Source: Mesorhabditis belari (lineage: Eukaryota; Nematoda; Chromadorea; Rhabditida; Rhabditidae). Taken from it: a stretch of 64,000 nucleotides of DNA. The DNA is taken from assembly GCA_958450365.1 (NCBI GenBank), contig CAUEEP010000023.1, positions 62,001 through 126,000 of the forward strand. The letters run 5' to 3'. The notes beneath the pieces were generated by a model. That model did no database searches and was not told the DNA's origin. It worked only from the letters and a program-made list of their open reading frames with translations. Of this stretch, positions 1 through 64,000 are shown piece after piece. The position numbers and the translations under genes are program-made. Numbering within the stretch: position 1 is the first letter of the stretch; the number at the start of each line of letters is the position of its first letter.

Positions 1-3000
1 TCTACTCGTTATTTGGCGGATGGCATCTATTTTCTTGTTCACATTCCAGTTTTGTGGTGTTTTACTGTTCCCCGATATTACACTCGATTGAATTTTGTGT
101 TTAACCTCATTTGTAGTTTCCAAATGCCCAAGTGAAACGGAGCCGATTGCTTTTTGAGTGGGAATGATTTTGACGCTAGTCGATTTGCTAATCATGTAGG
201 CGTGCTCATCAATATCGTTAGCTTGAACGCGTTCGGCGAATTCTTCAACCTCTTGATTTGAAGAGATGAGTCCTCCTGTTAGTTGGAGACGTTTCATTTT
301 CAAGTTTTTTGTGGTAATGGCTTGGTGAGAATGAATGCTGGAGATCGTTTTGATCTGAGCGATGTCTTCGTTTCTTTGATCGACGTCCACCCCAGGAACA
401 GGCACTGATACGCCTAAAAAATTAGATGTTTTAGTTCTGATCTTTAAGTGAATTTTTTCGTTTAAGCTTTCGAAATTTTAAGATCCCAAGCACCACTGTG
501 TATTCTTTGCCTCTTTAAAAGGAATTTCTCTTGAAAAATTGCAATTAAAACCTTTTGAATAATCCCCTCTGATGATCCTTTAAAAGGGTTCAATTGCAAT
601 TTTACCTCTGATGAATATGAATTTCTTTAAATTCTCACCTCCGATGACGATACACCCGATATCCACGGACACTTTATCGCTGCTGCTCGTTCTTGTCGAC
701 AACGTTGACGTGATTTCCATGGTGTCCACATCTCCCTTTACCTCGTCACACATTATATTTGCATTTTCTAACTTCACATTTTTTTCTTGAACACAATCGA
801 GCCTCCAACATTTGTTAGTTGATTTGTATATTCTACGGCTTTTGACGCGCTTTTCTCTGTGGTTATGTTGATTTTCAGCTCAGTGGGGACCAAAGAGATT
901 GTAAGACTTGATGATTCCATGCTAGATTCAAGTTTGTTTCCGATAAACTCAACATCCGGAGCGTCGATTATGAATTGACCCGTATTAATCTGCATGCCTT
1001 GGGCAACGAATTTTTTGGCCTTTATTTCCAAAGCCCCTGATGTTATCGAATTTTCGGCGATTGTCTGATATTTTTTGTTGGTTTCTGTATGGTTGAAACT
1101 GAGGGAGGTGAAGTTAAAACCTGAGCTTTGAGTGTACTCCTCATGCTTTAAAATCCGCTCCTTAAATGTTACTTCTCCTTCTTCAGCCAGCATGAATGTT
1201 TTTCCCTGGTTTTCAACACTTGATCCTTCGATTATAATGTGACCTTTTGTTGATTTGATTATATTAGAATCGTCGCCTTTTGTGATAAGTCTTGTTCCCT
1301 CGCTCATTTCTTGTGAATTGTAGCTGCTAGAGTTGTTCAGGCCCCACCAACTACTTTTGGTCGTTCGGGTAGTTCGCTGGGTTACCAAATCCAACAATTC
1401 AATGTTTCCTTCAACATCTAGGTAGACGTTTTCACCTGCAGTTATGTCGGTGGCGATCGAAGTGATTCCACCGTGTTCATTTTGCATAATGATTTTCCCG
1501 CCGGAAGCTATGTTCGATTTGTTAACGTCGGTCGAAGTGGTAGTCGTTGTTTTTTTGTTGAAGCCTAAAAAGCCTGACTTTTTTTCTGTTTGAGATCGGT
1601 GGGTAGTAGCGGCACTGGCCGTGATTCCGTGCGTGCCTTGTAGGATCATGTCGCCTTGACTGGATAGATTTGACGCGTAGACGTCTATTTTATTGCCGGC
1701 GTTCATGTGAAGACCTAAAGCGTTAAAATGTAAAACGTTATAACCACGATCCGGGTCCGAAGCAGGGCTGCAATACCCAATCCTGCCCTTTTAAAACCTT
1801 TCGGACGGTTTCGGCACACCAAAAAGGACAATTAAGCCCGGATATCAATATACAATAAGTTTTCCAGCTGGATGAATTGGAAATTTGTAAGAGATTAGCG
1901 CTCGACTCGGATCGAATTAAGCCTAAATCGTTGAATATGATTTTAGTGAAAAACGTGACATCTCACATTTTTCAAGCATATTCTGAAACTTAAGGTTTGC
2001 ATGTGAGTTTTAAAATTTAGGGCTTTTTTACAGATTTCCGGTTCGTCCAGCTGGAAAACTTGTCGGATATTGATTTCTGGTTCCGATATCCGACCGAACG
2101 GATTCGAACGATTAGGTTTATTCTGAAGTTATTCGGCATTAGCGACCAAGTTATAATAGAAAGGCTGCGCGAGGGCAATTTTTTACCTCTAAGTGCTAAA
2201 TTCGCCGAATAACTTCAGAAATTTGGCATTAAGCTTGTAAGTTTTTGAGAATAATCTGGTGCAAATCTCATTCAAATATATTGATTTTACGCTGAGATAT
2301 TAGCAATTTAGAAAAGGGCCAAGACTTAGTTTACAACCTAATACAGTCAAACTTCGATATAACGAACATTTTCTGGATAAATTACCGTATACTTTTAGTT
2401 TTTTGAGTGAATATTATTATATTTTCGTTGAAATTGAGTTAGGTATCTTAAAATTAGTTTACTTTTTGCTTGTCCACAATTTTTATTAAGTATACTTTTT
2501 CCTGTTATTCTTCATTTTTAGTAATAGCTTTATTTTTAGGTGATGGATCGAGTGAAAGCAAGTCGGTGATCAATCAATTTGGCTTTAAAGAAGCGGATAC
2601 TTGACCAATCGTCTTCAAAGGGAACTTCTGAATTGGCCAGGGATTTTGATCTACCACCATTCTTGGCAAGAGGTTAGCCATATTGGAAGCAATTGATGAT
2701 GGAGGAGTCACAGAAAAGGGCACGACTGAAGACGAGCAAATACGAGCTTATTGAGGAAGGAGTGCTTACTTGATTGAAAACAAGCTCGAAGCCAAAACGA
2801 ATGCGTGGATGGGGATTTACTTCGTAAAAAAGCGATAAAGTTGGCAAAAATGATGGGAGCTACTGATTTTCAAGCGAGTGGCGGCTGGTTGGACAAATTT
2901 AAGAAGTGACATGAGATTGTTTTTCGAACTCTACAAGGAGAAACTGCCGAGATTAATCTCGATGATGTCGAAAAGTTGAAAGCCGAAGTGCTAAATGAGC

Positions 3001-6000
3001 TTTTAATGGAATTCAACCCAAAAGATGTTTTCAATTTGGACAAAACCGCTTTATTTTGAAGATTGACGCCAAATAAAACAATGTCATTTAAGGGAGATCG
3101 GTGCACAAGTGGAAAAAAGCAAAGAACGAGTGACGAGTCTTGTTGGAACAAATATGGACGGAAGTAAAAAGTGTCCGCTTTTGATAATCGGAAAGGCCAA
3201 GCTACCAAGATGTTTCAAAGACACTAAAAAGCTTCAAATTCTGTACGAGGCCAATTTGAAAGCATTGATGACATGCGAATTATTTGAGGACTATATTAGC
3301 AAATGGAACCAAAAGCTGGTAAAGTTCAATCGGAAGATTCTACTTTTATTGATAATTCCCCTGCTCATCCAAAAATTGTTTTATCAAACTTTCGACTGCG
3401 ATTCTCCCTTCCAAATACAACAGCTGCTATTCAGCTGACATGGGAGTTATCAAAAATCTCAAAGTAAAGTATTAAGGATTTTTGATGAAGCGGAGAATCA
3501 ACGCAACTGACCAGAACGTTACTTTCAACTTTGATTTGTTGGACGCAATCCATTTGCTTGAACAATCCTGGAACGAAGTCAAGAGTTCGACCTTGATAAA
3601 TTGTTTCCGAAAGCGGGATTTATTACGCGTGATTCAGCACACAGAGGAGATGACATTGTTGAAGAGCATTTTGACGACGGAGGCGCTGAACTTTTTTCGG
3701 ATCCGATTTGGGATCAATTAAATGATTCTGATTAATTAAAGTTAATTAATTCTCGTGTTGATGCCATGGATTTGGCATTTGTCGATGAAGATGTTGCTAC
3801 AACAGGAATTCGAACTTTGGATCAAATAGCAAAAGGTTTGCAAACAATGAAAATTCCTTCGGGAAGCGAGAAAGAGGAAATGATTGAGGATGAAATTTCA
3901 ATCTCCCAAAGTGAAGCTTATTATCATTTTCAAATGGTTCAACGATACATAAAAAAGAACGGAACAACAGAAACTTTTTTCGGCAATGAATGCCATTGAC
4001 AATTTTTTCGACTAACAAGCTTCCTTGTTACAAAGCAATCTCATTTAACAGATTTTTTTAATGTTCTTTAGATAGTTGATTGTTGATAATTGTTCATTAG
4101 CTAACGATAAAACCAGTGGCTATTTCTATACAACGAATTTCAACAGAAATTAAGATTGTTGTTTCTATATAACGAATTATTTTTCCGGTCCCTTGCGATT
4201 CGTTATATCGAAGTTCGCTGTATATTCAAACACTCGATTAGGGCAAACAGACCTTTCGTGCGCCCTTCGCTCCCATAAGCATTTCCTTTTCCAGCTCTAA
4301 TATTGCTTGCTTTTGCTCTCGATCCCGAATGTTTCGCCGCATGTATATTTATGTCTCGAGCAGCTTTCATGTGAATCGAGTTTCCTGCAACATCCGAATG
4401 TTTTACATTTATTGAGCCTCTATTGCTCATCAGCCCAACATCACCGCCAGCTGATAAACTCGCATCATTCAAGTTAAGATCCCCATCTAAAGCTTGTGCA
4501 TGAAATGATTTTGACGTTGAAACTCGGCCGACAATATCAATACTTTTGAATTTCAACGATAAACTGCAATTTCGACTGAGGCTTCCGAGTACGAGTTTTT
4601 CATCGGTGACAGCCAAATCGAGCATATCTCTAACTTCCATCGATCGGAACACCCCATTGCCTTCTAGCAAATTTTTTGCATTTTGGCCTTCCATTCTTCT
4701 ACATTCAATCGATAAAGTCCCGAAACGGTGATTGGCCTGACCGGAAGCTGTCAAAAGATTTACGTTGTTTTGCGCCTTAGCTCTCATTTTTCCGGCATCT
4801 ACCCGACCGATCAAGTTCACATCAGCATTTTCAGACATCACCGAAATGCTATCAACAACAGCATCACCTATGTTTACGTTTTTCTTGGCATCAATCACAA
4901 CGTTTTTGCCTTTAATGCCAGGTACCGTTGCGGCTCCTTGCTTGGCCGTCAGTTTCGCAAGATCCGATGTGGCATTTGTAACATTTAGATCGTCTTCCGC
5001 TTCTGCTGCGAGTTTTTCCGAGTGAAAAACTCGTACTCGGAAGCCTCAGTCAGAATCATTTCATGCACAGTTCATCGTTGAAATTCAAAAGTATTGATAT
5101 TGTCGGCCGAGTTTCAACGTCAAAATCATTTCATGCACAAGCTTTAGATGGGGATCTTAACTTGAATGGTGCGAGTTTATCAGCTGGCGGTGATGTTGGG
5201 CTGATGAGCAATAGAGGCTCAATAAATGTAAAACATTCGGATGTTGCAGGAAACTCGATTCACATGAAGATGCTGTGAACTTCCCGGAAATTTCGATTGT
5301 GGAACTTTGAGCTTCTTTGGGATCTTCAGAAGTCAAGTCAACCGCTTTTTGAATGGCTTCATTGGATGTCATGTAAATGTTGGAAGATGTGTTCACGGTG
5401 CCGGTGATATCTAAATGTTCTTCTGATTTTTAGCTTAAAAACTTCCTGTCTTGCCAACTTAAAGATTTTCCCCTCAAAACTCTTACCTATTTTATCCTTG
5501 ACCACGAATTGGACTGCCTTCTTCTCGTCTTGTTCTACCAATTTCAAATTCACATCTTTATCCTTCAGAACTTCCATTTCTTTAGCTTTCAAATAATTCA
5601 TTTTCATGTTTGTCATCTTTTCGAATTCCACTCGAACGTCTTCGGCTAATCTATGATGCACACATTGCTCGACACCATTCCCTTGCAAAACCACTTTTTG
5701 GACTGCTTTTCCCACATGCAAGTTTATTATTTGAGAAGCCCCATTGTTGCCGAAATGAAACGCTTCAACTTCGTTTTCGAATCGCAAATTTCTAGCTTGG
5801 AGCAAACCGTTTTCCTGAATTTCTATCAAGAAAGTTTTGTCTACGGACTTTTGAGGAGAAACAATCAATAAATTAAATTCATGATTCCCATAGATTTTCA
5901 AAGAGTTCTCTCCCAAAATGCGTGTCACTTCATTTTTCGTCTTTCCGAGTTTGATATCCGAATGAAGCTCGACATTTTTACCCATGATTTGGCACGATTT

Positions 6001-9000
6001 TGTGGGTAGGATGCATTCAGAAAGTTCATTCGATTTGCAGCAAAATTCGAACTTTGGAGATACATTTGCTGAGATGGCTAACTTTTCTTCCACATCAAGA
6101 CAGCCATCTAGTTTACAATCGTTGATGGTCGTGTATTTGATATCGGCATTGGTAGCGGTTATTTGTCCACGGAGATTATCGATATCATTGACTTTGATCT
6201 CAAGGCGGATTGCCTAAGAAAGTTTTTATGAGAAAAAGGTGGTCAAACAAAATATATTTGTCTACTTTTTATCTTATTGAAATAACTCTCAAGAGCTGGA
6301 ATTAAAGAAGAGAAACAAGTTGGGAAATTTCAGAACCCCAAATTGTACCTAGAGCTTGTAAAAAAAGTGTCTGTCAATTAGTACGCGCTTACCTGAACAA
6401 CAGATTCGTTCACCAAATTTCCCTTTCCAAAAATCCGTAATACGTGTGCTATCAGGGCTTCTTGATTGACCATTTTCTCTTGTATGCAAAAATTTGCGTC
6501 CATCAAATACGGGCAACTTTTCTCATAACTCCCATACTTCCACACCCATTATTCACCAGTTTCTCGGCAAACACACAGTTTGAGGTGCTCGTTTGGATGA
6601 TCGCACCGTTGTGGAGAGTATATTTGCAGATGATCCGTTGTTGAGGGTCATTAGATGAGGCGAGAAAGATTTGGGCTCGTGATTGGGTGAACAAGGTTCG
6701 ACATTCCACTAAATTGCTAGCTTTTTCATCGGTCGAAACGTTGTTGCAAAGGACAATTCGACCGATATTAGAGCATTGGACGTCCACCTAAAATTTTGTG
6801 CTATAAAAGTCATTGCAGATCTTAAACGAGACTTCAAAATTTAAACTGACATTTAAACTATTTCCGTCACTCTTTTAATCATATTTTCTTAAGGATTGTA
6901 AGAAAAGGGTTGAAGTTTTTTTTTTTGAAAAGTATAGTTCGCGACATTTCCTCTTTTTGACGCCCTTTCCTAAAAATGCCACTTACTTCTGATCCAAAAA
7001 TTCCATGTGCGTGCAACCATCCATTTATTGAAAACCCGAAATATGCACTCTCATCCCTTACTTCCAAATTCTCCTTTTCTCGATACTCCAAATACAACGC
7101 TTTTTCGTGCACTTTGAGCAATCCATTCACCGAGAAAAACGATTTCTCCAAGGAGTTCAGCGTGATCGCAGCTTGATCGGCATAAACTTCTCCACTTGAA
7201 ATCACATTTCCAATCGCCAAAATGATGAGCAGCCTTGTCTCGACCAATCCCAACCATTCTCCATCTTGTGAAGTGTTGATTTTGAGTGTAAGCTTTCCAT
7301 CTACCTTTAGTTGTCCAGATTGAGACTGCTCGAAATTGGCGCTAGCTATCTGAAGCAGATCCTCAATAGCCCAAGTGCCTTTATTGCGAAAGTGTTCATT
7401 AAGCACATCGCCAGTGTTGGCTTCAATTTTTGCATGAGTTGAAATGAAAATCTTCTTATTGCTGAAAAGATGCATTTCTTTGAATTGCCATATACCGAAA
7501 GTGGCCGACCACATGCCGACGATTCCATGAAAATTTGATGCCGTTAAAAACGCGTTGCTCCCGGTTTTGAAGTTTTCATAAACATTTGTTGTTAGTCGAT
7601 TTCTGACGGATAGAAAGCCGTTGCATTCAAGGAGCTTTGTGTTGATCTCGAGAAAATCCTCGACGCCAAATTCCGTGTTCTCATGAAAAACAGTTTGCTC
7701 GTCAACCGAGAAAGCTCCGCTCAAAATCTTGATTTGTCCATAAACGTCGAAACTTTTTGCAACGTCCATATTCACCAATCCAGAAGACCAGATAGAATCA
7801 TTCTCACAAATTGCCAACCCACCCACTTTCAAAGCAACTCGTTCACCTTCAATTTGAGCACAATCCTCCAAATTGTTTTCTAACTTTAACTTAATTGAGA
7901 GAGCTGTGATCTTTCCCCGTTTCCAATCATGCGTTTTCATTAGCGCTTCGGTTTGGTAGTCGTTAGTGTCCATATTTTTCAGCGACTTTCTAGCCAACTT
8001 TCGAGGTGTCGTTACACCCTTCTCGCATTCAATTTCTTCTTTTGAATCGACACCAGACTCGAGTAGACTAGCGACTTGAGACACTTTTTTCTCGTTTATC
8101 GATTTACCAAGAGTTTCAGAGGAGAGTTGGCCAGTGTCGGAATGGTCATGTGCGATTTTGAATAGACCTTTGATAGCTTTAAAACCCCGATGTGCTGTGT
8201 CGGATTTGTTGTCACGAACGGAAAGGATATTCCCAATAGAAAGATCGATAAGGGAACTGGAGATGATTTGGCCAAAATTGCTAATGGAACCTGAAAAGAT
8301 TCTCAAGAAAATTGTACAAATTGCTTACTACAATCTTTGGTAATTTTGGCATGAAAAAAACTCGACTTTGACGGCCATGTTTTTTTGATGCAAAAACCGG
8401 GGTTGCTTCTTAACTTAATTGAGCAAATTTTTAAAAAAAACTATTTTTTATATCAAAAGTTTCTACAAGAGAACAACGTTTTAGATTTGAAAGTAATTTT
8501 CCCAGTTCTTGAAAGCTTTTGGAGCGATTTTCAAGCCAATGCTCGACTCGCGTACCTGTTATTTTCCCGATCACACGTTTGCTAATCTTTCCACTTATAT
8601 CAACCCCAATATAGCCGCCAATCGAAATGTGCAATTGATTCGCGCAGATGTTGAGTTCCAATTCCGGCGCGTACAAATGGCCATCGAAAGACAAGGCAAC
8701 TGAATCAGTTTGGAATTTTCGACAATTAATGCATGTTTCCAATGTTCGAATCGAGAAGTCAATTGCATGGAGATTAAGCACGTTGAAGTCGAGCTTGTTC
8801 GAATTGAGAAAGAGATCATTTTCGGTGGAAACTAGCGAGAGACAATCGCCGGTCAGTGATTTGGCACGTTCGACTTGCAAATTCGGAGCTTCGATGACCA
8901 AGTCTTTGATGATTTTGGAAGCGGTTTTTATGATTGTCGTTTTTAGCTCTCCTTAGGAAACAAGTTCTTTTGTCTAAAAAATAGTTTTTGAAGAAAAAGT

Positions 9001-9253
9001 TATTTACAAGCTTTTACCTTGAGCGTCACTTTCAAAACTAAGTTGTTGTTGACTTCGTTTAATGAAACACCCAAATTTTGGCCCATGCCTAGCACCATTT
9101 CTTTGTCTTTATGAGAACTGGACCATTTTCTATGGTCTGTCACATGAACACAAATTTCATCGAGTTTGTAATTGATTGAGTTCGTCGAATTTGCAGATTT
9201 TGTTTGAATGATCAAAATTTTCAGTTTTGGAATAGTTTGCATTGTTGCACTAT
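1..9253 (-). CDS. Filamentous hemagglutinin/CdiA-type repeat protein, intron-containing, runs off the window
   Basis: Seen: a chain of minus-strand exons in compatible phase, approximately 9018-9253, 8556-8946, 6987-8290, 6511-6787, 6393-6448, 5487-6213, 4253-5422, 639-1714 and 1-413, open at the window edge. Good donors and acceptors include CAG|GTAAGC at 6393, AG|GTAAGAG at 5487 and TTTTCAG at 8291. The first ATG is at 9242; an upstream exon is possible. The protein is rich in short beta repeats of the type 'NLRGQITATNADIKYT', 'ASLSAGGDVGLMSNRGSI' and 'SSWWGLNNSSSYN'. Known: such repeats form right-handed beta-helices in bacterial two-partner-secretion adhesins such as FHA and CdiA; animals normally lack them. 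Inferred: an acquired gene that gained introns. Odd: the reading frame shifts in a run of A near 780-790, and exon 4253-5422 is interrupted by an inverted copy of itself. No secretion signal, TPS domain or C-terminal effector domain is visible here. It could be a decayed copy. Confidence 0.72.
1843..2221. repeat. Nested short inverted repeats in the intron of the hemagglutinin-like gene
   Basis: Two inverted pairs are visible. 'AAGTTTTCCAGCTGGA' near 1857 is mirrored near 2046, with 'GGATATC' and 'CAATAT' shared further out. 'TTCTGAAGTTATTCGGC' near 2121 is mirrored near 2205. They lie in the 2.5-kb intron 1715-4252 beside the Tigger element and look like small non-autonomous hairpin elements. 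No coding was found in 1720-2340. Confidence 0.5.
2344..4220 (+). mobile_element. Tigger/pogo-like DNA transposon, degenerate
   Basis: The element is bounded by inverted termini of the form CAG(T/C)(C/G)AA(A)CTTCGATATAACGAA and flanked by TA at 2342-2343 and 4221-4222. Broken plus-strand frames from about 2870 to 4000 read as a pogo/jerky-class transposase: 'DVFNLDKTALF' near 3030, 'LVGTNMDGSKKCPLLIIGKA' near 3140, and 'FIDNSPAHPKI' with 'RFSLPNTTA' near 3340-3430. Known: this family (CENP-B-like DDE_1) inserts at TA. Multiple stops and frameshifts make it non-autonomous. It sits inside an intron (1715-4252) of the hemagglutinin-like gene, so it need not disrupt the host reading frame. Confidence 0.85.
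5023..5267 (+). repeat. 245-base inverted copy of 4367-4602 inserted in the same exon
   Basis: The plus strand here encodes the same repeat as the minus strand at 4367-4602 ('GRVSTSKSFHAQALDGDLNL' in both), with about one residue changed (D to G) and one 9-20-base patch replaced near 5051-5071. The copy is inverted relative to the gene, introduces stops into the minus-strand frame, and its edges are clean. The minus-strand frames on both sides (to about 5270 and from about 5020) appear to belong to the same exon. The two arms would form a cruciform with a roughly 420-base spacer. Confidence 0.8.
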
Positions 9254-9328
9254 CTAAAGTAAATACTTTTAAAGTTTAAAAAAAGATAGAGGAAAATGTA
9301 TAACACAAAGCTAAAATCAATACGGGAC

Positions 9329-9456
9329 CTGGCAAGTGGAAGCGTGAGACAACGCTCAAACTCGTTTCGCTATCAGAACATTGGATTTCTTTTTTGATGC
9401 TGCAAGAATTTGGTCTTTCTCCAAAAATCAGTTCTTCTCTCTCCCCTTTCTTTAAA
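9329..9456 (-). other. Possible upstream exon of the hemagglutinin-like gene
   Basis: An open minus-strand frame containing 'GERPNSCSIKKEIQ' and 'SETSLSVVSRFHLP' ends at a CCAG|GTCCCG donor. It is in phase with an acceptor TACTTTAG at 9254-9255 that would extend the exon holding the first ATG of the hemagglutinin-like gene. The donor is weak and no start codon was placed upstream, so the link is tentative. Confidence 0.35.
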
Positions 9457-9780
9457 ACTTCTTATCAGTTAACACACAAAAATAATAACGACAAAGCTGA
9501 CAAAGGAAAGCGAACAATTAACTTCGAGTTGGGGTTTCAAATCTTAAAGGAGGTGTAACAATCGTGGCCTATTCTCACTAAAAAAATTTTTCGAGAAAAT
9601 GCGTTTATTTTGTGTTTATTTGTTAGATTTATTGCTTTATAAAAATAAATTGGCCAAATTAATTTGAGCTCAAAATAGAGTTATTCACATTTCGCGTGGC
9701 CAATCTTCTAGGGCTTTTTATCTGGATTTTGTATTTTCTTTTGGTTTTTTTGGTGCTTTTTTATGTGTCATAAAAGTTTC
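9457..9780. other. Gene-free spacer
   Basis: AT-rich sequence between the hemagglutinin-like gene (minus) and the small plus-strand gene at 9796. No coding or repeats recognised. It is the presumed shared upstream region of the two divergent genes. Confidence 0.4.
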
Positions 9781-9795
9781 AGTTTAGGTTAAACA

Positions 9796-10040
9796 ATGTC
9801 GGATGAGAAGGAAGTTATCTCGAAACCCAAGTATCTTCTGGTAGAATTCGAAAAGCTAGAATTGCTAGAAAAGCTAGATTGTCACCTTTGTGGTCGGGCA
9901 CCTGGTGGAAAAAGTGCTGGAAAAGGGAGAAACATTCAGTGGACGGAAAACGGCACAAATTTTACCGCCAAAACTACAAATTTTTTGATTGTATTTGTCC
10001 TGAATTTGAACAGATTATCAGTGTAATCATCATTTGCTGA
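9796..10040 (+). CDS. Small unrecognised gene, possibly trans-spliced
   Basis: An ATG at 9796 follows AAAGTTTCAG at 9771-9780, which looks like a nematode splice or trans-splice acceptor. The first frame reads 'MSDEKEVISKPKYLLVEFEK' and then 'CHLCGRAPGG'. From about 9955 a different frame is the conserved one: 'FYRQNYKFFDCICPEFEQI', ending near 10040. The same terminal segment ('NYKSFDCICPEFEQIFSVIS') is encoded on the minus strand at 44969-45050 after a clear TTTCAG acceptor. So the last exon is real and the frame switch here is either a missed junction or a break. Its 3' half lies in the inverted repeat 9974-10265/44767-45040. Function unknown. Confidence 0.4.
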
Positions 10041-10265
10041 GTCACTTTGCCGAAGCCGATGATGAACCAACCTCTTGTTAAGAGTGTTATTAACTACAAA
10101 TATCAATTGTTAAAATTTATTTAAATATAAAAAAAGGGATTTTCAAAATAGAATAGAAAGGAATCAGTGTGAGATGTGTGGGGATCGGTTCTTCAATAAA
10201 ATGATGAGCGCCTGGGAGGGCTCTTCTTGTCGAAATCCGTCGAGATGTTCCAGAGTTTGATTACC
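9974..10265. repeat. Inverted repeat partner of 44767-45040
   Basis: Reverse complement of 9974-10265 matches 44767-45040 almost throughout, including the end of a hemagglutinin-like gene, the spacer and the terminal exon of the small convergent gene. A few short insertions and deletions separate the copies. Confidence 0.8.
10193..10265 (-). pseudogene. 3' end of a second hemagglutinin-like gene
   Basis: The minus-strand frame 'NISTDFDKKSPPRRSSFY' then stop (10193-10195) matches the C-terminus encoded at 44770-44829 ('NISTDLDTKSPPGPASFY', stop). The frame is not maintained above 10265. It is therefore a remnant tail of a hemagglutinin-like gene upstream of, and in the same orientation as, the one at 1-9253. 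Confidence 0.6.
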
Positions 10266-10517
10266 CCACTTCTTGGCTCTCAAAAAAAAAATTCAAATTC
10301 AGAAGTTTTTGTCTAGAATTTCAAAGGAATTTTGGAGGGAATAATCATTCTGAATAATCAAGTAAATCTTAAGTCAATCGGTGGTGCATTTTTAAACAAA
10401 AAGACGAAAAAAATTCCGAGAATGCTCTTTCGAACCTAATATATTGAAAGTAAAACCGTTTAGTGTTTTCCATCTTTCTATTCACAAGACCTCAACAGTT
10501 GCTTTTGTTTGTTTCAC

Positions 10518-10641
10518 CTGTTGATTGTCCTCTTTGTGATCTCCTTCAATCATCAATCGATCTCCCTCCAATCGAATGCTCAACTCTTCGGGTTTCATCG
10601 ACGTCCACATTCAACGAAAAACCATCATCGGTCAAGGAAAG
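10518..10641 (-). pseudogene. Small heat shock protein (Hsp20/alpha-crystallin) exon, frame-broken
   Basis: Minus strand, starting after an AATTTCAG acceptor at 10642: 'LSLTDDGFSLNVDV', then in another frame 'KPEELSIRLEGDRLMIEGDH' and 'KEDNQQ', ending at a CAACAG|GTGAAAC donor. Known: the alpha-crystallin domain has the signature F-x-V-x-x-D-V-x-x-F-x-P-E-E-L-x-(V/I)-x-(L/V)-x-G-x-x-L-x-I-x-G-x-H. The segment at 10581-10585 is two bases short of what the domain needs, so the frame is lost between the two halves. No other Hsp20 exons were found within a kilobase. Inferred: a relic of a chaperone gene. Confidence 0.7.
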
Positions 10642-10649
10642 CTGAAATT

Positions 10650-11056
10650 GGGAAGCTCAAAAGTGTTTAAAGGTTAGTTTTATCAAAAACTAGAGTCAAA
10701 AACTTTATCTTAATTAAACTTGCAAAAATTTTCCTGTTTAAATCATCAGTTTTCATTCGAATCCTCAAAATTTTTGTATTCTCCCAATTAGTGGTGATTA
10801 AACAGATTGTTTCATTCAAAAAGTCTTCAGTCATCTCGAATCAAAACTTACTGCTTAGCTTGTTTTTGAAACTATATACACAACTTTGAAAAATCAATTT
10901 TGAGAATTCTTGATTTGGAACCTACTGATTTTTGTTTCTTGTTGAGAATTCTCATCGATTGTTGTCCCAAAGTCTCATCGAAAGCTTTATCCAAAGAATT
11001 TTTATCGTTTCGAAGGAATCATTGAATGATTCAAAAAGTAATTTGAGTTAGATTTG
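10650..11056. other. Gene-free AT-rich stretch
   Basis: No coding, RNA gene or repeat recognised between the heat-shock relic and the palindromic element at 11057. Confidence 0.4.
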
Positions 11057-11644
11057 TAACGAAAACATCTGTTGGCGTTGGCGATTTAAGGTTTTTCTCA
11101 GCACCAACCCTTCAATTTCGACTATTTTAATGATCTGAAATCATCATTTTTCTTCCCAAAAACATTTCTCTCACCTTGCCGCCTCTTTGTGACTGAAATG
11201 GGATTTGATTGGCAAGTGATCATATTATTTTTTAAATTATTAGTCCTTTTAAAAACTTGATCTAATGAATCGAAAACGAAACGTAACGAAAACATCTGTC
11301 GACGTTGACGATTTAAGGTTTTTCTTAGCACCAACCCTTCCATTTTGATTATTTTAATGATCATTCAATGCAGAATAAAGTTGCGCGTCGAATGATACCA
11401 AAATTAAGTCAAAAAGTAATTTCCTTGTAAAGTTGTTGGCTAAAAACTTAAACCACACCCATTATGAATGGGACTTAACCTTTTGCCTCATAACTTTACA
11501 TGGAAATTACTTTTTGAGTTAATTTTGGCATCATTCGACGCGCAACTTTATTCTGCATTGAATGATCATTAAAATAATCAAAATGGAAGGGTTGGTGCTA
11601 AGAAAAACCTTAAATCGTCAACGTCGACAGATGTTTTCGTTACA
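11057..11644. repeat. Palindromic (foldback/MITE-like) element with an extra direct copy of one arm
   Basis: 11283-11430 is the near-perfect reverse complement of 11480-11644, with 'ATCTGTCGACGTTGACGATT' at the outer part of the left arm. A partial third copy of the arm lies in direct orientation at 11057-11133 ('CATCTGTTGGCGTTGGCGAT'). The centre near 11450 carries 'CACCCATTATGAATGGGAC'. No protein is encoded. Confidence 0.75.
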
Positions 11645-11998
11645 AGTCTAATTGGAGTCAGTTTTAACTTCGAGAAAAACTTTTTTATCTACATTACTTT
11701 TTCTTCAACCTAATATACATTTCATTGTTTAAGGGTAAGCCCTAGTCTTTGAAAAAATATGGAATTTTACTTTTAAACTTCAAAATGAATTTTCTTTTCT
11801 ACTCACCTATCTTTTTTAGGCATTTTTCCTGTTGTCATAAAAATAATCCTCCTTTTCCCTGCGTTTTCTCATTTAATTCCCTTCCTTGTGTCGATGTTTA
11901 TCGATTCTGATCTAGCACTTAAGAACTTTTACGGTTCTTTTCACTCTCAAAGTCACAAAGTATACCAGGCTTTCTTTTGTCAAAAAACGAGCCGTCCC

Positions 11999-12010
11999 AG
12001 CATAAATAGT
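11999..12010 (+). promoter_or_regulatory. TATA-like element of gene 1
   Basis: 'GCATAAATAGTAG' lies about 40 bases upstream of the gene 1 ATG at 12044 and is conserved in the other arm (reverse complement near 62780, 'GCATAAATAGCAGAG'). Confidence 0.4.
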
Positions 12011-12811
12011 AGAGAAAATCATATCGGGTCGACGCTTTAAACGATGCCCATTTTCTCATTATTCTTTCTCTTCTACATAACTGCCACACAATCGTTAATA
12101 ACGGTTTTCAATTTAACCACTCAATTCCCATCTTATGCTTTGCATGGAGTTAATTTGGATGAATGGAAGGTAAATAATTTGAGAAAATCAAAAAAGATTT
12201 TCCTCAATCACTAGCTGAGTACGGCTTTCTTATATAACTCTTCAACTGGTGCTTAGTTTTATGTCTAATTCAAGTTGTTTCCTATGCTCAGTTTTAATTC
12301 TAAATTTGAATCATAATTGAGTAATTGTGCTCAGCACTTTAGAGTATTCAAGTGAACGGTTGTATCGATTGTGATTTCCTTGTCGATTTCTCTTTTCGCG
12401 TGTGCAACGAGGTGCCGAATGGACAAGAAGGAGTGAGTGATTTGAGGAGGGGCACGAAAATGAGATCCTTTTCCCCATTTAGCACTACACCGATTCGAAC
12501 ATTGTCATCTGCAAAGATCCATATCCATTCACAATCAACGGAAAACCACCATTGAATCCCCATTGTGAATGGCGGTTGCTGTTTGGTTGACAAAAAATTT
12601 ATCAAACAAACCTTTAGAGCTTTAATTGTTTATGAGGGGGACTTAAAAAACCCCTGGGATGATCTCTATTCTTGCTCATATCGTCTAAATGGAGAGAAAC
12701 GTCTCATCGTGAGAGCTGCCTCGCAAAAAGTCTCTCAAAACGCTTTCGCCTTCTCATTTCGTGTTCGGCAATGGGTTAATGGTAGGGGAAAGGAGAGAGA
12801 TGAAGAACCTA

Positions 12812-13210
12812 TTAGGTTGGCCCAGTCTTTAGACACTTTTTTCTACTAGTGTTTATAAATGACAAGTTTACCGATTGACCTACGGTTTCCTTCATTAGAA
12901 AGGCCTACTATTTTTCTATAAAATAATGTTCAAATCATATGAAAATGCTTTGTTTTTGGTTTTTCATGGTGGCGCGAAGTTGGGTAAAAAATGCGACAGC
13001 CCGAAAACGCAATTTAGGCGCTTTGGTCCACAGAAACCTATGTTGCTTTTAATAACTAAAAGATCAAGCGCAAAAAGTTAGGTATAAAGCTGAATTTTCA
13101 GAATCGCCTTTTCAGCCAATTTCTTCGTAGAGATTATAGATTTTTTTAGGAAAAACACGTTTTTCACTTTTGAATTTGCTTGAAAGTGGATTCAAATCGT
13201 CTTAAAAAGA
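12812..13210. mobile_element. Mariner-related MITE, 3' end replaced
   Basis: It starts at TA/TTAGGTTGGCCCAGTCTTTAG, the same terminus as the 529-base element at 60002-60530 in the other arm and related to 55198-55716. Shared internal text includes 'TTGAATTTGCTTGAAAGTG'. The right end is missing because the Tc1-like element begins at 13211. Confidence 0.7.
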
Positions 13211-14704
13211 TACAGTCATGTGCAAAAGTCTTTTCACATTCAATTTTCTAAAAAGTTTCATCAATTTTCTTTGATAAAGCTCATGGCGCTCTTTCAGCCA
13301 TTAATAGTTTTAGTTACACAAATTTATGTACAATTTATTTACACGAACGTTATCGGTATACAACACTTATTCATTGAGAAAAAAGTATAATTGTCAAAAC
13401 ACCCCTGAAAATCGCGGTGCAAAAGTCTTTTCACCTTTGCAAAAATTTTATTATTTTTGTTCGCTTCGTATTTACTGGTACTATTTTTTTTTTCAGATGC
13501 CAGGAGCGTACTTGTCAACTCCGGATAAAGAAAGGATCGTCGAGGCAAGGGAGGAAGGAAGGAACGTTGCTCGCCTCTTAGGATGTAGGCCCACAACAGT
13601 TTCTCTTGTTATGGCAAAAATGAATGCGTCTGGAAATGTGCACAGATGTAGGAAAAAGGGACGGCCGAGGATTACAACAAAGGATGAAGACCGATTCCTT
13701 ACGGGAGTTTTCAAGAAGGATCCAAATTTGACGTTGAACGATGGAGTCATTCTTTTCAAACAAACGTCAAACAAGAATATTTCCCGCTGGACCTTGCATC
13801 GACGCTTGCTTCAAGGAGCATTGTATACTAGAAGACCTGCTTTCAAGCCTATGATGACAGCCAAACACAGGAGGCAACACCTTCAATTTGCTCGAATCTA
13901 TTCAAATTGGACAATCAATGATTGGGCCCGAGTGATTTTTGTTGATGAAACAAAAGTTGATATTTTTCCTTCAAGTCGAAATCATCTGATCCGACGTCCA
14001 ATTGGAAAGCGATATCAACTCAAGTACTTGCAACCCACGGTGAAAATAGGCGGAGGATCAATTATGTGTTTCGGCAAGGATAATTTCCTTTTTATGCAGC
14101 CCAATGTGATTTCTTTAGGTGCGATGTGTAAAAGTTCAACAGGTCCGCTGGTCCTCGTAAAGTCAACATTGGATATATTGAGATAATGGACAGATGTCTA
14201 CTTCCATTTGCGACCGCTTCGATGGATTCAGGATGGTTTCTTTATCAAGATAATTCGCCAGTACACAAAAGCAAACTTTGGATGGGCCGCGTTGTGACTC
14301 TTTCGGATGGAGGAAAAGCACATTTACCGGGATGGTCTGGAATCAATCACGTTTCTTTAATCAAGTCCACCATTCTCACCGGATTTAAATGTTATTGAGA
14401 ATTTATGGGCTTATTTGAAATCAAAATTGCGAGGAAAACGATTCAATTGTAAAGTCGAGCTATGGTTTTATATCAGGAAAATTTGGAGGACGATTGGACC
14501 TGGAATTCTTGATGAATTAATTGCATCGATGCCTACTCGTATTAAAGAAGTACTTTTGGCAAAAGGAGGAGCGATTAAATGTTGATTAAAGCTTAATTTC
14601 GTTTTGTGTGAAAAGACTTTTGCATCACGATTTTCAGGGGTGTTTTGATAATTATATTTTTTCTCAATGAATAAGTGTTGTATAGCGATAACGTCGTGTA
14701 AATA
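13211..14704 (+). mobile_element. Tc1-like element with long inverted termini, truncated at the right end
   Basis: 13328-13438 is mirrored at 14609-14704 ('CAACACTTATTCATTGAGAA' in the left arm). The left side extends outward to 13211 and repeats 'GCAAAAGTCTTTTCAC' at 13219 and 13420, an IR/DR arrangement; the outer right repeat is absent. Transposase starts at 13498 ('MPGAYLSTPDKERIVEAREE'), with 'VIFVDETKVDIF' (first Asp), 'YQDNSPVHKSK' (second Asp) near 14255 and, in another frame, 'FSPDLNVIENLW' (Glu) near 14380. Frameshifts after about 14080 and 14300 and the lost right end make it immobile. It is absent from the other arm. Confidence 0.85.
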
Positions 14705-14873
14705 GGGGTAATCGAGGGTGATTCAATTTCTGAGCTGACGTTTTGATATTAAAAATAAGTACTATTGAAATTTGGATAACAGACCCGTTTTTTTGATAAG
14801 CACACTGCTAATTTTCATATGCAAATTTTTCTTTGCCATTTTCTCAAAACAAATTGTTCAAGTGTTGATTTTA

Positions 14874-16141
14874 TTGGGTTGGTGAATTGAAAACTGCCGG
14901 CTATTTCGCGGGACTCGCAGATAAAAAACAAGAGCATTGGACCAGCTGAAAGGGGGTTTGGTTACTGAACATTTCCTCTAATTATTCCGAAAAAATTATG
15001 CTTCCATCTTTTTATTTTTTGGTATTTTTCTTCATTCCTTCTCTTGCACTCGACAATCTGCCACAATATTCGTCATGTCATGCTTCATGAGTTCCTACAA
15101 GAGAACAGTGCAGGCTTGGCAGTGCTGCTAATATTAAAAAGATATATGGGGAGGACTCACCTTCCAAAAGAACGTGTCGAGTATGGTTTGCCAAGTTTCG
15201 ATCTGGGGACAAATCTTTGAAAGATGCAGAGGGCCGTGGAGCGGCACCCCAACTGGATGACTCCAGATTACTCGAACTCATTAGCAACGCCCATCGGGTA
15301 TCATCGCATGAATTGGGAGAAGAGTTAGGGGTTGATCATGCTACGGTGCTAAGGCACCTCCATACCCTTGGATTTAAATCGAAGCTTGGGGCTTGGGTGC
15401 CCCTTGACCTCAATGAACCCGAGAAGTGGCAGCGCGCCTCGATCAGTGCCGCTCATCTCTCACGATACAAAAGGAAATCTTTTCTTCCTCGAATTATGAC
15501 AGGAGCTGAGAAATGGGTCTTATCTGTGAACTTTCAGAGGAAGTGGCAATGGGTGGGGCCAGGCGAGAAACCCGAGAGTGATCCCAAGCCCGATTTGCAC
15601 CAGAAGAAGTTTATGCTCTGCGATTTCTGGGATATGGAGGGAGTGGTGTACTGGGAGTTGCTGGATAGCAAGACAACCGTTCATGCAATCAAATACAGTG
15701 AACAGTTGGGAAAGGTGAATGAATCCCTCAAGAAGAATAGGCCCTTCAAGTCAAAGATCGTTCTCATCCACGACAACGCGCGCCCTCATTTTGCCCTCAT
15801 TTTGCAAAACTGACTTGCTCTAAAATAAATATCCTCGTTTGGGAGCTTTTGGTGCATTCCCCATACAGTCCGGACCTCGCCCCTTTTGATTACTATTTAT
15901 TCCGGATCATGAGTAATAAGCTTGCGGGAGAACACTTCGAGTCGGAAGAAGTAGTCAAAAATTGGCTTTGAAAGTTTTTCGATTCAAAACCAAAGTCCTA
16001 CTACGAAAGAGGAATCCGCAAATTGCCAGTAGAATGGGCAGAAGTCATCAATAATAATGGAAATTATTTCGAATGAATTCATGGTTTTATGTTGAATAAA
16101 TTTTAGTTCAACGTCCGGCAGTTTTGAATTCACCAACCCAA
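14874..16141 (+). mobile_element. Mariner element with a substituted catalytic residue
   Basis: Termini TTGGGTTGGTGAATT and AATTCACCAACCCAA are flanked by TA at 14872-14873 and 16142-16143. The main frame 15217-15813 gives 'GVDHATVLRHLHTLGFKSKL' and 'VLIHDNARPHFA'. A shifted frame gives 'HSPYSPDLAPFDYYLF'. Known: mariner transposase has TGDEKW around the first catalytic Asp; here it is 'MTGAEKWVLS' near 15500, so that Asp is Ala. Frameshifts near 15100 and 15810. It interrupts a coding exon of gene 1. Confidence 0.9.
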
Positions 16142-16422
16142 TAATTTAGAGTCGATCCCAATGTTCGTTTTACCGGTCAGTGAATCCTCTGAAGGCGAGT
16201 ACTTTTTAGTCGAAAAAAGTACGATGGTTACTCTCGTCGCCAATCCGATTCTAGCACCGTTTGTCGAATGTCGAAAAAAACTTGGTTTATTTTCTTTCAT
16301 AAAGAAGTCCGCTCGTGAATACAGCGCTTTTTCTACAGCTGTATGGTCGAAACGAAGATGATTACGAGCATGGGATCCCGCTGTATGAGGTGAGATCAAG
16401 AATCAACTGTTTTGGCTTATAA

Positions 16423-16978
16423 TGCAACGGTCTCGACTCGACCATTAAGAATCAATACGAAACTCAATACATCTTGTTTTACGGTGAGCACGATACCCTA
16501 ACGATTAGCCTCAATGTTGGTCAAATAATCCTCAACGCATCGTGCAATTTTTCAGCAACTTTTTTCATACTCACATCTCCATTGATTAATTTCTACTATT
16601 TTGGTATTTATTGCCCATGAAAAGATCTACAAATTTGTATTAAAACCATAAGAATTGACCAACGGAGAGGTGAGTTAGGCCAAGCTGCTAAAGAACTTTA
16701 GTTGCGGCTGAATCAATTTGAATTCTTGGCTAAACTTGAGCGTTTTTAGAAAAAACATTAATCGATGATTGAAACATGGCTTAATTCCCTAACCATTAGG
16801 CGGACATCACATGCAATTGGCCTTTCACCTATTCGTTTTTTGCCGGATCCGATCCGGGTCTGCGATGGCGAGAGTCTCTCGACTTTTCTCTCGATCAGTC
16901 AGTTCTCAAAAATAGCTTTTCCAAAGATCTTCAGATCGTCAATCTATTCAACATCTACCGTCACCACTCTTCTCGGCA
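16423..16978. other. Spacer between gene 1 and gene 2
   Basis: The stretch is conserved in all full copies (28440-29016 and reverse complement of 58061-58610) but shows no convincing frame. It probably holds the gene 1 3' end and the gene 2 promoter. 'GATCCGATCCGGGTCTGCGA' near 16847 is strongly conserved between copies. Confidence 0.45.
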
Positions 16979-19900
16979 ATGACTACTGTACTTTTACGGC
17001 TATTATTAGTCAGTGAATTGGCTTTTCTATTGTTTTCCTTGATTTCAGGGCAAAATTACGCGGGAGCGCTCGTCAATTATCCTCCAATTTATCTTACATC
17101 ATACAATTATCCATGGCCTTTCGATAATCCAACCGATTATCCACGATGTCAACAGGCTCGAGCCGATTTCTCGCCGTTAATTGTGGGGATTTTAAGCAAA
17201 CAGGGTCTTTTGGTCTAGATGTCCATAGGAGCACGTATTTGACCGCTTTATACTCAAATATTCCGTAGATTGACTGAGTTTTTAAAATTTTATTTAATAG
17301 TGGAAAAGTTGTGGATAAAAGAGACGCGACCCGTGTTTTACCGTTATGCTCTTATACAGGGTGCGGCAGAATTATAGGTGCATGACATAAAGACGGAAAA
17401 CGAGCCTTCGCTCTTGATTTTGCACTCGAATTTATGTTTTTGTTGTTATTTTATGATTGAAATTGTATTTGTAAATTATAATTTTTTATAACTTTGAGTT
17501 TCAGGCCATGGTTCGCGCTTGCCCGCATCGACAATTGATCGTGGAACTTCATCGGAAGGGCGAATCGGCGACCGTGATCGGAAGAAAGTTGGGAGTGCAT
17601 CGAAACGTTGTTAACGGAGTCATTCAACGCTACAACGAGTTGGGATCAATGTCTGATCGGCCGCGAGGAGGTGTTTGTCCATCTGTGGTGACGAAAGGCA
17701 ACATCAAGAAGGTCAGGGATCGCCTGCGAAAGAAGCCCAATCAGTCCGCTCGAAGAATTGCCAAACATATGGGTGTATCCGATCGATCAATCCGTCGAAT
17801 TATCAAGGGCAAGCTCAAGTTCAAGCCCTACAAGCAGAACAAATCCGCTCTGCTTTCGGCAGGCGCCAAATTGAAGAGAAAAGATCGATGTGAAAGCCTT
17901 CGTCTTCGTTTCAACGGAATCGACCATAGGAACATTTTGTTCACCGATGAGAAAATTTTTACGATTGAAGGAATTCTGAACAAGCAGAACGATCGAGTTT
18001 GGTCGAAAACTCAACCAAATGTTACCGTCGGTCGCAGCGGCCACCCAGATTCAGTCATGGTTTTTGGCGGTGTGACGGCTTCCGGCAAGACACCACTGAT
18101 TTTTGTGCCACAAGGAGTCAAAGTTAATGCGAACACGTACTTGGATATGCTAAAGAAAAAACTTGTTCCCTGGGCTCAAAATCACTTCCAAAATCGCATC
18201 TGGACCTTCCAGCAAGATGGTGCTCCCGCTCACAAAGCCAAGATTGTTCAGGATTTCTGCAAAGCGACTTTTCCCGACTTCATTGCATTCAACGAGTGGC
18301 CCCCAAGTTCCCCAGACCTCGATCCATTGGATTTCTCGGTCTGGTCTATTCTTGAAGCCGAGGCCTGTCAGAAACCTCACAAAAACCTCGAAAGTTTGAA
18401 GAAATCTCTCTTGAAAGCCTGGGAGGGTCTGGACGCCGCCTACTTGGTCGCCACGGTCGACGCCTTTCCCAAGCGACTCAAATCTTGCATCGACGCCAAA
18501 AGAGGAAGATTCGAATATGATCAATAAAAGTTGTTAATTTAAGTTCAATAAATATGTTAAAACTGTTTTTGTGGCAAATTTTTCGTTTTTTGGTCATATT
18601 CCAATGGAACTTCTCTGCACCTATAATTCTGCCGCACCCTGTAGACATGCAGCCGAGAATTCCTGTCTATCTGTCTCTGTCATTCTCCGGAATAGTTGGG
18701 TATAAAGGGTTTTCCATTATAATGGAATGTATAATGCATTATACTCCTCTAGACGTCTAGACCAAAAATACCATTCCCACGATTGGGACACGAGTGAATT
18801 TTAGTCAAAAACCGAGCGCCGCATCGCCATTGATGTGATCAAATTGGAAAACGGTACTCTGAAACTATTTTATGGCACAAATCCATCAAACGAAAAGGGA
18901 TTTTGCATAAATCCGAAAACCGAATCAAAAAGAATCGAGTTTGTGGCAGAGATTAGCAAAAATGAGATCATTTCAGTCTCGTCGATCAACAAAAAGTCGC
19001 CGTCTCAGCGGAATGCTTTCATGTGAGATCGTTTAAAAAGCAATGATTGGATCGGAAAATATTATAGCTCGAGTTTTGTCCCCTTCAAAAAGGCACAAAA
19101 GACCGTTTTGGTTTTGTGGTGAAGGCGAGTCGAGCGCCGGTCGATCCGAAACTCGTCGAATGCAAGCTGACCCACACGTTGAGCACCGAGAACCCACAAG
19201 TTCTCCTCAACGTCGAAAATATCTTCTACCTAGAGTGTTCGTTTATTTCTTCGTCTTTTGGTACTTGTGTCCTAGTGGGCTAAGGCTTAGGCTTAGTCAA
19301 GGTTAAATTAACATTTAACTTCTTGCAAATAGACCCAGAGATGACTGTCATTGTGATAATTCTTAAAGAAAATTCAGCGATTTTTCCAGAAAATGTGTTA
19401 ACTTGATGAGCGTCTTTAAATAGTAAGCAGAGATGTTTCTAATGCAAATTTTGTGCCCACCAAATGTCCAAACACTTTTTTGAAATCATATTTAAAAAGT
19501 GACTGGTGTGAAGCCAATTTGTGTGGAGAGGAAATGTGCAAATGCTTCGCGTTGTCCGATCATCATTGATCTTTCGTTTTCTTGTTACATTGAGGATGAG
19601 GTAGCAGAAAAGTGCCACTCTTATTTGTTTTTCTCTTTTTCTAGGACCGTTGCATCAACTCATCTCCATACACAATCAACGGTGAACGTCCAGAAATCAA
19701 AGATTGGGAGATTCGGTGACAAATCTTTGTTTTTTATTGGAATGTTTCCTTCAGGTACACATCTCGACGTGTATATTTTCTGCTACAGGCTCGCCTCGTC
19801 AAAGAAAGTCGCGTCTATTTGAGTTCGGATGCCGATTCTTCGGCCTCTTTCTATGGGGGCTACTCATTTCGATTGCCCAACACAACGCTCGGTTTGTTTA

Positions 19901-22344
19901 CTCAACAGCGCTTACAGAGAAGAAGTTTTCTCCTCCATTCTATAATGCACTGCTACCGTAACCTGAGCGATTTTTCGCTCTGTTCTTGTTTTTTTGCGTG
20001 TTTTTTTTTTCATTGATCTGCTATTTGGTGTTTGGTTGAAAAAAATGGGAAATTCTGAAACTTTAAACGTTTAAAGCTTTGCGAATATGAAATGTCGTCC
20101 ATCGATTTGAGAAGATACGTAAAACAAAGCTTCTGCCATTTTAATTATTAAAAACGACTTAACTTTCTTTCTGGAGTCGCTCCGGCACATAATAAAGTCG
20201 AATTGGTAAGGAAAGAATAAAAAAAATAACAAATAGATGAAAAAAAAAACACGCTTTTAGGACAAAAGAGCGAAAAATTGCGCGGTCACGGTGCATTTTA
20301 GTGTATTTTAGAATGGTGGACAAAATTCTTCTCTGTAAACGCTTTTGGGTGTTTGTTTTCGTTTTGGCTACTGTGTGATTTTGAAATGATACACTCACGC
20401 CGGTTTGAATCCGACCAGCACCACAAAGTTCAGACCAATTCCTGGCAAAAGAATTAGATTATCTAGTGATAAATTATGGCCAATTTGAACAGGATCAAAG
20501 TTACAAAAAACTACGAAATTTCGGTTGTGATCGGATTGGACCGAATGCTCATGTCTAGTGATTTCCCCTTCCTTTCAGATGAGACGAATTTCTTCTTCTT
20601 GCCCGTCACCAAGTCGCTTCACATGCGTGAATTCGGCTTTCGATTCGCCGAGTCGCCACGCGGGACGTGGTTTTCGATGGTTTTAGTAGTCGAGGCAGTC
20701 CTGCGACTGAGGAAATTTCGCGGAGTAAGCAGTTTTAAGGTTTAGTTCCTCTGGAGAACAGAGGAGATTTGACAGAGAAAGCCAAGCTATCGTCCTAAGT
20801 TATTTATTGCTTTCAACGATATGCAAGTAGTGTTAACAAAACATTGAACGATGATCAGAAAGAGTACTGGAGCAATGACCTCCCCTTTACTGCAGACATT
20901 TTCTGGTTTTCAACAAAAACCCACAAAAACTGTCTCTTAGGATCACGGGAATCGCTCGTGCGAGTATCAAATAGTGAACGGGCCACCCAGTAACTTCCTT
21001 GGCCATCCCGAGCTTCTATTGAACACGTATCGGTAAGTTTTTCAATGTTTCGGCTAACGTCTCAAACAGAGTGTTCTTCTCAAAAGACACATAATTTCTA
21101 GAACAACAGTAATCAAAGAATTAGTTTTAATTGAAGCGCTGGCTGACTGAGTATTGTGATTCCTCATCAATTGATACTAAAATTGAGCTGTTTGAATCAT
21201 TGAGAATCAGATGAAGAGGTTTTTAGCGGATTTATAAAAGAGCACTCAAATTTCAATGAGTCTTTAGTGATACCGATGTCTTTCAAGAGCAATATCTCAC
21301 ATCTCCATCCTACAGTATCTACATACCACCTGGATGTGCTCCAAGTATCGCTTTCAGCACATATTCCAGTAAATTTTGATATTACTTTGCTTGTTTCATA
21401 TCTTTCTCGTACAGTAGGCACCGACCCGAGGCTGACACTTCGTAATTGTGGTGGGACGGTATTTCTCGTGGTTCTCGAGGATCAAAATGTCCCGTTGTAC
21501 GAAATAGAAGCTGCCTATTTTTGCGGTCAAGTTCATTCTTTTTTATCTTTCTTTTCTTTACCTGCAGACATTTGCACTTAACCGAGTCCCGGCCCAGATT
21601 CGGATCGAAGTCGGAAAATTTGTGCCGGTTCGATTTGGTAGCAAGATTTACAAGGCATCTGGTAGCAAGGTTGTGTGAAAACCATCAAGATTATTGTATT
21701 AAATTTTGAAGATAAGATAATAAGATAATTTTTATGTATTAAATTTCTCTTGTTATGGTAGCAGACAGATGAAATTTGATAACAAAAATTGCGCATGGCT
21801 TAATCACAATGCACCCACTGAGTGCTCAACAAACGTCATGGGGTTTTTCCTCCTCGATTAAAAGGGAGCTTATTCTGTTTGTTTTCAGATCTTTTCCCCG
21901 TCAACATATCTTTTCAAACAAATTCTATTGGATTCGGTCAAATCTCGGTTCAATATCGGAAGAATCTCGGCGACGATTGGATAGATAGCGAGTTAGCTTC
22001 TTTAAAATAACAGCTTATTTTTTGAAATTGAATTTGATTCAATTTTCTTTTAGCGTCAACACGACACTTTCGAATGTGCGAGCGGTTCAGGTAAAAGGGA
22101 AAAGAGTGAGAAAATTGATTGTGAAATACTTCAGCTTCAATGTTACATTGTGTCCAAATGGGAGAAATACAAGAAATGCTTCGTGAAGATTCATTTTGTC
22201 CGTTCTTTCGACAATGGATTCGACGATCGATCACCGGTAACCCAAAATCCATCAAATCAAGCTGAGAGATGCCCCAATCCCATCTCTTTTTTTACATTTA
22301 CTCTTTCACTAGACATCTTTTTCTTTCTCAACACTAGCCGGTAG
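16979..22344 (+). CDS. Gene 2, copy A: secreted multi-exon CUB-like protein
   Basis: ATG at 16979 gives a signal peptide 'MTTVLLRLLLVSELAFLLFS', then 'YLTSYNYPWPFDNPTDYPRC', the S-x-N/YP start typical of CUB domains. Further exons: about 18653-18695, 18805-19022 ('KLENGTLKLFYGTNPSNEKG'), from 19068 ('GFVVKASRAPVDPKLVECKL'), 19645-19715 ('CINSSPYTINGERPEIKDWE'), from 19755 ('FYGGYSFRLPNTTLGLFT'), about 20476-20745, 20947-21031 ('SCEYQIVNGPPSNFLGHPEL'), about 21267-21524, 21568-21640, 21887-22010, 22057-22091 and 22140-22344. The frame stays open in all copies to a hydrophobic C-terminus 'SFFTFTLSLDIFFFLNTS'. Inferred: a secreted or membrane-tethered nematode-specific protein with repeated CUB-like units. 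The palindrome at 19905-20355 follows the 'GLFT' exon and may truncate it. The best preserved of the four copies, with copy B. Confidence 0.6.
17357..18641 (+). mobile_element. maT-type (DD37D) Tc1/mariner element with intact transposase
   Basis: Inverted termini CAGGGTGCGGCAGAATTATA / TATAATTCTGCCGCACCCTG are flanked by TA at 17355-17356 and 18642-18643. An uninterrupted 339-residue transposase runs 17508-18527. The N-terminal helix-turn-helix part has 'ARRIAKHMGVSDRSIRRIIK'. The catalytic residues are 'LFTDEKIF', 'FQQDGAPAHKA' and 'SSPDLDPLDFSVW'; the last two acidic residues are 37 residues apart and the third is Asp, the DD37D signature of maT elements. Copies B and D of gene 2 have an empty site with a single TA. 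It lies in the first intron of gene 2. Likely a recent, possibly active insertion. Confidence 0.93.
19905..20355. repeat. Palindrome duplicating a gene 2 exon end in inverse orientation
   Basis: The exon end 'CTTACAGAGAAGAAG...CCATTCTATAATGCACTG' and the following 'TACCGTAACCTGAGCGATTT' reappear inverted at 20260-20350. The same arrangement occurs in copy D (56160-56430), but copy B has only one half (ends near 30720). The spacer has no coding. Confidence 0.7.
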
Positions 22345-23540
22345 CTTTTTTAAATTTTTCAACTCAAAACGTTTGATCGTTTGTAGGCTGTAAGCTCCAG
22401 TGATTTATATTTCCTTATTGATAACATGTCGCTTCCTTTTCCATTTTATCTAACTTTTATTGATATGTGACTACTGTGATAACCATTCATGAAATTAGTT
22501 AATCTATCTTTGCAAACTACACAGTTGAAATAAGTAACTTGTTTGAATGATGAGAATAAACACTTTTTGCAAACGATTTAACCAACTTCTGAAAAAAAAA
22601 CGCTCAATAAAACGTTTTCTAAAACTAAACTCAACTTTTTGCTCATTTTCCTGTCTTTATCACAAGTTTTTATATTTTTCTACAGTTTTATTGATCCAAC
22701 GATAAACATTTCAAAAAGAAGCACTATAAAACGGCTCACACACATGGAATTGATTATTTACATTAAAAAACCCTATTTGATTCGATTTGATTCATTTCCG
22801 ATTCGAAACCATTTCTTGAACAGCCTCACGCGCGGTTGCACGCTACTAACAAAACTCAAGATTTCTAAAAACTAAGAGTGACCGCCCGTATAAACATGGG
22901 GTCGATATATCAGCTGCCAAATTTTCAGAACGATTGGACAACTTTGAACGAGTCTCCAGAGATTATCACAAACAGACCGACAGATGGAAACCATGTCGAA
23001 AATTCGGATAATATTGTTGCTCGATCCAAAATCCAAAACCGAATCGATCCAATTTTTATTCTAGGGGTAAGAAAAGGTGAAAAAAACGATAGGCACGAAA
23101 TCATTCAAAAATTCCTTCTTGGAGCCGAGTTATAAGCACTTTTGTGGTGAAAAAGGAATCCTTGGGTGGGGGAGAAGCCAAAAGTAGCTAGCATGCAAGT
23201 GCGCTAGCTTCAACTTTGCTTGTCATCGGCCACTGAACAGTTATTGAATCGATGCTTTAAGCTTGATTTCAAGAAATTTACATTTGGTATACGTCAAAGA
23301 TAATTGGAAATAGCATTCGAAAGATTGGAAGCAAAAGATGAGTGCCGAGTTTTGACGTGGGACTACGGATCTTATATATCTTGGAGTCATTCTATATGCT
23401 TCCAGTGTGTTTCCAAAAATTCCCGACTCGATCGAACTCGTCATTTTTTGTGATTTTGACAATTTCGACCAAATTTTTGTCAAAAATAGATGGCTGTCAC
23501 ACTACAGTTGCTCTACATTATATAAATATATGAAATACAC
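22345..23540. other. Non-coding end of the left arm
   Basis: Conserved in the other copies (52740-53660 and 41930-42470, both inverted). It contains 'TCAGAACGATTGGACAACTT' near 22926, which looks like a dispersed repeat. No frame is conserved across copies: the antisense C-x2-C frame open in copies C and D has a stop in A. Confidence 0.45.
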
Positions 23541-24075
23541 AGAAGGTTTTTTAAGTATTTGATGTCTGATGGTAAATTTGAAACTCGATTTGCTTATATT
23601 GTTATTATTTTGTTAAATTTAGGCCAGCCGAGGAAGGATAAAGACTACGACTGCGTCTTAATGGATGGGAAAACGCGTTTGTGGTATGCTAATCTTTGTG
23701 ATGTTTATAATGCATGATTAAAACCTTCCAGAAATTCTCTCGTCCAAAAACTTTGACGAGAGTAGTCCTCCCATTTTCTTTGGAGAGGCAAAAATTGAAG
23801 AATTTATGAAATTGCTTGAGGAATATTTAAAGGGGTACTCCGGCTCAAGGAAAGTCAGTGTTAAATTGGGCGCTTTTTTTCACGTCTTCTTAAATCTGAT
23901 TTTCAACTTTTAAAAATTATTCTTTAAGAATGTAATGTTTTCTATTAAAAAAAAATATATTTAGGATTGCTGTTAAATTCGATAAAATGCGTGCAAAAGA
24001 AAAGAACGCAAAGGCTAAGATGCAATTGAATGGAACCTTTATATACTTTTTGCCCAAATATCCACGTTTTAGGGA
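23490..24075 (+). repeat. Direct duplicate of parts of 38552-39850
   Basis: 'AAGACTACGACTGCGTCTTA' at 23640 and 38700, 'TTAAAGGGGTACTCCGGCTC' at 23827 and 39347, and 'ATATCCACGTTTTAGGGAGG' at 24057 and 39828 lie in the same order and orientation. The downstream copy has an extra segment (38783-39230) that carries the promoter and first exon. Confidence 0.8.
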
Positions 24076-24578
24076 GGGGCGGGAAGCAAAAAACCGCATT
24101 TTTGTTCATTTCTCAATTGGAAACCTTGTTTTTCATGTAGGAAATAATTGTAGAGGAGACTAAAACGCATCGAACAATATATAAATGAACGCGACTCTTG
24201 AAAGTCAACTTTTAGGCCATACCCCTTTAAAGAATCACCCAGTTTTTTAGATCAAATTTGCACATAACCAAAAAATTTTAGGAGTTCAATCACTTGAAAA
24301 GTCCGTCAAAGGCAGAATTGGCAGAATTGGTCAAGGAATATTTGAAAAATCACTCTAGCACAAAAATCATGATTTTTTTTCGGAAACCAATTGGAGAAGG
24401 TGTCTGTATTTGCACTGGAAATAAACTAAAAGAAGTGTTTAAAAGATTTGTCGAGGAGTATTTAAAGAAGCACGGTTTGTTCTTTTGGATGAGAAAAAAC
24501 TTGGAAAACCAAACTGTCAAATTTCGAAAATCAAGGAACCCGTCATCACAGGAGAGTGATTTGGAGATAAATGAGTGA
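23735..24578 (+). CDS. EYLK-repeat protein, copy lacking the first exon
   Basis: The exon around 23770-23875 encodes 'IEEFMKLLEEYLKGYSGSRK'. After a TTTTTAG acceptor at about 24282 the last exon encodes 'SPSKAELAELVKEYLKNHSS', then 'LKEVFKRFVEEYLKKHGLFF', and ends at 24578. The motif (L/F)(V/L)(K/E)EYLK-x-(H/Y) occurs three times, suggesting tandem helical units. No known family recognised. The signal-peptide exon and TATA box seen in the copy at 38930-39483 are missing here, and the frame between the two exons was not resolved, so this is a 5'-truncated copy. Confidence 0.45.
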
Positions 24579-24599
24579 AAATGAATGTTTTGTAGACAA

Positions 24600-24878
24600 G
24601 CAAACACTCACAGTTTAGCACAATTTTTTGTTTATAAAATTTTGAAACAATGAATAGCGCTACATTTCTATTTGTTCAAGTTTTAGAAATAAAAGAGAGA
24701 ATTGGCTAATTCGTTGTCGTTCTCGTCGTTTTTGTCGTTGTTTTCTCCCCTTCTCGAGGCCAGAGATAGTGGAGAACGAGAATGCTGTAAATGAGTCACT
24801 ATTGCCTAAAATGTTTTTCGACTCTCAATAAATCGAGTTTCCCAACCGTTCTGGCCAATCTTTTATCTCCGTCTGTTT
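24600..24878. other. Short convergent spacer
   Basis: 3' ends of the EYLK gene (plus) and the membrane gene (minus) meet here. It includes a TC/GTT-rich run near 24715-24745. Nothing else seen. Confidence 0.4.
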
Positions 24879-25760
24879 TCATTGAAGAGGTGTTTTCTGA
24901 AAAAGAGTTTATGTTATTCCCTTTTTTTCTTTTTCTAGTTTATTCCTAGGGAAATATGAAAAAAATATTGCTTTTTTGCAAAAGTCGACCTACCAGAGCT
25001 TTGATTTTCAGATAAACAGCCGAATCAAAAGTTGTATTTAAGAGAGAGATAAAGAGAAAGAAAGATTCTAAATAGTCGATCCAACGACGAAAGAAGGGAG
25101 ATGATCCCCAAGGTGGTAGAAGGATTATGAATGGAGGATAGAAATATGAGCCACTAATATAGGGAACGGGCAGACCGGGAGAGTATTCGAGTTTCTCTGA
25201 AAACGATTCCTAGTCACGGTGTCTCTTGTACCACTTACGGATTCGAATGAAGTGACAAAAAGCAACAATTACTAAGAAAAAAGTGATTGGTAACGAGTAA
25301 TTGATGTATCTTTTGGAGGCTGTGTAATAGCGGCCATCGAAGAAGACGGCAAAGATGCTGAAATGGGATAGAAAATCAAACAAAATGCTGATGATGGCTG
25401 CTTGTCTTTCGCTCTTTTCAATTTCAATTTCAATTTCAATACGCTGAGAGAGAATAAATCAAAGTATAAACCAAAAATGAACCTAAAACTGATTCTAACT
25501 CAGCTTTGGCTTGTTTTCATTGTTTGGTTTCGATTGATAGAGAAAAATCAAGGTGATTCATACCGATTTGCAGACAAACATCCTTCAACCATAATCATCC
25601 ATCGAAGAAAGATCTCATAAGTGGTTGTGTAGCCAAAATTGAGAAGATTTGGAGTTGAAATGTTGAGAGTTCTGTTGTCCGGCAGTCGATAACCTTGCGT
25701 TGAATCGTAGAAACGAGTTGAAGAATATGATGAGAAAAGTCGTCTAAACGTTGTGTTCAT
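24879..25760 (-). CDS. Small multi-pass membrane protein, chemoreceptor-like
   Basis: Four exons in compatible phase: 25564-25760 (ATG at 25758-25760), 25239-25357, 24994 to about 25195, and 24879-24896. Junctions are AATCG|GTATGA, CATTTCAG, ATCC|GTAAGTGG, GTTTTCAG, CTG|GTAGGT and TTTTTCAG. The product of about 185 residues has 'YEIFLRWMIMVEGCLSANRI', 'YSLPITFFLVIVAFCHFIRI' and 'WIDYLESFFLFISLLNTTF' as membrane segments. The 'CLSANRIFAVFF' stretch after a helix recalls the E-R-x-x-A-T region of nematode serpentine receptors, but fewer than seven helices are present. Inferred: a short or partial chemoreceptor-type gene. An alternative frame upstream of 25760 (25764-25979, also hydrophobic) could add N-terminal helices. 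Confidence 0.5.
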
Positions 25761-26151
25761 AGCTCATGATTTGTTTTTTAAGCTCACCGTTGACATGATC
25801 ATCGTTACGGTTAACATTTCCATTTTTTGGTAGAGAAAGAAAAGAAACAAGCAAAATAAGATACGGTCAATGGTAGATAATTCGTAAAAAGCTCCTTTTC
25901 TTAGATTTTTCTTTGAAAATTGCCGCTTTGAGGCCAAACTCGAGAAATTACAAGTTCTTTCTAGCGCCGTGTACCTCAAAAATCACAAAAACTTACCGAT
26001 AATTAGATCTTTTGAGTCATTTTTTCAGATTTTTGATTCTCCAGGAGCTTGTAATTTGGCTTTGAAACAGCGTTTTGTAAAACGTAGCCAACAAGTTGTA
26101 AACAGTTTAAGAAGTAAACACAAATAAAGCTTCAGTCGGAGCCATTTTTAC

Positions 26152-28430
26152 ATGCTATTTGTATACCAAAGATGGCTGTATCGAAACGATGAACGGCTCA
26201 AGCCGTATTTGGTGGCTAAACAAGCAAAAGCCACTCGTCTCAATGATTTCTATACTCCAATCGTTTTTCAAATACTTCTTCCAGTGAATAATCTTTATAA
26301 GCATTCAATATTCAAATTTCAGGCAGCTATCATCGAATTGATTGCAGGGATTTTATGCATATTGGGAGTTCTACAGTGCGTTTCAAATCCTTAAACGCAC
26401 CCTCTAAAATAGCGGATTTTGCATTTTGACCACCGCTACAACTATTAATCTTTTTCTATTAGAAAGAGCATGTCTTAAAACCTAAATAACACGAAAAAGA
26501 AGCATACTGTAAAAAGTAAAAATTTTCAAAATAGAAACTTTTTGCTAAATCGACCGTTTCAAATTCTTAAACGCACCTGCCTTTGCTGTTATTATTTGAA
26601 ATTTTTCGTTTTGTTGTGCATATCTTTTTATTAAATTTATAATTTTTGTTAATTTCCAGGTAAATGGCACACGGAAAGCTGCTCACGGATTATGATAAAG
26701 GGCAGATTGATGCCCGTTTGAGGATTGGCGACTGAATAAGGAAAATCGCAAAAAATTTTGGCCGATCCGACTCTGCCGTGCGAAATTATAGAAAGTTCGA
26801 GTTCGTTTCTGCACCAAAGAAGAAGCCAGGACCGAAACCAAGCTTACGCCGCGAGCTAGACGCCATATTGTGAACAAAATCCACGGAAAAAACGATCAAT
26901 GAAGTGAAAACAGACTGAAAATCGACGCTTCGAAGTCGACAATTTGGCGAGTCGTCACGGAAAATCCACATATCGATCGACAATTATTGAACATGCAGCC
27001 GGTCGTGAAGCTTTTGCACAAGAAAGCCCGATTGGAGTTCGCCAAGGCTCATATGAATCAGGATTGATCTATGGTTAGAAAGCCGCTTATGTTTTATTAT
27101 TTTTTTAGCGTTTAGGTGATCTTTTCCGATGAGAAGAAATGAAATTGGGATGGTCCCAATGGCGTCGACTACTATTGGAAGGATCTTCGACGTGATCCGA
27201 TGGTGTTTGGAACTCAAAACTTTGACGGTGGTTTTGTGATGGTTTGGGCCGCCTTTTGTGCTGATGGAACGGTCGCTCTGAAGATGGTTTCGAATCGGAT
27301 GACTAGATAGATATCTTGTACAATTGCTTGTTGCCGTTTTTGCTCCTAAATCCAACCGTTCCGGACTTGTTTCAATACGACAACGCGTCAATTCATCGAG
27401 CCGGAGACACCCTGAACTGGCTGAACAGCAACAACATTGCAACTTTGGACTGGCCCGCTCAGTCTCCTGACCTCAATCCGATCGAAAATTTATGGGAAAT
27501 ACTTGTCCAAGCTGTCTACAAGAATCATCGTCAGTTTCAAGACGTTTCTACACTTAAAGCAGCACTTTTTTCGGCCTGGAGCGATCTCGACGTCTCTGCT
27601 CTTCAAAACCTCATCAATTCAATGCCAGACCGCATTTTTCAAGTAATTAATCGTTCTGGTGCGTGTACAGATTATTAGTTTTGATTTTTAACCTTTGATT
27701 TTTAATTTGTGTCGATAAATAAAAATATTTTCATAGTGCGTTTAAGAATTTGAAACGGTCGATTTAGCAAAAAGTTTCTATTTTGAAAATTTTTACTTTT
27801 TACAGTATGCTTCTTTTTCGTGTTATTTAGGTTTTAAGACATGCTCTTTCTAATAGAAAAAGATTAATAGTTGTAGCGGTGGTCAAAATGCAAAATCCGC
27901 TATTTTAGAGGGTGCGTTTAAGAATTTGAAACGCACTGTATTGAATAGAAAGCACTTATCAAAAACCCTTACGTTACTCATCCTAATCGAGGCGTTCGTC
28001 TTTATTTTTGAGAGTTTCGTCTTTGGATATCAGCTTGTTTGCAATGAAAAGTGAGTTTTTAAGGGATTTAAACCAAAAAATGAATCTTCAGTTGGTTCTG
28101 TCACGAATCGATCATTTCAATGTCAATCAATCAATGGATGTCAATCAATCAATGGATTTTCTTCTCTTCATCACATCAGTGACAATGATTCCATCAATTT
28201 ATTTCAAACTTATCAATAGATATGATAAGCCTTGTGAGTTCTTTTTCTTCTTTGCAATCAACTCCTTCAGTTGGTATGAAAGTGAAGCTCTTCATTGGCT
28301 ACTCTTATTATCCGAATGTTTATTATGAATCAACGCAAGAGAAACTTCAAGAAATCTTCAAAACTTCAAAAAATCAACGCAAGAAAGACTCGACGAGGAT
28401 TACCAGGATGCGATCCCGCTGTATGAGGTG
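26152..28430 (+). CDS. Multi-pass membrane protein split by a Tc1-like insertion
   Basis: Coding starts near 26152 ('YRNDERLKPYLVAKQAKATR'). An intron runs from about 26283 to 26321 and is followed by 'AAIIELIAGILCILGVL', where a 1565-base transposon sits at a TA within the Leu codon. Beyond it the same frame continues 27941-28050 with 'TLLILIEAFVFIFESFVFGY' to a GTGAGT donor. A further exon from about 28096 has 'FLLFITSVTMIPSIYFKLIN' and one from about 28270 has 'GMKVKLFIGYSYYPNVYYES', ending in an acidic tail 'DYQDAIPLYE' before GTGAG at 28433. That tail is homologous to the last exon of gene 1. Four hydrophobic segments; family not recognised. The insertion presumably inactivates it. Confidence 0.55.
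26374..27938 (+). mobile_element. Tc1-like element with IR/DR termini, transposase decayed
   Basis: TA target copies are at 26372-26373 and 27939-27940. The inverted termini are about 205 bases long (26374-26578 and 27735-27938). Each contains 'TTTCAAATTCTTAAACGCAC' twice, at the outer and inner edge, the IR/DR design known from Sleeping Beauty-type elements. The transposase starts near 26664 ('MAHGKLLTDYDKGQIDARLR') with many stops. Its C-terminal part is open at 27316-27678 ('FQYDNASIHRA', 'WPAQSPDLNPIENLW'), giving a DD34E-type catalytic end. Confidence 0.92.
28121..28156 (+). repeat. Tandem 18-base in-frame duplication
   Basis: 'GTCAATCAATCAATGGAT' occurs twice in a row, adding a second copy of six residues (VNQSMD) just before the hydrophobic segment of the membrane protein. 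Confidence 0.85.
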
Positions 28431-29016
28431 AGATCAAGAATCAACTGTTTTGGCTTATAATGCAACGGTCTCGACTCGACCATTCAGAATCAATACGAAA
28501 CTCAATACATCTTGTTTTACGGTGAGCACGATACCCTAACGATTAGCCTCAATGTTGGTCAAATAATCCTCAACGCATCGTGCAATTTTTCAGCAACTTT
28601 TTTCATACTCACATCTCCATTGATTAATTTCTATTATTTTGGTATTTATTGCCTATGAAAAGATCTACACATTTGTATTAAAACCATAAGAATTGACTAA
28701 CGGAGACGTGAGTTAGGCCAAGTTGCTAAAGTACTTTAATTGCGGCTGAATCAATTGGAATTTTTGGCTAAACTTGAGCGTTTCTAGAAAAAGCATTAAT
28801 CGATGATTGAAACATGGCTTAATTCCCTAACCATCAGGTGGACATCACATGCAATTGGCCTTTCACCTATTCGGTTTTTGCCGGATCCGATCCGGGTCTG
28901 CGATGGCGAGAGTCTCTCGACTTTTCTCTCGATCAGTCAGTTCTCAAAAATAGCTTTTCCAAAGATCTTCAGGGCGACAATCTATTCAACATCCACCGTT
29001 GTCACTCTTCTCGGCA

Positions 29017-32000
29017 ATGACTACTGTACTTTTACGGCTCTTATTAGTCTGTGAATTGGCTTTTCGATTGTTTTTCTTGATTTCAGTGCCAGAATACCTG
29101 GAAGCGCTCCTCAATTATCTTCCAACTTATCTTACATCATACAGTTATCCATGGCCTTTCGATAATCCAACCGATTACCCACGATGTCAACGGGCTCGAG
29201 CCGATTTCTCGCCGATAATTGTGGGGATTTTAAACAAACAGGGTCTTTTGATCTAGATGTCTATAGGAGCACGTAGTTGACCCCTTTATACTCAACTATT
29301 CCGTAGATTGACTGAGTCTATAAAATTTTATTTAATATTGAAAAGAACTTGTGAAAAAGTTGTGAATAAAAGAGACGCGACACGTGTTTTACCGTTATGC
29401 TCCTATAGACATGCAGCCGAAAATTTCCAGGTTTACTCTGTCATTCTGCGGAATAGTTGAGCATAAAGGGTTTTCCATTATACTCCTATAGACGTCTAGA
29501 CCAAAAATACCATTCCCACGATTGTAGAGGTGTGAATTTTAGTCAAAAACCGAGCGCCGCATCGCCATTGATGTGATCAAATTGGAAAACGGTACTCTCA
29601 AACTGTTTTATGGTACAAATCCATCAAACGAAAAGGGATATTGCACGAATCCGAAAACCGAATCAAAAAGAATCGAGTTTGTGGCAGAGATTAGCAAAAA
29701 TGAGATCATTTCAGTCTGGTCGATCAACAAAAAGTCGCCGTTTCAGCGGAATGCTTTCATGTGAGATCGTTTAAAAAGCAACAATTGGATTGGAAAATAT
29801 TGTAGCTCGAGTTTTGTCCCCTTCAAAATGGCACAAAAGATCGATTTGGTTTTGTGGTGAAGGCGAGTCGAGTGCCGGTCGATCCGAAACTCGTCAAATG
29901 CAAGCTGACCCACACGTTGAGCACCGAGAACCCACAAGTTCTCCTCAACGTCGAAAATATCTTCACCCAAGAGGGTTCGTTTATTTCTTCGTCTTTTGGT
30001 ACTTGTGTTCTAGTGGGCTAAGGCCTAGACTTAGGCTTCGGCTTAGTTAAAGTTAAATTAACATTTAACTTCTTGCAAATAGGACCAGATGACTGTCATT
30101 GTGATAGTTCTTAAAGAAAATTCAGCGATTTTTCCTGAAAATGTGTTAACTTGATGATCGTCTTTAAAATGTAAGCAGAGACGCTTCCAATGCAAATTTT
30201 GTGCCCACCAAATGTCCAAACACTTTTTTGAAATCATATTTTAAAAGTGACTGGTACGAAGCCAATTTGTGTGGAGAGGAAATGTGGAAATGCTTCGAGT
30301 TGTCCGATCATCATTGATATTTCGATTGCTTGTTACATTGAGGATAAGGTGTCAGAAAAGTGCCACTCTTATTTGTTTTTCTCTTTTTCTAGAACCGTTG
30401 CATCAACTCATCCCCATACACAATCAACGGTGAACGTCCAAAAATCAAAGATTGGGAGATTTGGTGACACTTCTTTGTCTTTATTTGACTCTTACTTTCA
30501 GGTACACATCTCGACGTGAATTTTTCCTGCTACAGACTCGTCTCATCAAAGAAAGTCGCGTCCATTTGAGTTCGGATGCCGATTTGTTGCTCACTTTCTA
30601 TGGGGGCTACTCATTTCGATTGCCCAACACAACGCTCGGTTTGTTTACTCAAAAGCGTTTACAGAGAAGAATTTTTGTCCTCCATTCTAAAAGGCACTAC
30701 TACCGTAACCCGCGCGATTTTAGTGATAAATTTAGTGAGAAAATCTAGTGATATGGCCAATTTGAACAGGATCAAAGTTACAAAAAACTACGAAATTTCG
30801 GTTCTGATCGGATTGGACCGAATGCTCATGTCTAGTGATTTCGCCTTCCTTTCAGATGAGGCGAATTTCTTCTTCTTCCCCGTCAACGATTTCCTTCACA
30901 TGCGTGAATTCGGCTTTAGATTCGCCGAGTCGCCACGCGGGACGTGGTTTTCGATGGTTTTAGTATTCGAGGATAGCCTGCAACTGAGAAAATTTCGCGG
31001 AGTAAGCAGATTTAACGTTTAGTTCCTCTGGAGAACGCTGGAGATTTGACAGAGAAAGCCAAGCTATGGTCTTAAGTTATTCATTGCTTTCCACGATATG
31101 CAAGTAGTGTTAACAAAACATTGAACGATGATCATAAAGAATATTGGAGCAATGACCTCCCGTTTACTGCAGACATTTTCTGGTTTTCAACAAAAACCCA
31201 CAAAAACTGTCTTTTAGGATCACGGGAATCGCTCGTGCGAGTATCAAATAGTGAACGGGCCACCCAGTAACTTCCTTGGCCATCCCGAGCTTCTATTGAA
31301 CACGTATCGGTAAGTTTTGCAATTTTTCGACTAACGCACAGCGGCGCGAAAAATTTTTCTGGTCAAAATTCAAGTTTGACATACCAATCGACGTAAAAAA
31401 TTGCGCTGATTTCGAATCTGAAACTTTTTTAAAAATCGGTTCTACAGTTTTTCTTAAAAATGAGATTTACCCAAAAATCCCATTATGGGTTTTCTAAAAA
31501 GCACTCGAAAACACGCATTTTAGGAGGGATCAAAAATCCCCGGCGAATTTTTAAAGGTATTTTCTTTCTGGTCATTTTAAGACCAAAAACGTCAAAAACC
31601 ATTGATTTTGAGGTCAGATAAATCGTTTTTAAAATCGCAATGGACAACCAACCTACCGTAACCCGCGCACAATAGCTTAAGGGTCGAATTCTAAAATGCA
31701 ATCAATTCAAAATTTGCGTTTGAATTTTTTTCAACTTTTATATGGCTTTTTTTTCAAGAGTTTTGTCCATTTTACTATTTTAGATTGATTCTTTTTTGAT
31801 ATTTCGCATTACCGCTCTTTTTGAAGCAAAATAGATGCCTGGGCTCAACGTCTGAAAAAGGACTTGAAAGCTTACCTTCAATGTATGAGCAGTTATGCCG
31901 AAGAATTAAACGAAGTAATGAAAACGTTTAAAAAAATTCAAACGCAAATTTTGAATTGATTGCATTTTAGAATTCGACCCTTAAGCTATTGTGCGCGGGT

Positions 32001-33586
32001 TACGGTAGGTTGTCCATTGCGATTTTAAAAACGATTTATCTGACCTCAAAATCAATGGTTTTTGACGTTTTTGGTCTTAAAATGACCAGAAAGAAAATAC
32101 CTTTAAAAATTCGCCGGGGATTTTTGATCCCTCCTAAAATGCGTGTTTTCGAGTGCTTTTTAGAAAACCCATAATGGGATTTTTGGGTAAATCTCATTTT
32201 TAAGAAAAACTGTAGAACCGATTTTTAAAAAAGTTTCAGATTCGAAATCAGCGCAATTTTTTACGTCGATTGGTATGTCAAACTTGAATTTTGACCAGAA
32301 AAATATTTTTTGCCTTATTTCGCGCCGTTGTGTAACGTCTCAAACAGTGTTCTCCTCAAAAGACAGCTAATTGCTAGAACAACAGTAATCAAACAATTAG
32401 TTTTAATTCAAGCGCTGGCTGACTGAGTATTGTGATTCCTCATCAATTGATACTAAAATTGAGCTGTTTGAATCATTGAGAATCAGATGAAGAGGTTTTT
32501 AGCGGATTTGGAAAAGAGCGCCCAAATTTCAATGAGTCTTTAGTGATACCGATGTCTTTCAAGAGCAATCTCTCACATCTCCATCCTACAGTATCTACAT
32601 ACCACCTGGATGTGCTCCAAGTATCGCTTTCAGCACATATTCCTGTAAATTTTGACAGTACCTTGCTTGTTTCATATCTTTCTTGTACAGTAGGCGACCA
32701 TCTGATGCTGAGACTTCCTAATTGTGGTGGGACGGTGTTTTTCGCGGCTCTCGACGATCAAGCGAGTTACCCGTTGAAGCAAATAGACGCTGCCTATTTT
32801 TGCGGCCAAGTCTATTCTTTTTTATCTTATTTTTCTTTACCTGTAGACATTTGCACTTAACTGAGTCCCCGCCCAGATTCGGATCGAAGTCGGAAAATCT
32901 GTGCCGGTTCGATTTGGTAGCAAACTTTACAAGGCATCTGGTAGCAAGATTGTGTGAAAGCCATCAAACTTTTTGTATTAAATTTCTCTTGTTATGGTAG
33001 CAAACAGATGAAACTTGATAACAAAAGCTGCAACGAGTGCACATGGCTTAATCACAATGCACCCACTGAGTGCTCAACAAACGTCATGTTGTTTTTCCTC
33101 TTCGATTAAAAGGGAACATATTCTGTTTGTTTTCAGATCTTCTCCCCGTCAACATATCGTTTCAAACAAACTCTATTGGATTCGGTCTAATCTCGGTTAA
33201 ATATTTGAAGAATGTCGGCGACGATTGGATAGATAGCGAGTTAGCTTCTTTAAAATAAGAACTTATTTTTTGAATTTGATTCAATTCTCTTTTAGCGTCA
33301 ACACGACACTTTCGAATGTGCGAGCGGTTCAGGTAAAAGGGAAAACAGTGAAAAAATTGATTGTGAAATACTTCAGCTTCAATGTTACATTGTGTCCAAA
33401 TGGGAGAAATACAAGAAATGCTTCGTGAAGATTCATTTTGTTCGTTCTTTCGACAATGGATTCGACGATCGATCACCGGTAACCCAAAATCCATCAAATC
33501 AAGCTGAGAGCTGCGCCAATCCCATCTCTTTTTTTACATTTACTCTTTCACTAGACATCTTTTTCTTTCTCAACACTAGCCGGTAG
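29017..33586 (+). CDS. Gene 2, copy B: secreted CUB-like protein
   Basis: Same exon order as copy A. Signal peptide 'MTTVLLRLLLVCELAFRLFF' from 29017, 'YLTSYSYPWPFDNPTDYPRC' near 29140, 'KLENGTLKLFYGTNPSNEKG' near 29580, 'GFVVKASRVPVDPKLVKCKL' near 29850, 'SVNGE'-type cysteine exon near 30395-30455 and 'SCEYQIVNGPPSNFLGHPEL' near 31235. The exon at about 32543-32801 contains 'NCGGTVFFAALDDQ', and the end near 33586 is the hydrophobic tail 'SFFTFTLSLDIFFFLNTS'. The exon after 'GLFT' reads on into a stop near 30748 rather than the palindrome of copies A and D. The foldback element lies in the intron after 'LLNTYR'. The start region lacks the stops found in copy D, so this copy may be functional. 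Confidence 0.55.
31337..32333. mobile_element. Foldback transposon with ~390-base arms and a coding-like centre
   Basis: The arms 31337-31725 and 31940-32333 are near-perfect reverse complements, starting CACAGCGGCGCGAAA and ending with its complement, flanked by TAACG. Copies A, C and D have an uninterrupted site. The centre holds a short open frame on the plus strand near 31832-31960 ('DAWAQRLKKDLKAYLQCMSS', 'YAEELNEVMKTFKKIQ') with no family match known to me. Confidence 0.9.
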
Positions 33587-33914
33587 CTTTTTTAAATTTT
33601 TCAACTTAAAACGTTTGATCGTTTGTAGGCTGTAAGCTTCATATTTCGTTATTGATAACATGTCGCTTTCTTTCCCATTTTGTTTAACTTTTATAGGTAC
33701 GTGACTACTGTGATACCCATTCATGAAATTAGTTAATCTGCCTTTGCAAACTACACAGTTGAAATAAGTAACTTGTTTGAGTGATGAGAATAAACACTTT
33801 TTGCAAACGATTGGAAATTTATGAAAAAACTCTCAAACAAAAACGTTTTCTAAAACTAAGTTCAACTTTTTGCTCATTTTCCTGTCTTGATCACAAAGTT
33901 TTTATATTCTTCTA

Positions 33915-34400
33915 CAGTTTTACAAAAAATGAGTGCGTCAAAACAATTTTTGTACATCACAAAATACCCTTCGGTTCTCAAAATCAACTCGTCACTGTTT
34001 TATCAAAAAATTTAATCTTTTCCCCTCACAATTCCGAAAAGATTTATTTTTGCGTGATTTGAAAGGCCTTCAAACAGACTTAGTCAAAATCGCAAAGGAT
34101 CGGACTTGCGGTCTGAACAGTTTCTTTTACATGAAATTTTGCGAATCCCTCTAGGTGCTTTATATGTGAATGTATTCTAAAAAGCATTATGCTAGGAAAT
34201 TATTCTATTGCTCAATAAAATTCATTTCTTGAACTTTCCCCTGTCGACAAGAAATTAATGCAAAACATCCACGAAATTGTCGCTCAATTATCGATTTGAT
34301 AAAAATCTGCTCAGTTAATGGCGATTTCCCTTTGCAATTTCTTTAAATTTTATGTCATTTATTTGTTGATGATTTTCTTTTTTATTCAAATCCCAAAGCT
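33915..34400. other. Unassigned stretch with short frames
   Basis: Just beyond copy B, plus-strand frames read 'MSASKQFLYITKYPSVLKIN' near 33930 and, shifted, 'GLQTDLVKIAKDRTCGLNSF' near 34070, ending at 34154. They could be one frame-broken short gene. The rest is AT-rich and shows nothing. Confidence 0.3.
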
Positions 34401-34411
34401 TCATTTCAGAA

Positions 34412-37400
34412 ATGTTCTCCACAAACTCTCTACAAGCCAACTCCTTGTGGTCATACATCGGTAGGCTGATTTTATTTCGAGGCGTTTTGCTATTTGAAAT
34501 TTTTAGAGAAAATGAATTTCGATGAATGCGGAAAGTTGATCAAGAATTTTTTGATGGAACTACTTGAAGTGGAGCGATTCGCGAGTCTTCATCGACAACG
34601 TGGTGGGAAGATTGATGCGGAGAATTTCAACAATTGGTCCGGTCTTTACACGGGATGCTCGTCAATGCAAGAGCGACTGATGACAAGTTGGGTATTTTAT
34701 GTAAAAAGTGCTTTTACGGGAAACAGAAAAATCTTGCGGAAATTTTAACTTTTGATGAGTTAAAAGTTTGGAATAATGAGCTTACAAGCCTTGTAGCAAA
34801 AGAAATCAGGAATTACGAATAGTTTCTTTGACATCAATGAAGTTTTTTAGCCAACGAGCTGTCACAATATCATGCCATTCTGATCAAGGCAATTGGCCGA
34901 GCAGACACCCAATACTTGACGAATAAATACGAGAAGACGATCAGCGATGTCAATCTGTTCAACTATTGGAGTGGTCGATTTGATGAGGTTAAACTGGCCG
35001 TGGAACAATTGGGATGTTTGAAGCGTTGGTTTTATTAAACTTTTGTTGAATTTTTGAAGTTGTTACCCAAGTTAACATGACACTCATCAACTTTAGAAGA
35101 TGGACAATCTCCATCAGACGATCCACATCTTCACTTTGATATGTTCATAATGACCGCTCTTATTGGCTTTAGTTGGGATCTTTTTGAACAAATGAGGTAA
35201 TCGAAAAAAAGGGGGCGGGGTAGCCGTAAATATTGAATTTACAGGACAAGACGTGGAGAGAAAATCGAGAACAAGAGGGGACGAGCTTGGTGGGTTTTTA
35301 TTTTTTGCTTATTTTTCATTCATTTCATTTAGTTTCTTTTTGAGAACACAAATTACTATCACCATTCAGGAATCCAACTGGTCAACCAACGTCCACAAAA
35401 GGCTACCTTTATATCAGAAGCGAGCAGTTGACGACCGGTATGCAAAAGTTTTTAAAGAGAAACTGATTAAACGTCTTCAGAATCAAAATTTGCCACTTGT
35501 GGAATGGGAATCACAAACTTTTTGGAAGATTTTCTCGGAAAAGAACCATTGAAACAACTGAACAAGAAGCTCTCCGATGAATTGGAATCAGATTGTGATC
35601 GCTGGAAACGGACAAACGATGCGGCACAATTGATCATGCATCAACTCCACAAAACTCTCTGTTCGTCATTTTATTACTGATAAGAAGCTGAGCCTTACAT
35701 AATTAAAAGCCATTAGTTGTAATCAGAGTCTAAAAATGTTAAAAACTCTTTTTATTTCCAGTTTCTCCCAATGAAGTGTCGTGCTCGGAGATCGACCGTT
35801 ATTTGGCTCATTTGTTTGACGAAACTCTCCTCAAACTTCTCTATCAACGAATCGATGAACTGACCAGTGACATCTCCCATTTCATGCTATGGACTGATCG
35901 TTTCGAAAGCGTTCACCAAGCTATACACCGAAGTAAAACGGAAGGTATATTATGAGTACCGTGTCTGATTTGAAACGTGTTTCAGCTTTATCCGATCTAT
36001 CTCGTACTTCCGAGCTGCGCTTTTTTCGTTCGCTAACCAGCTTCTCCGTGGTTTTCTTGGTTTGGAAATTTTGCTTCTGGAAGAACAGGTGATTGGAATG
36101 AATTTTAAATTGATAAGACTTTTGTAAAGTAAAAATTCAGTGATAAGCCTATAATGATTGTTTTTTTCAGCATGACATCGACGTTGGATGTGCCAAAAGG
36201 GGTTGTAGAGGATCCACAGCGATATGTTCTCAAGTTTGTCGTCGATCTTCTCACCGACAAAAAAGCCGTGGCGATTTTGGGGAAACTCGGTGGCTCGGGG
36301 AACGATTGTGCGAAACATGAACGCTATATCAAAGTGATCAAGAGAATCGATGAATTGAGAGAGAACTCACAACAACCGGTCAAAGGTTTGTTCTAAAAAA
36401 TGTATCTAATTAATTTTTTTAGTTGCCATTAAATATTTGACAAACGTCTTGAGCAAGGATCTACTTGATTACATCATGTTGAAATGTAGGGAGGCTACCA
36501 GTAACAGAGAAAACTATATTTATTGGAATCGACGGTTTGCAACGGCTGGCATGGCTATGGAACGACTCGAAGGTGTGTATTCGTAAAACCCAAAAACTTT
36601 GCAATTCTTATAATTGTAACTTTCAGAGAACATGTGTCAGTACAGTGTTTCGCCGGTGTCTGCTCTCTTCTTTACAATCATCATCTGCTGGGAGCTCAGG
36701 TAAGCAGCATTTAAGTGATAGACAAATGAAAGCTCTGAAACCGCTTTCTATATCAATCGTCTATTTTTTAGAGATGAAGTGGGCGAGATCAAGCCATCGA
36801 CAACAACGAGTTCAGCTGATGAGTGAGTACAAGAACTAAATATTCAAATTATAGCAATGATACATAACTTTTCTTGTTTTTAGAGAAGAAGTCAAGAAGA
36901 AACCAATCACGAAACCGCCACAAAAGGATCGACAAAAGTGAGATGAATTAGGGAACTCAAAACAAAGAAATTGGTCATTGACAACGTTATTTTTAAAAAT
37001 TGTCAAGATCTATGCAGTAAAGATGCTCTTAACTCAATTGTTCAGATTACGCTTCACCCCGTGGACCCCCGCGCCTCTTCCCGAAGCCCCATCACCTCCA
37101 CCCGCCCAATCAACCCCACAACCAGAGTTCACCCAGAAGCGATGTGTCACTTGTGGAAAAGAGTTCACTTATGAACTCGAGAATTCTTTTTTGGTATTTG
37201 ATTTTAAAAGAATACTCAACTCAAATCTTACAGCTTGAATGCAATCACACAGTCCCCAAATTCTTCGCTCATGAGCAATGTTTTGTCAAGGCTCTCAAAG
37301 AACAAATCCCGAGTCTGGATGGAAGAAAAAGAAAGGTGAGTGGAGGAAATATAATGGGCACAGAAAAGTTGAGTGGTTTAGGATTGGAAGAAGGCGTTGT

Positions 37401-37567
37401 GCGTGGAAGATGGATGTAAGGGACATCTTCTCTTCTGTGATAAAGTCATCAAAGGAGTCCCACATGGAAATGTGAGTTTCAGAATGAGTGACACAAATCG
37501 GGCGTTATCTAGCTAGACGGTGAATGATTCAAATCATTATTTTCAGCCGATCCTCTACGATGACTGA
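34412..37567 (+). CDS. Multi-exon protein with helical W-x-x-R/G-F repeats and a C-terminal RING-like zinc motif
   Basis: It starts at ATG 34412 (exon 34412-34460, then from 34507) and runs through about a dozen short exons to 'PILYDD' and a stop at 37567. A related unit recurs: 'FNNWSGLYTGCSSMQERL' (34630), 'LFNYWSGRFDEVKLAVEQLG' (34955), 'HFMLWTDRFESVHQAIHR' (35880) and 'YIYWNRRFATAGMAMERL' (36515), each a Trp/aromatic-rich helix. The C-terminal part has a proline-rich linker ('PLPEAPSPPPAQSTPQPEF' near 37075), then C-V-T-C at 37143, L-E-C-N-H-T with F-F-A-H-E-Q-C-F after a TTACAG acceptor (about 37233-37285), and C-V-E-D-G-C after the next junction. This gives C-x2-C...C-x-H...H-x2-C...C-x4-C, as in RING-type E3 ligases. 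A putative polyadenylation signal GAATAAA is at 37581. Exon borders around 34690-34860 and 35450-35560 are uncertain. Function inferred only: a possible ubiquitin ligase of a nematode-specific family. Confidence 0.65.
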
Positions 37568-38551
37568 ATGCTCTTCTCCTGAATAAATTTGTCGATCTTC
37601 ATCAACTATTAAAATAACATTGATACATCAAAATCTTTTTGATTTGTTAATCTAACCTCATCGAGTTTTCTTTGACTGACTAATCGTTTTTCAAGTTTTT
37701 AAAATATTTTGTTTTTTGTTAAATATGGTGTTGGTTTTTTATTCACTTAATTGTTCAAAACACTTATATCAAAGTCACAAACAAAACTAAAAAAACTGAA
37801 GTCACCCATTTCGTGATTTTACATAGTGGATAGGCCATATATTTCAAAAAAAGTGATCATTATTTTGTTTACTTAATGTTATTGAAGTTATGTAACGTTT
37901 TGTTTTTTATTTAAAACTTTTCAATGTTATCTAAATCTCTTTTCACTACCGTTTAAAGATTTGATGGATTTTGTTTAATTGAATAAAAATTCGCAACTAA
38001 ACGCGCATAAAAGATTTTTATACCAAGCAGCTATAAAGTTATAGATATAGAAACAGTTAAGCAAACTAAGAAAAAGATATAGAAACAGTTAAGCAGATCC
38101 CACTGGCGTCACTGGTTGTAGACGGACCTTTCGTTTGGCTCGTTTCAAAGCATAAATCGTGTGAGCTCTGGAAAATTTGGCTCAGTTTTTAAGTCACAAA
38201 CAAGGATTCCGCACAGTCCCAATTTCGATATTGAAAGATCCATCGTGAAGTTTTTTTCTTTATATAGCATTGAATATTGAGTATTTTGAAAACTTACCAG
38301 TTCGATAATGTAGAGCAACTGTATTGATTGATGGTTATTGCGCCATTCCACAAATCAATACATAACTAAGCACTTTTTAGCCAGTTACTCAACAACTCTG
38401 AATGCAGCTAATCGGTTAAACATTGAATTGTTTCAGAATCGAAATTCTTTCAAGGATTTAGCTCCAATAAACGAAGATTTGACACAAAATTCGATAGGTT
38501 AAACAAATTTTGATTTGTTTATACAAAACTTCAGTGGAACAACGGTTAATG
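37568..38551. other. Mostly gene-free; possible terminal exon on minus strand near 38095-38166
   Basis: AT-rich. On the minus strand a TTTTCCAG acceptor at about 38167 precedes 'AHTIYALKRAKRKVRLQPVT' and a stop near 38095. No partner exons were found, so it is left unassigned. A 25-base direct repeat ('GATATAGAAACAGTTAAGCA') occurs at 38043 and 38073. Confidence 0.35.
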
Positions 38552-38929
38552 ATGGCTGTCACACTACAGTTGCTCTACATTATATAAATATATGAAATAC
38601 ACAGAAGGTTTTTTAAGTATTTGATGTCTGATGGTAAATTTGAAACTCGATTTGCTTATATTGTTATTATTTTGTTAAATTTAGGGCAGCCGTGGAAGGA
38701 TAAAGACTACGACTGCGTCTTAATGGATGGGAAAACGCGTTTGTGGCATGCTAATCTTTGTGATGTTTATAGTGCATGATTGTGGCGAACAGCCACTAAA
38801 AAGTTACCTAACTCTGGCAGTCTAAAAATTGGAAAAGTATTGAGGAAATCGGTGCGCCTTCATTCTATTTCGCGCCCCAAATCATTTATTGTTTTGTAGC
38901 TTGTTAGCTGAATATCTTGCGTTAAAGCC

Positions 38930-38938
38930 TATATAAGG
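38930..38938 (+). promoter_or_regulatory. TATA box
   Basis: TATATAAGG lies about 90 bases upstream of ATG 39021, at the expected spacing for a short 5' leader. Confidence 0.6.
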
Positions 38939-39020
38939 CAACTGTTGTTCATTTGATTTTCTTATCTTTCATTTTCTTTCTGCTTTCCTCTCATCGTGTG
39001 AAAGTTGTGTCCTAATTAGG

Positions 39021-39483
39021 ATGAAATTGCTTCTTTTTTTATCGTCGCTTTTAATTCAATTGTCGATCTTGTGTGAAAATTGCTCAAGTGAGAGCCCAAA
39101 GATTCCGAGTCAGTCGGCTATTGAATAAAGTGTTTTAGTTCAAGTGAGATCAGATATCTCGAAACAAGAAATAACGTGTCTTGAGTGAAGAGTACCAAGC
39201 ACGCAAAGAATATTTCTTTACGATGATTAAAATCTTTCAGAAATTCTCTCGTACAAAAACTTTAACTTTAACGAGAGTAGGTCCTCTCATTTTCTTTGAA
39301 GAGGCAAAAATTGAAGAATATATAAAATTGCTTGAGGAATATTTAAAGGGGTACTCCGGCTCAAGGAAAGTCAGTGTTAAATTGGGCGCTTTTTTTTCAC
39401 GTCTTCTTAAATCTGATTTTCAACTTTTAAAATTATTCTTTAAGAATGTAATATTTTCTATTAAAAAAACAAAAAGTATTTAG
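39021..39483 (+). CDS. Small secreted EYLK-repeat protein, 3' truncated
   Basis: ATG 39021 gives a signal peptide 'MKLLLFLSSLLIQLSILCEN'. A GTGAGA donor at about 39091 with a GTGTTTTAG acceptor at 39139, and a further TTTCAG acceptor at about 39240, suggest short introns. The downstream exon encodes 'IEEYIKLLEEYLKGYSGSRK', 'VSVKLGAFFSRLLKS', to a stop at 39481. It matches the copy at 23735-24578 but lacks the last exon with the other two EYLK units, because the IR-2 duplication joins at about 39850. Unknown family; secretion predicted from the signal peptide and own TATA box. Confidence 0.5.
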
Positions 39484-39849
39484 GATTGCTGTTAAATTTG
39501 AGAAAATGCATGTAAAAGAAAAGAACGCAAAGGCTAAAATGCAATTGGATGGAACCTTTATATAGAAGGAGAAACAAAAAGAATAATCATGAAAACGATC
39601 AATGGGGCATTACTTTTGTGGAGCTAATTTTAGGGGTAATTGCACTCTTCCACATCGATTGGAAGGATCTCAATCAAAAAAATCCAGTTATTTAACAACT
39701 AGAATTTCTCAAGTATTTTAAAAGAAAAAAAAATATATTTTAAATACATGTTTTCAGGAGGAATTTTGTAAAAAATACTTTTGAATGGCATTACTTTTGT
39801 GGACACCACTGTATACTTTTTGCCCAAATATCCACGTTTTAGGGAGGCG

Positions 39850-40520
39850 CAGAACACGTGTAACACTCGACCATCGTAGAAAATCCATGTTTGATCATGC
39901 GTTATGATGTTTGAAAGAGGAACCCGACCATGCCGATATTCGCTCCACAAGTGGTGGCATATCCGCTTTTTTTTGGCTTGGATTGTTTCCGACATTTCGT
40001 ATGGGGTTTAGTGTTGTCTTCTACAATTTCTTCCCACTCTTCGCAGCCAGCGCCACACAGTCATTCATCCACAGTAACGTCCAGCCAATTTTCGGGTTGA
40101 TCCATCGGGATTTTCCAGAAATCGGCACCTCAGAATCGATCGATCCACTTTCCGGGGTCGGCCGCTTCCCCTCTTCCGTTTGATCTTCGTGTTGCCCGTC
40201 TTGAATTTGTGAAACCATTCCTGTGCAGTACTCGTTTCAACGAGTTTGTTGCCATAAAATTGATTGATTTCTCGTGCTGCTTTGGCCGCTGAAATCCCTC
40301 TTGAAAATCGTTGGAGCAGTTGGTCGTGGATTTCTTCTCGAGTTGGCTTCATTCGATCGACTACAACTCTCTTTTCGTGTCGATCCCTAAAAAATGAATG
40401 TTAATGCAAGAAAAAAGAAAGTTTTAGCATGAAAAAGGAAAAAAGATAAATAAAAAACGTTGTGTTGTGAGCGAGTAGTGGTCAAAACAAAAAATTCTGG
40501 GTTTTTATGGGACAACCTAA
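39850..40520 (-). mobile_element. Truncated mariner, 5' half only
   Basis: The minus strand begins at the terminus TTAGGTTGTCCCATAAAAAC (40520 inward) and encodes 'MKPTREEIHDQLLQRFSRGI' from 40352 and 'SETIQAKKKRICHHLWSEYR' near 39990, then stops abruptly at about 39850. It is the inverted duplicate of 48498-49150, sharing the same flank beyond the TA, so the duplication came after the insertion. Confidence 0.85.
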
Positions 40521-41180
40521 TACTATGTTGCAATTGATTAATCGAAATATTGGATTCAGCTAGTGCAAAGTTCAGTAATGTATCATTTTCCTTATAATAA
40601 TTACATTTTGCAATCTAAGCATTAACAAAGCTTTGTCTTTTGTATCTAAATCTTCGATACGCGGAATCACATTAGCTTTGTGGAATTCGCGGCACGTTTC
40701 CGATTCTTTCCAATGCGCTGCATGCATATTTAAAATTGGTTTCATTTGCTTTGAAAATGACTTTTGTCTGGCTTTTTTTGAGAGCATGTTTTAGGAAACG
40801 CATTAACCGAGAGGAACACAATATTCTGGAGTATTTGTGTTGTATTTACCAAAACAAACAGTTTATCGAGCATTCACGTAGCATCTGATTTATTTTATCG
40901 CCATGTTTTTACCTAAACGTGACTGTGTGATGTGGGTCTTCATAGCTCACCACTTCGGGCACCAAAAAGACATTCGATCACGTAGGCTCGATAAACTTTT
41001 GTGCTTGAGATCAAAATGATGCTATTTAGCAATGAATGCAAGGTGTAGATTAAAGACAGTGAAGAGATTGCTGAAAATTGAGATCAACACTTGCGTTGTC
41101 TTTGTGTAAATATTTTCGATGGGCACCAAATTGGCGAGACTAAGCGCCATCGCCAACGATGGGAAACCGATGAAACTGAT
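39850..41180 (-). repeat. IR-2: inverted duplicate of 47844-49150
   Basis: Both copies contain, in order, the chemoreceptor last exon, a spacer with 'CAGTTTATCGAGCATTCACG', an unassigned frame (40572-40787 minus, 'KESETCREFHKANVIPRIED') and the mariner 5' half. Confidence 0.85.
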
Positions 41181-41400
41181 CAGCACGCCACACTAAGATA
41201 AGTAAAATGAGAAATTTGACTAGCCAACCTGTAGAAAGAAAATGATTTGGATATAGCGAAGCATTTCCTTGGTTTTTGGACTGGCCGACTGTTTCATTGA
41301 GTTTATATGACTTATATATGAGTTTATATGTTTATATGAGCTGACTCTTTACCAAACTGGAAGCCAAGAATATACGACACTGATCCAGTAGGGTACACGA
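41022..41400 (-). CDS. Chemoreceptor-like seven-helix protein, C-terminal half (TM6-TM7)
   Basis: The last exon 41022-41192 encodes 'CGVLISFIGFPSLAMALSLA' and 'TTQVLISIFSNLFTVFNLHL' before the stop. A 36-base intron with a CTTATCTTAG acceptor separates it from exon 41229-41288, 'SASPKTKEMLRYIQIIFFLQ'. An earlier exon ends at a GTAAAG donor at 41351. Known: nematode Srh/Sri/Str-type receptors have S-x-K-T-K-x-(M/L)-Q-x-x-(L/F) just before TM6. The gene is cut upstream by the palindrome at 41413. Its last exon is duplicated at 47844-48000. Confidence 0.6.
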
Positions 41401-41412
41401 AACAGCAAAAAA

Positions 41413-41661
41413 ATTTTTGGTGAAAATCAAAAATCCGAGTCCTAATAATTCTAGTGTGATATCCAGATAGAAGAAAAACGAGATTAAAATAAAATAACTC
41501 TAAGCAGCCTATAAATTAGTTCTGCAAAGAGTTCGCGATTATTCCGAAAAATTGGCAAGAGCAATCTGACTTAAATTTCGTTTTTGCTTCTATCTAGATA
41601 ACACACTAGAATTATTAGGACTCGGATTTTTGATTTTCACCAAAATATCTTTGTACCCGAT
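41413..41661. repeat. Palindromic MITE-like element
   Basis: 41415-41490 is mirrored at 41575-41655 ('AAAATCAAAAATCCGAGTCC' in the left arm). It sits at the 5' break of the chemoreceptor fragment. Confidence 0.75.
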
Positions 41662-41712
41662 GTGCCGTCCGTGTCCTAGTCGGCTGATCGACTGAGCTAT
41701 CCCGGGTTCGAT
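41662..41712. other. tRNA-related sequence
   Basis: The plus strand contains 'CGGGTTCGATTCC', a perfect pol III B box. The minus strand contains 'GGGATAGCTCAGTCG', like a tRNA 5' end. No full cloverleaf can be folded, so it looks like a tRNA-derived (SINE-type) fragment attached to the palindrome. Confidence 0.35.
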
Positions 41713-41929
41713 TCCAAGATAGAATTAGTGCAAAATTTACCACTAGAATGCAATAACATGACCTGAATTCGATCAAGGCCATCATAATGTTTCGGCCTGA
41801 TTCAAGGAGGCTGAGTCTGACCCTGATCTGGTCCGGAAAATCTATTTTTTTAAGCCAATTTAATTAAGGAAAATCCTTTCGTTGCAGTTGCAATCAAATA
41901 TCGGCGAGAAGATGATCTTTTCAGCGCAC

Positions 41930-44138
41930 GAGGCCACTCTGCACGAGTTTTTAGATATCTTGAGTTTTGTTAGTAGCGTGCAACCGCACGTGAGGCTGTT
42001 CAAGGCATGGTTTCGAATCGGAAATGAATCAAATCGAATCAAATAGGATTCTTTTGAATGTAAATGATCAATTCCATGTTTGTGACACGTGTTATAGTGC
42101 TTCTTTTTGAAATGTTTATCGTTGGATCAATAAAACTGTAGAAGAATATAAAAACTTTGTGATCAAGACAGGAAAATGAGCAAAAAGTTGAGTTTAGTTT
42201 TAGAAAACGTTTTTGTTTGAGAGTTTTTTTCATAAGTTTCCAATCGTTTGCAAAAAGTGTTTATTCTCATCACTCAAACAAGTTACTTATTTCAACTGTG
42301 TAGTTTGCAAAGGCAGATTAACTAATTTCATGAATGGGTATCACAGTAGTCACGTACCTATAAAAGTTAAACAAAATGGGAAAGAAAGCGACATGTTATC
42401 AATAACGAAATATGAAGCTTACAGCCTACAAACGATCAAACGTTTTGAGTTGAAAAATTTAAAAAAGCTACCAGCTAGTGTTGAAAAAGAAAAAGATGTC
42501 TAGTGAAAGAGTAAATGTAAAAAAAGAGATGGGATTGGCGCAGCTCTCAGCTTGATTTGATGGATTTTGGGTTACCGGTGATCGATCGTCGAATCCATTG
42601 TCGAAAGAACGGACAAAATGAATCTTCACGAAGCATTTCTTGTATTTCTCCCATTTGGACACAATGTAACATTGAAGCTGAAGTATTTCACAATCAATTT
42701 TTTCACTGTTTTCCCTTTTACCTGAACCGCTCGCACATTCGAAAGTGTCGTGTTGACGCTAAAAGAGAATTGAATCAAATTCAAAAAATAAGTTCTTATT
42801 TTAAAGAAGCTAACTCGCTATCTATCCAATCGTCGCCGACATTCTTCAAATATTTAACCGAGATTCGACCAAATCCAATAGAATTTGTTTGAAACGATAT
42901 GTTGACGGGGAAAAGATCTGAAAACAAACAGAATATGTTCCGTTTTAATCGAAAAGGAAAAACAACATGACGCTTGTTGAGCACTCAGTGCATTGTGATT
43001 AAGCCATGTGCACTCGTTGCAGCTTTTGTTATCAAGTTTCATCTGTCTGCTACCATAACAAGAGAAATTTAATACAATAGAAACTATCTTCAAAATTTAA
43101 TACAATAAGTTTGATGGTTTTCACACAATCTTGTTACCAAATCGAACCGGCACAAATTTTCCGACTTCGATCCGAATCTGGGCCGGGACTCGGTTAAGTG
43201 CAACAGGCAAAGAAAAAAAAGATAAAAAAGAATAAACTTGACCGCAAAAATAGGCAGCGGCTATTACGTCACTCTTTTGATCCTCGAGATCCACGAGAAA
43301 CACCGTCCCACCACAATTACGAAGTAGGTCGCCTCGGTGCCTACTTTACGAGAAAGATATGAAACTAGCAAAGTACCATCAAAATTTACAGTGATAGGTT
43401 CTGAGAGCAACACTTGGAGCACATTCAGGTGGTATGTAGATACTGTAGGATAGAGATGTGAGAGATTGCTCTTGAAAGACATCGGTATCACTAAAGACTC
43501 ATTGAAGTTTGGGTGCTCTTTTCTAAATCGGCTAAAAACCTCTTCATCTAATTCTCAATGATTCAAACAGCTCAATTTTAGTATCAATGGATGAGGAATC
43601 ACAATACTCAGTCAGCCAGCACTTGATTTAAAACTAATTCTTTGATTACTGTTGTTCTAGAAATTACGTGTCTTTTGAGGAGAACACTCTGTTTGAACCG
43701 AAAAATTGGAAAACTGACCGATACGTGTTTAATAAAAGCTCGGGATGGCCCAGGAAGTTACTGGGTGGCCCGTTCACTATTTGATACTCGCACGAGCGAT
43801 TCCCGTGATCCTAAGAGACAGTTTTTGTGAGTTTTTGTTGAAAACCAGAAAATGTCTGCAGTAAAGGGGAGGTCATTGCTCCAGTACTCTTTATGATCAT
43901 CGTTCAATGTTTTGCTAACACTACTTGCATATCGTGGAAAGCGATAAATAACTTAAGACCATAGCTTGACTTTTTCCGTCAAATCTCCAGCGTTCTCCAG
44001 AGGAACTAAACGTTAAATCTGCTTACTCCGCGAAATTTTCTCAGTTGCAGGATATCGTCGAATACTAAAACCATCGTAAACCACGTCCCCCGTGGTGACT
44101 CGGCGAATCGAAAGCCGAATTCACTCATGTGAAGGAAA
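41930..44138 (-). repeat. Copy C: partial inverted duplicate of gene 2 3' half
   Basis: Reverse complement matches 20612-22880 of copy A. The right edge at about 44138 abuts hemagglutinin-like coding sequence. Confidence 0.85.
42468..44110 (-). pseudogene. Gene 2, copy C: 3' exons only
   Basis: Contains the exons for 'SHLYPTVSTYHLNVLQVLLS' (about 43265-43490), 'ALNRVPAQIRIEVGKFVPVR' (about 43150-43200), 'VNISFQTNSIGFGRISVKYL' (about 42800-42920) and the tail ending near 42468. The exon at 43300 is shortened and shifted relative to the other copies. The signal-peptide half is absent. Confidence 0.65.
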
Positions 44139-44829
44139 AAAAACTGGAATGTGAACAAGAAAATAGATGCCATCCGCCAAATAACGAGTAGAAAAGCAGA
44201 GACAAAAGGGATGATGGCTCATGTGGGAAAAGACGGGGTCAAATTGCAAATCAACGAATTCGGTGCTGGTGCTACGTATTCGAAAGGAAAAGGCGCTGAT
44301 ATTATGATCAAAGGACGTAATTTTGCTATCGAAGCTGGATTTAACAAAGACGACGGCACAAAAATGCACATGAAAACAAAAAAAAACCGAGCATAAGCTC
44401 AAATTCTCGTCTAAGGACAAAAAAGCCGAGGTACTAATCAAACAAGCTGACACCGAATTTTCGCTTGACGTTGGTCAAGAAGGTGGTGAAATCAAAATTA
44501 GCGATGGCGACACTAGCATTCAACTGGGTGACAAAGATTCGGGTGCACAAATCGATATCAAAACCAAAGATCAATCGCTCAGCATTGGTGTCGGTAAAGC
44601 AGCCGTGAAAGTAGGCTTCAGCGATGTAGATCAAAAATTTAACGTCGGAACCGATTTGAAGCAGAATCAGGCGTATGTCGACGTGCACTTGCATGATGGT
44701 ACAAAAATCAGTGCAGAAGCGCAAGAAAAAGAAGTTTGGGGTCTGGAGTTAGGCGACGGGAAGAATAAACTGAACATCTCGACGGATTTGGACACAAAGA
44801 GCCCTCCTGGGCCCGCATCATTTTATTGA
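44139..44829 (+). pseudogene. C-terminal part of a hemagglutinin-like gene
   Basis: 44139-44192 is identical to the reverse complement of positions 1-53, where the gene at 1-9253 leaves the window. So this block shows what the gene's 3' end probably looks like. Frames 44151-44396 and then 44394-44829 read 'GVKLQINEFGAGATYSKGKG', 'IQLGDKDSGAQIDIKTKDQS' and 'SIGVGKAAVKVGFSDVDQKF', with a stop at 44827-44829. The frame shifts in a run of A at about 44378-44387. A putative polyadenylation signal AATAAA follows at about 44900. The block lacks the upstream exons. Confidence 0.65.
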
Positions 44830-44953
44830 AGAACCGATCCCCACAGATCTCACACTGACTCCTTTCTGTTCTATTTTACAAATCCTTTTTTTCTATTTGA
44901 ATAAATTTTTATGATTGATATTTGTAGTTAATTTACTCTAAGAGGTTGGTTGA

Positions 44954-45196
44954 TCATCGGCTTCGGCAGAGTGACTCGGCACTGATTACACTGAAAATTT
45001 GTTCAAATTCAGGACAAATACAATCAAAAGATTTGTAGTTTTTTCTGAAACAAAAAACATCACTCCACATAAAAAAGCGCAAAGCTCTCGTTGTGTTCTC
45101 GCTCATCTTTAGAACACATGGAGAGTGTGGAGATCTTCGAGTTGCAATGCACTTCATCAAAGCCGTTGGAGTGTTTGATTGATTCGACGAAAACAT
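44954..45196 (-). CDS. Small gene, copy of the 9796-10040 gene
   Basis: The terminal exon after TTTGTTTCAG (about 45051) encodes 'KNYKSFDCICPEFEQIFSVI' and 'SAESLCRSR', stop near 44954. The upstream frame ('RRSPHSPCVLKMSENTTRAL') is open but not shared with the copy at 9796. It converges on the hemagglutinin-like 3' end, as at 9796/10193. Function unknown. Confidence 0.4.
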   Translation of the reverse strand: MFSSNQSNTPTALMKCIATRRSPHSPCVLKMSENTTRALRFFMWSDVFCFRKNYKSFDCICPEFEQIFSVISAESLCRSR

Positions 45197-46238
45197 TCAA
45201 AAGAATCACTTAATCTCGATGATTTTCTGTCTCAAGATGCACAAAACATGCAATGAACCCAAGCTTGAGAAAGATTTTGTAACGTAACTTGAGAGAGCAA
45301 GCAAACCAGTACCCTCGACTGGGTTCACGGGAATGCACTATGCTGTACTGGCAAACAGTTTTTCACCTTTCGGCCAATTTAAAGGGAGTCTTCATCGAGA
45401 ACGAAATATATTATGATTTTTAACTTGATGAGAGTGACGCTACTCATGATGGTGTAAACACGAAATGTGCAGAACAAAACGTTGATCTTGTCTCTTTGAA
45501 ATGGCTGACCTAGCTTGCCCGTCAAGTACCTCATCCAGTTAACCCCAAATCTGCTGTCAGCACACCCAGTTTCCCATGTTTGAGGTTTTTTGGAATTCGA
45601 GCTATTCGGTGGTTGCCAGAGAATGTTTAAACTTTTATAGATTTGTTGGCAAATTATATATAACACATCTTCAGTGATCAAATTTCACGAAAACTGGTCA
45701 GCATGGGCAATCACTCCCAGTAACAACTCATAGTTAACTATCAAGAACATAGTCAAATTACAATTTGAGTTATTGTTTTAGCAGACTCTTCCAATATGAT
45801 TTTAATGGTTAAACAGTTTCCCACAACTTGTCGCTAACCATTTTCACAAAAAAATTCACAGCTTGCCACCAAGAGTATCGTTTTTTTTTCGAACAACCAG
45901 TTTCTTTGCTCGAGCAGAGAATTGCACCGTTTTGGGAATTCCAGGGAAATATGATGTCCTCTGATCTAACTGATCAGACAAAGCTGTTGGGTCTCGCCGC
46001 CTAGAGTGAGTGAACTTTAAACTGTGCATGTGTTGATAGAAGGATGACGAGAAGTAAAACAGCTTTCAGCATAGTAAAAGTAGATGTGATTGTAAGCAGA
46101 AAACGTGTCAAACCAATTGACGAGATACAATTTGCCCCTAAAAAGTGTTCTTTGAATTAAATCATTTTTGAGTTTGGTGCCAGAGATCAAATTGCTCTCT
46201 CTATATGAGGCCTTTTTGATGACTTCTCTCAAAAACCC
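45197..46238. other. No clear gene
   Basis: Minus-strand frames at 45379-45681 ('WETGCADSRFGVNWMRYL') and 46017-46232 are open but lack splice partners or similarity I recognise. No repeats noted. Confidence 0.35.
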
Positions 46239-46430
46239 TTGAAATTGTCTACTCTACCCAATGGATTACAGAACTCAATCATCAAGCATTCTAGTGATTC
46301 TCTAATCTTTTTGAAACTCAACAAATCCCTTCGAAACGATTTACTGAAAAGTGGCCCTCATTTCCCGAAAAATGAACTGAATTTGGAGATTTTACGAAAC
46401 GAGCAACGAGACGATCGCCCTTGTGGCTGA
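46239..46430 (+). CDS. Possible F-box-like N-terminal fragment
   Basis: 'LPNGLQNSIIKHSSDSLIF' followed by 'LKLNKSLRNDLLKS' resembles the L-P-x-x-(L/V)-x-x-x-I-I...S-x-x-x-L-(R/K)-L-x-N-K pattern of nematode F-box/F-box-associated proteins. The frame stops at 46430 and no continuation was placed. Weak call. Confidence 0.3.
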   Translation: MKLSTLPNGLQNSIIKHSSDSLIFLKLNKSLRNDLLKSGPHFPKNELNLEILRNEQRDDRPCG

Positions 46431-47065
46431 ATTTTTCGTAAAAACTTTAAAGTTGAAACAATTCTTACCTACTTTTTCGACGAAACAAATGTCTTTTTGA
46501 ACCCAAGTGTAGGAGCTGAAAAGTTTAAGATTAAAAGTCCATGGTGACTTGCTGACTTCAAGAACCCATCAAAAGACATTGTCAAGGAAAATCGAAGCAC
46601 TCGAAACGATTGAATCTTTTTGAAAAAACTTTTCAAACTCGACTATATAAGAGAGTTTATTGTCAAATCGTAAAATGTCGATAGAAAGCATTCGAGAAGA
46701 GTCTTATTCCTCTCTAAACTCTCCACTTATCTTCTGCAGTTTTCTCTTCTCCTCTGATAGCACAAGCATCACAAAAGTTTAGCAATACAATGATAGAGTT
46801 GAAAGCTTTCCCCATCTAATGATCAACAGAAAAATGACATTATTAAAACCAGCGCGTAAACAATTCAACTATTAACATGTTTTCTTTTAAAATCCAAAAA
46901 AACTTTTCAAATAAAATAATCGCGCAACCACGCTGTGGGCAACCAGTAATTACACGGAAATTGCCTGTTTACTCTTTGAATCAAATCATTAGTCAAATGT
47001 TCTATGAAGAAAGCAGAAATTTTTGAAAAAAACAAAACTTTACTCATTTATTGTCTCATATTTGA
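46431..47065. other. Gene-free spacer
   Basis: AT-rich. A TATATAAGAG at about 46644 could serve as a TATA box for an unplaced transcript. Nothing else recognised. Confidence 0.35.
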
Positions 47066-48000
47066 ATGTTTTGCCCAAATGAAGCTGAAGGGAGGACTGT
47101 TGATGTATTGCGCAAAGTCTCCATTGGTCTTACTACACTACTCATCCTCTTCACAATGTTTATAATGTTGAAAGTGCCTTCACCGGCTGCAAAACTTTAT
47201 CGAAACATTCAAATTGGAAGTGTGGTTAGAAAGTTGAGTAGAGGTTTTTTAAAAAACTCTTCAGATTTTCTCCCAGTGCATGGATTTATGTGTTTTTCTG
47301 TCGGAGCCGCTCTTTCTTCTCCCCTCACCAGCGATCAGTTTTGGTCATGTATTTGGGCTGTCTTTAGATTTCAAGGCACAACTAACGGTCATCTTTTTTG
47401 ATTAAACCTTACAATAAACTTCAGAAATTTGTGCCAACTTTTGGCTCACTTGTCGTCGAGATACTTCTCGTTTCACTTTTGTATAAACTGCACGCAGTCG
47501 GCTATTCGAGTGTTCACCCGAGATTCTATTTCTTGCATTGCTTCGGGATGGGACTTGCCCCAGGCATCAGTTTAGTTCTCCTATTCTTTATTCTGAATCA
47601 ATACGAAGCCGTCGATCCAAGCGAATTCATTTTATCGAGGAGAGGAGATTCAGGTGAATGGGAGTTCGAGCATTGATTGGATTGTAAATTGTAATTGAGT
47701 AAACACTCATTTTGAGCCAACTTCTCGACATTAGAGTATTTCAGGTGGTTCTTTAAGTTGTCTATTAACACCCGAGGTCATCGGTGGCCTATAGGTTAAC
47801 TACAGAGCTCAGGAGTGAGCCACACTTTCAGCTATTTTCAGGCGATGGCGCTTAGTCTCGCCAATTTGGTGCCCATCGAAAATATTGGTGACTGATATTT
47901 ACACAAAAACAACGAAAGTGTTGATCTCAATTTTCAGCAATCTCTTCACTGTCTTTAATCTACACCTTGCATTCATTGCTAAATAGCATCATTTTGATCT
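47066..48000 (+). CDS. Chemoreceptor-like seven-helix protein, N-terminal half plus damaged last exon
   Basis: Exon 47066 to about 47220: 'VSIGLTTLLILFTMFIMLKV', 'PSPAAKLYRNIQI' (TM1). Exon 47265-47387: 'CMDLCVFLSEPLFLLPSPAI' (TM2). Exon 47425 to about 47653: 'FGSLVVEILLVSLLYKLHAV' (TM3) and 'GMGLAPGISLVLLFFIL' (TM4). The layout fits Srh/Sri-type nematode receptors. The last exon, following CTATTTTCAG at 47842, equals the one at 41022-41192 but carries a 10-base insertion (GGTGACTGAT, about 47885) that breaks the frame. Exons for TM5-6 are missing. Together with 41022-41400 it makes up the two ends of one receptor gene. Confidence 0.6.
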
Positions 48001-48497
48001 CAAGCACGAAAGTTTATCGAGCCTACGTGATCGATTGTCTTTTTGGTGCCCGAAGTGGTGAGCTTTCAAGACCCACATCACACAGACACGTTTAGGTAAA
48101 ATCATGACGATAAAATAAATCAGGTGCTACGTGAATGCTCGATAAACTGTTTGTTTTGATAAATACAACACAAATACTCCTGAATAATGTGTTCCTCTCG
48201 GTTAATGCGTTTCCTAAAATGTGCTCTCAAAAAAGCCAGACAAAAGTCATTCTCAAAGCAAATGAAACCAATTTTAAATAGACTATGCATGCAGCGCATT
48301 GGAAAGAATCGGAAACGTGCCGCGAATTCCACAAAGCTAATGTGATTGCGCGTATCGAAGATTTAGATACAAAAGACAAAGCTTTGTTAATGTTAATGCT
48401 TAGATTGCAAAATGTAATTATTATAAGGAAAATGATACATTACTGAACTTTGCACTAGCTGAATCCAATATTTCGATTAATCAATTGCAACATAGTA

Positions 48498-49754
48498 TTA
48501 GGTTGTCCCATAAAAACCCAGAATTTTTTGTTTTGATCACTACTCGCTCACAGCGTTTTGTATTTATCTTTTTTTCTTTTTCATGCTAAAACTTTCTTTT
48601 TTCTTGCATTAACATTCATTTTTTAGGGATCGACACGAAAAAAGAGTTGTAGTCGATCGAATGAAGCCAACTCGAGAAGAAATCCACGACCAACTGCTCC
48701 AACGATTTTCAAGAGGGATTTCAGCGGCCAAAGCAGCACGAGAAATCAATCAATTTTATGACAACAAACTCGTTGAAACGAGTACTGCACAGGAATGGTT
48801 TCACAAATTCAAGACGGGCAACACGAAGATCAAACGGAAGAGGGGAAGCGGCCAACCCCGAAAAGTGGATCGATCGATTCTGAGGTGTCGATTCCTGCAA
48901 AATCCCGATGGATCAACCCGAGAATTGGCTGGACGTTACTGTGGATGAATGACTGTGTGGCGATGGCTGCGAAGAGTGGGAAGAAATTGGAGAAGACAAC
49001 ACTAAATCCCATACGAAATGTCGGAAACAATCCAAGCCAAAAGAAAGCGGATATGCCACCACTTGTGGAGCGAATACCGGCATGGTCGGCTTCCTCTTTC
49101 AAACATCATAACTCATGATCAAACGTGGATTTTCTACGATGGTCCAGGGTTACAACGGCAGTGGTTGAAGAAAGGGCAAGTAGGGAAAAATGGTGTCAAA
49201 ACGGAACATCCACGGAAAGAAGCGAATGTTGTGTGTCTACTGGTATTCGACAGGTGTCCTTTTCTGTGAACTTCTCAAACGCAGGCAAAATTTCAACACC
49301 GATGTCTATCTATATCATATGAAAAAAGTCGGAAGGTTGCTTTATAAAGGCAAATGGAACGACCCCGTTTTCGTTCTTCAGGATGGCGCAAACTCCCACA
49401 ACTCAGAAAGATCGATCGATTTTGTGAAGGACAACCTACACTGGAATATCATTCCTCATGCACCGTATTCTCCGGACGTTTCCCCTTCTGACTATCACTT
49501 GTTTTTGTCGCTAAAGGATTTCTTACGTGGTAAAAAGTTCAAAGATGAGAGCGAACTCGAAGACGAATTGAACGACTATTTTCGCCCGCGCTCGCTTGGG
49601 TTTTACGAATAAGGGATTGGCAATCTACCCAAACGTTGGAGAAGAGTTATAAATTCATCTGAAAAATATATAATTTTATTCTGATTCTTCGTTGTTTCTA
49701 TGTGCTGAAAATAAATGAAATTCAAAATCTCTGGGTTTTTATGAGACAACCTAA
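48498..49754 (+). mobile_element. Mariner element, frame-broken
   Basis: Termini TTAGGTTGTCCCATAAAAAC and GTTTTTATGAGACAACCTAA are flanked by TA. Frames at 48661-48948 ('QEWFHKFKTGNTKIKRKRGS'), 49018-49269 ('NIITHDQTWIFYDG') and 49190-49612 ('FVLQDGANSHNS', 'HAPYSPDVSPSDYHLF') are pieces of one DD34D transposase separated by frameshifts. The 5' half is duplicated at 39850-40520. Confidence 0.9.
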
Positions 49755-49756
49755 TA

Positions 49757-50622
49757 AGATGGAGTGCTTGGTTTGAGGCCCATGCTACTAAAGTGTTATG
49801 GCGCAAAAGGCGCTAGACTTCTTTATTTATCATTTGAAAAATTTTTTTAGAATTAAACCTGCTAAAGAAACGATCATTTCTTCTTTGGAAAACTAGGTTC
49901 AAGAAAATTTGAGAAATATTGTCGAGTGCTCACTCTCCAGCGATGCGTACTTCTCTCAAAAGAACCCATTGAATTTTAACATCTCCATCATTCATTTTCT
50001 TGACTCAGGGAGAAAGAAGTCTCAGGCTATGATTGATGGCACGATCGGATGGCTTCAAATCCTTTTTTATGTTCGTTCTTTTACCCAGAAAGCAGATCGA
50101 TTCGGCTATTCAAAAGCGATTTACAAACGATTTTTATTTACACTTTACATTTAAACAACAAACATTTTACAAACAAGTTGCACCACGCTTGGGAAGGAAC
50201 CACTTGGATGAGCACAGAATTGACTAGCGTTTAACAAATTGCTTTTGCTACGAAACGCTTTTACTGAAAAAGGTCTTGTACTCGCGCTCCTGAAGTCGCT
50301 TGCTCGAAATTATTCCACCTTTCCCATCTTTTCTTTGTAATTTAGCAGTATTCAAGTAACCTGTTGATTTTATTTTATTATACATTTGTAAATCATGGAC
50401 CTCTCAAGAAATCACATTCACCTAAAGCAGTTGGAGGAGCCGCGCGATACTAAGTTTAGCACTTTTTTGATACTGCTTGATAAAGTTTGCATAAAAACGG
50501 CCAGTGTAACCGATGAGTACCTATTTAAAACGAGCCAAGATACCGACACCGACAAAGCTTTCAAAGTTGTAAGTAGGGCAATATAATATTGGAAGAGAAA
50601 TTGTTTAAAGATAATGGGATTG
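49757..50622. other. Spacer with one small unassigned frame
   Basis: A plus frame at 50395-50586 ('MDLSRNHIHLKQLEEPRDTK') is open for 63 codons and may be a short gene, but no family or splice evidence supports it. The remainder shows nothing. Confidence 0.3.
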
Positions 50623-52083
50623 TTATTTATTGTAATCGGTCTCAATGAAATCAGCCAAATCAGCCATTTTCCTCCATTCTTCGAAAGTGAATGTAGGACT
50701 TGAAATTACATGAGGAATGCCGTCTTGTTGGCGGATTGTCGTGATTTGCGGAGTTTCCAAGCCTGTAAGAAAGAAAGATGTTCAAAGCACTACAATTCTT
50801 TGCTTGAACTTCAAGAAGGTCTTAACAAGAAGTCAGTCTTCAGTTAGACTTCAGTTTTACCCTTTAAAATCTATTCTTTACTTGTTTATCATTTTTCACT
50901 AACCTTCCACCAATCCAAATTCTAAATTTGGAATCAGATCACTTTCTGGTTTAATTTCACGATTACTTCCATGAAATCTGTTTTGATCATTTCCGGACGA
51001 ATCTGGAGAGCAATCTTTCCGGTAAAGCCACGATCAGCTAGCTCTAGAAGAGGATTGTTGGTCTTTGGTCTTTCCTACCCGAAATGATTCCGACATGCTG
51101 TTTTCCCGAATTGAAAGTTGGATCAACCACCGCTAGATCACCAATTTTATTCCCAGCCAGCCATTGGATCTCGTCGAAGACTCTGAAATGATCACATTTA
51201 TAATAGAAACTGAAGGAAATGACTAAATATGGATGATAGATGCCATTTACCGTAATTGTTCAAAATTCCTTCTTCTCAACGCTTCTCCCCCGAGATCCGT
51301 TTCTCGATGTTGACAAAAAGAGCATCGAAATGGACATCCCCTTTGTGTTTCCCATCGAATGAAATGTTTTGGAGGGATTAGACCGGAAAGGATTGGGGAA
51401 GGAAGGGATTCCAAACCAGCACGGGCAACTCGATTGTCTAGAAAAGGGTGATGAATGAAAAGGAAACTAATCGTAAGCAAACTTCTGTAAAAACTCTTCA
51501 TATACTCACCATCTGCTTGTCCAGCAAAGTGAAGCCCAGCAATCTTCGGATATTTCTCTTTTGATTGAAGATATTCGAATAGACAATTCTCTGCATATCC
51601 TCGGATGCAAATATCAGCTTCTTGATAATATTTCTCGGCTTTTGACTTCAAATAGCTGATTTGTGGACCACCAATGATAATGTTTCCTGAAAACTGAACT
51701 ATCTTAGCTGCTTGTAAACTTGTACCTGGAAACTTGTTGTCTTTTAGCTTTTTGATGATCTTCTGTACATATCCTTCATTCCACACAAACGCTCCAATTC
51801 CAAAATCGGTGTGGGAATCGGAAAATTTGAAAGCGAAATCGACAACTTGATCAGAATCGAAGGTGTCATTGTTGACATTCCACGATTTCTCGATTACGTT
51901 GACACCATTCTTGAGAAGATTTGCAAGGATTGAGGCATGACCTAGAGAAACAACTCTTTTCAGAACTGATGAATATGATGTTGAAATGATTCTGGGTTTT
52001 TTGAACGTGATACTTTCTTCGAAGCTTTCTGGTTTGAAGATGATATAATAAAAGCTACCTTATTGGTTTCACATACCGTAATC
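50623..52083 (-). CDS. B12-binding-domain radical SAM protein, intron-containing
   Basis: Exons read on the minus strand from about 52083: 'RVVSLGHASILANLLKNGVN' opens a B12-binding-type Rossmann half, followed by 'NIIIGGPQISYLKSKAEKYY', 'CIRGYAENCLFEYLQS' and 'LESLPSPILSGL'. The radical-SAM cluster motif C-x3-C-x2-C is in 'ETQRGCPFRCSFCQHRETD' (about 51290-51350). Then come 'DLAVVDPTFNSGKQHVGIIS' (51079-51182), 'GKIALQIRPEMIKTDFME' (to 50904) and 'GLETPQITTIRQQDGIPHVI' (50623-50762), stop at 50623. Introns of 35-140 bases have clean GT...AG borders, e.g. GGT|GAGTAT and TTTTCTAG. Known: this architecture is common in bacteria and archaea and is not a standard animal family. The frame slips by one base near 50960, which needs a short intron or is a break. 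The start codon was not placed. The substrate cannot be told from sequence. Confidence 0.75.
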
Positions 52084-52089
52084 TTTAGT

Positions 52090-52740
52090 ATTTTTATTAA
52101 CTTTTATCCCCGGGCATAGGAGTTAATAAATTAACCCTTTTTATTAACTTTTATCCCCGACATGACTCGTATTTTCCATGAAACATAATATGAATTGAAT
52201 TAGAATTCTCTAAATAAAAGTTATATATTATCTCATTTAAGAAATGTTTAAGCAAATTTGGGTAACTTTTGAAACAAATTTGAGCAGAAGTTCCCGGGCT
52301 GGTTCTCGGAATAAAAATAATGGATTAACTTGATCTTGGTGCACCAAATGACACCATGGTGTCATTCGAAAGCCTAAAGTTGGCCCAATTTTTTGCTAAA
52401 AAAGTTTTCAAAAATATCCATTCTGCGCGTTTCTACAAGGGTTTGTAGTCTGACTTTGTAGTTTGTAGTGCCCATGTCTACTCAAGCTGCGAGATATTGG
52501 GGTTTTACCAGGTACTTGCAAAAGAAACTGCAGGTCAAAAAAGCCACCATACAACGCTTGTAAGTAAAGGTGATCCGGGTTGATTAGTATTTTGAGAAAT
52601 CTCAATATCTTCTCTCTTTTATAAAAATAATTATGGAGTGATGGTTTCTGGACGAAAAATAGACGACGAACGTTTCAAAAAGCTACCAAAAACGACTTGG
52701 CGGCGGCTTAAACTTATAACAAAGGATTATTTTTGACAAA
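52090..52740. other. Spacer with a tandem 20-base motif
   Basis: 'TTTATTAACTTTTATCCCCG' occurs twice (about 52090 and 52139) around 'GGAGTTAATAAATTAACCC'. No coding recognised up to the right arm of the large inverted repeat. Confidence 0.4.
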
Positions 52741-55197
52741 AATTGGTCAAAATGACGAAAAACTAGGAGTTCGATCGAGTCGGGAATTTCTGGAAACACA
52801 CTGGAAGCATATGGAATGACTCCAAGATATATTAGATCCGTAGTCCCACGTCAAAACTCGGCACTCATCTTTTGCTTCCAACCTTTCGAATGCCATTCCC
52901 AATTATCTTTGACGTATACCAAATGGAAATTTCTTGAAATCAAGCTTAAAGCTTCGATAACAGTGGCCGATGCCAAGCAAAGTTGAAGCTAGCGCGCTTG
53001 CAGCTAGCTACTTCTGGTTTCTCCCCCACCCAAGAATTCCTTTTTCACCACAAAAGTGCTTATAACTCGGCTCCAAGAAGGAATTTTTGAATGATTTCGT
53101 GCCTATCGTTTTTTTCACCTTTTCTTACCCCTAGAACAAAAATTGGATCGATTCAGTTTTGGATTTTGGATCGAGGAACAATATGATCCGAATTTTCGAC
53201 ATGGTTTCCATCTGTCTGTCTGTTTGTGATAATCGCTGGAGACTCGTTCAAAGTTGTCCAATCGTTCTGAAAATTTGGCAGCTGATAGATCGGCCCCATG
53301 TTTTTACAGGCGGTCACTCTTAGTTTTTAGATATCTTGAGTTTTTTAGTAGCGTGCAACCGTGCAACCGCGCGTGAGGCTGTTTAAGAGATGGTTTCGAA
53401 TCGGAAATGAATCAAATCGAATCAAATAGGATTTTTGTTGAATCCAAATGATCAATTCCATGCTTGTGAGACGTATTATAGTGCTTTTTGTGTAACTGTG
53501 TAGTTTGCCAAGACAGATTAACTAATTTCGTGAATGGTTATCACAGTAGTCATATATCTATAAAAGTTAAACAAAATGAAAAAGAAAGCGGCATGCTATC
53601 AATAACGAAATATGAAGCTTACAGCCTACAAACGATCAAATGTTTTGAGCTGAAAAATTTAAAAAAGCGACCAGCCAGTGTTAAGAAAGAAAAAGATGTC
53701 TAGTGAAAGAGTAAATGTAAAAAAAGAGATGAGATTGGGGAATCTCTCAGCTTGATTTGATGGATTTTGGGTTACTGGTGATCGATCGTCGAATCTATTG
53801 TCGAAAGAACGAACAAAATGAAGCTTCATGAAGCATTTCTTGTATTTCTCCCATTTGGGCACAATGATACATTGAAGCTGAAGTATTTCACAATCAATTT
53901 TCTCATTGTTTTTCCTTTTACCTGAACCTCTCGCACATTCGAAAGTGTAGTGTTGACGCTAAAAGAGAGTTGAATCAAAGTCAAAAAATAAGTTGGTATT
54001 TTAAAGAAGCTAACTCGCTATCTATCCAATCGTCGCCGAAATTCTTCAAATATTGAACCGAGATTTGACCGAATCCAATAGAGTTTGTTTGAAACGATAT
54101 GTTGACGGGGAAAAGATCTGAAAACAAACAGTATATGTTCCCTTTTAATCGAAGAGGAAAAACAACGACGTTTGTTGAGCACTCAGTGGGTGCATTGTGA
54201 TTAAGCACTCGTTGCAGCTTTTGTTATCAAGTTTCATCTGTCTGCTATCATAACAAGAGAAATTTCATACAATAAAAATTATCTTACTATGTTATCTTCA
54301 AAATTTAATACCATAAGTTTGATGGTTTTCACACAATCTTGCTACCAGATGCCTTGTAAAGTACCAAATCAAACCGGCACAAATTTTCCGACTTCGATCC
54401 GAATCTGGGCCGGGACTAGCTTAAGTGCAAATGTCTGCAGGTAAAGAGAAGAAAGATTAAAAAGAATAAACTTGACCGCAAAAATAGGCAGCTTCTATTC
54501 CGTTCAACGGGATACTCGCTTGATCGTCCAGAGCCGCGAAAAACACCGTCCCACCACAATTAGGAAGTCTCAGTTTCAGGTCGGTGCCTACTGTACGAGA
54601 AAGATATGAAACAAGCAAAGTACTGTCAAAATTTACAGGGATATATGCTGAGAGCGATACTTGGAGCACATCTAGGTGGTATGTAGATACTGTAGGATGG
54701 AGATGTGAGAGATTGCTCTTGAAAGACATCGGTATCACTAAAGACTCATTGAAGTTTGGGTGCTCTTTTCTAAATCGGCTAAAAACCTCTTCATCTAATT
54801 CTCAATGATTCAAACAGCTCAATTTTAGTATCAATGGATGAGGAATCACAATACTCAGTCAGCCAGCACTTGATTTAAAACTAATTCTTTGATTACTGTT
54901 GTTCTAGAAATTAGGTGTCTTTTGAGGAGAACACTCTGTTTGAACCGAAAAATTGGAAAACTGACCGATACGTGTTCAATAGAAACTCGGGATGACCAAG
55001 GAAGTTACTGGGTGGCCCGTTCACTATTTGATACTCGCACGAGCGATTCCCGCGATCCTAAAAGACAGCTTTTGTGGGTTTTTGTTGAAAACCAGAAAAT
55101 GTCTGCAGTAAACGGGAGGTCATTGCTCCAGTACTCTTTCTGATCATCGTTCAATGTTTTGTTAACACTACTTGCTTATCGTGGAAAGCAATAAATA

Positions 55198-55716
55198 TTA
55201 GGTTGATGCATAAGTCTTTTCGTTCCTTTTCGTCTGCCGTTTCAAGCCAACAAATGCACCAATTAAACTACGGTTGATTTCATTAGAAAAAACAATTATT
55301 TTTCTGCAAAATAACATTAAAACGGGTTTAAAAATATTGAATGCCTGGATTTTCTTGAGAGTATGAAGTCGGGTAGTCAAAAAGGGCTAACTCGATGATG
55401 CGGTTTAGACACCTTAGCTAAAGAAAACCTATCTTCGTGTCAATAGATAAAAGATAGAGAAAAAAAAGTTTGATATTTCGCCAAAATTTCAGAGAAATTC
55501 ATTCAGCCAATTTTTCCGTAGAGTTTTTTATAGATTTTTACGAAAAGGGCGTTTTTCACTCTCGAATTTGCTTGAAAGTGACCCGAAATTGATTTAAAAA
55601 AATGGAAATTGAACAAAAAACACTTTTTTTATAGAGCAAACTATAGATTAATTGGTGAATTTGTTACTTTTTAACAGAAGTACGAAAAAAACGAGAAGAC
55701 TTATGCATCAACCTAA
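55198..55716. mobile_element. Mariner-related MITE
   Basis: Termini TTAGGTTGATGCATAAGTCT and AGACTTATGCATCAACCTAA, with TA on both sides. 519 bases without transposase. The interior ('CGAATTTGCTTGAAAGTGA') is shared with 12812-13210 and 60002-60530. Absent from copies A, B and C. Confidence 0.88.
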
Positions 55717-56159
55717 TAACTTAAGACCATAATTTAACTTTCTCTGTCAAATTTCCCCTGTTCTCCTGAGGAACTAAACGTTAAATCTGCTTACTCCGCG
55801 AAATTTCCTCAGTCGCAGGATTGTCTCGGCTACTAAAACCATCGAAAACCACGTTCCGCGTGGCGACTCGGCGAATCGAAAGCCGAATTCACGCATGTGA
55901 CGCGAATTGGTGATGGGCAAGAGGAAGAAATTCGTCTCATCTGAAAGGAAGGCGAAATCACTAGACATGAGCATTCGGTCCAATTCGATCACAGCCGAAA
56001 TTTCGTAGCTTTTTGTAACTTTGATCCTGTTCAAACTGGCCATAATCTATCACTAGATCATCTCATTCTCATGTCAGCAATCGGTCTTGAACTTTGTGTT
56101 ACTGGATTCAAACCGGTGTGAGTGTATCATTTCAAAATCACACAGTAGCCAAAACGAAA

Positions 56160-56430
56160 ACAAACACTCAAAAGCGTTTACAGAGAAGAATTTTTGTCCA
56201 CCATTCTAAAATGCACTAAAATGCACCGTAACCCGCGCAATTTTCGCTCTTTTGTTCTAAAAGCGTGTTTTTTCATTTCTTTGCGATTTTTTAAATTCTT
56301 TCCTTATCAATTCCAAATAGCAAATAAATAAAGAAAAACACGCTTTTAGAAGAAAAGAGCGAAAAATCGCGCGGGTTATGGTAGGAGTGCCTTTTAGAAT
56401 GGAGCAAAAATTCTTCTCTGTAAACTCTGT
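56160..56430. repeat. Exon-end palindrome, copy D version
   Basis: 'TTTACAGAGAAGAATTTTTG' near 56178 is mirrored near 56405; inner arms 'CCGTAACCCGCGCAATTTTC' at 56227 and its mirror at 56366. Counterpart of 19905-20355. Confidence 0.75.
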
Positions 56431-58954
56431 TGAGTAAACAAACCGAGCGTTGTGTTGGGCAATCGAAATGAGTAGCCCCCATAGAAAGTGGCCGAAAGAT
56501 CGGCATCCGAACTCAAATAGACGCGACTTTCTTTGATAAGACGAGCCTGTAGCAGAAAAAATACACCTCGAGATGTGTACCTGAAAGAAACAGTCAAATG
56601 AAAAACAAAGATTTGTCACCGAATCTCCCAATCTTTGATTTCTGGACGTTCACCGTTGATTGTGTATGGGGAAGAGTTGATGCAACGGTTCTGCAAAGAA
56701 GAAGGAAATAAGAGTGACACTTTTCTGATACCTCATCCTCAATGAAACAAGAAAACGAAACATCAATGATGATCGGACAACTCGAAGCATTTCCACATTT
56801 CCTCTCCACACAAATTGGCTTCGTACCAGTCGCTTTTTTAAATATGATTTCAAAAAAGTGTTTGGACATTTGGTGGGCACAAAATTTCCGTTAAAAACAC
56901 CTCTGCTTACTATTTAAAGACGCTCATCAATTTAACACATTTTCAGGAAAAATCGCTGAGTTTTCTTTAAGAATTATCACAATGACAGTCATCTGGGCCT
57001 ATTTGCAAGAAGTTAAATGTTAATTTAACCTTAACTTAGCCGAAGACTAGGCCTTAGCCCACTAGAAAACAAGTAGCAAAAGACGAAGCAATAAACGAAC
57101 CCTCTAGTAAGAAGATATCTTCGACGTTGAGGAGAACTTGTGGGTTCTCGGTGCTCAACATGTGGGTCAGCTTGCATTCGACGAGTTTCGGATCGACCGG
57201 CGCTCGACTCGCCTTCACCACAAAACCAAAACGATCTTTTGGGTCTTTTTGAAGGGGACAAAACTCGAGCTATAATATTTTCCAATCCAATTATTGCTTT
57301 TTAAAAGGTCTCACATGAAAGCATTCCGCTAAAACGGCGACTTTTTGTTGATCGACGAGACTGAAATGATCTCATCTTTGCTAATCTCTGCCACAAACTC
57401 GATGCTTTTTGATTCGATTTTCGGATTCAGGCAATATCCCTTGTCGTTTGATGGATTTGTACCATAAAACAGTTTCAGAGTACCGTTTTCCAATTTGATC
57501 ACATCAATGGCGATGCTGCGCTCGGTTTTTGACTAAAATTCACTGGTTCGTACAATCATGGGAATGGTATTTCTGGTCTAGACGTCTAGAGGAGTATAAT
57601 GGAAAACCCTTTATACTCAATTATTCCGCAGAATGACAGAGTAAACCCGGGAATTTTCGGCTGCATGTCTGTAGGAGCATAACGGTAAAACACGTTTCGC
57701 GTCTCTTTTATCCACAACTTTTTCACAAGTTCTTTTCACTATTAAATAAAATTTTAAAAACTCAGTCAATCTACGGAATAGTTGAGTATAAAGAGGTCAA
57801 CTACATGCTCCTATAGACATCTGGACTAAAAGATCCTAATTGTTTAAAATTCCCACAATTAACGGTGAGAAATCGGCTCGAGCCTGTTGACATCGTGGGT
57901 AATCGGTTGGATTATCGAAAGGCCATGGATAATTGTATGATGTAAGATAAATTGGAGGATAATTGAGGATCGCTCCCGCGTAATTTTGCCCTGAAATCAA
58001 GAAAAACAATGGAAGAGCCAATTCACAGACTCATCATAGCCGTAAAAGTGCAGTAGTCATTGCCGCGAAGAGTGATGACGGTGGATGTTGAATAGATTAA
58101 TGCTCTGAAGATCTTTGGAAAATCTATTTTTGAGAACTGACTGATCGAGAGAAAAGTCGAGAGACTCTCGCCATCGCAGACCCGGATCGGATCCGGCAAA
58201 AAGCGAATAGGTGAAAGGCCAATTGCAGGTGATGTCCGCCTAATGGTTAGGGAATTAAGCCATGTTTCAATCATCGATTAATGCTTTTTCTAGAAACGCT
58301 CAAGTTTAGCCAGAAATTCCAATTGATTCAGCCGCAATTAAAGTTCTTTAGCAACTTTAACGTCTTCGTTGTTCAATTCTTATGGTTTTAATACAAATTT
58401 GTAGATCTTTTCATGGGCAATAAATACCAAAATAATAGAAATTAATCAATGGAGATGTGAGTATGCAAAAAAGTTGCTGAAAAATTGCACGATGCGTTGA
58501 GGATTATTTGACCAACATTGAGGCTAATCGTTAGGGTATCGTGCTCACCGTAAAACAAGATGTATTGAGTTTCTTATTGATTCTGAATGGTCGAGTCGAG
58601 ATCGTTGCATTATAGGCCAAAACAGTTGATTCAAGATCTCACCTCAAACAGCGGGATCGCATCCTCGGACTCATCGTCGTGTCGACCATGCATATCCAGA
58701 AAAAGCGCTGTATTCACGAGCGGACTTCTTTATGAAAGAAAAAAAACCGGGTTTTTTCTAGTGAAATTGTACAAACGGTGCTAGAATCGGATCGGCGACG
58801 AGAGTAACCATCGTACTTTTTTCGACTAAAAAGTACTCGTTTCCAAGGTATTGATTGTCACTGACCGGTAGAACGAACATTGGGATCGACTCTAAAGTAA
58901 ATTCAACACTTGAACACTTTGTTTTGAGAAATAGGCAAAGAAAAATTTGCCAAT

Positions 58955-59785
58955 TTTTGCCAATTTTTGACTGCTTCTTCCGAATCGAAGTGTTCTTTCG
59001 CAAGCTCATTACTCATGATCCGGAATAAATAGTAATCAAAAGGGGCGAAGTCCGGACTGTATGGGGAATGCGCCAAAAGTTCCCAAACAAGGCTATTTAT
59101 TTTAGATCGAGTCAATTGTGCAACATGAGGGCGTGCGTTGTCGTGGATGAGAACGATCTTTGACTTGACTTCTATCACAATTCGAGAAAGAAAATATTTC
59201 CTTTTGTATTGTGAGAGATGGACGGCACTGATCGAGACGCGCTGCCACTTCTGGGGGTTATTGAGGTCATGGGTCACCCAAGCCCCAAGTTTTGATTTAA
59301 ATCCAAGGGCATAAAGGTGCCTTAGCACTGTAGCATGATCAGCCCCTAAGTCTTCTCCGATGGTCGTTGGTAATGAGTTCGAGTAATTTGGAATCTTTAT
59401 TTTGGGGTTCCGCTCCAAGGCCCTCTGCATCTTTCAAAGATTTGTCCCCAGATCGAAACTTTGCAAACCATACTCGACACGTTCTTTTGGAAGGTGAGTC
59501 CTCCCCATATATCTTTTTAATATTAGCAGCTGCCAAGCCCGCACTGTGCTCTTGTAGGAACTCATGAAGCATGACATGACGAATATGTCCCGGTGGCAGA
59601 TTGTCGAGTGCAATAGAAGAAGTGAAGAAAAATACCAAAAAATAAAAAGCTAGAAGCATAATTTTTTCGCAATAATTAGAGAAAATGTTGAAGTAATCAA
59701 ACCCCCTTTCAGCTGGTTCAATGCTCTTGTTTTTTGATCTGCGAGTCCCGCGAAATAGCCGGCAGTTTTCAATTCACCAACCCAA
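58955..59785 (-). mobile_element. Truncated mariner next to a duplicated target flank
   Basis: Same element and same insertion point as 14874-16141 (terminus TTGGGTTGGTGAATT at 59785). The transposase frames 59339-59659 and 58903-59430 include 'YGEDSPSKRTCRVWFAKFRS' and 'VLIHDNARPHVAQL'. The 3' end is missing beyond about 58955, where the sequence jumps back to the gene 1 flank already present at 59787-59830. Confidence 0.85.
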
Positions 59786-60001
59786 TAAAATCAACACTTG
59801 AACAACTTGTTTTGAGAAAATGGCAAAGAAAAATTTGCATATGAAAATTAGCAGTGTACTTATCAAAAAAACGGGTCTGTTATCCAAATTTCAATACTAT
59901 TTATTTTTAATATCAAAATGACAGATGAGAAATTGAATCACCCCCGATTACCCCAGTTAAGTGTAACTGGTGAGCATAAAGTTTGGTTTGGTAATATTGT
60001 A

Positions 60002-60530
60002 TTTGGGTTGGACTCATAAGTCTTTAAACACTTTTTTTCTACTAGCGTTTATAAATGACAAAATTACCAAACCTAGAATTGGCTCTAAATAAATTCGAAT
60101 AGAAAACGTTTATTATTCATTCTTCAATCTTTTTAAGACGATTTGAATCCACTTTCAAGCAAATTCAAAAGTGAAAAACGTGTTTTTGGTAAAAAATCTA
60201 TAAAAAACCTCTAGGAAGAAATTGGCTGAACAGACGATTCTGAAAATTCGGCTATATACCTAACTTTTTGCGCTTTATCTTTTCGTTATGAAAAGCAACA
60301 TAGGTTTCTGTGGACCAGAACGTCTAAATTGCGTTTTCGGGTTGTCGCCTTTTTTACCCAACTTCGCGCTCCCATAAAAGATCAAAAACAAAACATTTTC
60401 ATAAGATTTGAAGATTATTTTATAGAAAAATAGTAGGCTTTTCTAATGAAGGAAACCGTAGGGCAATCGGTGAATCTTTCATTTATAAACACTAGTAGAA
60501 AAAAATTGTCTAAAGACTGGGCCAACCTAA
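60002..60530. mobile_element. Mariner-related MITE in gene 1, complete
   Basis: Termini TTTGGGTTGGACTCATAAGT and CTAAAGACTGGGCCAACCTAA-type end, with TA at 60000-60001 and 60531-60532. Shared with the left arm (12812-13210), so it predates the arm duplication. Confidence 0.8.
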
Positions 60531-61034
60531 TAGGTTCTTCATCTCTCTCCTTTCCCCTACCATTAACCCATTGCCGAACACGAAATGAGAAGGCGAAACC
60601 GTTTCGAGAGACATTTTGCGAGACAGCTCTCACGATGAGACTTTTCTCTCCGTTTAGACGATATGAGCATGAATAGAGATTATTCCAGGTGTTTAAGTCC
60701 ACCGAATAAACAATTAAAGCTCTAAAGGTTCGTTTGATAAATTTGTTGTCAACCAAACAGCAACCGCCATTCACAATGGGGATTCAGTGGTGGTTTTCCG
60801 TTGATTGTGAATGGATATGGATCTTTGCAGATGACAATGTTCAAATCGGTGTAGTGCTAAATGGGGGAGAAGGATCTCATTTTTGTGTCCCTCCTCAAAT
60901 CACGCACTTCTTCTTGTCCATTCGGCACCTCGTTGCACACGCGAAAAGAGAAATCGACAAGGAAATCACAACCGACACAACCGTTCACTTGAATAATCTA
61001 AAGTGTTGAGCATAATTACTCAATTATGATTCTA

Positions 61035-62478
61035 TTAGGTTGGTAAAAAGGAAATGAGCGTCGTGTTTGTTGATTTGTATTTTATTCACAGTAAAAGATT
61101 TTTCTAAATAGTTTATTCTATTGGAAAGAGCATGTTCTTGCGCATCGTTTGATATATAATTTGTTTATGTTTACTTTGTTTTTTGTACAAGAAAGAGTGT
61201 TTAGAAAATGTCGAACCAAAAATTTTGCTTGCGGGCCTGCTTGTGGTATGAATTTAAGCAAGGCAAATCGGCTGCTGAAGCTCATCGCGCCCTACCTCAA
61301 GTGTTTGACGAAGATGCTCTATCCGAAAGTCAGTGTAAACGATGGTTCCAGCGCTTCCGAGACGGCGACGAAAGCTTGGAAGACCAAAAACACGGGAGTC
61401 GACCTCAAATCATCGACAACGACGCATCGAAGGAAGCCATTGAGTCGGATCCACGCCAAACCACTGGCGACCTGGCAGAACAGTTCGGCTGCACTCATGT
61501 CACCATTGAGAACCATCTGCATGGCATGGGCAAGACGAATAGATCCGGAAAATGGGTACCGCATAAATGAGTACCGCATAAGCTATCCGCGGAAAATGGG
61601 TACCGCAAACAAGGCAGCACGCATTGCAATCGCCGGAATTCTCACTCACCGCGCCAAGAACAGTGGGTTTCTCGACTCCATTGTTACGTCGGATGAGAAG
61701 TGGATCCAATACGACAACACCGCAAGAAAGCGGTCTTTGAGAAAGCGGCCACAGTACTTTGAGGTTCTGGATTCGGGTCAAACAGTTACGGCGAACCTCT
61801 ACCAAGGCGGACGGTCCAATCGGCCCAGAATTCCACAAAAACTCAATTCAGTATTCTGAAAGAGCGTGAAAAGAGCTATTGAATGACATATAACACTTTC
61901 TGGTTCGATGAAATATGAAATTTCACTAACATCAAAGTCGCCGCCTTTAATTCTGAAATTTTGGATAGACGGTTTCGGATTATTTTATTTTTTCCGTTCA
62001 TTTTTGGGCCTAACTTAAAATTTGTAGTGTTCGGATTTTTGATTTAAAGACGATTATTTTTGTTACCTATGTGCCGCGTGGACGAGGCGCTGCGACGTCA
62101 AGGTGTGGACAAAATTTCTCCACGACAACGCTCGGCCGCATGTCGCAAAAATCACCCAGCCGAAAATTGAAGAAATGGGCTGGGAAGTCCTGCCTCATCC
62201 GCCATACAGCCCAAACTTGGCGCCTTCCGACTACCATCTGTTCCGATCAATGCACCACTCCTTGGCCGAGAAAAAGTTCAAGACCCGCGACGAGGTCCAA
62301 CTTCTTCGAGTCGCAGCCGGTCGAGTTCTTCAAGAAGGGCATCCATTCTCTGCGTGAACGTTGGCGACAAGTCATTGATGCAGATGGCAAATACCTTTTG
62401 GATTAATGTATTGTTATCTTGTTTTTATAATAAAATTAGCTTTGAACGAAAACGCGCATTTCTTTTTTACCAACCTAA
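61035..62478 (+). mobile_element. Mariner element interrupted by a 200-base insertion
   Basis: Termini TTAGGTTGGTAAAAAGGAAA and TTCTTTTTTACCAACCTAA; TA at 61033-61034 and 62479-62480. The transposase starts at 61208 ('MSNQKFCLRACLWYEFKQGK'), with 'TSDEKWIQYDN' near 61690 and 'LHDNARPHVAKITQPKIEEM' and 'PYSPNLAPSDYHLFRS' near 62120-62240. A short tandem duplication 'GGAAAATGGGTACCGCA' near 61548 and 61592 breaks the frame. About 61857-62095 is unrelated sequence. The left arm has the empty site. Confidence 0.88.
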
Positions 62479-63010
62479 TAATTTAGAGATTAAAACTGAA
62501 CGTAGGAAACAACTTGAATTAGACATAAAAATAAGCACCAGCTGAAGAATTATATAAGAAAGCCGTGCTCAGCTAGTGATTGAGGAAAACCTTTTTTGAT
62601 TCTCTCTAATGATTTACCTTCCATTTCTCCAAATTAACTCCATGCAAAGCATAAGATGGAAATTGAGGGGTTAAATTGAAAACCGTTATTAACGATTGTG
62701 TGGCAGTTATGTAGAAGAGAAAGAATAAGGAGAAAATAGGCATCGTTTAAAAAGTCGAACCGATATGATTTTCTCTGCTATTTATGCTGGGACGAGTCTT
62801 TTTTTTGAGAAAAGAAACCCTGGTATGCTTTGTGACTTTGAGAGTGAAAAAACCCGTAAAAGTTCTTAAGTGCTAGATCAGAATCGATAAACGTCTACCC
62901 AAGGAAAGGAATTACATGAGAAATCGACGGGGAAAGGAGCATTATCTTTATGATAACAGGAAAAATGCCTAAAAAAGATAGGTGAATAGAAAAGAAAATT
63001 CATTTTCAGT

Positions 63011-64000
63011 TCTCTTCCGGTACATCAAAAAACTAAAGAGATGATAGTTTTAAATAAAGGTTAGAGATTTTCACAGCATCATGATAGCTTTTTGTATTTA
63101 GTTGCAATTTTGTTCAGCCCTGTCGGCTCTCTGTCAAATATTTTCCTAATTTACTGGTAATTGGTTATAAAATCATTTCTTTTTCAAAGCTTTGCGCAAA
63201 AAAGTTCTAAAAAAAAAAATTTCAAAAATGTTCCCAAAAGCGGTATGACCTTGAGAATGTAATTATGATTTCAAGACCAAATACTTAGTTTTACGTGTCA
63301 TTATAAAAACCGTAAACTACTCTGAAGTTGTTGGAGTTTGAGAATATCAGAAGCAAAGTACAAACAAATAATGTGGTAGGTGAAAGGGAAAAAGGGAAGG
63401 CTTTCATTTTCCGAAAAGCAAATGTAAAAGCACAACTGGGGGTCTATCCCAAAACAGCGCCAATGCAAAAACGCCCAAAACAGCGACGAGCAAAAAAAAA
63501 TATTTTCTAGATTTTTGCTTTTGCTTTTCCTTTGCGGTTTTTAACTTTTTCTGTCCACTTTTGTGTTTTTAAGGTAAAAAAAGGCGGAGAATCCGATTTT
63601 TTTAAGATTTACGCATAGAAATCTGCGATAGCGTTTATTAAAGTGATTTTAACCAAAAATAACAAATCTTTTTCCTTTTACGGCCTGTTTTTTAACATTT
63701 TCACTAACTTTTTATTTTTGTAGATAACAAAGCAATCTGACTGAACGAGACGTTGCTGCTTACTCATCATCGTCGTCTTATCATCACGGACCGTCGTCGG
63801 TTTCGTGAAACCGACGACCGACGTGTTTGTTAACATAGTTTTACGGTTTGTTAGTTATTAATTTATTTTTCTAGGCAGAATGACAAGCCAAAAAGGACGC
63901 TCACTGATTTACGACTCAGATAGATTCGAATATTGAAAGGACAAAGCACTTAAATGCGGTATACTTTTGAGTTATAGGTAAGGGAAGTATGATTTGTCTT
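63011..64000. other. Gene-free end of window
   Basis: AT-rich, outside the inverted repeat. No convincing exon; a lysine-rich frame at 63328-63510 has no splice or family support. Contains the hairpin at 63793-63818. Confidence 0.35.
63793..63818. repeat. Perfect 12-base-arm hairpin
   Basis: GTCGTCGGTTTC and its exact complement GAAACCGACGAC are separated by two bases; GC-rich within AT-rich DNA. Confidence 0.8.

Follow-up and report, generated by a model that had tools for sequence, protein, structure and literature searches.

How does a gene with repeats of a bacterial hemagglutinin type come to sit, interrupted by introns, in a nematode genome, and is it still kept there as a protein? The question is raised by a window of 64,000 nucleotides from Mesorhabditis belari, comprising bases 62001-126000 of contig C5 (341,037 bases) in an assembly that totals 207.6 Mb over 714 contigs. 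The original prediction for the left end of this window was of an acquired bacterial gene adapted to a nematode, with nine minus-strand exons in phase, animal-style introns and hemagglutinin repeats. That the host genome is a nematode's follows from the exact form of the SL1 leader, which occurs in it 430 times, against 0 occurrences for the backward control.

Two copies of the gene were found in the genome, both on C5 and ~120 kb apart. Copy A is the one in the window, and copy B is a sister copy at C5:180491-192437. Every one of the nine exons has at least a partial counterpart in copy A, whose main blocks match copy B at 95-99% (Table 1). The exons therefore lie where they had been predicted, but copy A is not open, and the description of nine exons in phase holds for the sequence model of copy B instead. 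Copy A has lost the greater part of exon 6 together with the beginning of exon 7, and an inverted exon 7 piece of ~250 bases lies between the two exons. This loss, together with the stop in exon 2 and the frameshifts in exons 4, 8 and 9, rules out copy A as a working gene; judged by its sequence, it is a decayed duplicate.

Table 1. Features of copy A and stray copies of its last exon, in window coordinates.
Feature	Position	Strand	Remarks
Exon 9 start, copy A	1..411	-	extends past window edge to C5:61295; frameshifted beyond edge
Exon 8, copy A, frameshifted near 3' end; hemagglutinin repeat	639..1714	-	95.1% to copy B, frame-breaking gaps; PF13332 4.5e-9 in its frame
Intron 7, copy A, with transposon sequence	1715..4252	-	DDE_1 4.1e-16 in + strand frame 3067-3438
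Exon 7, copy A, without 5' part; hemagglutinin repeat	4253..5024	-	772/1,050 bases, 98.3%; PF13332 1e-7 in its frame
Inverted duplicate of part of exon 7, at break	5015..5272	+	protein match 90% identity; blastn inverted block 251 bases
Exon 6 remnant, copy A	5269..5410	-	142/1,458 bases; copy B alignment stops here
Exon 5, copy A	5487..6213	-	97.7% over 727 bases, ungapped
Exon 4, copy A, frameshifted	6393..6787	-	one frame-breaking gap vs copy B
Exon 3, copy A	6987..8290	-	96.8% over 1,304 bases, ungapped
Exon 2, copy A, 5' end altered, in-frame stop	8556..8973	-	404/436 bases of copy B exon 2 align; 1 nonsense codon
Exon 1, copy A	9018..9242	-	96.4% to copy B exon 1, ungapped
Stray copy, last 58 bases of exon 9	10193..10250	-	93.1% to copy B exon 9
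Stray frameshifted copy, part of exon 9	44136..44793	+	two frames, 87 and 90% identity

By contrast with the broken copy, copy B is apparently whole. Its model, in which junctions were picked by eye from sequence alone rather than from RNA, has nine exons of 225, 436, 1304, 396, 727, 1458, 1050, 1080 and 1325 bases, and gives 8,001 coding bases and 2,666 residues with no internal stop. The eight introns of this model, of 44 to 2,645 bases, are all GT-AG and have phases that all fit, in line with the animal-style introns that had been foreseen. The ATG lies 11 bases past a TTTACTTTAG acceptor, and the acceptor and 11-base leader are identical in both copies; we infer that such an arrangement would suit trans-splicing. 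The largest intron of copy A, intron 7, holds a transposon frame; its counterpart in copy B measures 2,645 bases, and over 2,502 aligned columns the two diverge by 7.2%, so the transposon probably inserted before the duplication took place.

The region is heavily duplicated, with repeated blocks and transposase frames around the gene. Tc-type and mariner-type transposase frames lie at window positions 13314-14183, 15091-15810 and 17475-18524. A set of similar ELDEEVF-type frames of ~114-126 codons recurs at 21204-21578, 32480-32857 and 54460-54801 and elsewhere on C5, and these frames are marks of repeated segmental duplications. The last exon of the gene has also been scattered: exon 9 pieces occur at 8 places on C5 and C661, both gene copies counted (13 candidates). 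The two tail copies claimed in the window are present, and further fragments were seen at C661:45545-45778, C661:104193-104321 and C5:214814-214942. A small gene family had been proposed on the strength of the tail copies; duplication did occur, but what was found in the genome is a single copy that is apparently intact, another that is broken, and several pieces of the tail, distributed over C5 and C661.

We see the hemagglutinin character of the gene in exons 7 and 8. The Pfam family PF13332 (Fil_haemagg_2; curated cut-off 22 bits) matches copy B at 37.2 bits, window frames at 37.1 and 32.7 bits, and a protein of the nematode Diploscapter pachys at 50.4 bits, while reversed sequences match 0 Pfam families. 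Exons 7-8 thus belong to the family in both gene copies, as does the D. pachys protein, and the hemagglutinin-repeat assignment made for the window stands. The D. pachys protein, WR25_15979, emerged from a search with exon 8 against 5.77 billion proteins, as the only one of 2,369 scored candidates at E <= 10 (E 5e-48). It shares 49% identity with exons 7-8 of copy B over 364 residues, and the alignment spans the exon 7|8 junction ungapped, which supports that junction. An animal protein family unrelated to bacterial repeats would have spoken against the original prediction; the sole animal match instead carries PF13332 at 3.7e-13. On a reading of its letters, the last residues of WR25_15979 resemble the C-terminal DGKN-type repeat of the M. 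belari protein, although its database model is of 390 aa, compared with the 2,666 residues of copy B.

A profile of bacterial sequences was also used, made up of four segments drawn from 4 of the 13 plasmid records matched by tblastn. This profile scores copy B at 41.6 bits, against -41.7 for reversed copy B and 2.0 for the best of 400 shuffles. The likeness to bacterial FHA/CdiA-type proteins is collinear, with copy B residues 1794-2048 and then 2146-2279 aligning in the same order along this profile. Taken by part, exon 8 gives 37.4 bits and exon 7 gives 16.8 bits, scores that none of 500 shuffles reached in either case. Exon 6 reaches 3.8 bits (2 of 500 shuffles as high), exons 1-3 score -1.5 (40 of 500), exons 4-5 score -2.5 (27 of 500) and exon 9 scores -6.0 (418 of 500). 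Residue segment 2101-2400 gives 15.6 bits (0 of 500 shuffles as high) but overlaps exon 8, and exon 9 alone carries no signal. By these scores, a clear resemblance to bacterial proteins is lacking in exons 1-6 and in exon 9. A nematode profile run against the four bacterial segments was clearly above shuffles for only one of them (L021, 20.6 bits; shuffles <=6.8), and hhalign aligned the nematode and bacterial profiles over 304 columns with 94.4% probability and 23% identity.

Bacterial relatives found by sequence are faint. Two tblastn searches of 72,556 plasmid records gave weak matches, with best E-values of 0.07 and 0.01. The annotated feature beneath the match was a hemagglutinin in 7 of 8 records (plus 5 unannotated there) and in 11 of 12 (plus 5 unannotated), though several of these records are close kin and so not independent. 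Likeness to the FHA/CdiA proteins lies in the PF13332 repeats, for example those of Rahnella sikkimica WP_192938191.1 and a Rhizobium sp. CCGE532 plasmid frame. As the bacterial matches are ~25-36% identical, short and individually not significant, no donor group is named. Protein searches scored 7,979 candidates for residues 1250-2250 of copy B, with 0 at E <= 0.01 (the 390-aa D. pachys protein was outside the length range), and 7,995 for the N-terminal 1,440 aa, with 0 at E <= 10. The same N-terminal part had a single tblastn match among the plasmids, to a NUDIX protein at E 0.2. No family was found in an NCBIfam scan of 9 frames, and no relative in PHROGs and phage searches. Two scans of a prokaryote genome collection, with two 8-residue patterns each, matched 74 and 58 stretches, of which 0 were confirmed. 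Relative searches of this kind depend on shared short words, and absence elsewhere is therefore not proven by them.

When the predicted fold of WR25_15979 was compared with other structures (529 chains aligned), the first two ranks went to HMW1 and HxuA (2odl, 4i84), both two-partner-secretion proteins from Haemophilus influenzae, at 12-13% identity; none of the best 50 of those 529 chains was an FHA or CdiA entry. The HMW1 and HxuA entries are secretion domains, whereas the nematode part matches a repeat model. Foldseek gave no significant match. Searches of the PDB by sequence returned 0 matches for exons 7-8 and one for WR25_15979, at E 0.44, and a single-sequence fold of exon 3 was unusable (pLDDT 29.7). 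Through the D. pachys relative, the exon 7-8 part is predicted to be a β-helix.

The ends of the protein differ from those of its bacterial counterparts. The TPS domain PF05860 was not found at E <= 1 anywhere in the 2,666 aa of copy B, while a bacterial positive control gave 2.6e-50; a genome-wide PF05860 scan was empty, as were its controls. No clear signal peptide is seen in residues 1-60 of copy B (top 19-residue hydropathy 0.23). A search of 2.2 kb upstream for one kind of signal-peptide exon gave 2 candidates for copy B and 6 for copy A, 0 of them above thresholds; an upstream exon of another kind is possible. Lacking a TPS domain or clear signal peptide, the protein looks unfit for the bacterial two-partner export route. 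C-terminal toxin domains of the CdiA kind are diverse. A Pfam scan of the whole of copy B found no toxin family at E <= 1, and the earlier statement that no secretion or effector domain is seen in the window agrees with these scans. Exon 9 encodes a tandem repeat of 69 bases (23 residues), present in 4.7 copies in copy B, with no Pfam family above cut-off in the whole-protein scan. Compared with FHA and CdiA, then, the nematode protein is without a TPS domain, has introns and its own C-terminal repeats, and is of low identity.

To gauge constraint, the two copies were compared over 2,036 codons, using one best aligned block per exon and excluding gapped codons and one nonsense codon. There were 82 synonymous changes in 1,322 sites and 112 nonsynonymous changes in 4,786 sites, giving a dS of 0.065, a dN of 0.024 and a dN/dS of 0.367 (Fisher p = 6e-11). 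A ratio of 0.37 between copies indicates that the sequence was kept as protein. Per-exon ratios were 0.15-0.50, except for exon 7 at 0.99, where there were 3 synonymous changes. For seven of the eight introns a comparison was made; their divergence of 2-8% is comparable with dS. With D. pachys as outgroup, 249 columns of exon 8 place 6 changes on the A side and 7 on the B side, with 9 undecided between sides, while 128 columns of exon 7 hold one change, not assignable to either side. These counts fit a late breakage of A and give no sign of stronger constraint on B.

Taken together, the data describe a real and unusual nematode gene with a bacterial-type core, and we consider it probable that this is an old bacterial transfer, now spliced, duplicated and selected in nematodes. 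A native β-helix family could in principle have converged on hemagglutinin repeats, its strands and turns satisfying a permissive Pfam model. That no single bacterial match is significant, that the N-terminal 1,440 residues are without a match, that Foldseek gave nothing significant and that three of the four bacterial segments are not above shuffles with the nematode profile would all suit convergence. It is nevertheless an unlikely account of a Pfam match that exceeds its cut-off in both gene copies and in D. pachys but in no reversed sequence, of exons 7 and 8 scoring far above shuffles with the bacterial profile, of two-partner-secretion proteins in the top two structural ranks, and of annotated tblastn matches that, weak as they are, are nearly all hemagglutinins.

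We give slightly less credence again to the idea of a dead gene or mere passenger of segmental duplication, in which copy B too would be unexpressed and its function recently lost. Copy B is open across 2,666 codons, dN/dS between the copies is low, and about half of the residues over exons 7-8 are common with D. pachys, all of which speaks against such a loss, even if the region is heavily duplicated with transposase frames, copy A is broken, and exon 8 has changed about as much on one side as on the other. Bacterial contaminant or endosymbiont DNA in the assembly has a negligible probability. The Pfam naming of the repeat family as bacterial favours it, but it was rejected on the eight GT-AG introns with fitting phases, the largest of which sits where the window copy has a transposon, and on the relative in a second nematode's records. 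By its gene model the locus is integrated in the animal genome as a spliced gene. Of the acquired bacterial gene originally proposed, then, the family, the host and the introns held, but the window copy is broken, and bacterial origin is what fits best, with no named donor.

Under the preferred reading of an old transfer, a bacterial gene of the filamentous-hemagglutinin/CdiA kind would have passed horizontally to a nematode ancestor, in that direction, and would have gained introns, eight in the copy B model. The N-terminal TPS secretion domain, and likewise any C-terminal toxin part, may have been lost or replaced, while the gene was kept under selection as a protein. A segmental duplication produced copy A, later broken, with copy B apparently whole. 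The product is pictured as a long β-helical rod from which hairpins project in the exon 8 part, and it might bind to a glycan, the surface of a bacterium or some similar partner. Such a rod, retained by selection, would point to binding or spacing, and the protein is most likely adhesive or a scaffold, no longer exported by the bacterial two-partner route. An adhesive role at the body surface or in the gut is a tentative assignment, and one as an intracellular scaffold is somewhat more doubtful. No sign of a toxin was found in the analysis. More speculatively, and rather improbably, some nematodes may have taken over for their own use the shaft of a bacterial adhesin or contact weapon, dropping the secretion domain and toxin and adding a repeat tail, to give a 2,666-residue rod that binds bacteria or other cells.

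Transfers from bacteria to nematodes mostly concern enzymes. If our reading is correct, a very large intron-bearing rod gene of the hemagglutinin kind, kept by selection and found in two nematodes, would be an unusual transfer. It would also allow one to ask whether animals can reuse the machinery of bacterial adhesion or competition, a question that could be tested in Diploscapter, a worm amenable to laboratory culture. The gene is unreported as far as literature searches show: among the matches listed, taken by titles and the starts of abstracts from open-access literature with subscription papers mostly uncovered, none reports a hemagglutinin-type gene in a nematode genome. The D. coronatus genome paper (PMC5483258) nowhere uses the term hemagglutinin in its main text, and neither does a survey of asexual genomes (PMC7953838) in which candidate horizontal transfers were near 1% for 16 of 23 species.

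A few other observations were made along the way. A 270-codon minus-strand frame at window positions 51250-52059 has a weak Radical_SAM match (E 0.0042, below cut-off); it resembles a bacterial B12-binding radical SAM protein and is possibly a second acquired gene, and a partial frame similar to it lies at C5:53135-53900. Arrays of SL1 genes were listed on contigs C280, C286 and C372, with spacings near 870, 1,550 and 960 bases. A COX1 with TGA codons lies on C584, which is probably mitochondrial, and a short COX1-like stretch was seen at C540:2338861-2339049.
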